Positions 1 to 33,783 of a stretch of 33,783 bases of DNA are shown one piece after another. The notes under the pieces were generated by a model. It did not search any database. It had not been told where the DNA came from and was given only the letters and a program-made list of their open reading frames with translations. A program made the translations under genes and the position numbers. Within the stretch, counting starts at the first letter, position 1. Each line of letters begins with the position of its first letter. This DNA comes from an uncultured Quadrisphaera sp. (GTDB taxonomy: Bacteria; Actinomycetota; Actinomycetes; Actinomycetales; Quadrisphaeraceae): NCBI GenBank assembly GCA_902806005.1, contig CADCUY010000602.1:1-33783 (forward strand). The letters run 5' to 3'.

Positions 1-15
1 GTGCTCTTCCGATCT
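1..15. other. Residual Illumina TruSeq adapter sequence (GTGCTCTTCCGATCT)
   Basis: Exact 15/15 match to the 3' end of the TruSeq read-2 adapter (…ACGTGTGCTCTTCCGATCT); reverse complement AGATCGGAAGAGCAC is the usual adapter-trimming prefix. Confidence 0.93.
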
Positions 16-1232
16 CCCAGCTGACCCAGCCCGCCGAGCCCCGGACCACCCGGGCCGGGCGGCGCCGGGCTCCGGTCGCCGCCGTGGTCCTCGACCACGA
101 GCTCGACCGCGTCCGGGTGGTAGCGCAGCCGCACCTCGGCGCGCGCCCCGGGGCCGGCGTGCTTGCGCGCGTTGGTCAGCGCCTCCTGGGCCAGGCGGTA
201 CACGGTGAGGCCCGTGGTGGCCGGCACCGGGCGCGGGCGGCCGTCGACGGTCAGCGCGGCCGGCGTCCCCGACGCCTGCGCCTGGGCCACGAGCCCCGGC
301 AGCTGGTCGACGCCCAGGGCGGAGGGCGCCTGCGAGGCCGCTGCCGCCGTCGCCTGCTCGCCGTCGCTGCGCAGGGCCACCAGCACCCGGTGCATCTCGT
401 CCACGGCCGAGCGGGCGCTGGACTCGATGGTGGCCAGCGCCCCGCTCGCGCGTGCGGGCGCGGTGAGCAGCACGCGCCGGGCCGCGGCGGCCTGCACCCC
501 CATGGCGCTGACGTGGTGGGCGACGACGTCGTGCAGCTCGCGGGCGATCCGCAGGCGCTCGGCCGAGACGGCCTGGGCCGCGGCCTGCGCGCTCGTCCGC
601 TCCCGCTCGGCGATCAGCTGCCCCGTGCGCACCTGCAGCGCCGCCAGGCGCCGCGCCGAGAGCCGCGAGCTCTCGCCGAGCGCTACCGCGCCGGCGAGGA
701 AGAGCAGGGTCTGCAGCACGGTGAGGCTCAGCACGGCGGCCTGGGGCCCGCCCCCACCGGCGCCACCCCCCGGGAGGTCCTGGGGGAAGTCCGTGACGAG
801 GACGGCGGCGAGCCAGACGAGCACCGCGGCGACGACCCCGGCGCGGACGACGATCGAGCGCCGCCGCTGCGCACCCCAGGCGCCCACGGTGTAGAGCGCC
901 GTGAACAGCGAGATCTGGCTGACCAGCCTCTCGGGGTTCCCGGTGGCCTGGCCGAGCAGGAACGCGCCCGCGACCACGACCGCGACGCCAGCCGGGAACC
1001 GCCGGCGCCAGGCGAGCGGCACGGTGATCACCAGCGTCCACGCTGCGGTGGCCCACAGCGGCGGGCGGGCCCCCGCAGCGCTCTGGCCCAGCACGAAGAC
1101 GGGCACGCTCACCAGAGCGAGGGCGAGCAGCGCGGCGGCCAGCCCCGCGTCCGCACGAGCGGCGCGGGGCGGCAGGGGCCGAGCCCAGCGCGCGCCGAGG
1201 AGGTCCTGCTCCTCAGCGGCGCTACCGGGCAC
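16..1232 (-). CDS. Sensor histidine kinase (NarL-system type, HisKA_3 + HATPase), 3' end cut by contig edge
   Basis: Own reading of minus strand from GTG 1232: VPGSAAEEQDLLGARWARPLPPRAARADAGLAAALLALALV… with TM segments, RELHDVVAHHVSAMGVQAAAAR H-box, EALTNARKHAGPGARAEVRLRY N-box region and GPGLGGLG at the edge. Missing from the ORF track because no stop lies inside the window. Confidence 0.88.
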
Positions 1233-1243
1233 GACCCAGAACC

Positions 1244-2203
1244 CTAGCGAGGCGACACCTCCTGCCGGTGGGCCTTGCTCCGGACGGGGGTGTCGGCCCA
1301 GCGGAAGGTGCTGAGGGTCGCGACCAGGACGATGGCGACGGCCAGGACGACCCACCCGGACCAGCCGAGGAGGCTGGCGTCGAGCACCTGCGAGCCGGTG
1401 GTGACGGCGACCAGGACGACGCCGGCCGAGGCGTTGATCGACCCGTGGGCGAGCGAGCAGGTCCACACCGACTCCGAGCGCATCCGCAGCCACCCCAGGA
1501 GCACCCCGACCAGCACGGTGAAGCCGACCATCAGCGCGAGCCCGAGGGCGTTCGGCTGCGCGTAGTTGTAGCCGAGCAGGATCACCGGCGCGTGCCACAG
1601 GCCCCACACCACCCCGTTGACCAGCAGCGAGACCGGCGTGCCCAGCGGCCGCAGCGCCGGCATGAGGAACCCGCGCCAGCCCAGCTCCTCCCCGAACGCC
1701 GCCACGCCCACGAGCAGGCAGAACAGCGGCAGGGTCGCCAGGGTCAGCAGCTGTGCGGGCGAGGTGCCCAGGGTGACCAGGCCGGCGGCGGCCGCCAGCA
1801 GCGCCGCGAGGGCGCACAGCACGGGCGGGGCGACCAGGGCCAGCAGCATGAAGCGGAGGAAGCGGCCCTGCGGGCGCACGGGCGTCAGGCCGAGGAAGCG
1901 GGCCGGATGGGCCGGCTTCAGCAGCCAGGGGGTCACGATGACCGCGGCCAGGGCCGGGGTGAACATCATCACGAGGGTCGACGGCAGGAACAGGGGGTCG
2001 GTCAGGCCCTCGCCCGCCCACACGGGCATCTGCACCAGCCACGGGAGGCCGAAGGCGATCGCGGTGAAGGCGGCGACGGCGCGCCAGGGCACGCGGCCCC
2101 CCGGCGGGCTCGCCGCGGGGGCGCCGGCTCCGGGCTCGGTGTCCCGGGAGACCCGGTCGCCCACGGCGGGGGCGGACGGGGCGGGTTCGAGGAGTGGCTC
2201 CAT
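1244..2203 (-). CDS. CPBP family intramembrane metalloprotease (CAAX prenyl protease-like)
   Basis: Multi-TM protein with EELGWRGFLMPAL and GLWHAPVILLGYN motifs; likely start MEPLLEPAPSAP at 2203 (ORF is open to 2239). Confidence 0.88.
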   Translation of the reverse strand: MEPLLEPAPSAPAVGDRVSRDTEPGAGAPAASPPGGRVPWRAVAAFTAIAFGLPWLVQMPVWAGEGLTDPLFLPSTLVMMFTPALAAVIVTPWLLKPAHPARFLGLTPVRPQGRFLRFMLLALVAPPVLCALAALLAAAAGLVTLGTSPAQLLTLATLPLFCLLVGVAAFGEELGWRGFLMPALRPLGTPVSLLVNGVVWGLWHAPVILLGYNYAQPNALGLALMVGFTVLVGVLLGWLRMRSESVWTCSLAHGSINASAGVVLVAVTTGSQVLDASLLGWSGWVVLAVAIVLVATLSTFRWADTPVRSKAHRQEVSPR

Positions 2204-2210
2204 GCCGGCA

Positions 2211-2216
2211 ACGCTA
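2211..2216 (-). promoter_or_regulatory. Candidate -10 element (TAGCGT) 7 nt before CPBP ATG; leaderless
   Basis: Minus strand reads TAGCGT-tgccggc-ATG. Confidence 0.45.
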
Positions 2217-2263
2217 GGGACGGGGGGCACGGCGCACATCCACCGCGCGGTGGAACGGCGGGG

Positions 2264-3253
2264 TCACCCGAGCGGCGGACCCGGCCTCCGCAGCGGGCCG
2301 GGGCAGCTGCTCCCCGGCGCCGGGGCCGCCGGGGCCACGTGCCCGGACGACGACGCCCGGCAGCGCGGGAGGACCGCCGCCCGGGCCCGGGACGCGGTCG
2401 ACACCCGCCCCGAGCGCCGCCCGCAGGGATCCGGCGCCCGCTGCTCGCGCTCGGGCTCGACCGCGCTCGACCGCAGCGCCCCGAGCATCGCCCGCACCTG
2501 CGACACCCCGCTCCGGGCGGTGCCGGCCAGGCTCTCGAACTCCTCGGCGGCCTGGCTGGTGGTGGCCAGGCGGTAGCGCGCCGACGCGGCCCGCAGGTGC
2601 ACCACCGACATGCTGTAGGCGACGACGTCGTGCACCTCGCGGGCGATCAGGGCCCGCTGCTCGCCCAGCTCGCGCAGGTCGGCCTCGACGGCCCGCGGGC
2701 CCGCCCCGGCGGCCCGCCCCAGCGCAGAGCAGAGGTGGCCCCGCCGGCGCACCACGGTGACGGCGACCAGCACCACGGCCGAGGCGCTCACCGGCCCGAG
2801 GACCGCGAGGTCCTCGCCGCCGGCGGCCGTGAGCGCCAGCGCCAGCGCCCACCAGGCGCCGGCCGCCACCCGGAACGCCTGGGTCGCCGCGATGAGGCCC
2901 ACGTGCAGCACGAGCCCGAGCGCGGCGGTCCTCATCCCGCTCCCGGCGGCGGCGAGCACCAGCACGGCCAGCAGCTGGACCGCCACGGCGAGCCGGGGAC
3001 GCAGCACGGCCAGCGACAGGGCGAGGCCCTGCAGCGCGCCGGCGGTGAGCACGACCAGGGGCTGCTGCCCCTGGCCGGCGATGCCGAGCGGCACGACCGC
3101 GCAGACGAGCACGAGCCCCAGGACGGCGGGGGCGGCGGGCCACGGCGAGGCCCGCGCCCCTGCGGCGGCCAGGAGCGCGGGCCGGCTGGCGCGGGGCCTG
3201 GGCACGGCCGTGGCCGGGAGCCCCCGGCTCTCCGGAGCGAGTGCGTGGGTCAT
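2264..3253 (-). CDS. Histidine kinase-like protein with TM region and HisKA_3 but no HATPase domain
   Basis: MTHALAPESRG…; EVHDVVAYSMSVVHLRAASARYRLATTSQAAEEFESLAGTARSGVSQVRAMLGALR followed by a low-complexity tail and stop; no N/G boxes in any frame before the next gene. Confidence 0.75.
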   Translation of the reverse strand: MTHALAPESRGLPATAVPRPRASRPALLAAAGARASPWPAAPAVLGLVLVCAVVPLGIAGQGQQPLVVLTAGALQGLALSLAVLRPRLAVAVQLLAVLVLAAAGSGMRTAALGLVLHVGLIAATQAFRVAAGAWWALALALTAAGGEDLAVLGPVSASAVVLVAVTVVRRRGHLCSALGRAAGAGPRAVEADLRELGEQRALIAREVHDVVAYSMSVVHLRAASARYRLATTSQAAEEFESLAGTARSGVSQVRAMLGALRSSAVEPEREQRAPDPCGRRSGRVSTASRARAAVLPRCRASSSGHVAPAAPAPGSSCPGPLRRPGPPLG

Positions 3254-3350
3254 GCCGACTCCCGTCGCTGCCGCCGGTCGCGAGCAGGGTTCAGGTGCTG
3301 TCGTGGTCCGTGGAGCCCGTGCAGCGGTGGAGGTGGAGATCGTCGGAGGA

Positions 3351-3367
3351 GAAGATCGTCGATCTTC
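3351..3367. promoter_or_regulatory. Perfect dyad GAAGATCG-T-CGATCTTC upstream of truncated kinase gene
   Basis: 8-bp arms, 1-nt centre, 98 bp upstream of the start at 3253. Confidence 0.5.
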
Positions 3368-3441
3368 ACCGTCCAAGCGCCCGGCGTTCCGGACAATTCC
3401 CCCACCCGGTCGTCGGGCCGGCCGTCGGGCCGGTCGTCGGG

Positions 3442-4107
3442 TCAGTGGGCACCCGGGACGACCAGGCCGGTCTCGTAGCCGAGGACCACCGCCTGCGCCC
3501 GGTCGCGCAGGTGCAGCTTGTGCAGGATGCGGCTGACGTGGCTCTTCGTCGTCTGCTCCGCGATGTAGAGCGACCGCGCGATCTCGGCGTTGGTGCGCCC
3601 CAGCGCCACCAGCCTCAGCACCTCGCGCTCCCGATCGGTCAGCACCTCCAGCGCCACCGGGTCGAGCGCGGCGACCCCCGCGCCGTCCACGAAGCGCTCG
3701 ATGACCCGGCGGGTGACCTCGGGGGCGAGGGCGGCGTCCCCGTGGGCCACCTCGCGCACCGCGGCGACCAGCGCCGCCGGCTCGCTGTCCTTGAGCAGGA
3801 AGCCGGTGGCGCCGGCGCGCAGCGCCTCGTAGACGTGGTCGTCGGTGTTGAAGGTGGTGAGCATGAGCACCCGGGGCCGGTGCACGGAGGACTCGTCCAG
3901 GAGCTGCCGGACGGTCTCCAGCCCGTCCATGACCGGCATCCGCACGTCGAGGAGCACCACGTCCGGGCGCAGCTGGCGGTTCAGCTCCAGAGCCCGGCGG
4001 CCGTCGGGCGCCTCTCCCACCACCGACAGGTCGTCCTGGGCGTCGAGGATCGCTCCGATGCCGATCCTCACCATCGCCTGGTCGTCGACGACCAGCACCT
4101 CGATCAC
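3442..4107 (-). CDS. NarL/FixJ (LuxR-type) response regulator
   Basis: MIEVLVVDDQAMVRIGIGAILDAQ…VVLLDVRMPVMDGLETVRQLL…LTDREREVLRLVALGRTNAEIARSLYIAEQTTKSHVSRILHKLHLRDRAQAVVLGYE. Confidence 0.96.
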   Translation of the reverse strand: MIEVLVVDDQAMVRIGIGAILDAQDDLSVVGEAPDGRRALELNRQLRPDVVLLDVRMPVMDGLETVRQLLDESSVHRPRVLMLTTFNTDDHVYEALRAGATGFLLKDSEPAALVAAVREVAHGDAALAPEVTRRVIERFVDGAGVAALDPVALEVLTDREREVLRLVALGRTNAEIARSLYIAEQTTKSHVSRILHKLHLRDRAQAVVLGYETGLVVPGAH

Positions 4108-5384
4108 GGTGGCGGGGGTCCCTTCTCGAGGTCGGCGCCCGGTACGGGCAGGACGGCCGTGACGTCGTGACCACCGCCGTCACGCGGGCCGTGGTGCAGC
4201 CGCCCCCCGAGCGAGCGCGCCCGCTCCTCGAGGCCGAGCAGCCCCAGGCGCAGCCGGTCGGGGTCGTCGAGGGAGCCCGGTCCCAGGTCGGCGGGCGCCC
4301 GGGGGCCGGGCGGGGCGTCGTTGCGGACGGAGACGGTGACGAAGCCGGGCGGCTCGGCGACGACCGTGACCGTCGTGCGGGCACCCGTGGCGTGCCGCTC
4401 GACGTTGCGCAGCCCCTCCTGGACCACGCGGAAGACCGTGGCGCACAGCCCGGCGGAGTGCACGAGCGGGGTGTCCGTCAGGTCCATCACCAGGTCCGCC
4501 GGCGTGCCCGCCGCCCGCGCCCAGGCCACCTCGCTGGCGATCTCCTGCAGCCCCGGGACCGGGGTCACCTCGCAGCCGTCCTCGCCCTGCTCCCGCAGCA
4601 CCCGCAGCAGCTGGCCCAGGTCGCGCATCACGTCGCGCGAGCCGGCGGCGATCTCGCCGAACTCCGCGTTCGTGGCCGGGTCGGTCCCGGCCAGCCGGTA
4701 GGGAGCCGACGAGGCCTGCAGGTGGATCGAGGACATGCTGTGGGCCACCACGTCGTGCAGCTCGCGGGCGATGCGGGTGCGCTCCTCGGCCAGGGAGCGC
4801 CGGTCCACCTCCAGGGCCACCTCCTGCCAGGCCCGGGCGACCGAGGCCTCCGCCCCGATGCGGCGTCGCAGCCCGAAGGCCACGAACAGCGCCAGCCCGA
4901 GCACGAGCAGGTAGAGGACCAGCTCGTCGACGACCGACGACGGCGGCAGGTCGCGGGGGCCGGTGGTGCTGGTGGCCACGGCGGTCAGCACGGCCGTCGC
5001 GAGCGCCACAGCGGTCAGCACCGCGGTGCGCGGCGGCCACAGCACACCCACCGCGACGACCTGGAGCACCACGGCGAGCACCGCCGTTCCGGGCAGCGCG
5101 AGCAGCTCGAGCCCCAGGGGGCCGCGCCCCTCGACGGCCGTGCCCAGCACGAGCAGGCCGCCCACCTGCAGGGCGGTCGCCCAGACCGGGTGCCGCAGCG
5201 CCAGCGGCAGGGCGAGGCACTGGGCGGAGCACGCGAGGAAGGCCACCACCAGCGTGGTGCCGTACCCGAGGGCCGTCCACGGCACGGAGGCGGCCAGCAG
5301 CAGCGCCGCCACCGCGGTGGCGCTGCGCGACCACAGCCACCTCATGGCGCGGCACACGTCCGCGGCGTCGCTCGGAGCGCTCAC
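4104..5384 (-). CDS. Sensor histidine kinase (HisKA_3 + HATPase), cognate to the RR at 3442-4107
   Basis: ELHDVVAHSMSSIHLQASSAPYRLAG…EGLRNVERHATGARTTVTV…LRLGLLGLEERARSLGGRLHHG; 4-nt ATGA overlap with the response regulator. Confidence 0.95.
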   Translation of the reverse strand: MSAPSDAADVCRAMRWLWSRSATAVAALLLAASVPWTALGYGTTLVVAFLACSAQCLALPLALRHPVWATALQVGGLLVLGTAVEGRGPLGLELLALPGTAVLAVVLQVVAVGVLWPPRTAVLTAVALATAVLTAVATSTTGPRDLPPSSVVDELVLYLLVLGLALFVAFGLRRRIGAEASVARAWQEVALEVDRRSLAEERTRIARELHDVVAHSMSSIHLQASSAPYRLAGTDPATNAEFGEIAAGSRDVMRDLGQLLRVLREQGEDGCEVTPVPGLQEIASEVAWARAAGTPADLVMDLTDTPLVHSAGLCATVFRVVQEGLRNVERHATGARTTVTVVAEPPGFVTVSVRNDAPPGPRAPADLGPGSLDDPDRLRLGLLGLEERARSLGGRLHHGPRDGGGHDVTAVLPVPGADLEKGPPPP

Positions 5385-5423
5385 CGCGGCCTCCCTCCAC
5401 CACCCACGGGCCGGTGGGCCCGG

Positions 5424-5442
5424 GCCCGGCGCAGCGCCGGGC
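5424..5442. repeat. Inverted repeat GCCCGGCG-CAG-CGCCGGGC
   Basis: Perfect 8-bp arms upstream of the kinase at 5384. Confidence 0.4.
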
Positions 5443-5512
5443 GGGGACCGGACTGCACCGGCGATCGTACGGCCCGGGACGACGGTGATCGTCGTGCCGC
5501 CCGCACCGGTGT

Positions 5513-5546
5513 CCCCCCGCTGCCGGCAGCCGACGGCAGCGGGGGG
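5513..5546 (-). terminator. Strong hairpin CCCCCCGCTGCCG-(8 nt)-CGGCAGCGGGGGG just after ugd
   Basis: Perfect 13-bp arms, 14 nt past the UGD stop codon; no U-tract. Confidence 0.7.
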
Positions 5547-5559
5547 GCGGTCAGGTCCG

Positions 5560-6987
5560 TCAGGCCGCCGCGGCGTGCACGGGGGACGCCGCGCCCGTCG
5601 CCGTGGCGGCGGGCGAGGGGCGCCCCAGCCCGCGGTGGTCCCACCCCGCGGCGGCCCACCGCTGGGCGTCCAGGGCGTTGCGGGCGTCGATGACCCTGGG
5701 GTGTCGCACCACGGCGGCCAGGGCGGCGGGGTCGATCGAGCGGTACTCCTCCCACTCGGTGAGCAGCAGGACGACGTCGGCGCCCGCGCTGGCCTGCTGC
5801 GCGGTGGGGGCGTAGTCCAGCTCGGGGTGCTGGCGGCGGGCGTTGTCGACCGCGGCGGGGTCGGTGACGGTCACGTGGGCGCCCTCGGCGCGGAGGCGGG
5901 CCGCGACGTCGAGGGCCGGGGAGTCGCGCACGTCGTCGCTGAGCGGCTTGAACGCCGCTCCCAGGACGGCGACCCGGGCCCCGGCCAGGTCGCCGCCGAC
6001 CGCGGCGCGGGCGAGCTCGACGACCTTGGCGCGCCGGCGCAGGTTGATCGCGTCGACCTCGGTGAGGAAGCCGACGGCCTGGCCGGCGCCGAGCTCGGTG
6101 GCGCGGGCGGTGAAGGCGCGGATGTCCTTGGGCAGGCACCCGCCGCCGAAGCCGAGGCCGGCGCCGAGGAACTTGCGCCCGATCCGGTCGTCGTGGCCGA
6201 TGGCGTCGGCCAGGGTGGTCACGTCCGCGCCGGCGGCGTCGCAGACCTCGGCGATGGCGTTGATGAAGGAGATCTTCGTGGCCAGGAACGCGTTGGCGGC
6301 GACCTTGACCAGCTCCGCGGTGGGCCGGTCGGTGACGATCACCGGGGTCCCGGTGGCGATGGCGCGGGCGTACACCCGCCGCAGCAGGGTCTCAGCGCGG
6401 GTGGAGACGACCCCGAAGACGAGGCGGTCGGGGGTCAGGGTGTCGGCGACGGCGTGGCCCTCGCGCAGGAACTCCGGGTTCCACGCCACCTCCAGGTCGG
6501 TGGCGCTGAGGGTCTGGGCGAGGTCAGCGGCGGTGCCGACCGGGACGGTGGACTTGCCCACGATCACCGCGGTACCGGGCAGGACCTGGGCCAGGGCCTG
6601 GACCGCGGCGGTGACGTACTGGGTGTCAGCGGCCAGCTCACCAGGGCGCTGGGGGGTGCCCACGCACACGAAGACCACGTCGGCGCCCTGCAGGTCGCTC
6701 ACGTCGGTGGTGAAGGCCAGGCCCTCGCCGTGGGTGCGGGCCAGCAGGTCCTCCAGGCCGGGCTCGAAGAACGGGGCCCGGGCCTCGCGCAGGGCCTCCA
6801 CCTTGGCCGCGTCGACGTCGTACCCGATCACCCGGTGACCCAGGTCGGCCATGCACGCGGCGTGCACAGCCCCCAGGTACCCCAGGCCGACCACCCCGAC
6901 GGTCAACTGGCCGGAGCCGGACCCGGAACCGGGCTCGGAGCCGATGCTGGTGGGAGCAGTGGTGGGAGCGGTGGTGGGAGCAGTCAT
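5560..6987 (-). CDS. ugd: UDP-glucose 6-dehydrogenase family (UDP-Glc/GDP-Man dehydrogenase)
   Basis: LTVGVVGLGYLGAVHAACMADLGHRVIGYDVD (Rossmann), VPVGTAADLAQTL, NPEFLREGHAVADTLTPDRLVFGV, GLGFGGGCLPKDIRAF catalytic Cys motif; start MTAPTTAPTTAPTSIG at 6987. Confidence 0.92.
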   Translation of the reverse strand: MTAPTTAPTTAPTSIGSEPGSGSGSGQLTVGVVGLGYLGAVHAACMADLGHRVIGYDVDAAKVEALREARAPFFEPGLEDLLARTHGEGLAFTTDVSDLQGADVVFVCVGTPQRPGELAADTQYVTAAVQALAQVLPGTAVIVGKSTVPVGTAADLAQTLSATDLEVAWNPEFLREGHAVADTLTPDRLVFGVVSTRAETLLRRVYARAIATGTPVIVTDRPTAELVKVAANAFLATKISFINAIAEVCDAAGADVTTLADAIGHDDRIGRKFLGAGLGFGGGCLPKDIRAFTARATELGAGQAVGFLTEVDAINLRRRAKVVELARAAVGGDLAGARVAVLGAAFKPLSDDVRDSPALDVAARLRAEGAHVTVTDPAAVDNARRQHPELDYAPTAQQASAGADVVLLLTEWEEYRSIDPAALAAVVRHPRVIDARNALDAQRWAAAGWDHRGLGRPSPAATATGAASPVHAAAA

Positions 6988-7055
6988 GGTGGTCCTCTCG
7001 GGAGGTGGGGTGCTGCTGGAGCGGTGCTGGGGGAGCGGTGCTGGCGGGCCGAGGG

Positions 7056-8204
7056 TCAGGTGCACTCGATCGTGCTGAGCCCCTCCTCGGCGTCGATGGC
7101 CTCGTTGGAGCAGGTGACGCGGTTGCCGTCGACGTCCTTGACGTCGATCCCGTAGCCGGGCCCGCGCACGTCGGCGGTGTTGCCGTCGAAGGTGTTGTCG
7201 GTGCCCCAGCCGTCGACGACCTCCTGCACCTCGAAGCCGGAGCGCTCGGAGGTGGTGCCGCGGTTGGCCTGGACGAGCCACCCGTTGCCCTTGAGGTCCA
7301 CCCACGAGTCGGTGTCGTCGGCCATGCCGGCGCCGTCGAAGGTGTTGCCGTGCACCACCCCGCCGGTGGTGCCCTCCTTGATGTCGACGGCCTCGGCCGT
7401 GGTGTCGGTGATGGTGTTGGCGGTGATGACGTTGCGGTCGCTCTCGTCGGGCTCGCAGTCGCTCAGGTCGCACCAGTTGGACTCGGCGGTGCCGACGTAC
7501 ACGCCCTCGCCGAAGCGCTCCTTGCGCTGGCCGGTGTCGGAGATCGTCAGCCCGCGCACCACGTTGTCGGTGCTCCCGGTGCGCAGGTGCACCGCCTCGT
7601 CACCGATCTCGGTGACCGTCAGGTCCTGCAGCACGCTCGAGGTCGTGCCGTCGGCCATCACGCCCTTCTGGCCCTCGCGGACGGTGAACCCCACCAGCCG
7701 CCAGTGCGCCACCCCCTGCAGGTGCAGCACGAAGCCGTCGTCGGTGCCCGGGCCCTGCAGCACCGCGCCCGCCCTGCCGCACACCCACACCGGGTCGGTC
7801 TCCGTGCCGTCGGCGGAGGCGGTGAACTCGCCCTCGTACACCCCGTCGGCGAGGGTGACCAGGTCGCCCGGGCCCGCCTCGTCGAGCGCCTCCTGCAGCT
7901 CCTCGGCGTCGGTCACCTCGACGTCGCGGCCGGGGTCCCGGGCGCCGTCCGGGCAGGACACCGCGGCGGTGTCCGGCAGCCCCGCGGGCATCCGCACCGG
8001 GGCGGCCGTCGGGGCGGGGGGGCTCGCCGGCGCCGAGGACCCGGGCCGGTCGCCCCCGTCGGCGACGGGGCCGCCCGGTGGCAGCCCGCCCGGCAGGAGC
8101 GTCAGCAGCAGGACGAGGACGCCGACCGCGCTGACCGCCAGGAGCAGGGCGGTCGCGCCCACGGCCAGGCGGGCGGAGCCCACGTCGGTCAGGCGGTCGC
8201 TCAC
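7056..8204 (-). CDS. Membrane-anchored right-handed beta-helix protein (polysaccharide-lyase/chondroitinase-B-like fold)
   Basis: GTG start; N-terminal TM segment, Pro-rich linker, then VTDAEELQEALDEAGPGDLVTLADGVYEGEF and repeated N-x-I/F beta-helix coils; 4-nt overlap with the upstream gene. Confidence 0.8.
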   Translation of the reverse strand: MSDRLTDVGSARLAVGATALLLAVSAVGVLVLLLTLLPGGLPPGGPVADGGDRPGSSAPASPPAPTAAPVRMPAGLPDTAAVSCPDGARDPGRDVEVTDAEELQEALDEAGPGDLVTLADGVYEGEFTASADGTETDPVWVCGRAGAVLQGPGTDDGFVLHLQGVAHWRLVGFTVREGQKGVMADGTTSSVLQDLTVTEIGDEAVHLRTGSTDNVVRGLTISDTGQRKERFGEGVYVGTAESNWCDLSDCEPDESDRNVITANTITDTTAEAVDIKEGTTGGVVHGNTFDGAGMADDTDSWVDLKGNGWLVQANRGTTSERSGFEVQEVVDGWGTDNTFDGNTADVRGPGYGIDVKDVDGNRVTCSNEAIDAEEGLSTIECT

Positions 8205-9808
8205 GGGTGCCTCGGGGCCGCTCGCCGGCCGCCGCGCCGCCCGAGCAGCAGCGGACGGCGGAGGAGGGCCACCAGCAGCGGGACCCCGAGGATCAGGCCC
8301 CACAGGACCAGCAGCGGGTTCCAGCGCAGCAGCTGCTGCACCGAGGTCAGCCACGTCGTGTCCCGCTGGGTCTGACCGGCCAGCACCAGGTCGGTGGAGA
8401 CCCTGGTGGTCGGGTTCTCGCCGAGCTGGGCGCTGCCGGGCTCGGCGACGTTCACCGCGGCCCAGGCCCCGGTGATCCGGTTGCCGTCGACCTCGGCCTC
8501 GCGCACGGTGGGCAGCACGTCGACGGCGTAGCGGTAGCTGTCGGTGATGTCGTTGTCCACGACGGTGACCTCGGCCCGGTCCTTGACCCGGACCCCGACG
8601 TAGTTGTCGCGCAGGTCGTTGCCGGCGACGAGGTTGCGCTCCCCGCCCTCGATCTCGACGCCGCTGCCCTCGTTGCCGTAGGCGGTGTTGTCGATGACGA
8701 GGTTGCCGTCCGAGGGTGACAGGCGCGCGTCGCCCTCCACCGTGGTCGTCGACCGGCCGTCGTCGATCATGAAGCCGTGGCCGGCGTTGTCGAAGGAGGT
8801 GTTGCCGCGCATGACGTTGTTGTCGCAGCCGCGCGAGAAGATGAACCCGTGCCGGCCGTTCCCGCTGGCGGTGTTGCCCACGACGAGGAAGTTGTTGCTG
8901 AAGTCGTGCGGGTCGAAGCCGTACTCGTCGTTGTCGGTGAAGGCGTTGCCCGTCCAGTCCATCGCCTCGGCCTCGTGGGTGTAGGCGCCGAAGCGGTTGC
9001 GCGTGAACGTCGAGGCCGTCACCGTGCCGGTCACGGCCTCGCGGATCCTGCCCGACTCCGGCTCGGCCGAGCGGCCGCGCCAAGCGACCCCGGAGCTGGT
9101 GCCGGTGCCGAAGCCGAGGCTGTCGAAGACGGCGTGGTCGGCGTCGAAGCGCCCCGCGACCTGGAGCACGAAGGAGCGGCCGTCCGCGGTGTCCGCGTCG
9201 GGTGCGGCCGCCTCCTCGTCCCAGGAGGTGATCGAGACGGGCTGCTCCGGGGTGCCGTCGACCGTCAGGGTCCCCTGGGAGATCAGCGTGGCGAACTCCC
9301 GCGTGCTGCTGGTCAGCCGCACCACCGGGGTGGCGCCGTCGACGACCAGCGACGCCCCGCGGCCGACGTGCACGTGCGCCTCGAGCAGCACCGCCCCGTC
9401 CGGCCCGGTGGGCATGACCTCGGGGTGCAGGTCGCGCAGCTCCGCCAGGGTGTAGGGCTGGGCGCGCGGGCCGAGCACCACGGTGGGCAGCTCGCCCGGC
9501 CGGGCCGGGCCCTCCAGGGGGGCGTCGAGCCGGAAGGCCTCGACGACCGCCGAGGTGCTCAGCCGGCGGGCGATGCGGTGGCTCACCGAGTCGCGCTCGA
9601 GCTCGGCGAGCGCGACGTCGGTCGGGGTCTGGATCAGGGGCTCGTGGGGGACGGCGCCCAGCTCGGGCGGCCGTGCGGGCGGCTCGTAGGCGGCCGCCCC
9701 CACGACCAGCGCGGACGGCACCAGCAGCACCGCGAGGAGCGCGGTGACCAGGCGGCGGGCGCGGAGCTCGGCGCTGACGCCGCGGTCAGCTCGCACGGCG
9801 GCCCTCAC
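8201..9808 (-). CDS. Bitopic right-handed beta-helix protein, AlgG-like mannuronan C5-epimerase candidate
   Basis: N-terminal TM, NosD/CASH-type repeats, YGFDPHDFSNNFLVVGNTASGNGRHGFIFSRGCDNNVMRGNTSFDNAGHGFMIDDG, C-terminal TM (LLVLWGLILGVPLLVALL) and an Arg-rich tail. Confidence 0.75.
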   Translation of the reverse strand: MRAAVRADRGVSAELRARRLVTALLAVLLVPSALVVGAAAYEPPARPPELGAVPHEPLIQTPTDVALAELERDSVSHRIARRLSTSAVVEAFRLDAPLEGPARPGELPTVVLGPRAQPYTLAELRDLHPEVMPTGPDGAVLLEAHVHVGRGASLVVDGATPVVRLTSSTREFATLISQGTLTVDGTPEQPVSITSWDEEAAAPDADTADGRSFVLQVAGRFDADHAVFDSLGFGTGTSSGVAWRGRSAEPESGRIREAVTGTVTASTFTRNRFGAYTHEAEAMDWTGNAFTDNDEYGFDPHDFSNNFLVVGNTASGNGRHGFIFSRGCDNNVMRGNTSFDNAGHGFMIDDGRSTTTVEGDARLSPSDGNLVIDNTAYGNEGSGVEIEGGERNLVAGNDLRDNYVGVRVKDRAEVTVVDNDITDSYRYAVDVLPTVREAEVDGNRITGAWAAVNVAEPGSAQLGENPTTRVSTDLVLAGQTQRDTTWLTSVQQLLRWNPLLVLWGLILGVPLLVALLRRPLLLGRRGGRRAAPRHP

Positions 9809-11024
9809 CGGGAGCAGCCGCGACGGGGAGGCTGGCGGGGAGGACGATCTCGCCCTGGCCCTGCACCCGGCCGGCAGCCGTGCGGGTCAGCCAGCCCTGG
9901 CGGTTCATGGTCACGGCGGCCCACAGCTTGACCGGCAGGGCGACGAACGCCACGACCAGGGCCATCAGCGGGGCGAGGGCGAGGTCGCGGGGGTTCTCCC
10001 TCAGGTGCGACAGCCCGCGCAGCGACCGGCCGACCACGGCCCAGGCCAGCACCAGGGCGAGGGCGGGCCAGCCACCGCGGGTGGTCCACGCGACGCCGTA
10101 GAAGACGGCGGCGCCCATCGTCACCGGGGTCAGGAGCACCTGCAGCACCGTCACCTGCGTGATCAGCGGCTGGCGCCACAGCCACCCCTGGGCCAGAGCG
10201 GTCAGGTAGGTCCGGTAGGAGTTGCGGCTCCAGCGCACCCGCTGCCGCACGAAGGCGCTCCAGGAGTCGGGGAACATGGAGTCGGCCTGGGCCGAGGCCT
10301 GGTGCACGGTGCGGTAGCCGGAGGCCAGCACCAGCCAGGTCAGCCGGCCGTCGTCACCGGCGACGCAGTAGCGGCCCAGGAACTTCTCGTGCTCCAGCGC
10401 CGGCATCAGCGGCAGCACCACCGAGCGGCGGTAGGCGGCCGTGCGGCCCGAGAGCACCGCTACCGCGCCCCACCGCGACATCGCCGGCACGTAGTCGAGG
10501 TAGCGGGTGTTCAGCAGCCAGTACGCGACCCGCCGCCGGACGTCCGAGGACGGCAGGTGGACGTGCTGGCGCGAGCCGACGCCGCCGACCCGGGAGTCGA
10601 CGAAGGGCATCTGCAGGGCGGCCAGCGCCCCCGGCCGCCACGAGGTGTCGGAGTCGGCGAAGACCACGAGCTCGCTGGTCGCCGCCCGGACGCCCGCCCC
10701 CAGCGCACCGCGCTTGCCGGTGTGCCGCCACGGCAGCACCACGACCCGCGGCAGGTCGAGGCGGTGGAGCCTGGCCAGGAGCACCTCGTCGAGGTCGTCG
10801 ACGACGAGGATGACCTCGGTGGGGTCCTCGGCGAGCCAGGTGCGCAGGCAGCGCTCGAGGACGTCGGCGTCCTCCCGGTAGACCGGCACCACCACGGACG
10901 TGGTGGTGCGGTAGCCGTTGACCACCTCCCGGTAGCCGTGGTGCGACAGGGTGCGGCGGACCAGCCAGACCGACCAGGACAGCAGCCCGATCAGCCCGAT
11001 GGGCAGCCAGAAGGACGTGGACAC
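9786..11024 (-). CDS. Processive family-2 glycosyltransferase (hyaluronan synthase/NodC-like)
   Basis: SVVVPVYRED, VVFADSDTSWRPG, AGDDGRLTWLVLASGYRT, QRVRWSRNSYRTYL (QxxRW), several TM segments; 23-nt overlap with the epimerase-like gene. Confidence 0.9.
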   Translation of the reverse strand: MSTSFWLPIGLIGLLSWSVWLVRRTLSHHGYREVVNGYRTTTSVVVPVYREDADVLERCLRTWLAEDPTEVILVVDDLDEVLLARLHRLDLPRVVVLPWRHTGKRGALGAGVRAATSELVVFADSDTSWRPGALAALQMPFVDSRVGGVGSRQHVHLPSSDVRRRVAYWLLNTRYLDYVPAMSRWGAVAVLSGRTAAYRRSVVLPLMPALEHEKFLGRYCVAGDDGRLTWLVLASGYRTVHQASAQADSMFPDSWSAFVRQRVRWSRNSYRTYLTALAQGWLWRQPLITQVTVLQVLLTPVTMGAAVFYGVAWTTRGGWPALALVLAWAVVGRSLRGLSHLRENPRDLALAPLMALVVAFVALPVKLWAAVTMNRQGWLTRTAAGRVQGQGEIVLPASLPVAAAPGEGRRAS

Positions 11025-11100
11025 GGGGGGACCTCTCGACGGATCGCGCGAAGCGGGACGCCGACGCTCGCGCCGAGCTCCTGAGCGGGCTCGCGGGTGT

Positions 11101-11120
11101 CGTCGACGTGATCGACGCTA
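11101..11120 (-). promoter_or_regulatory. Candidate promoter/operator of the GT2-ugd operon: -10 TAGCGT overlapped by dyad CGTCGA-N5-TCGACG
   Basis: Dyad 11101-11117; minus-strand TAGCGT at 11115-11120, about 90 nt upstream of the GT2 start. Confidence 0.35.
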
Positions 11121-11431
11121 CGGAGGCCCCGCCGTGCGGACATCCCTCGACGGAGGGTGCCGCGGGCTCGCCGGGTCCTCCCCCGGCCCCGCCACGACCC
11201 GTACGCCGGTAGGGGCTGCGGGGGTGCCTGCCTCGGCGGGGCGCGTGCCGTCGGCCGCGTCCTCGACCCGTCCGGTGACGGCACCGGCTCGTCCCGCTCG
11301 GCACCCTCGGTGGTCGCTACTGTGGCGGGTGGGCCGTCCCCTCGCGCTCGCTCCGCCTCGGGGCCGCACCGCCTCCGCCGTGCGGTGCTCGACCGAGGGA
11401 CCCGTCACTCCCAGGAGACGACTCAGACGCC

Positions 11432-11881
11432 ATGATCACCACCACCAGCGGCGTCGTCATGGTCGTCAGCACGGGTCTGTGGGCGGGCGCGGTCCTGGCG
11501 ATCACCGTGGAGAGGCTCCACCGCTGGCGCGGGATGAGCGACGAGGACTACGCCGCCGACTTCCGACGGGCGACCGGCCGTGACGACCCGCTGATGCCGG
11601 TGCTCGCGGTGCTGGGCACGGCCGGCGCGGTCGTCTTCGCGCTCCGCGGGACGGGAGCGCCCACCACCCTCGCGTGGGTCGGCGCCGCCCTCGGGTCCAG
11701 TGCCGTGGTCCTGTCCCTCGTGGTCCTGGAGCCGATCCAGCGGCGGTTCCGCAAGGTCGGCCAGGGGGAGGTGCCCGTGCGCGTCGGGCACCACAGGGCG
11801 ACGTGGCGTCGCGTGCACCAGGTGCGCACGGCCCTGGCGATGGCGGCCTTCGCCGCGCTCGCCGCGGCAGCGAACCTCTGA
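11432..11881 (+). CDS. DUF1772-like (anthrone oxygenase-like) small membrane protein
   Basis: 149 aa; MITTTSGVVMVVSTGLWAGAVLAITVERLHRW…, 3-4 TM segments, RRVHQVRTALAMAAFAALAAA C-terminus typical of the family. Confidence 0.65.
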   Translation: MITTTSGVVMVVSTGLWAGAVLAITVERLHRWRGMSDEDYAADFRRATGRDDPLMPVLAVLGTAGAVVFALRGTGAPTTLAWVGAALGSSAVVLSLVVLEPIQRRFRKVGQGEVPVRVGHHRATWRRVHQVRTALAMAAFAALAAAANL

Positions 11882-11908
11882 CCGCCGCTCGTCACCGGGG
11901 CCCGTCGG

Positions 11909-12793
11909 TCACCCGGTGGTGAAGGCCTGGCGGTTCTCCTCGACGAACTCGGCGAAGCTGCGCGGCGCGCGCCCGGTGATCGCGCGGACGGTCTCGGTGA
12001 AGACGTCCCCGTCGTCCCGGCCGTGGCGCACGACGTCGCGGAACTGGTGGCGCAGGCCCGCGGCGGTGAACGCGTCGTCGCCGGTCGCGCGCAGCAGGGC
12101 GTAGAAGAGCGGGCTGGGCAGGCGCACGGAGCGCACCCGGCGCCCCAGCACCGCGCTCAGCTGGTCGGCGACGGCGGGCAGCGACAGGAGCTCGGGGCCG
12201 GTCAGCACGTGCGTGCGCCCCTCGTGGCCGCCCTCCACGAGCACCCGGACGGCGACCGCGGCGATGTCGGCGGTGTCGATCCACCCCGTGACGCCCCGGC
12301 CGCTGGTCTGCGGCAGCACGCCGCGGCGGATGCCGGCCGCGGACTCGAGGAAGTTCTGCACGAACGCCGCCGGCCGCAGCAGCGTCCAGGCGACCGGCGA
12401 CGCCTGCAGCAGCGCGTCGGTGCAGGCGGGGGCGCTCGCCCAGGGGATCGCCGAGGCGGGGTTCGCGTCGGCGGTCGAGAGGTGCACCACCCGCTGCACC
12501 CCTGCCGCCAGGGCGGCCTCGACCGCGTTGCGGCCGTGCTGGCGCTGGCTCGCACCGGGGAAGGTCAGCAGGAAGAGCCGGTCGGCACCCTCCACGGCCG
12601 CACGGAGGCTGGCCGGGTCACCGAGGTCGCCGAGCACGGCGTCGACGCCCCGGTCCCGGACGTCGTCGACCTGCTGCTGGCGACGGCACAGGGCGCGCAC
12701 CGGCTCGCCCGCGTCGGCGAGCCCGGTCACGACCTGGCGGCCGATGCCGCCCGTGGCACCGGTGACCAGGACGGCGCTGGACCGGTCGGGCAC
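11909..12793 (-). CDS. NAD(P)-binding NmrA-like/atypical SDR reductase
   Basis: VLVTGATGGIGRQVVTGLADAGEPVRALCR, VQRVVHLSTADAN, WTLLRPAAFVQNFLE. Confidence 0.9.
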   Translation of the reverse strand: MPDRSSAVLVTGATGGIGRQVVTGLADAGEPVRALCRRQQQVDDVRDRGVDAVLGDLGDPASLRAAVEGADRLFLLTFPGASQRQHGRNAVEAALAAGVQRVVHLSTADANPASAIPWASAPACTDALLQASPVAWTLLRPAAFVQNFLESAAGIRRGVLPQTSGRGVTGWIDTADIAAVAVRVLVEGGHEGRTHVLTGPELLSLPAVADQLSAVLGRRVRSVRLPSPLFYALLRATGDDAFTAAGLRHQFRDVVRHGRDDGDVFTETVRAITGRAPRSFAEFVEENRQAFTTG

Positions 12794-12872
12794 GACGCCG
12801 ACCTGCGCCCGGTGTGGATCTCCTGCCGCTGGGCCGCAGACCCGTGGCCGCGGCGACGGGCATGCTGGGGCG

Positions 12873-14699
12873 GTGGACCAGACCTACACGCCGATCGCCG
12901 ACCACGGAGCCATCGGCGACCTCCGCACGGCAGCCCTGGTGGGCGCGGACGGGCGGATCGACTGGTTCTGCTGCCCCCGCTTCGACTCCCCCAGCGTCTT
13001 CGGCGCCGTCCTGGACGCCGCCCGCGGCGGGCACTGGACCATCGCCCCGGCCGGCCGGGCCGGCAGCCGCCAGTTCTACCTGCCCGACACCAACGTCCTC
13101 GTCACGCGCTTCTCGGCGGCCGGCGGCGTCGTGGAGGTGACGGACCTCATGCCCGTCCTCCGCCCGCACGACCCGGACCACCGCCAGCGCCTGGTGCGCC
13201 GGGTGAGCGCCGTCCGCGGGTCGCTGGCGATGCGTTCCACCCTCGCTCCGCGCTTCGACTACGGCCGCGCCGAGCACACCGCGACCCCGCGCGAGGGGGG
13301 AGTGCTCCTCGCAGGACCCGGCCTGACCCTCGTCCTCACCACCGAGCTCCCCGTGGAGGTGAGCGACGGGGACGTCACGGGCGCCTTCACCCTCGACGAG
13401 GGCGAGGTGGCGACCTTCGTGCTCGACGTGGTGCCCGACACGGACCCCGGGCAGCACCCGGCGAGGGGCCCGGCGGCCCCGCCGGCGGACGCGGACGCGC
13501 TGGTGACCGGCACCATCGCCTTCTGGCGCGCGTGGGTGGGGCGCTCGCGCTACGCGGGGCGGTGGCGCGAGACGGTCAACCGGTCAGCGCTGACGCTCAA
13601 GCTGCTCACCCACGAGCCGAGCGGCGCCATCGTCGCCGCCGCCACGATGGGGCTGCCCGAGGAGATCGGCGGGAGCAGGAACTGGGACTACCGCCACGTG
13701 TGGATCCGCGACGCCGCCTTCTCCCTCTACGCCCTGCTGCGCCTGGGCTTCACCGACGAGGCGGAGGCGTTCATGGACTGGCTGACCGACCGCTTCACCG
13801 CCGGTGACGCCGACGCCGACGGCGACGGGCCCCTGCGGGTGGTGTACGACATCGACGGCCGCTCCACCGCGGGCGAGGAGGTGCTCGAGCACTGGGAGGG
13901 CCACCGCGGGTCGTTCCCGGTGCGGGTGCGCAACGACGCGGCCGACCAGCTGCAGCTGGACATCTACGGCGAGCTGATCGACTCGATCTACCTGTTCAAC
14001 AAGCACGGCAAGGGCATCTCCTACGACTCCTGGCGCAGCCTGCAGGGCGTCGCGGCGTGGCTGCAGGAGAACTGGGACCGCCCCGACGAGGGCATCTGGG
14101 AGGTGCGCTCGGGACGGCGAGCGCACACCTTCTCCCGCCTGATGTGCTGGGTGGCCCTGGAGCGGATGGCCCGGATGGCCCGTCAGCGCGGCCTGCCCGG
14201 CGACGTCGCGGACTGGTCGCGCACCCGCGACCGGATCTTCGCCGACATCCTCGAGCGCTGCTGGGACCCGCAGCTGCGCGCCTTCGTGCAGTCCCCCGGC
14301 AGCGGGGTGCTCGACGCGTCGGTGCTGCTCATGCCGATGGTCAAGTTCCTGGCTCCCAACGACCCGCGCGTGGTCTCCACCCTCGCGGCCCTCGAGGACG
14401 TCCTGGTCACCGACTCCCTGGTCTTCCGCTACGACCCCGCCGCCGCGCCCGACGGGGTGGACGGCGCGGAGGGCACCTTCTCGATGTGCTCGTTCTGGTA
14501 CGTCGAGGCCCTCACCCGCACCGGCCGGCTCGAGGACGCCCGCCTGGCCCTGGAGAAGATGTTCACCTACGCCAACCCCCTCGGCCTCTACGCGGAGCAG
14601 GTGGGCCTGACCGGGGAGCAGCTGGGCAACTTCCCCCAGGCCTTCACCCACCTGTCGCTGATCAGCGCCGCGATCAACCTCGACCGCGCGCTCGGCTGA
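12873..14699 (+). CDS. Glycoside hydrolase family 15 protein (glucoamylase/trehalase-like)
   Basis: VDQTYTPIADHGAIGDLRTAALVGADGRIDWFCCPRFDSPSVFGAVLD, NRSALTLKLLTHEPSGAIVAAATMGLPEEIGGSRNWDYRHVWIRDAAFSLYALLRLGF, GNFPQAFTHLSLISAAINLDRAL. GTG start in frame with the long ORF. Confidence 0.94.
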   Translation: MDQTYTPIADHGAIGDLRTAALVGADGRIDWFCCPRFDSPSVFGAVLDAARGGHWTIAPAGRAGSRQFYLPDTNVLVTRFSAAGGVVEVTDLMPVLRPHDPDHRQRLVRRVSAVRGSLAMRSTLAPRFDYGRAEHTATPREGGVLLAGPGLTLVLTTELPVEVSDGDVTGAFTLDEGEVATFVLDVVPDTDPGQHPARGPAAPPADADALVTGTIAFWRAWVGRSRYAGRWRETVNRSALTLKLLTHEPSGAIVAAATMGLPEEIGGSRNWDYRHVWIRDAAFSLYALLRLGFTDEAEAFMDWLTDRFTAGDADADGDGPLRVVYDIDGRSTAGEEVLEHWEGHRGSFPVRVRNDAADQLQLDIYGELIDSIYLFNKHGKGISYDSWRSLQGVAAWLQENWDRPDEGIWEVRSGRRAHTFSRLMCWVALERMARMARQRGLPGDVADWSRTRDRIFADILERCWDPQLRAFVQSPGSGVLDASVLLMPMVKFLAPNDPRVVSTLAALEDVLVTDSLVFRYDPAAAPDGVDGAEGTFSMCSFWYVEALTRTGRLEDARLALEKMFTYANPLGLYAEQVGLTGEQLGNFPQAFTHLSLISAAINLDRALG

Positions 14700-15684
14700 C
14701 CGCTCCCGCCGAGGGCGCCGAGGACCGGGCCCCGGCTCCGGCCCTCCGCGGTCCTGACCTGGTGCGGCGGAACTCGCTGGGGTTGACGCCGCGGACGCGC
14801 TTGAAGGCGGCGCTGAAGGTGAAGGCGTCGGCGTAGCCCACGGTGCGGGCGACCTCGGCGATCGTGGCTCCCTCCCGCTCGACCAGCAGGTCCGCCGCCA
14901 GGGTCATCCGCCAGCGGGTCAGGTACGTCGACGGCGGTTCCTCGACCAGCTCGGCGAAGCGCTTGGCGAAGGTGGCGCGGGAGACCCCGACCCGGCCGGC
15001 GAGCGTCGAGACGGTCCACGGCGCAGCCGGCTCGGCGTGCAGCAGCCGCAGGGCGCGACCGACCACGGCGTCGCGGTGCGCGGCGTACCACGCCGGGGCC
15101 CCGCTGTCGGGGCGCTCGAACCACTCGCGCAGCGCGCAGACGAGCATCCAGTCCAGCAACCGGTCGAGCACCACCTGCTGGCCCGGCGCGTCGACGGCGA
15201 CCTCGGCGGCCAGCAGGTCGAGCACGGCACCCGCCGCGCCGCCGGCGTCCACGCGCAGCACGACGGGCAGCGCCCCCAGCAGCCGCTGCCCGATCTCGCC
15301 GGTCACCGGGTAGGCGCCGACGACCAGGGTGGTGGCGCCACCGCCGTCGCCCGGCGCAGGGTCGTTCCACCCGAGCCGGTGCAGGGTGCCGCCCTGGTCG
15401 GGCGTCGCGCAGTGCTCTCCGGACTCGACCGGCTCGGCCCGGGTCCCGACCTCGTCGACGAAGGTGAACCGCGCCGGGCCCCGCACGACCACCATGGCGC
15501 CCGCGGTCAGCCGCTCGGGCGGGTGACCGTCGGGGACGATCCACCCCGAGCCCTCGAGCACGGTGCACAGCGTCAGCGGGGGGCCGTCGACGAACCGCAG
15601 CGACCACGGCGCGGTCAGGGTCGAGCGGCCGAACAGCGACCCCTGGGCGCGGACGCCGCGGAACAGGTCACTGAAGGCGTCCAC
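14674..15684 (-). CDS. AraC family transcriptional regulator with cupin sensor domain
   Basis: VDAFSDLFRGVRAQGSLFGRSTLTAPWSLRF… (cupin) and VSTLAGRVGVSRATFAKRFAELVEEPPSTYLTRWRMTLAADLLVEREGATIAEVARTVGYADAFTFSAAFKRVRGVNPSEFR (double HTH). Confidence 0.93.
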   Translation of the reverse strand: MDAFSDLFRGVRAQGSLFGRSTLTAPWSLRFVDGPPLTLCTVLEGSGWIVPDGHPPERLTAGAMVVVRGPARFTFVDEVGTRAEPVESGEHCATPDQGGTLHRLGWNDPAPGDGGGATTLVVGAYPVTGEIGQRLLGALPVVLRVDAGGAAGAVLDLLAAEVAVDAPGQQVVLDRLLDWMLVCALREWFERPDSGAPAWYAAHRDAVVGRALRLLHAEPAAPWTVSTLAGRVGVSRATFAKRFAELVEEPPSTYLTRWRMTLAADLLVEREGATIAEVARTVGYADAFTFSAAFKRVRGVNPSEFRRTRSGPRRAGAGARSSAPSAGAVSRARGRG

Positions 15685-15690
15685 ACCGAG

Positions 15691-15696
15691 ACGGTA
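15691..15696 (-). promoter_or_regulatory. Candidate -10 (TACCGT) 6 nt before AraC GTG; leaderless
   Basis: Minus strand TCTACCGT-ctcggt-GTG. Confidence 0.5.
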
Positions 15697-15755
15697 GACG
15701 ACCGCACAGGCCGCCGGCCCCGCGCCTGCGGAAGGATCCGCAGCCCCCCTGCGGC

Positions 15756-15783
15756 TTGCACCTGACGCTGACGTCAGGTGCAA
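15756..15783. promoter_or_regulatory. Perfect operator-like dyad TTGCACCTGACG-CTGA-CGTCAGGTGCAA
   Basis: 12-bp perfect arms, 4-nt centre, in the AraC/SDR divergent region; other dyads lie at 15727-15742, 15738-15754 and 15794-15818. Confidence 0.8.
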
Positions 15784-15829
15784 CGCTCGCTCCGCTCCCG
15801 CGGACGGTCCGCAGGAGCAGGAAGGCACC

Positions 15830-16540
15830 ATGGACATCGAAGGCTCCGTCGCGCTGGTCACCGGCGGCAACCGCGGCATCGGGCGCCAGTTCGTCGACGA
15901 GCTCCTGCGGCGCGGCGCCAGCAGGGTCTACGCCGCGGTGCGCCGCCCCGAGCGGGCCGACGTGCCCGGGGCGCACCTGCTGCAGGTCGACATCACCGAC
16001 CCCGCGGCCGTGACCGCGCTGGCCGCTGCGGCGCCCGACGTGACCCTGCTGGTCAACAACGCCGGCATCGCCACCACCACCTCGCTGGTCACCGGCGACC
16101 TCGACGTCATCCGCCAGGAGATGGAGACCCACTACTTCGGCACCCTGTCGGTGGTGCGGGCCTTCGCGCCGGTCCTGCGGCGCAACGGGGGCGGCGCGAT
16201 CGTCAACGTCCTCTCGGCCCTGTCGTGGTTCTCGTACAGCGGCTCCAACCCCTACGCCGCCGCCAAGGCCGCCGAGTGGAGCCTGACCAACGGGGTCCGC
16301 CTGGAGCTGGCCGCCCAGGGGACCCTCGTGCAGGGGGTGCACCTCGGGGCCGCCGACACCGAGCTGATGCCCGACTACGACGGACCCAAGATCGACCCCC
16401 TGGACGTCGCCCGGGCCTCCCTCGACGGCCTGGCGCGCGAGGAGCTCGAGGTCCTCGTCGACGACTGGAGCCGCATGATCAAGGCCAGCCTCGCCGGCGA
16501 CCCCCGCGAGTTCTACGGCCCGTCGCTGACGCTCCGCTGA
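15830..16540 (+). CDS. SDR family oxidoreductase
   Basis: MDIEGSVALVTGGNRGIGRQFVDELLRRGASRVYAAVRRPE, LLVNNAGI, YSGSNPYAAAKAAEW; SD caggaagg. Confidence 0.94.
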   Translation: MDIEGSVALVTGGNRGIGRQFVDELLRRGASRVYAAVRRPERADVPGAHLLQVDITDPAAVTALAAAAPDVTLLVNNAGIATTTSLVTGDLDVIRQEMETHYFGTLSVVRAFAPVLRRNGGGAIVNVLSALSWFSYSGSNPYAAAKAAEWSLTNGVRLELAAQGTLVQGVHLGAADTELMPDYDGPKIDPLDVARASLDGLAREELEVLVDDWSRMIKASLAGDPREFYGPSLTLR

Positions 16541-16619
16541 CGCCGGACCGGGCCGCCGCCTCGGACGACGACGCGGGTGGACCAGCCAGGTCGCCGAGCA
16601 CGGCCGGTACGCGCTGGGC

Positions 16620-17549
16620 TCAGGCGCGGGCGCCAGGAGGCGCTCCGCCGTCGTGCGACGGGGGCAGCACCTGGCGCGGGCGGGCGGGCGGCGCTCCCGC
16701 AGCGCCCGTCCGGGTCAGCGACCAGCTGCCGAGCAGGTCCATCGCCTCGCGGGAGCTGGTGCCGGCCTCGGTGGTGTAGACGAACAGCGTCTGGTGCGGG
16801 TCGTCGGGGAAGGTGAGGGTCTCGTAGTCGACGGTCAGGTCGCCGACGACGGGGTGCCGGAGGCGCTTGGAGCCGTGGGTGCGCTGGAAGACGCCGTGCT
16901 CGTCCCACCACCGGGAGAAGCGGCCGCTCGCGGCCGAGAGCTCGTCGACCAGCTCCTGGGCGGCGCGGTCGTGGGGGTCGGTGCCGACGGCCAGCCGCAG
17001 GCTCTCGACCGCAGCCCGCGCCTGCTCCTCCCAGTCGAGGAAGAGGGCGCGGGCCCGCTCGTCGAGGAACATCCAGCGGGCGTAGTTGCGCTCCCGTGGT
17101 CGCATCCGGTCGAAGTCGGCCAGCAGCGCTCGCGACATGCGGTTGGTGGCGAGCACGTCGCCGCGCCGCCCGAGGACGAACGCCGGCAGGCCGTCGACGG
17201 CGTCGAGGACCTGGTGCACGCCGGGACGCGCGCGCTGGACCGCCGGGAGGCGCTGCTCGGTGCGGGCGGAGGGGCCGAAGAGGTCGCGCAGGTGCGTGCG
17301 GCCGGCCGCGTCCAGGTCGAGCGCGCGGGCGAGCGCCTCCACGACCGAGGCCGACGGGCTGATGCGCCGGCCCTGCTCGAGCCGGGTGTAGTAGTCGGCC
17401 GAGACCCCGGCGAGCAGGGCGACCTCCTCGCGGCGCAGCCCCGGGACCCGGCGCACCCCGCCGGAGGACGGCACCCCGGCCCGGGTCGGGTCGATCCGGC
17501 CGCGAGCCCGGCGCAGGAAGTCCGCGAGCTCCCGGTTGTGCTCCGCCAC
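16620..17549 (-). CDS. XRE family regulator with MmyB-like ligand-binding domain
   Basis: VRRVPGLRREEVALLAGVSADYYTRLEQGRRISPSASVVEALARAL; C-terminal MmyB-like PAFVLGRRGDVLATNRMSRALL…RNYARWMFLD. Confidence 0.94.
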   Translation of the reverse strand: MAEHNRELADFLRRARGRIDPTRAGVPSSGGVRRVPGLRREEVALLAGVSADYYTRLEQGRRISPSASVVEALARALDLDAAGRTHLRDLFGPSARTEQRLPAVQRARPGVHQVLDAVDGLPAFVLGRRGDVLATNRMSRALLADFDRMRPRERNYARWMFLDERARALFLDWEEQARAAVESLRLAVGTDPHDRAAQELVDELSAASGRFSRWWDEHGVFQRTHGSKRLRHPVVGDLTVDYETLTFPDDPHQTLFVYTTEAGTSSREAMDLLGSWSLTRTGAAGAPPARPRQVLPPSHDGGAPPGARA

Positions 17550-17579
17550 GCGTCCATCCTCCCGCAGCCGGCGGTCGTC

Positions 17580-17646
17580 GTCCTGGCCCGCTCAGTCCTA
17601 GGGAGGAGCGCCGTCCGCCCCGGTCCTGGGTGCGCGTCCCCAGGAC
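17580..17646. promoter_or_regulatory. GTCCTNGG box cluster in XRE/SDR intergenic region, including dyad GTCCTGGG-N8-CCCAGGAC (17623-17646)
   Basis: Boxes at 17580 (GTCCTGGC), 17595 (GTCCTAGGG), 17623 (GTCCTGGG) and the inverted copy at 17639-17646. Confidence 0.6.
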
Positions 17647-17761
17647 GCGGAGGGCCAGGTGTCGGCGACCGGCGCCCCGGCGCGGAGCGCATCGTGGAAC
17701 CACCGCCGATCCGTCCCGGTGATCGGCCGCACCTCCCCACCGGGGAGACGAGGAGTACGAC

Positions 17762-18619
17762 ATGACGCACCCCACCGACCGCCCGGCCACCTGGCTGGTC
17801 ACCGGCGCCTCGCGCGGCATGGGCCTGGAGCTCGTGCGCCAGCTGCTGGCCCGCGGCGACCGGGTGACGGCGACCACCCGCTCCACCGAGCGCCTGCTCG
17901 CCGCCCTGGACGGCACCGACACCACCCGGCTGCACGCCGTCGCCGTGGACCTCACCGACCCCGCGTCGGTCGACGCCGCCGTCGCGGCCACCACGGAGCG
18001 GTTCGGCGGGCTCGACGTGGTGGTCAACAACGCCGGCTACGGCTTCCTCGCTGCGGTCGAGGAGACGTCCGACGCCGAGGCGCGGGAGATGTTCGACGTG
18101 CAGGTCTTCGGCCTGTGGAACGTGCTGCGCGCCACCCTGCCGGTCCTCCGCGCCGCCGGCAGCGGCCACGTCATCAACGTCTCGTCGATCCTCGGCCTGA
18201 CCGCCTTCCCCGGGTGGGGCGCCTACGTGGCGGCGAAGTTCGCCGTCGAGGGCCTGAGCGAGGCGCTGGCGGCGGAGGTCGCCGGCTTCGGGGTGGAGGT
18301 CACCGTGATCGAGCCCGGCTACTTCCGGTCCGACTTCCTCACCACCGACTCGCTGCGACTGCCCACGTCGACCACCGGCGGGTACGAGGCCGTCCGCGAG
18401 ATGACCGAGACCCACCTGGGCATGTCGGGCACCCAGCTCGGGGACCCCGTCAAGGCGGCCGCCGCGATCATCGCGGTCGCCGTGGACGGCGACGGCCCGC
18501 TGCACCAGGTCCTCGGCTCGGACGCCCACGCCCTGGCCGGCGCCAAGGTCGACGCCCTGCGCGCCGACCTCGAGGCCGGCCGCGACCTCGCCCTCAGCAC
18601 GGACCACGTCCGGGCCTGA
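17762..18619 (+). CDS. SDR family oxidoreductase
   Basis: TWLVTGASRGMGLELVRQLLARGDRVTATTRSTERL, VVNNAGYGF, WGAYVAAKFAVEGLSEAL; SD gaggag. Confidence 0.95.
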   Translation: MTHPTDRPATWLVTGASRGMGLELVRQLLARGDRVTATTRSTERLLAALDGTDTTRLHAVAVDLTDPASVDAAVAATTERFGGLDVVVNNAGYGFLAAVEETSDAEAREMFDVQVFGLWNVLRATLPVLRAAGSGHVINVSSILGLTAFPGWGAYVAAKFAVEGLSEALAAEVAGFGVEVTVIEPGYFRSDFLTTDSLRLPTSTTGGYEAVREMTETHLGMSGTQLGDPVKAAAAIIAVAVDGDGPLHQVLGSDAHALAGAKVDALRADLEAGRDLALSTDHVRA

Positions 18620-18703
18620 GCCGCCCGCCGGAGCGGAGGGCGCGGTCCCGGCGTGGCGGGTCGAGAGGGGGAACACCCCGGAGCGGACGGCGTTGCGCTG
18701 ATC

Positions 18704-19171
18704 ATGACCACGACGAGCACGACCAGCAGCACGCCCGCTGACGACGCGGCCGTGTACGCCGCCACCGCCACCGCGTGGGGCGGACGGGAGGGCCACGCGG
18801 CCTCCAGCGACGGGCGGCTCGACCTGCACCTGTCGGTGCCGGCCGCGATGGGCGGCGACGACGGGCCGGGCACCAACCCCGAGCAGATGCTCGCCACGGG
18901 CTGGGCCGCCTGCTTCCACCAGGCGCTCAAGGGAGCGGCCCGCGCCCGCAAGGCCGACGTGAGCGAGTCCGCGGTCACCGTGACCGTCGGTCTGGAGCGC
19001 AGCGACGCCGGCTTCGACCTGGCCGCCCGCATCGAGGCCGAGGTTCCCGGGGTCGACCCCGCGACGGCCCAGGACCTCCTGGCCGCCGCCCACGCGGCCT
19101 GCCCCTACTCCCGCGCCACGCGCGGCAACATCCGCCAGGAGGTCGTCCTGGTCGACTCCGCGGAGGGGTGA
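18704..19171 (+). CDS. ohr: Ohr subfamily organic hydroperoxide resistance peroxidase (OsmC fold)
   Basis: TNPEQMLATGWAACFHQALKGAAR and AAHAACPYSRATRGNIRQEVVLV carry both Cys motifs. Confidence 0.94.
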   Translation: MTTTSTTSSTPADDAAVYAATATAWGGREGHAASSDGRLDLHLSVPAAMGGDDGPGTNPEQMLATGWAACFHQALKGAARARKADVSESAVTVTVGLERSDAGFDLAARIEAEVPGVDPATAQDLLAAAHAACPYSRATRGNIRQEVVLVDSAEG

Positions 19172-19190
19172 GCGGGTCGCGCGGCCCGGG

Positions 19191-19213
19191 CCCTCGTCCC
19201 GGCGGGGCGAGGG
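19191..19213. terminator. Bidirectional hairpin CCCTCGTCCC-GGC-GGGGCGAGGG
   Basis: 10-bp arms with one T/G (wobble) position between convergent ohr and marR genes. Confidence 0.6.
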
Positions 19214-19253
19214 ACCCGCTCGTCTCCGGGCGCGCTGGCACCCGGCGACGTCC

Positions 19254-19769
19254 TCAGGCGCGGGTCGCAGGCCCGGGCCGCGCTGCCGGAGCGCCCGCGT
19301 CGCGGCGCCCCAGCCACTGGCGGTGGGCGGCCATGCCCGCGCCCGCGGCCTCGAGGTAGCGGCGGGCGACCTCGAGCTCCTCAGGGGTGAACCGGTCCAT
19401 CGCGGCGTGGCTGCGCTCCCCGTAGGGGACGAAGAACTCCTGCGCCAGCGCCCGCCCCTCCGTCGAGAAGTGCAGGAGCACCTTGCGCCGGTCGGCGCCG
19501 TCGCGCACCCGGCTCACGTGCCCGGCGCGCTCGAGCCGGTCCACCACCGCGGTGATCGCCCCCGAGGTCAGCCCCAGCTCCTCGGCCAGCGCGCCGGCGG
19601 TCAGCGGCTCCCCCCGCTCCTGCGCGACCATCACCCGGGTCAGGGCCTCCACGTCGGTCTGGTGCAGCCCGTGCAGGGCGGCGAAGGCGGCCATGACCTT
19701 GGTGCCCTCCACGACCAGCAGCTGGGTCAGGCGCACGAGCTCCTCGCGGGTGTTGCCGTCGTCGCCCAT
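19254..19769 (-). CDS. MarR family transcriptional regulator (Cys-free)
   Basis: MGDDGNTREELVRLTQLLV…LTAGALAEELGLTSGAITAVVDRLERAGHVSRVRDGADRRKVLLHFSTEGRALAQEF. Confidence 0.93.
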   Translation of the reverse strand: MGDDGNTREELVRLTQLLVVEGTKVMAAFAALHGLHQTDVEALTRVMVAQERGEPLTAGALAEELGLTSGAITAVVDRLERAGHVSRVRDGADRRKVLLHFSTEGRALAQEFFVPYGERSHAAMDRFTPEELEVARRYLEAAGAGMAAHRQWLGRRDAGAPAARPGPATRA

Positions 19770-19782
19770 CGCCCCTAATCTT

Positions 19783-19809
19783 TCAATCAATGAGATGTTC
19801 AGTGATTGA
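19783..19809. promoter_or_regulatory. MarR-type operator dyad TCAATCAATGA-GATGT-TCAGTGATTGA
   Basis: 11-bp arms with one mismatch; AT-rich island between MarR and FAD-monooxygenase; contains TTGA(CA). Confidence 0.75.
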
Positions 19810-21505
19810 CACGTCCGAGGGGTCCGACGCTACCCCCGCCACCGAGGACGGGGTCGCCCCGCCGCACGCCACGGACCTCGTGTGCGACGTCGTCGTGGTC
19901 GGCGCCGGGCCCACCGGCCTGATGGCCGCGGGCGTGCTCACGCGGCTCGGCGTGCGCACCGTCGTCCTGGACGGGAAGGCCGGGCCCACCCGGGAGTCGC
20001 GGGCCCTGGGCCTGCAGGCGCGCACGATGGAGGTCTACGACCAGCTGGGGATCGTCGACCAGGTGCTGGCACGGTCCTGGCGGGCCGACGCCCTGGCGGT
20101 CGGGTTCGAGCGGCGGCACCTGGGCCGGATCCCCCTCGGCGCCGCCGGGCGCCGGACCACCCCGTACCCGGCGATCCACGTGCTCGAGCAGAGCGAGAAC
20201 GAGCGGATCCTCCACCGGCACCTCCAGGACCGGGGCGGGCGGGTGCACTGGGGGCACCGGGTGTCCGCCCTGGAGGACGTCCCCGGCGGGGTGCTGGCCA
20301 CCGCCGAGCACGAGGGCGGGGTGGTGCGGGTCCGCGCCCGGTGGTGCGTGGCCGCGGACGGGGCGTCCTCGTTCGTGCGCGGACGACGCGGGATCCCCTA
20401 CGAGGGGTCGACGAGCGAGCGCAGCTACTACGTGGCCGACGCCGTCGGCGTCGAGGGCCTGGTCGCCGGTGCCGTCAACGAGCGGCTGGGACGGCAGGAC
20501 TTCCTGCTCAGCTTCCCGATGGGCGAGTCGGTGGTCGAGGGAGGAGCGTCCTCGCACTGCCGGCTCCTCGGTGCCGTGCGGGGCCTCGGCGACGGCGAGG
20601 GCGGCGCGCCCGGCACCAGCAGCGCCGGGGTCACCGAGGCCGGGGTGCGGGCGGTGCTCGAGCGGGTGCACGGGGTCACGTACGCGTCGTCGACGTGGTT
20701 CGCGACCTACCGGGTGCACCACCGGGTGGCGGCCCGGTTCCGCGACGGTCCCGTGTTCCTCGCCGGCGACGCCGGGCACGTGCACGCCCCGGTCGGGGCG
20801 CAGGGGATGAACACCGGGCTGCAGGACGCGCACAACGTGGCCGCCAAGCTCGCCGACGTCGTCGCCGGGATCGCCTCCGACGCCTCCCTGGACCGCTACG
20901 AGGCCGAGCGGCGGCCCGTGGCGCTGCACCTGGTGCGCACCACCGACCGGATCTTCGCCGTCGCCACCTCCCAGCGCCGCTCCGCACGGGCCCTGCGCCG
21001 GTGGCTCGTGCCGCTCGTGGTCCCGGTCCTCGAGCGGGTCACCCCGCACCTGCCCGGTGGTGGGCGCACGATCCAGTTCCTCTCCCAGGTGCGCATCCAC
21101 TACTGGATGAGCGACCGGGCGAAGGCCGCCGCGCGGGGCCGGCGCGGGCAGGTGGTCGGGCGCCGGCTGCCGTGGACGGAGCCCGGCCACGCCGCGCTGC
21201 GCTCGCTGCGCTGGCAGGCCCACAGCTACGGGCCCCTGGACGAGGGCGTCGCCGCCCGGCTGCGCGAGCTCGGCCTCGAGGTGCACGTCCTCGACCCCGC
21301 ACCGGAGACCGGGCTGCGCCCCGAGCTGGTGCACCTCGTGCGCCCCGACGGCTTCGTCGCCGCCGCCGTCCCCGCGCACCGCGCGGGCACGGACCTGGTG
21401 ACCGCCCTGCCCGACCGGTGGCCGGTCCCCGGCGGACGCCGACGCGGACCCGTCAGCGCCGACCCGCCGTCGACCCGTGCGACCGTCGTCGCCTCGAGGA
21501 GCTGA
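19790..21505 (+). CDS. FAD-dependent aromatic monooxygenase (PHBH/TetX-like)
   Basis: CDVVVVGAGPTGLMAAGVLTRLGVRTVVLDGKAGPTRESRALGLQARTMEVYDQLG and VFLAGDAGHVHAPVGAQGMNTGLQDAHNVAAKL; true start may be internal (GTG 19802 or GTG 19879). Confidence 0.93.
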   Translation: MRCSVIDTSEGSDATPATEDGVAPPHATDLVCDVVVVGAGPTGLMAAGVLTRLGVRTVVLDGKAGPTRESRALGLQARTMEVYDQLGIVDQVLARSWRADALAVGFERRHLGRIPLGAAGRRTTPYPAIHVLEQSENERILHRHLQDRGGRVHWGHRVSALEDVPGGVLATAEHEGGVVRVRARWCVAADGASSFVRGRRGIPYEGSTSERSYYVADAVGVEGLVAGAVNERLGRQDFLLSFPMGESVVEGGASSHCRLLGAVRGLGDGEGGAPGTSSAGVTEAGVRAVLERVHGVTYASSTWFATYRVHHRVAARFRDGPVFLAGDAGHVHAPVGAQGMNTGLQDAHNVAAKLADVVAGIASDASLDRYEAERRPVALHLVRTTDRIFAVATSQRRSARALRRWLVPLVVPVLERVTPHLPGGGRTIQFLSQVRIHYWMSDRAKAAARGRRGQVVGRRLPWTEPGHAALRSLRWQAHSYGPLDEGVAARLRELGLEVHVLDPAPETGLRPELVHLVRPDGFVAAAVPAHRAGTDLVTALPDRWPVPGGRRRGPVSADPPSTRATVVASRS

Positions 21506-21507
21506 CC

Positions 21508-22209
21508 GTGCACCTCGCCGTCTTCGGGGCCAACGGCCCCACCGGCCGCCTCGTCGTCGCCCAGGCCCTGGCCGCGGGACACCACGTGACCGCGGTGACC
21601 CGCGAGCCCGACCGGTACCCGATCACCGCGCCCCGGCTGCGGGTGGCCGCCGCGGACGTCACCGACCCCGACGGCGTCGACCGGGTGCTCGCCGCGCGAC
21701 CGCAGGCCGTCGTCTCCACCTACGGGGTGCCCTACACCCGCGAGCCGGTCACCGTGTACTCCCAGGGCATCGCCGCGATCACCGCGGCGATGCACGCCCA
21801 CGGCGTCGAGCGGCTGGTGTGCGTCACCTCCACGACCGTCAGGACCGAGACCGCACCCGGCGAGTCGCTGCTCGGGCGCAGGGTGCTCCTCCCCCTCCTG
21901 CGCCGCGTCGTCGGGCGCACGCTCTACGACGACATGGAGCGGATGGAGGCGATCGTCCGGAGCAGCGGACTGCGGTGGACGATCGTGCGGCCGGGCGGCC
22001 TGTTCGACACCGACGGGCCCACCGACGACCACGAGGTCGCACCGGGGCCCCTGGCCGGCCGGGTCACCTCGCGCGCCGACCTGGCGGCGGCGCTGGTCGC
22101 CGAGGCGACCGAGGACCGGCACCCGCGCACGGTGGTCGAGGTGGTCACCCGATCGCAGCACCCCTCCCCCGCCACCTTCGTCCGGCAGGCCCTCGGCCTC
22201 GGCCGGTGA
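21508..22209 (+). CDS. NAD(P)H-binding NmrA-like protein
   Basis: VHLAVFGANGPTGRLVVAQALAAGHHVTAVTREPDRY, ERLVCVTSTTVR, WTIVRPGGLFDTDG; directly follows the monooxygenase stop with SD gaggagctg. Confidence 0.9.
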   Translation: MHLAVFGANGPTGRLVVAQALAAGHHVTAVTREPDRYPITAPRLRVAAADVTDPDGVDRVLAARPQAVVSTYGVPYTREPVTVYSQGIAAITAAMHAHGVERLVCVTSTTVRTETAPGESLLGRRVLLPLLRRVVGRTLYDDMERMEAIVRSSGLRWTIVRPGGLFDTDGPTDDHEVAPGPLAGRVTSRADLAAALVAEATEDRHPRTVVEVVTRSQHPSPATFVRQALGLGR

Positions 22210-22307
22210 GGCGCTCGGTCAGCGGGCCACCAGGGCGTCGGCCGGGTCGCCACCGACCGCCGACGGGCGCGTCGGGGCCGCGAGCTCCGCGACCGGCTGG
22301 CGGGCGG

Positions 22308-23087
22308 TCACCGCTGGCGGGCGGGCCGGATGATCATCTCGTTGACGTCGACGTCCGCGGGCTGGGCCAGGGCGAAGGACACGGCCCGGGCGATGGCGTC
22401 CGGGGGGATGCTGTCGGCGCGGTAGGTCCGCATCGCCTCCTGCGCGGCCGGGTCGGTGATCGTCCCCGCCAGCTCGGACTCCACGACGCCGGGCGAGACG
22501 GTGGTGACCCGGATGCTCGGGTCGACCTCCAGCCGCAGGCCCTCGGTGATCGCCCAGGCCGCGTACTTGGTGGCGCAGTACACCGCCGCGGTGGGGGCGA
22601 CCTCGTGCGCTCCGATCGAGGCGATGGTGACGACGTGCCCACCGCCCTGGCGCTGGAAGACGGGCAGGGCGGCGGCGATGCCGTGCAGGAGGCCGCGGAC
22701 GTTGACGTCGATCATGCGGTCCCACTCGTCGACCAGCAGGGCGTCGAGCGGGGACAGCGGCATGAGCCCGGCGTTGCTCACCAGGACGTCGAGCCGCCCT
22801 CGCTCCTCCACGGTCCGGTCGACCACCGCCTGGAACGCGCGCCGGTCGGTGACGTCGAGGTTCCGGGCCTCGGCGCTGCCGCCGGCGGCGCGGATCTCCT
22901 CGGCCACGACCTCGGTGCGCTCCTGCCGACGGGCACCGAGGACGACGTGGTGCCCCTCGGCGCCCAGACGCCGGGCGGTGGCCTCGCCGATGCCGCTGCT
23001 GGCCCCGGTGACCAGGACCACCTTGGGTCGCGGGTCGGGGCGGTCGACGTCGGTCTCGGGGCTTCTGGTCTCGGGGCTGCTGGTCAC
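22308..23087 (-). CDS. SDR family oxidoreductase
   Basis: VVLVTGASSGIGEATARRLGAEGHHVVLGARR, VLVSNAGLMPLSPLDALLVDEWDRMIDVNVRGLLHGIAA, AAVYCATKYAAWAITEGLR; GTG start with SD caggaggcacc. Confidence 0.95.
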   Translation of the reverse strand: MTSSPETRSPETDVDRPDPRPKVVLVTGASSGIGEATARRLGAEGHHVVLGARRQERTEVVAEEIRAAGGSAEARNLDVTDRRAFQAVVDRTVEERGRLDVLVSNAGLMPLSPLDALLVDEWDRMIDVNVRGLLHGIAAALPVFQRQGGGHVVTIASIGAHEVAPTAAVYCATKYAAWAITEGLRLEVDPSIRVTTVSPGVVESELAGTITDPAAQEAMRTYRADSIPPDAIARAVSFALAQPADVDVNEMIIRPARQR

Positions 23088-23194
23088 GGTGCCTCCTGGT
23101 GTCGGGGGCTCCAGCCTCGGGCCGCGCCCGGGCACGGGGAAGGGTGCGCTGGTCGTGGGAGCGGTGCACCCAGGCTCCGCGCGCCGCGGGCCCC

Positions 23195-23200
23195 TACCGT
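23195..23200 (+). promoter_or_regulatory. Candidate -10 (TACCGT) 7 nt before XRE ATG; leaderless
   Basis: cccTACCGT-ggctggc-ATG. Confidence 0.5.
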
Positions 23201-23207
23201 GGCTGGC

Positions 23208-24044
23208 ATGGCGGAGGCCGCGCTGGGCGACTTCCTGCGAGCACGGCGCGACGCGCTCACCCCGGAGCAGGTCGGCGTGGTCAGCTCCGGAGCGCGCCGG
23301 GTGGCGGGGCTGCGGCGCGAGGAGGTGGCGCTGCTGGCCCGGGTCAGCGTCGACTACTACGTGCGCCTGGAGCAGGGCCGCGAGCGCAACCCGTCAGCGC
23401 AGGTGCTCGACGCCCTCGGTGAGGCGCTGCGGTTGGACGAGGACGGGCGCCTGGACCTGTACCGGCTCGCCGAGCAGGCTCCGCGCAGGGCCTGGGCGGC
23501 CACCCGCGAGCAGGTGGACCCCGCGCTGCTGCAGCTGATGGACCGCTGGCCCGGCACCCCGGCCGTGGTGCTGGGGCGCGCCTACGACGTGCTCGCCGCC
23601 AACCCGACGGGCGACGCCCTGTTCGGGGGCTCCGTGCAGGCGACCAACGCCGTGGTCACGGTCTTCCTCGATCCCGCCGCGCGCACGCTCCACGTCGACT
23701 GGCCCGTCGTGGCCGCGGCCGCGGTCGCCGGGCTCCGCCTCGCCCACGGGGCGTGGCCGGAGGCGCTGCGGATCCGCGAGGTGGTCCAGCAGCTGCTGCG
23801 CGAGAGCCCGGAGTTCGCCGACCTGTGGCTGACCCGTACGGCGCAGGGCGAGCCCGCGGAGGTCGAGCGCTTCGACCACCCGGACGTGGGGGCGCTGACG
23901 CTGCGCGTGCACTCCTTCGACGTCCGGTCCAGCCCCGGCCAGCAGCTGGTGGTCCACCACGCGGAGCCGGGCTCGCCCAGCGCGGACGGCCTCGCCCTGC
24001 TGGGCTCCCTGGCGGCCACCCGGGCACGCGCCGCCTCCGACTAG
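23208..24044 (+). CDS. XRE family regulator with MmyB-like domain
   Basis: GLRREEVALLARVSVDYYVRLEQGRERNPSAQVLDALGEALRLDEDGR…PAVVLGRAYDVLAANPTGDALF. Confidence 0.94.
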   Translation: MAEAALGDFLRARRDALTPEQVGVVSSGARRVAGLRREEVALLARVSVDYYVRLEQGRERNPSAQVLDALGEALRLDEDGRLDLYRLAEQAPRRAWAATREQVDPALLQLMDRWPGTPAVVLGRAYDVLAANPTGDALFGGSVQATNAVVTVFLDPAARTLHVDWPVVAAAAVAGLRLAHGAWPEALRIREVVQQLLRESPEFADLWLTRTAQGEPAEVERFDHPDVGALTLRVHSFDVRSSPGQQLVVHHAEPGSPSADGLALLGSLAATRARAASD

Positions 24045-24109
24045 GGGCGACGGGCGACCACGGCCACCAGGAGCCGGGGGCGGCAGCGCCCTCCGGCGGA
24101 GGAGCCGGA

Positions 24110-24520
24110 TCAGCCCGCTCCCCCGGACGCACGGGTCGCGGCGACCTCCCTGGTGCTGCGGAGGAGGCAGAACTCGTTCCCCTCGGGGTCCGCGAGCACC
24201 ACCCACCCCGTGCCGTCGCGCTGGCGACGGTCGTCGACGACCGCCGCCCCCAGGGCGAGCAGGCGCGCGAGCTCCTCGTCGCGAGCGCCCTCGCGCGGGC
24301 GCAGGTCGAGGTGCACCCGGTTCTTCCCCCGCTTCGCCTCGGGCACCTCGATGAAGAGCAGCTGGTGGTGGCCGTCGCGCGACCGGATCAGGCACTCGTC
24401 GTGGCCGGGCTCGTTCGGGTCGTCCGGGTCCTCGACGTGGTCGAGGACGGCCTGCCACCACCGCGACAGCGCGTACGCGTCCCGGCAGTCGACGGTGGTG
24501 TGCGAGACGAGCGACGCCAT
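24110..24520 (-). CDS. VOC family (glyoxalase-like) protein
   Basis: MASLVSHTTVDCRDAYALSRWWQAVLDH…KNRVHLDLRPREGARDEELARLLALGAAVVDD…WVVLADPEGNEFCLLRS. Confidence 0.9.
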   Translation of the reverse strand: MASLVSHTTVDCRDAYALSRWWQAVLDHVEDPDDPNEPGHDECLIRSRDGHHQLLFIEVPEAKRGKNRVHLDLRPREGARDEELARLLALGAAVVDDRRQRDGTGWVVLADPEGNEFCLLRSTREVAATRASGGAG

Positions 24521-24625
24521 GGCCGCGGATGGTGGCACGGACGCTCGGGCACCGTCCGAGGAGTCGGCGCCACCGTCGAGGCTCGCGGCGCGGCTGCGGA
24601 CCGCGGGCCGCAGCGGTCCGGAGGT

Positions 24626-25261
24626 TCAGCCGGCCGGCGGGAGCCGGGCCCACGCCCGCTCGACCGAGTCGCGGCACCGCTCGGGCCGGTCGCCCGCTCC
24701 CACGAGCAGCGCGGTCAGCAGGGGGACGCCGTGGTCCAGGGCTCGGCGCGGCAGCGGACCTCCGGCGACCAGCGAGACCAGGCCGTGGCCGACGGCCCAG
24801 CTCTGGGTCGCCAGGTCGAGCGGGTCGACCTCGGCGCGGAGGCGACCGGCCTCTCGCGCGCGGGAGACGGCCTGGACCATGTGCTCCAGGGTGGCGTCGG
24901 CCGCGCCGAGGTCCTCCAGCTCGAACGTCGCGTCGAACATCACCCGGTACAGGTCGGGGCGGTCCAGGGCGTTCTCGCAGTAGACGGCGAGGAGGGTGGC
25001 CAGGTCGTGGACCGGGTCCGCGGTGGTCTCCGTGGTGGCGAACCTGGCCGCCAGGCGCGTGAAGCCCTCCTGCCGCAGCGCCTGCCACAGGCCGTCCATG
25101 CCGCCGAAGTGCGTGTAGACGGCCATCGTCGAGACGCCGGTCCCGGCGACCAGGGACCTCAGGGTGACGGGCTCGCGGGCCGCCAGCAGGTGCGCGGCCC
25201 GCTCGACCAGCAGCGTCCGCACCGCAGGGTCCTTCGGCCTGGCCACGCCGTCAGAGTACAT
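24626..25261 (-). CDS. TetR family transcriptional regulator
   Basis: AVRTLLVERAAHLLAAREPVTLRSLVAGTGVSTMAVYTHFGGMDGLWQALRQEGF; possible real start GTG 25246 (VARPKDP). Confidence 0.92.
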   Translation of the reverse strand: MYSDGVARPKDPAVRTLLVERAAHLLAAREPVTLRSLVAGTGVSTMAVYTHFGGMDGLWQALRQEGFTRLAARFATTETTADPVHDLATLLAVYCENALDRPDLYRVMFDATFELEDLGAADATLEHMVQAVSRAREAGRLRAEVDPLDLATQSWAVGHGLVSLVAGGPLPRRALDHGVPLLTALLVGAGDRPERCRDSVERAWARLPPAG

Positions 25262-25277
25262 GGCATTGCAATGTCAT
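25253..25277. promoter_or_regulatory. TetR operator dyad ATGGCATTGCAATGTCAT (25260-25277) abutting -10 TACTCT (25253-25258, minus)
   Basis: 9-bp arms with one mismatch around the perfect core CATTGCAATG; AT-rich compared with surroundings. Confidence 0.75.
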
Positions 25278-25324
25278 ACTGCTTGCCGGTTCCGACCCAC
25301 GGACCGCCGAGACGAGGAGGCACC

Positions 25325-25732
25325 ATGCCCATCGACCTGATCAACCCCCAGGGACTGCCCGAGGTCGGCGTGTACCGGCAGGTGGCGGTCGCCACCGGCA
25401 CGCGGACGGTGTTCGTCGCCGGCCAGGTCGCCCGCGACGCCGACGGCGGCCGCGTCGGCGAGGGCGACCTCGCCGCCCAGGTCGAGCAGGCCTACCGCAA
25501 CGTCGGCACCGCCCTGGCCGCGGCCGGCGGCTCGTTCGAGGACGTGGCGAGCCTGGTCATCTACGTCGTCGACTGGCGCACCGACAAGATGCCCGGGCTG
25601 CTCGAGGGCATCACCCGGGCCGCGGCGGCGCTGGGCGTCACGGCGACCCCGCCGGTCACCCTGATCGGCGTCGCCGCCCTGGCCGAGCCCGACCTGATGG
25701 TCGAGGTGCAGGCCACGGCGGTCCTCGCCTGA
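25325..25732 (+). CDS. RidA family (YjgF/YER057c/UK114) protein
   Basis: VYRQVAVATGTRTVFVAGQVARDADGGRVGEGDLAAQVEQAYRNVGTALAAAGGSFEDVASLVIYVVDWR; SD gaggaggcacc. Confidence 0.92.
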   Translation: MPIDLINPQGLPEVGVYRQVAVATGTRTVFVAGQVARDADGGRVGEGDLAAQVEQAYRNVGTALAAAGGSFEDVASLVIYVVDWRTDKMPGLLEGITRAAAALGVTATPPVTLIGVAALAEPDLMVEVQATAVLA

Positions 25733-25757
25733 CGTCGGGAGCGACGTCCGGTCGCCG

Positions 25758-26261
25758 TCACTCGACGTCGGCCCGGCCGGTGGCCGCGCAGGCCGCGGCG
25801 GCGGGCGCCGAGACCGCCACCCGGCGGAGCAGGTGGCGCAGGTGCTCGCCGTCCTCGGGCCCGAGGGCGCTGAGCAGGCTCGCCTCGACCGCCCGCAGCT
25901 CGCGCCGGGCGACGTCGAGGGCGGCGCGACCGGCCTCGGTGGCGACCACCTGGCGCGCCCGGCGGTCGGCGGGGTCGGGGCGCCGCACGACCAGGCCCGC
26001 GCGCTCGAGGTCGTCGACGAGGTAGGTCACCGCGGTCTTGTCGATGACGAGGCGGTGCGCGAGGGCCAGCTGGGACGACGGCGTCCCCTCCTCGGCCGCG
26101 GCCACGAGCACCTGGTAGCCCCGGGCCCCGCCGGGCAGGTCGGTGACCGCCTCGACCGCGGTGCGCCGGTACGCCGTCATCACCCGGTGCAGCGCCCACC
26201 CGAGCTCCTGCTCCACCCCGCCGCCCTCGGGCGCCGGCGGATCCGTGCGCGTCGCGTCCAC
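25758..26261 (-). CDS. MarR family transcriptional regulator
   Basis: SSQLALAHRLVIDKTAVTYLVDDLERAGLVVRRPDPADRRARQVVATEAGR; GTG start with TAGCAT 6 nt upstream. Confidence 0.93.
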   Translation of the reverse strand: MDATRTDPPAPEGGGVEQELGWALHRVMTAYRRTAVEAVTDLPGGARGYQVLVAAAEEGTPSSQLALAHRLVIDKTAVTYLVDDLERAGLVVRRPDPADRRARQVVATEAGRAALDVARRELRAVEASLLSALGPEDGEHLRHLLRRVAVSAPAAAACAATGRADVE

Positions 26262-26289
26262 GACACGATGCTACGCGATGGGGATCATC

Positions 26290-26318
26290 TTGCTTTGAGA
26301 CGATCTCAGGCGTAGACA
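26290..26318 (+). promoter_or_regulatory. Promoter TTGCTT-17 nt-TAGACA with dyad TGAGA-CGA-TCTCA inside the spacer
   Basis: -35 at 26290-26295, dyad 26296-26308, -10 at 26313-26318, upstream of the epoxide hydrolase. Confidence 0.55.
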
Positions 26319-26368
26319 GTCCGTGCGTCGGCACGGCAGCGGCGCACCCCGACGGCAGGAGCGCCACG

Positions 26369-27568
26369 ATGACCACCACCACGAGCACCGGCACGGACAC
26401 CGAGGTCCGCCCCTTCCACCTCGCCGTCCCGGAGACCGAGCTGGACGCCCTGCGCCAGCGCCTGGCCACCACCCGGTGGCCCGAGGCCGAGACCGCGGAC
26501 GACACCAGCCAGGGCCCCCGCCTGGCCAAGGTCCAGGCGCTGGTGCGGCACTGGACCACCGCCTACGACTGGCGGGCCACCGAGGCGCTGCTGAACGGGT
26601 ACGGCCAGCACACCACCGTCCTGGACGGGCTCGAGGTCCACTTCCTGCACGTCCGCTCACCGCACCCCGACGCCGTGCCGCTGCTGATGACCCACGGCTG
26701 GCCCGGCTCGGTGCTGGAGTTCCGCGAGGTCATCGGCCCGCTGACCGACCCCGTCGCCCACGGCGGCGAGGCGGGCGACGCCTTCGACCTGGTCATCCCC
26801 AGCCTGCCCGGCTTCGGGTTCTCCGCCCGACCGGCCACCACCGGCTGGGGCGTCGAGCGCACCGCCCGCGCCTGGATCGAGCTGATGCACCGCCTCGGCC
26901 ACGACCGGTGGTTCGCCCAGGGCGGCGACATCGGCGCCGCCGTCACCGAGCAGATGGCCGCCCTCACCGCCGACCCCGCCACGGCGCCCACGGGCCTGGC
27001 CGGGATGCACCTGAACATGGCGATGTTCACCCCCACCCCCGAGGAGCAGGCCCAGGCCACTCCCGAGGAGCAGGTGATGCTCGCCGAGGCCGGGTACTAC
27101 TGGCAGCACCTCTCCGGCTACGCCCAGGTGCAGAGCACTCGCCCGCAGACCATCGGCTACTCCCTCACCGACTCCCCCGTCGGGCTGGCGGCCTGGCTGT
27201 ACGCGATGTTCCAGGACGTCGGCGGGGCCCGCGGCGACGCGGAGGCCGCCTTCAGCCTCGATCACATGATCGACGACGTCATGCTGTACTGGCTGCCCGC
27301 CACCGGGGCGTCGGCGGCCCGCATGTACTGGGAGATGACCCAGGAGCAGTGGTCGCCCCCCGCCACCGTCGAGGCGCCGGTAGCGCTCCCCACCGGGATC
27401 AGCATCATGCCCGGGGAGTACGTGCGGAAGTCCGAGCGGTGGGTCCGCCGCCGCTACACCGACCTCCGCCTGTTCAGCGAGGTCGCCCGCGGAGGGCACT
27501 TCGCCGCCCTCGAGCAGCCCGAGCTCCTGGTCGAGGACATCAGGGCCACCTTCCGCACCCTGCGCTGA
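26369..27568 (+). CDS. Epoxide hydrolase (EHN domain, alpha/beta hydrolase)
   Basis: VRPFHLAVPETELDALRQRLATTRWPEAE…MTHGWPGSVLEFREVIGPLTDP…LPGFGFSA…QGGDIGAAVTEQ. Confidence 0.94.
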   Translation: MTTTTSTGTDTEVRPFHLAVPETELDALRQRLATTRWPEAETADDTSQGPRLAKVQALVRHWTTAYDWRATEALLNGYGQHTTVLDGLEVHFLHVRSPHPDAVPLLMTHGWPGSVLEFREVIGPLTDPVAHGGEAGDAFDLVIPSLPGFGFSARPATTGWGVERTARAWIELMHRLGHDRWFAQGGDIGAAVTEQMAALTADPATAPTGLAGMHLNMAMFTPTPEEQAQATPEEQVMLAEAGYYWQHLSGYAQVQSTRPQTIGYSLTDSPVGLAAWLYAMFQDVGGARGDAEAAFSLDHMIDDVMLYWLPATGASAARMYWEMTQEQWSPPATVEAPVALPTGISIMPGEYVRKSERWVRRRYTDLRLFSEVARGGHFAALEQPELLVEDIRATFRTLR

Positions 27569-27599
27569 CCCGGCGAGCCGGGAGGGTAGACAGCGGGGC

Positions 27600-28250
27600 G
27601 TGCCCACCGACGCCGTGCTGCTGGTCGTCCTCGACCTGACCGGCACCTTCGCCTTCGCCCTGGGCGGGGCGCTCACCGCCCTGCGCGCCACCCGCCTCGA
27701 CGTCTTCGGCGTCGTCACGCTCGGCATGATCACCGCACTGGGTGGCGGGACGATCCGCGACGTCCTCCTCGACGCCCTGCCACCGGCCACGTTCGTCGAC
27801 GGGCGCTACCTGGCCGTCGCGTGCGCCGGCGGCCTGGTCGCCGCGTACGCGGGCCCCCACCTGCACCGCCTCGCCACCCCGATCCTCGTGGCGGACGCCG
27901 CGGGCCTGGCCGTCTTCGCCGTCACCGGGGCCACCAAGGCGACCGGCCTGGGCTTCGGCCCCGCGCAGGCGGTGATCGTGGGGGCGATCACGGCCGTCGG
28001 TGGCGGCACCCTGCGCGACATCGCCATCGGGCGGGTGCCCGCGGTGCTGACCAGCGGGTTCTACGCGATCCCCGCGCTCATCGGCGCCACCGCCACCGTC
28101 GCCCTCGGCGCGCTGGGGGTCGCCACCCCCACCGCGGCCGTCGCCGGCGCGCTGCTGTGCCTGGTGCTGCGGCTGGTCGCCGTGCGGTACGACCTGCACG
28201 GGCCCTTCCCGCTGGCCGTGCCGGAGCCGGAGCCGGAGCCGCGCGACTGA
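27600..28250 (+). CDS. Trimeric intracellular cation channel family protein (TRIC/UPF0126)
   Basis: Two repeats with GMITALGGGTIRDVLLD and GAITAVGGGTLRDIAIG; about 7 TM segments. Confidence 0.94.
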   Translation: MPTDAVLLVVLDLTGTFAFALGGALTALRATRLDVFGVVTLGMITALGGGTIRDVLLDALPPATFVDGRYLAVACAGGLVAAYAGPHLHRLATPILVADAAGLAVFAVTGATKATGLGFGPAQAVIVGAITAVGGGTLRDIAIGRVPAVLTSGFYAIPALIGATATVALGALGVATPTAAVAGALLCLVLRLVAVRYDLHGPFPLAVPEPEPEPRD

Positions 28251-28251
28251 G

Positions 28252-28269
28252 CCGACCGCGCCCGGTCGG
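28252..28269 (+). terminator. Hairpin CCGACCG-CGCC-CGGTCGG directly after TRIC stop
   Basis: Perfect 7-bp arms with 4-nt loop, 1 nt after the stop codon. Confidence 0.55.
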
Positions 28270-28433
28270 TCGGTCGGGGGCAGGGACGCCGGTACGGCGC
28301 TGCGCACCAGGATCCTTCCGCAGTCACCGGCCGGGCCGGCGGTGTCGGCGTGTCGTCGGCGGCCGCAGCATGCTGGTGACGGGCGCGCCTCGCTGCTCCC
28401 ACCAGCCCACCGCCGCCCGGGTCCCCCCGCGCC

Positions 28434-29588
28434 CTACCCGCGCAGCGGGCGGAAGGCGTCGCGCAGGGTCTCGGCGAGCAGCTGCGGCTCGGCGACGGCC
28501 GGGAAGTGGCCGCCGCGGTCGTGCTGGGCCCAGCGGGTGAGGACGAAGCAGCGCTCGGCCAGCTCGCGGGGCGGCTGGGGGAAGGGCACCCGCTCACCGC
28601 CGAAGACGCTGACGGCGGTGGGCACCGCGGGCGGAGGTCCGCTGGTGGGCAGCAGGCTGCCCGGGCGGTGACGGGTGGCCCAGTACGGCAGCAGCGAGGT
28701 CGGTGCCGTGCCGGTGGCCCAGTACAGCGTCAGGGTGGCGAGCAGCAGCTCGCGGTCGAAGGCGGGCTCGCCGCGGGCGTCGGTGCTGCTCCACGCCGCG
28801 ACCTTCTCGCCGACCCAGGCGGCCAGGCCGGCCGGCGAGTCGTTCAGGGCCGTGGCCAGGGTGGCCGGCTTGGTGGCCTGCTGGTGGGCGTAACCGCCCT
28901 CGGCCGCGGCCCACGCTTCGACCTCGCGGGCGTAGCGGGCCTCGTCGTCGCTCCACGGCTGCTCCGGCACGGGCAGCGAGGGCGTCGCGAGGTGGATGCC
29001 GGCGACGGCCTCGGGGTGGGTGCGCGCCAGCCAGGCCGTCACCCCGGCGCCCAGGTCGCTGCCGTGGGCGACGTACCGGTCGTGGCCCAGGCCGTCGGCC
29101 ATCACCCGGTGCCACAGCTCCGCCACCTGCCGGGCCACCAGGCCGCCGCGCGGCGGCGGCGCCGAGAAGCCGAAGCCGGGCAGCGAGGGCAGCACCACGT
29201 CGAAGGCGTCGGCCGCCTCGCCGCCGTGGGCCTGCGGGTCGGTCAGCAGCGGCACGAGCTCGAGGTGCTCGAGGAACGAGCCCGGCCACCCGTGGGTCAG
29301 CACCAGCGGCAGGGGGTCGGGCCCGCGGCCCACGGCCCGGACCGCGTGCACGACCTGGCCGTCGACGTCGGCGCTCAGGTGCTCGAGCCCGTCGAGGCGG
29401 TCCTGCAGCGCGCCGGCGTCGAAGCGCAGCCAGGCGGCGACGAGCTCGCGCGTCCACGCCTGCGGCGCGCCGGCGTCCCACCCGTCCGCCGACTCCTCCG
29501 GCCACCGCGTGCGCGCCAGCCGGTCGCGCAGGTCGGCCAGCTGCTCCGGCGCCAGCACGGGGTGCAGCGGCGTGATCGTGGTCGGCAC
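28434..29588 (-). CDS. Epoxide hydrolase (EHN domain, alpha/beta hydrolase), second paralogue
   Basis: GTG start; LHPVLAPEQLADLRDRLARTRWPEE…LTHGWPGSFLEHLELVPLLTDPQAHGGEAADAFDVVLPSLPGFGFSAPP…HGSDLGAGVTAWLA. Confidence 0.93.
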   Translation of the reverse strand: MPTTITPLHPVLAPEQLADLRDRLARTRWPEESADGWDAGAPQAWTRELVAAWLRFDAGALQDRLDGLEHLSADVDGQVVHAVRAVGRGPDPLPLVLTHGWPGSFLEHLELVPLLTDPQAHGGEAADAFDVVLPSLPGFGFSAPPPRGGLVARQVAELWHRVMADGLGHDRYVAHGSDLGAGVTAWLARTHPEAVAGIHLATPSLPVPEQPWSDDEARYAREVEAWAAAEGGYAHQQATKPATLATALNDSPAGLAAWVGEKVAAWSSTDARGEPAFDRELLLATLTLYWATGTAPTSLLPYWATRHRPGSLLPTSGPPPAVPTAVSVFGGERVPFPQPPRELAERCFVLTRWAQHDRGGHFPAVAEPQLLAETLRDAFRPLRG

Positions 29589-29613
29589 GGGCGCCACCCT
29601 GCCAGCGGGCGGG

Positions 29614-31083
29614 TCAGCCGCGCTGCGCGCGCGTCGTCCTCGGCACCAGCAGGGCGGTGCCGACCGCGGCCAGCGCGGCCGCGGCGGAGAGCACGAACGC
29701 CGTGGTGAACCCCGCGTCGGTGGGCGGCCCGCCGCCCGAGGCGCTGGCGGCGACCACCGTGGTGGCGATCGCCGACCCGAAGGCCCCGCCCACGGTGCGG
29801 ACGACGGTGTTGATGCCGGTCGCGACCCCCACCTCCTCCTGGCGGACGGCGTCGACGACGAGGTTGGCCATCGAGCCGAAGGCGAAGGCGATGCCCGCAC
29901 CGAGCAGGAAGCCGCCGAGCATCAGGTGCCAGGCCGCCGAGTGCGCCAGCGCCATGAGGGTGAACGCAGCGGTCGCGAGGCCGGCGCCGAGCACGAGGGT
30001 GGTCCGGAAGCCGGTGGCCACCCCGAGCCGCCCGGCCACGGGGCCGACGGCCAGCTGCCCGATCGCGCTCGGCAGCAGGATCAGCCCGGCGACGGTGGCC
30101 GAGGTCCCGAGGCCGTACCCGGTGTCCGCGGGAGCCTGCGCCAGCGTGGGGATGAGCAGGAAGCCGGCGAACATGCTCAGCCCGATGACGAAGCCGGTGA
30201 GGTTGGTCGCCGCGACCGTGCGCTGGGTGAGCACGTCGAGCCGGATCAGCGGCTCGGCGACGCGGCGCTCGACGAGCGCCCACACCACCAGGACCAGGGC
30301 GCCGCCGGCCAGCAGCCCCACGTTCGCGGGCGAGCCCCAGCCCAGCGACGAGGCCTGGGTGACGCCGAGCAGCAGGGCGGCCAGGCCCGCGGCCAGCAGG
30401 AGGGCCCCGGTCCAGTCGACCGACTGCCGCGCCTGGGGCGGCGACGGCGGGACCCACCGCCGGGCCGCGAGGGCGGCGGGCACGGCCACCAGGCTGAGCC
30501 AGAACAGCCACGAGACGTCGAGCTGGTCGACCAGCACGCCCGACAGGGGCAGGCCGATGCCGGCGCCGACGCCGAAGACGGCGCTGATCAGGCTGATCGC
30601 CCCCGGCACCCGCGCCCGCGGGAAGGAGTCGCGGACCACGCCGAAGGCCAGCGGGAACACGCCCCCGGCCACGCCCTGGAGCACCCGCCCGGCGATCAGC
30701 ACCTCGATGGTCGGCGCGAGCGCGTTGACCACCCCGCCGAGGGCGAAGACCAGCAGGACGGCGGTGAGCACCCGCCCCTTTCCCAGGGTGTCGCCCAGCT
30801 TGCCGACCACGGGGGTCGCGACGGACGCCGAGAGCAGGAAGCCGGTGAGCACCCAGGAGGTCGCGGCCTGGCTGGCGCCGTAGGTGGCGGCCAGGGTGGG
30901 CAGCGCCGGGAGCACGAGGGTCTGCGAGAGGGCGAAGACCACGCCGGCGGCGAGCAGCACGGCGAGCACCCGGTCGGGGTGCTCGGCCAGGCCCGTCTCC
31001 GCGCCCCGGGGGGCGCCCCCGGCCGCGGGCTCCACCACCGCCGCGCCGCTGGACGTGGGCGGTGGACGGTGCGGGGGGGTCAC
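29614..31083 (-). CDS. MFS transporter (multidrug efflux type, EmrB/QacA-like)
   Basis: Multi-TM; LSQTLVLPALPTLAATYGASQAATSWVLTGFLLSASVATPVVGKLGDTLGKGRVL; GTG start at 31083. Confidence 0.93.
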   Translation of the reverse strand: MTPPHRPPPTSSGAAVVEPAAGGAPRGAETGLAEHPDRVLAVLLAAGVVFALSQTLVLPALPTLAATYGASQAATSWVLTGFLLSASVATPVVGKLGDTLGKGRVLTAVLLVFALGGVVNALAPTIEVLIAGRVLQGVAGGVFPLAFGVVRDSFPRARVPGAISLISAVFGVGAGIGLPLSGVLVDQLDVSWLFWLSLVAVPAALAARRWVPPSPPQARQSVDWTGALLLAAGLAALLLGVTQASSLGWGSPANVGLLAGGALVLVVWALVERRVAEPLIRLDVLTQRTVAATNLTGFVIGLSMFAGFLLIPTLAQAPADTGYGLGTSATVAGLILLPSAIGQLAVGPVAGRLGVATGFRTTLVLGAGLATAAFTLMALAHSAAWHLMLGGFLLGAGIAFAFGSMANLVVDAVRQEEVGVATGINTVVRTVGGAFGSAIATTVVAASASGGGPPTDAGFTTAFVLSAAAALAAVGTALLVPRTTRAQRG

Positions 31084-31160
31084 CGGACCAGTGTGGGCGC
31101 GCACCCTGCGACGCGGGCGGGCGGTACCGCGGTGGTCGCGACGGGCACGGCTCGACGGGC

Positions 31161-32573
31161 TCAGGCCAGGTGCGGGTGGGTCTCGCGGACGGCTCGGCCC
31201 AGCAGGGCCAGGCCCGGCTCGATCAGCGGCTCGCGGATGGCGTTGAAGCCCAGGCGGAAGCAGGTGCGGGGGGCGGGGTCGCGCAGGTGGTACTGCTCGC
31301 CCGGGATGACCAGCACCCCGAGCTCCCTGGCCCGCGCCGCCATCACCGTGGCGTCGAACCCCTCGGGGCCCTGCACCCACACGCTCAGCCCGCCGGAGGG
31401 GACGTCGCCGACGTCCCACGGCAGGTGGCGGCGCAGCCCGGCGGCCACGGCCTCGAACTTGCGGCGCAGCACCCGGCGGTGCTGGGCGAGGACCCGGTGG
31501 AAGTCGCCGGACGCGATGAACAGGGCCAGGGCGCGCTGGTCGAGGCCCGAGGGGTGCCGGGTGGCCAGGTAGCGGCGCTCCCGCAGCTCGGCGACCAGCG
31601 GGGCCTCCGCGACGACGTACCCGAGGCGCAGGCCGGGGGAGAGGATCTTCGAGAACGTGCCGAGGTACACGACCCGCCCGCTGCGGTCGCAGGCGCGCAG
31701 CGGCGCGGTCGGAGCGCCGCGGAAGCGCACCTCGGAGTCGAAGTCGTCCTCGACGACCAGGAAGTCCTCGGCCGCGGCCCGGGCGAGGATCTCCTGCCGG
31801 CGGCTGGCGTGCAGGGTGGTGTTCGTCGGGTGCTGGTGGCTGGGGGTGAGGTAGAGCAGGTCGACGTCGGCGCCGGGGTCGGGCCGGACCCCGTGAGCGT
31901 CGACGGGGAAGAACAGCAGTCGCGCGCCCGAGCGGTGGAAGATGCGGGCGGCGTCGACGTAGCCGGGGTCCTCGACGGCGACGGTGCGCCCCGGGTCGAG
32001 CAGCGCCCCCGCGAGCAGCGACAGGGCCTGCTGCACCCCGGCGGTGACGAGCACCTGCTCCGGCCGCGCCCGGATGCCCTTGCCGGGCAGGACGTGCCGG
32101 ACCAGCGCCTCCACGAGCAGCGGGTCGTCGGCGTCGCCGGCGTCGCGCACCGCGTGCACCGCGTGCGCGCGCTCGAAGGCCCGCCGCGACGCCCGCAGCC
32201 ACGCGGCCTCCGGGAAGGCGCCGGGGGCGACCTGCCCGGGCAGGAACGGGTAGGGGTGGTCGAGGTAGTCGGGGTCGCTGAGCGACTTGGCCGGCCACGG
32301 GTCGTCGCGGGTCAGCAGGTGGCTGCCCCAGTCGACCGGCGCCGCCGGCTGCTCCCGCCCGCCGGCGGGGGCGGCCCGCAGCCGCTGGGCCGGGAGGTCG
32401 GCCGGGTAGAGCCCGGAGCGCGGCCGGCTGACCAGGAGCCCCTGCCCGGTGAGCTCCTGGAGCGCGGCGTCGACCGTCGTCCGGGACACCCCGTACATCG
32501 CGCTCAGCTGCCGGCTCGAGGGGATCGGGCGGTGGCGGGGGTACTCCCCCCGCTCCAGCGCCGCGGTGATCAC
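31161..32573 (-). CDS. MocR/PdxR-type GntR regulator with class I aminotransferase domain
   Basis: PIPSSRQLSAMYGVSRTTVDAALQELTGQGLLVSRPRSGLY (GntR wHTH) plus LLYLTPSHQHPTNTTLHASRRQEIL and VVYLGTFSKILSPGLRLGYVV (PLP Lys). The domain appears to extend upstream of 32573. Confidence 0.93.
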   Translation of the reverse strand: MITAALERGEYPRHRPIPSSRQLSAMYGVSRTTVDAALQELTGQGLLVSRPRSGLYPADLPAQRLRAAPAGGREQPAAPVDWGSHLLTRDDPWPAKSLSDPDYLDHPYPFLPGQVAPGAFPEAAWLRASRRAFERAHAVHAVRDAGDADDPLLVEALVRHVLPGKGIRARPEQVLVTAGVQQALSLLAGALLDPGRTVAVEDPGYVDAARIFHRSGARLLFFPVDAHGVRPDPGADVDLLYLTPSHQHPTNTTLHASRRQEILARAAAEDFLVVEDDFDSEVRFRGAPTAPLRACDRSGRVVYLGTFSKILSPGLRLGYVVAEAPLVAELRERRYLATRHPSGLDQRALALFIASGDFHRVLAQHRRVLRRKFEAVAAGLRRHLPWDVGDVPSGGLSVWVQGPEGFDATVMAARARELGVLVIPGEQYHLRDPAPRTCFRLGFNAIREPLIEPGLALLGRAVRETHPHLA

Positions 32574-32684
32574 CGCCCGCAGGCGGGCGTACAGCGGGCC
32601 CGGGGCGCCGTCCAGGCCCCAGCCGGGTGCGTCGGAGGGCTGGTCGGGGTCGATGCCCGCGGACGCTACCGGCTGCGGCGGCCC

Positions 32685-33476
32685 TCAGCCGGTCCGGTGC
32701 ACGACCTGGGCCGAGGTCTGGTCGCGGGCGAGCAGCAGCAGCTGGTCGACGTTGACGTGGGCCGGCCGGGTGGCGACCCAGGCGACGGTGTCGGCGACGT
32801 CGTCCGCGGTCAGCGGGCGCGCGCCGGCGTAGACGGCGTCGGCCCTGGCGCGGTCGCCGCGGAAGCGGACCAGGGAGAAGTCGGTGCGCACCATGCCCGG
32901 GTCGATCTGGCACACCCGCACGGGCTGGCCGAGCAGCTCGATCCGCAGCACCCGGCTGAGCGCTGCCACGCCGTGCTTGGCGGCGTTGTAGCCACCGCCG
33001 CCGCCGTACGGCTCCCGCGCCGCCACCGAGCCGATGGTGATCACCTGGCCGTCCCCGGAGGCCACCAGGTGCGGCAGCAGCGCCTGGGTGACGCGCAGCG
33101 TGCCGAGGACGTTGGTCTCGTACATCCAGCGCCAGTCCTCGACGGCGGCGCTGGCGACCGGGTCGGCGCCGAGGGCGCCGCCGGCGTTGTTGACCAGCAG
33201 GTCGCACCGGCCCAGCCCGGCGGCCAGGGCGTCGACGGAGTCCTGGTCGGTCACGTCGAGGGCCACGGCGGTGCCGCCGCAGGCGGCGGCGACCTCGGCG
33301 AGCTTGTCGGCACGGCGAGCGCCGAGGACGACGTCGAAGCCCGCGCGAGCCAGCGCGCACGCCGTCGCCGCCCCGATGCCGCTGCTGGCCCCGGTGACCA
33401 CGGCCACCCGTCGTCCGGCCACCTGCCCCGGGCCGGGGCCGGGGCCGGTCTCGGGGCCGGTCACGGGGCCGGTCAC
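32685..33476 (-). CDS. SDR family oxidoreductase
   Basis: VAVVTGASSGIGAATACALARAGFDVVLGARRADKL, LLVNNAGGALG, GGGGYNAAKHGVAALSRVLR; GTG start overlaps the upstream gene stop by 4 nt. Confidence 0.95.
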   Translation of the reverse strand: MTGPVTGPETGPGPGPGQVAGRRVAVVTGASSGIGAATACALARAGFDVVLGARRADKLAEVAAACGGTAVALDVTDQDSVDALAAGLGRCDLLVNNAGGALGADPVASAAVEDWRWMYETNVLGTLRVTQALLPHLVASGDGQVITIGSVAAREPYGGGGGYNAAKHGVAALSRVLRIELLGQPVRVCQIDPGMVRTDFSLVRFRGDRARADAVYAGARPLTADDVADTVAWVATRPAHVNVDQLLLLARDQTSAQVVHRTG

Positions 33477-33477
33477 G
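33428..33477. repeat. Short tandem GGCCGG/GGTCACGGGGCC-type repeat encoding VTGPVTGPETGPGPGPG
   Basis: Direct repetition of ggggccggtcac / ggggccgg at the SDR 5' end. Confidence 0.6.
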
Positions 33478-33783
33478 GTGTCGCCGCCGCCTCGATCGCG
33501 TCGGCGTGCAGCGCCGCCGCGTAGTCCTCGGCGGTGCCGGCGCCGGCGATCTCGCCCTCACCCGCGAGGAAGGCCGCGGTCTCGGCCAGCACGGGCCCCA
33601 GGGGGCCGGAGAAGTACTCCGCCTGCTGCTCGGCGGCGCGCAGGTAGGTCGTGCCGGACAGCTGCCGCTCGACGGTGGCCGGGTCGGTGCCCATCTGCGC
33701 CGCGATGGCCTCCGCCGCACCCGCCGGGTCGTCCTGGATCTGCTGCACGGCCCAGTCCTGGGCCTGGGTCCAGACCGCCATGA
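33473..33783 (-). CDS. C-terminal part of ABC transporter substrate-binding protein (aliphatic sulfonate/taurine/nitrate type), cut by window edge
   Basis: AVWTQAQDWAVQQIQDDPAGAAEAIAAQMGTDPATVERQLSGTTYLRAAEQQAEYF resembles SsuA-type C-termini. Confidence 0.7.
   Translation of the reverse strand, partial: MAVWTQAQDWAVQQIQDDPAGAAEAIAAQMGTDPATVERQLSGTTYLRAAEQQAEYFSGPLGPVLAETAAFLAGEGEIAGAGTAEDYAAALHADAIEAAATP

Follow-up and report, generated by a model that had tools for sequence, protein, structure and literature searches.

Does a compact group of four genes in an actinobacterial genome encode the means to build a uronic-acid polymer and to modify it at the membrane, and which sugar would such a polymer contain? 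The window, i.e. the whole stretch of 33,783 nt that was analysed (contig C602), comes from an actinobacterial assembly of 2.86 Mb in 606 contigs, 76% complete. A sequence-only reading of this DNA had described the genes as a minimal operon for synthesis and remodelling of a uronate polymer; structure matches, co-occurrence of the genes in other genomes and the processive class of the synthase support this core proposal. We consider it likely (probability of about 0.7) that the four genes form a module of the synthase-dependent exopolysaccharide type, whose product would be an acidic uronic-acid polymer, with glucuronate (GlcA) feed, epimerisation and trimming all predicted from sequence and structural models.

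Organization of the operon

The ORF check found four packed leftward ORFs, all on the minus strand, in the arrangement claimed earlier. They encode a GT2 synthase, a candidate epimerase (EPI), a predicted lyase (LYA) and a sugar dehydrogenase (UGD). EPI overlaps GT2 by 23 nt, LYA overlaps EPI by 4 nt, and a gap of 68 nt separates LYA from UGD, which starts with the ATG at 6987. The features are as follows.

9786–11024, minus strand: GT2, HAS/NodC-like processive synthase, 412 aa; motifs DSDT (residues 124–127), GDDGRLT (223–229) and QRVRW (261–265), gating loop GWLTR
8201–9808, minus strand: EPI, AlgG-like C5-epimerase candidate, 535 aa; profile, PDB sequence and Foldseek matches
8903–8923, minus strand: EPI motif YGFDPHD, residues 296–302; motif scan and alignment of relatives
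7056–8204, minus strand: LYA, predicted PL31-like tethered beta-helix polysaccharide lyase, 382 aa; match to PDB 6kfn (PsAly), fold, conserved catalytic residues
7497–7511, minus strand: LYA catalytic segment GEGVY (E233, Y236, equivalent to PsAly E181, Y184); alignment, roles from PMC6796002
7371–7397, minus strand: LYA catalytic segment AEAVDIKEG (E271, D274, K276, equivalent to PsAly E216, D219, K221); alignment, roles from PMC6796002
5560–6987, minus strand: UGD, UDP-glucose 6-dehydrogenase, 475 aa; three Pfam domains, PDB 4a7p, catalytic Cys in GGGCLPKD (residues 281–288)
5513–5546, minus strand: hairpin past the UGD gene, probably a terminator; stem of 13 bp and loop of 8 nt, lacking a U tract

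The hairpin with 13-bp arms proved stable (−41.1 kcal/mol, z = −3.2 against shuffled sequences). It is placed directly past the UGD stop codon, in the position of a terminator though without a U tract, and is likely to be one. The inverted repeat CGTCGA-N5-TCGACG at 11101–11120 had been taken for a promoter/operator. One further exact copy lies within GT2 and five more copies with one mismatch occur in the whole window; the repeat was not found upstream of the paralogous operon, a diverged second set of the four genes in the same assembly. These two findings, the copy inside a coding sequence and the lack of one upstream of the paralogue, led to rejection of the operator. No Rfam match indicating a structured RNA was found in the operon.

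The synthase

GT2 matches Pfam family PF13641 (7e-27), the NCBIfam NodC model (116 bits, under the family cut-off) and hyaluronan synthase (HAS) in the PDB (8smm, E 4e-20 across residues 99–403). Its alignment with both HAS and NodC covers the catalytic domain and also takes in the C-terminal gating loop, and GT2 has the elements expected of a processive GT2: DxD, GDD/GED, QxxRW and a C-terminal transmembrane (TM) region with the gating loop. The assignment to the HAS/NodC-type processive synthases, made earlier from the three motifs, is borne out by the matches to both families. The four motifs, gating loop included, are all kept in 42 of 51 relatives; those without the full set are mostly copies of a distant variant or truncated ones. 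An N-terminal extension is present in Modestobacter and Microbacteriaceae, with three TIG domains in two copies scanned.

The main account has a more specific version, which we entertain tentatively: the product would be a hyaluronan- or heparosan-like heteropolymer of the bacterial glycosaminoglycan type, in which GlcA alternates with N-acetylhexosamine (HexNAc) and some GlcA is turned into L-iduronate by EPI. Hyaluronan synthases are the best solved relatives of GT2. The priming loop reads GDD as in HAS, while NodC has GED, and the HAS-like C-x-x-GDD segment is kept in GT2 and missing from NodC; moreover, the HAS gene of Chlorella virus is accompanied by a UDP-glucose dehydrogenase gene (PMC12987647). 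Nevertheless, identity of GT2 to HAS is low, and homopolyuronates are the substrates of the PL31 and AlgG relatives. The QxxRW arginine, which touches the GlcA carboxylate in HAS (PMC12987647), and the GKR lysine are present in NodC as well, hence they do not discriminate between the two.

The dehydrogenase

All three Pfam domains expected of a UDP-glucose 6-dehydrogenase are present in UGD, which scores above the cut-off of TIGR03026 and matches PDB 4a7p with 8e-97. The score is 323 bits to 4a7p, itself a UGD, versus 167 bits to the GDP-mannose dehydrogenase (GMD) 1mfz; the P. aeruginosa GMD reference sequence is near-identical to 1mfz across 436 residues. Given these scores, GMD identity was rejected for UGD. 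The earlier description as a nucleotide-sugar dehydrogenase with its catalytic Cys holds, but the proposed analogy to AlgD does not, the protein being of UDP-glucose type by score. Full-length dehydrogenases from cassettes of the main type show the same preference (302–383 bits to 4a7p vs 158–197 to 1mfz). The dehydrogenase of cassette L087 is more distant (166 vs 122 bits), and for the short dehydrogenase of a related variant of the cassette (in Frankia and others) the scores to GMD and UGD are about the same. Further NDP-sugar dehydrogenases are encoded elsewhere in the genome, and UGD can serve other pathways.

The AlgG-like beta-helix protein

Close to either terminus EPI carries a TM helix (residues ∼20–38 and ∼498–516). 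It matches the NCBIfam AlgG model NF038177 (7e-24) with 84 bits and is not filed as AlgG itself, because the curated cut-off is 700 bits; judged by sequence, it is a relative of AlgG and no equivalog. PDB sequences of AlgG are matched with 2e-16 by the single sequence and with 4e-34 by a 13-sequence profile. In the AlphaFold (AF2) model (mean pLDDT 79.6, >90 over most of the beta-helix) the protein adopts the AlgG-type right-handed beta-helix: the top four Foldseek matches in the PDB are all AlgG, with 4nk6 the best (E 3e-15, TMt 0.72). The structure search thus agrees with the AlgG-like DPHD motif noticed earlier, which is intact.

A motif of this type, YG(F/I)DPH(D/E), is common to known mannuronan C5-epimerases (PMC8824271); EPI carries it as YGFDPHD. 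Residues D299, P300, H301 and R326 are invariant in 13 close relatives from the subgroup of the window's EPI, and D302 is nearly so. DPHD (or DPHT/DPHS) is kept in this subgroup and in one distant variant. Nearly half of the aligned EPIs have an altered site (GLxVHRD or otherwise), in which the His usually remains and neither Asp does; at the genome level, the DPHD site was lost in 27 of the 32 genomes sampled. Homologues with a replaced DPHD may lack epimerisation, and whatever their role, standard AlgG chemistry is improbable for them. The PL31-like lyases in cassettes with altered DPHD keep a complete active site. Epimerisation as a trait of the whole EPI family was rejected, DPHD being lost in most members, and the predicted epimerase activity is limited to the window's subgroup because of the loss in those 27 genomes.

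These observations bear on an explanation that we regard as unlikely, namely that EPI is itself a lyase or a catalytically weak guide that binds the polymer, the PL31-like protein and GT2 being the only working enzymes. AlgE7 shows that this motif can sustain both lyase and epimerase activity (PMC8824271), and most cassettes lost the site yet keep the gene beside GT2, which suggests a non-catalytic role there. For the window's subgroup the argument goes the other way, since it has retained, like AlgG, the entire segment YGFDPHD ... HGFIFSR.

The PL31-like lyase

LYA has one N-terminal TM helix and matches by sequence (8e-43) PsAly, a PL31 alginate lyase from Paenibacillus FPU-7 (PDB 6kfn). The same protein is the top Foldseek match of the AF2 model (pLDDT 81.9), with E 3e-20, TMt 0.87 and rmsd 2.1 Å. 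The residues found to be catalytic or first-metal-binding in PsAly (PMC6796002) are in place: K128, H154, R156, E181 and Y184 correspond to LYA K180, H206, R208, E233 and Y236, and E216, D219, K221, D250 and K252 to LYA E271, D274, K276, D303 and K305. Among them are the Tyr184/Lys221 pair and the metal ligands Glu181, Glu216 and Asp219. All ten LYA residues are conserved in 15–16 of 16 cassettes.

Differences are found at the second metal site (Asp246, Gln276) and at His278, which are distinct from the catalytic residues. Asp246 is kept as D299 of LYA, while Q276 and H278 are replaced by E325 and Q327. These two positions are also altered in the two nearest relatives of LYA, whereas most relatives keep Q and H. 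Activity of the PsAly mutant H278A is much reduced (PMC6796002).

The sequence-only reading had seen here a second beta-helix, lyase-like protein comparable to AlgL, to be compared with AlgG and PL6. Its lyase-like character is supported by the fold and the active-site residues; assignments to the AlgL-like family PL5 or to PL6 were rejected, LYA being PL31-like by sequence and fold. PL41, the brown-algal type, is disfavoured as well, in that H206, R208, D303 and K305 are kept; their equivalents are absent from the algal SjAly (PMC6796002).

Conservation and variants of the cassette

EPI and GT2 were each searched over the same 395 actinomycete genomes. Linkage of the gene set is far beyond chance, because EPI and GT2, each found in 34 genomes, share 32 of them versus 2.9 expected (P about 2e-42, relatedness ignored); in one exception, G290, the contig ends just after GT2. 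The two genes are ≤9 kb apart in all 32 shared genomes and usually lie back to back. At the loci of these 32 genomes, LYA is near in 28 and an NDP-sugar dehydrogenase in 25, two of the latter being of the distant short type. A recurrent extra gene belongs to the PL14 family (PF21294; 13 of 32). This family includes both alginate and glucuronan lyases (PMC8618178), among them vAL-1, listed under EC 4.2.2.14 as a glucuronan lyase (PMC8618178), for which structures with bound glucuronate are available (PMC3764139).

Named carriers include Modestobacter, Kineococcus, Blastococcus, Planctomonas, Glaciihabitans, Nanopelagicales and Conexibacter. In several close relatives, from Microbacteriaceae, neither a lyase nor UGD lies near GT2 and EPI. 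Among 39 near relatives of the window's genome, that genome is the sole carrier, therefore the distribution of the cassette is patchy. In L073, which belongs to the same phylum but lies outside the window's class, EPI and GT2 are fused into one protein of 814 aa in the order beta-helix, hydrophobic segment, GT2, with the motif DPHT. Among the indirect indications that the emerging chain is the substrate of EPI, this fusion is the strongest. The survey of gene neighbourhoods across Actinomycetota, started from the EPI and the GT2 queries, thus bears out strong co-occurrence, the fusion included.

Comparison with known systems

Like the cassette, the Pseudomonas/Azotobacter alg system combines in one operon a membrane GT2, an extracytoplasmic AlgG-type beta-helix epimerase, a lyase and a nucleotide-sugar dehydrogenase. 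The cassette differs from it in having a dehydrogenase of UDP-glucose type in place of AlgD, a GDP-mannose dehydrogenase, a PL31-like rather than a PL5 lyase, a HAS/NodC-like GT2, and modifying proteins with TM anchors of their own. As anticipated by the sequence-only reading, no PilZ/Alg44 co-polymerase or outer-membrane export parts were seen by Pfam among the four genes and the nearest flanking genes; acetylation genes were not seen there either. Modules of hyaluronan synthase and UDP-glucose dehydrogenase resemble the cassette in that a HAS-type GT2 adjoins UGD; the cassette adds the predicted AlgG-like epimerase and uronate lyase, and its GT2 is shorter.

PsAly shares with LYA the fold and all catalytic and first-metal residues, but LYA is encoded with a synthase, is membrane-tethered and has E and Q at the Q276 and H278 positions. 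Compared by description, the brown-algal alginate genes (ManC5-E, PL41, GT2, GMD) also combine a DPHD-type AlgG-like epimerase, a lyase with the PsAly/SjAly catalytic residues and a GT2; algae, though, use GDP-mannose dehydrogenase where the cassette has the UDP-glucose type. Of the papers found, PMC11468063 is the nearest to the cassette: it records relatives of both the algal epimerase and the algal lyase in actinobacteria, without a synthetic pathway.

Proposed function

In the proposed scheme, UGD, by homology, would convert UDP-glucose to UDP-glucuronate. GT2, to judge by its family and motifs, would polymerise UDP-GlcA, either by itself or in alternation with another UDP-sugar, and extrude the chain across the membrane. 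EPI, held outside the membrane by its two TM helices, would invert uronate residues of the emerging chain at C5, as its fold and, in the window's subgroup, its intact motif suggest; if the feed is UDP-GlcA, the epimerised residue would be L-iduronate. LYA, anchored by its single TM helix, would cut the chain by beta-elimination, either trimming its length or clearing stalled polymer as AlgL does; where a PL14 lyase is present, it would trim by beta-elimination too. Polymer that becomes trapped in the periplasm of P. aeruginosa is removed by the alginate lyase (PMC8829089), and by analogy a similar role of LYA is plausible.

The signals for the sugar conflict: the dehydrogenase points to GlcA, and the characterised homologues of lyase and epimerase to mannuronate. 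We infer a GlcA-containing polymer, either a homopolymer or one with HexNAc, and place it well ahead of alginate. That the locus is a true alginate (mannuronate/guluronate) operon of a monoderm, with GDP-mannuronate supplied by the dehydrogenase or another gene, seems quite improbable to us: the closest characterised relatives of both beta-helix proteins do act on alginate, the closest bacterial relatives of brown-algal ManC5-E are actinobacterial (PMC11468063) and an actinobacterial origin of the algal alginate genes was proposed earlier (PMC8307928), but the linked dehydrogenase is of UDP-glucose type in full-length main-type copies, GT2 is HAS/NodC-like and no Alg44/PilZ partner was seen in the operon or among the flanking genes.

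Within the preferred GlcA-based account, we put forward as a speculative possibility that the product is an undescribed D-glucuronate/L-iduronate polymer, homopolymeric or glycosaminoglycan-like with HexNAc, made by a HAS-type synthase and a glucuronate-acting enzyme of AlgG fold, and that the brown-algal epimerase came from a source to which the cassette is related.

Significance

A literature search of open-licence papers found no description of the four-gene cassette and no biochemical work on it. In a large survey of operons for known synthase-dependent systems, the parts drawn on here report Gram-positive PNAG and Pel and no such uronate system (PMC7112194). The set, conserved in many soil actinobacteria, has apparently never been studied as a unit.

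Many actinobacteria do carry a linked set of genes for a synthase, an epimerase-like protein, a lyase and a sugar dehydrogenase. The cassette offers concrete genes for finding out if uronate polymers are produced by actinobacteria, and what kind of product the donor of the algal genes may have had. Should UDP-GlcA be the feed, the cassette would in addition provide a glucuronate C5-epimerase built on the AlgG fold, useful for making polymers that contain iduronate.

Second operon copy and divergence of the epimerase

The assembly from which the window comes contains, on contig C554, a complete duplicate of the operon (locus L032) with an identical gene order. Divergence between the two copies is unequal, with identities of 88% for the UDP-glucose-type dehydrogenase (UGD), 82% for the GT2 synthase, 76% for the lyase and 53% for the epimerase. 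The epimerase is the fastest-evolving of the four genes. In most cassettes (L035-L047, L089-L100 and others) the DPHD site is gone from the epimerase-like protein, with GLxVHRD or a similar motif instead; the gene still adjoins GT2.

Other genes in the window

Directly downstream of the operon are two genes with a 4-nt overlap, a possible regulator of the operon:

Window 3442-5384 (-): response regulator of the LuxR type, together with a HisKA_3 histidine kinase

The gene at window 12876-14699 (+) encodes a trehalase-like member of GH15 that carries a TREH_N domain.

Unusual architectures and cassette variants

A natural fusion of a beta-helix epimerase-like protein and a GT2 synthase, adjoining a short NDP-sugar dehydrogenase, was found as a single 814-aa ORF:

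L073:7320-9764 (-): epimerase-like/GT2 fusion ORF

At L054, L056-L061 and L063, GT2 has an apparently extracellular N-terminal extension of several hundred residues, with three TIG/IPT domains in the two copies scanned.

The epimerase is absent from a three-gene run on Curtobacterium plasmid pTCL:

L108:5917-10488: related GT2, glycosyl hydrolase and UDP-glucose/GDP-mannose dehydrogenase

A related variant of the cassette, from Frankia/Parafrankia and others (L067-L070, L074, L095, L101, L104-L106), has mostly YGVDPHS-type epimerase-like proteins, PL14-family lyase genes and a short dehydrogenase scoring nearly equally to GDP-mannose dehydrogenase and UGD; its uronate is possibly a different one.

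What the first reader, a model, noticed from the sequence alone, without database searches (positions are those of the whole stretch)
8201..9808. AlgG-like DPHD epimerase motif in a doubly membrane-anchored beta-helix protein
YGFDPHDFSNNFLVVGNTASGNGRHGFIFSRGCDNNV has the DPHD signature and a following HGxxxSR segment of the AlgG/AlgE mannuronan C5-epimerase family. TM segments at both ends would hold the beta-helix outside the cell beside the synthase. AlgG is a soluble periplasmic protein, so this topology would be new for the family.
Basis: partly seen in the sequence, partly recalled or inferred. Interest (0 to 1): 0.7.

Follow-up and report, generated by a model that had tools for sequence, protein, structure and literature searches.

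The report
Membrane-tethered AlgG-like sugar-polymer epimerase
This actinomycete carries a four-gene operon that appears to make, modify and cut an acidic sugar polymer, in which the modifying enzyme is a relative of the alginate epimerase AlgG that has become tethered to the membrane at both ends and probably works on a glucuronic-acid rather than a mannuronic-acid chain.

Summary
ORF 8201-9808(-) is a real gene. It has YGFDPHD...HGFIFSR, hydrophobic segments at 20-38 and 498-516, and a right-handed beta-helix between them. AlgG is its closest known relative by sequence (phmmer 2e-16) and by fold (Z 45; next family AlgE4, Z 35), and the DPHD and Arg columns align. Conserved charges put both ends inside and the beta-helix outside. 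The double anchor is shared by a whole actinomycete family, so it is not a one-off.

The gene lies in an operon: a hyaluronan-synthase-like GT2, then the epimerase, then a PL31-type lyase with its active site intact, then a UDP-glucose-dehydrogenase-type enzyme. The GT2-epimerase pair recurs in Kineococcus, Blastococcus, Modestobacter, Microbacteriaceae and others. The genome carries a second copy.

I found no AlgD-type GDP-mannose dehydrogenase in seven genomes with this cluster. Best reading: a membrane-tethered polymer-level C5-epimerase acting on a glucuronate-containing chain as the synthase extrudes it. The sugar is inferred, not shown.

The family also splits into a DPH clade and a deep second clade (xGLxxHR) beside the same synthase. 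No operon-level description turned up in the searchable literature. It is a new variant of a known kind.

The parts
9786..11024 (-). Processive GT2 polysaccharide synthase (412 aa), first gene of the operon; hyaluronan-synthase-like, with DSDT, GDDGRLTW and RQRVRW motifs
   Evidence: Pfam Glyco_tranf_2_3 7e-27; phmmer best match HAS1 4e-20; fold: hyaluronan synthases Z 28-32, PcManGT 30.4, cellulose synthases about 20-25
8201..9808 (-). AlgG-like right-handed beta-helix C5-epimerase homologue with a membrane segment at each end (the finding)
9695..9751 (-). N-terminal hydrophobic segment, residues 20-38 (N-side charge +3, C-side -1)
8903..8923 (-). YGFDPHD active-site motif, residues 296-302; His301 aligns with the AlgG catalytic His
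8831..8833 (-). Arg326 of HGFIFSR, aligned with the Arg of the AlgG HGIIISR segment
8261..8317 (-). C-terminal hydrophobic segment, residues 498-516 (N-side charge 0, C-side +6)
7056..8204 (-). PL31-type (PsAly-like) polyuronate lyase with one N-terminal membrane segment; start overlaps the epimerase stop by 4 bp (GTGA); all seven invariant PsAly active-site residues and E181/E216/D219 of the first cation site are kept
   Evidence: 6kfn phmmer 9e-43; residue map; residues defined in PMC6796002
5560..6987 (-). UDP-glucose 6-dehydrogenase-type enzyme (NPEFLREGHAVADTLTPDRLVFG), last gene of the operon
   Evidence: NCBIfam TIGR03026 9e-122; UGD 4a7p 328 bits versus GDP-mannose dehydrogenase AlgD 168 bits; motif; ATG at 6987

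Best explanation
The protein is an AlgG-superfamily, polymer-level uronate C5-epimerase. It is fixed to the outer face of the cytoplasmic membrane by a helix at each end, so that its beta-helix groove sits beside the exit of the adjacent processive synthase. The UGD-type enzyme makes UDP-GlcA, the hyaluronan-synthase-like GT2 polymerises and extrudes a GlcA-containing chain, and the epimerase inverts C5 of some residues: His301 abstracts the proton, Tyr296 or water re-protonates the other face, and Arg326 steadies the carboxylate. The PL31-type lyase then trims or clears the chain. Shown here: gene, motif, fold, two hydrophobic ends, charge bias, operon, conservation, and absence of a detected GDP-mannose dehydrogenase. 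Inferred: catalysis, the GlcA (to L-IdoA) substrate, physical coupling to the synthase, and the lyase's role.
For: Fold and motif: the AF2 model (beta-helix mostly pLDDT over 90) matches AlgG at Z 45 over about 350 residues, against 35 for AlgE4 and 31 or less for non-epimerases; DPHD and SR align with AlgG. Conservation: YG[FL]DPH[DT] in all 15 rows of the DPH-type alignment; AlgG falls inside this clade in the tree. Topology: positive-inside pattern, N-terminal segment seen in 13 of 15 and C-terminal segment in 15 of 15. Context: overlapping genes and the same GT2 neighbour in nearly all relatives. Chemistry: the lyase keeps the PsAly catalytic set, and in some relatives a PL14-family lyase lies in the cluster, so two different lyase families point to a polyuronate. 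GlcA: synthase sequence and fold nearest hyaluronan synthase; UGD-type motif and score; no AlgD-type dehydrogenase in the window genome (76% complete), Modestobacter lapidis (one dehydrogenase found, UGD-type), Planctomonas, a Microbacteriaceae genome, Kineococcus, Blastococcus or Nanopelagicales. The only AlgD-like enzyme in that set is in a separate Parafrankia cluster.
Against: PsAly, the characterised relative of the lyase, prefers polymannuronate (PMC6796002), and the characterised DPHD beta-helix epimerases act on mannuronan. Dehydrogenase specificity was judged from sequence only. The window's genome is incomplete, so a missing GDP-mannose dehydrogenase there is weak evidence. The fold match of the synthase is tied with an archaeal mannosyltransferase (Z 30.4), so the fold alone does not fix the sugar. 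Alg8, the mannuronan synthase of Pseudomonas, was not available for comparison. The N-terminal segment could be a cleaved signal peptide.
Confidence: 0.58

Rival explanations
1. The operon makes an actinobacterial alginate: the dehydrogenase is in fact a GDP-mannose dehydrogenase, the GT2 a mannuronan synthase, and the epimerase an ordinary mannuronan C5-epimerase, only tethered.
For: AlgG is the closest known protein; the lyase relative PsAly prefers polyM (PMC6796002); brown-algal mannuronan epimerases have actinobacterial closest bacterial relatives (PMC11468063); an alginate-like actinobacterial cluster with an AlgD-like dehydrogenase does exist in Frankia.
Against: The dehydrogenase scores 328 bits to UGD and 168 to AlgD, carries PDRLVFG and not the P-x-MTVIG seen in AlgD and the Frankia enzymes, and no AlgD-type enzyme was found elsewhere in these genomes.
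Confidence: 0.25
2. The protein is mainly a scaffold that guides or shields the nascent chain; epimerase activity is secondary or absent.
For: P. fluorescens needs the AlgG protein but not its epimerase activity for polymer formation (Gimmestad 2003, as titled in the reference list of PMC4432689); a sister clade beside the same synthase has lost Asp-Pro and Tyr, and two members lack the His.
Against: In the window's own clade Tyr, Asp, Pro and His are invariant and the Arg nearly so, which a pure scaffold would not require.
Confidence: 0.12
3. A generic NosD-like or carbohydrate-binding beta-helix protein with a chance DPHD.
For: Pfam's only hits are Beta_helix and NosD.
Against: AlgG stands 10 Z units above AlgE4 and about 16 above NosD, the motif is aligned with that of AlgG, and the gene is locked to a synthase.
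Confidence: 0.03

Closest known systems
AlgG, periplasmic mannuronan C5-epimerase (Pseudomonas; PDB 4nk6)
   Same: Right-handed beta-helix, Z 45 at 22% identity; YG-x-DPHD and HG-x-x-x-SR aligned; encoded with a GT2 synthase, a lyase and a sugar-nucleotide dehydrogenase
   Different: Membrane segments at both ends; UGD-type dehydrogenase in place of AlgD; lyase of the PL31 type; 84 bits against an equivalog cut-off of 700
AlgE-type extracellular epimerases (Azotobacter; 2pyg)
   Same: YGFDPH(D/E) motif and beta-helix, Z 35
   Different: No Ca-binding repeats detected; tethered rather than secreted; part of a synthase operon
PsAly, PL31 alginate lyase (6kfn), for the third gene
   Same: phmmer 9e-43; all seven invariant active-site residues and first cation site kept
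   Different: N-terminal membrane segment; encoded with a synthase; substrate may be a GlcA polymer
Hyaluronan synthase with HasB (UDP-glucose dehydrogenase)
   Same: GT2 sequence and fold nearest hyaluronan synthase; UGD-type gene in the same operon
   Different: Epimerase and lyase genes added; second sugar (if any) unknown
Brown-algal mannuronan C5-epimerases, reported closest to actinobacterial sequences (PMC11468063)
   Same: DPHD motif; actinobacterial relatives; the algal lyase SjAly keeps the PsAly catalytic residues (PMC6796002)
Glucuronyl C5-epimerase of heparan sulfate type
   Same: Would share the proposed reaction, GlcA to IdoA in a polymer
   Different: Different, mostly helical fold (own knowledge); not compared here

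Membership tests
AlgG (mannuronan C5-epimerase) | Right-handed parallel beta-helix with the AlgG arrangement | tested here: met
   AF2 model Z 45 to 4nk6/4ozz over about 350 residues, rmsd 2.2-2.6
AlgG (mannuronan C5-epimerase) | YG(F/I)DPH(D/E) motif (PMC8824271) | tested here: met
   YGFDPHD at residues 296-302, kept in close relatives
AlgG (mannuronan C5-epimerase) | Arg of the HG-x-x-x-SR segment | tested here: met
   Arg326 aligned
AlgG (mannuronan C5-epimerase) | NCBIfam equivalog cut-off, 700 bits | tested here: not met
   84.3 bits; none of 296 phylum genomes sampled passes it
AlgG (mannuronan C5-epimerase) | Soluble periplasmic protein | tested here: not met
   Hydrophobic segments with positive-inside charges at both ends; cleavage of the first one not excluded
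AlgG (mannuronan C5-epimerase) | Locus supplies GDP-mannuronate (AlgD-type dehydrogenase) | tested here: not met
   UGD-type in the operon by sequence; no AlgD-type found elsewhere in the genomes checked
AlgG (mannuronan C5-epimerase) | Epimerises poly-mannuronate | not testable with these tools
   Needs an enzyme assay
AlgE (extracellular epimerase) | R-modules after the A-module | tested here: not met
   Pfam gives only Beta_helix and NosD; the C-terminus is a membrane helix
PL31 (third gene) | Catalytic Tyr184 and Lys221 with conserved K128, H154, R156, D250, K252 (PsAly numbering) | tested here: met
   All seven identical in the window protein
UDP-glucose dehydrogenase (fourth gene) | UGD-type substrate loop rather than AlgD-type | tested here: met
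   NPEFLREG...PDRLVFG; activity itself not tested
Hyaluronan synthase-type GT2 (first gene) | Membrane-embedded processive GT2 fold with an HAS best match | tested here: inconclusive
   Hyaluronan synthases Z 28-32, but PcManGT 30.4 is tied; sequence best match HAS1 4e-20

The most novel reading that the evidence does not exclude
An AlgG-fold epimerase that converts D-glucuronate to L-iduronate inside a bacterial polymer, tethered at the mouth of a hyaluronan-synthase-like synthase in actinomycetes. This reaction is so far credited to a different protein fold. The same locus type, with its lyase, would also be a candidate for the actinobacterial source proposed for brown-algal alginate genes.
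Probability: 0.4. Interest if true: 0.82.

Novelty: new variant of a known kind. Interest (0 to 1): 0.6.

Why it matters
Brown-algal alginate genes have been proposed to come from an ancestral actinobacterium (PMC8307928), while the Streptomyces that carry PL41-lyase relatives are said not to be known to have an alginate biosynthetic pathway (PMC11468063). A conserved synthase-epimerase-lyase-dehydrogenase operon in cultured actinomycetes (Modestobacter lapidis, Kineococcus, Planctomonas deserti) makes that question testable. If the polymer is GlcA-based, it gives a new enzyme fold for making iduronate-containing polymers, which matters for heparin-like materials. The two-ended tether would also be a direct structural solution for coupling synthesis to modification in a cell without an outer membrane.

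Tried and rejected
Generic NosD-like beta-helix: rejected on Z gap, motif alignment and synteny. A one-off topology: rejected, since two hydrophobic ends recur family-wide. Ordinary alginate operon: disfavoured, no AlgD-type dehydrogenase. Viral origin: one scan of viral contigs gave a single weak hit (29% over 77 residues). I could not obtain Alg8 or algal sequences for direct comparison. Two early versions of the motif-census script failed and were repaired. Literature searches for an operon-level description in actinobacteria found none (the operon survey PMC7112194, searched by term, describes alginate operons largely in Pseudomonas); subscription journals are mostly not covered.

Full report
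Observation. The ORF at 8201-9808 on the minus strand is a real gene of 535 codons and holds the quoted peptide exactly. Pfam finds only Beta_helix and NosD. NCBIfam finds AlgG at 7e-24, although at 84 bits against an equivalog cut-off of 700. phmmer against the PDB puts AlgG first at 2e-16, with DPHD and HGxxxSR aligned column by column.

Structure. An AlphaFold model from a 23-row alignment has mean pLDDT 81, with most of the beta-helix above 90 and a helix at each end. Foldseek ranks AlgG first. VIA-align gives AlgG Z 45 over about 350 residues, AlgE4 35, phage tailspikes and others 31 or less. I could not inspect side-chain burial.

Topology. Hydrophobic segments lie at 20-38 and 498-516. 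Flanking charges are +3/-1 and 0/+6, which predicts both ends inside and the beta-helix outside. Of 15 aligned relatives, 13 show the N-terminal segment and all 15 the C-terminal one, with the same C-terminal bias. The N-terminal segment could still be a cleaved signal peptide, since the window protein has an AAA|Y-like site; relatives do not keep one consistently.

Operon. On the minus strand, GT2 (9786-11024), epimerase, PL31-type lyase (7056-8204) and UGD-type dehydrogenase (5560-6987) follow each other. The first two genes overlap by 23 bp and the next two by 4 bp; the last gap is 68 bp (coordinates). The genome holds a second copy of the first three genes plus part of the dehydrogenase on contig C554 (54% identity for the epimerase). 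Named relatives with DPHD come from Kineococcus, Blastococcus, Modestobacter (including M. lapidis), Glaciihabitans, Planctomonas deserti, other Microbacteriaceae, a Nanopelagicales genome and Conexibacter, almost all directly after the same GT2. The distribution is patchy: 31 of 394 genomes of the class and 21 of 396 of the order had a match.

The other genes. The lyase matches PsAly (6kfn) at 9e-43. The seven residues reported as fully conserved in the PsAly active site and the three of its first cation site are all identical (residues from PMC6796002). In Blastococcus, Modestobacter and Frankia a PL14-family lyase gene also lies in or beside the cluster. The synthase matches hyaluronan synthase best by sequence and by Foldseek; in the VIA second look the hyaluronan synthases (Z up to 31.6) tie with an archaeal mannosyltransferase and stand above cellulose synthases.

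Which sugar. The dehydrogenase scores 328 bits to a UDP-glucose dehydrogenase and 168 to AlgD. Its substrate loop reads PDRLVFG; AlgD reads PPMTVIG and the dehydrogenases of a second Frankia cluster read PWMTVIG. A census of this enzyme family in ten genomes found only UGD-type or WecC-type enzymes wherever the DPHD cluster occurs with a UGD-type operon, and an AlgD-like one only in Parafrankia. Together with the synthase this favours a GlcA-containing chain. It remains an inference: PsAly prefers polymannuronate, and the characterised relatives of the epimerase act on mannuronan.

Family history. A tree of 69 beta-helix domains has two deep clades, joined by a starred branch of 1.15 changes per column. 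The DPH clade holds the window protein, AlgG and the Frankia alginate-like epimerases. The other clade (37 rows with HR, 6 others) sits beside the same GT2 and keeps a His-Arg pair and a downstream Arg in most members, but not Tyr, Asp or Pro. The motif does not track the dehydrogenase type, since UGD occurs with both.

Comparison. The protein works like AlgG but is not filed as AlgG: location, locus supply of GDP-mannuronate and the equivalog cut-off were tested and not met. It is a membrane-tethered member of the wider AlgG superfamily. That actinobacteria hold DPHD epimerase relatives is already known (PMC11468063). The operon, its UGD/hyaluronan-synthase-like make-up, the double tether and the second clade were not found in the searchable literature.

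Limits. No activity was shown for any gene. Alg8 and algal proteins were not available. The window's genome is 76% complete.

Noticed in passing
L007-L026, L046-L053, L069-L091: A deep sister clade of beta-helix proteins beside the same GT2 has GLxxHR...R in place of YGFDPHD...SR. His-Arg is kept in 37 of 43 rows, Tyr/Asp/Pro are lost; two Frankiaceae members lack the His. It may be a different enzyme or a scaffold.
   Followed up: partly
L033, L036, L037, L038, L042 (GT2 ORFs): The synthases of several close relatives carry an N-terminal export-like segment, a Pro/Ala-rich linker and IPT/TIG-like domains fused before the GT2 (three TIG domains by Pfam in L037); the window's synthase does not.
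   Followed up: partly
L054-L057 (Frankia, Parafrankia): A separate alginate-like cluster: AlgD-like dehydrogenase (PWMTVIG), a GT2, DPHS epimerase with a C-terminal membrane helix, an AT3/SGNH acyltransferase and a PL14-family lyase.
   Followed up: partly
G000:C554 (L002, L121): Second copy of the operon in the same genome, 54% identical in the epimerase, 82% in the GT2 and 88-93% in the parts of the dehydrogenase compared.
   Followed up: partly
L034 (Kineococcus sp. TRM81007): Two near-identical UGD genes and two lyase genes flank the synthase and epimerase; the genome holds four UGD genes with the same loop sequence.
   Followed up: no
window 12213-31572: The genes sampled on the other side of the operon look ordinary and unrelated: GH15/trehalase-like, AraC-type regulator, short-chain dehydrogenases, FAD monooxygenase, MmyB-like regulator, epoxide hydrolase.
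   Followed up: no
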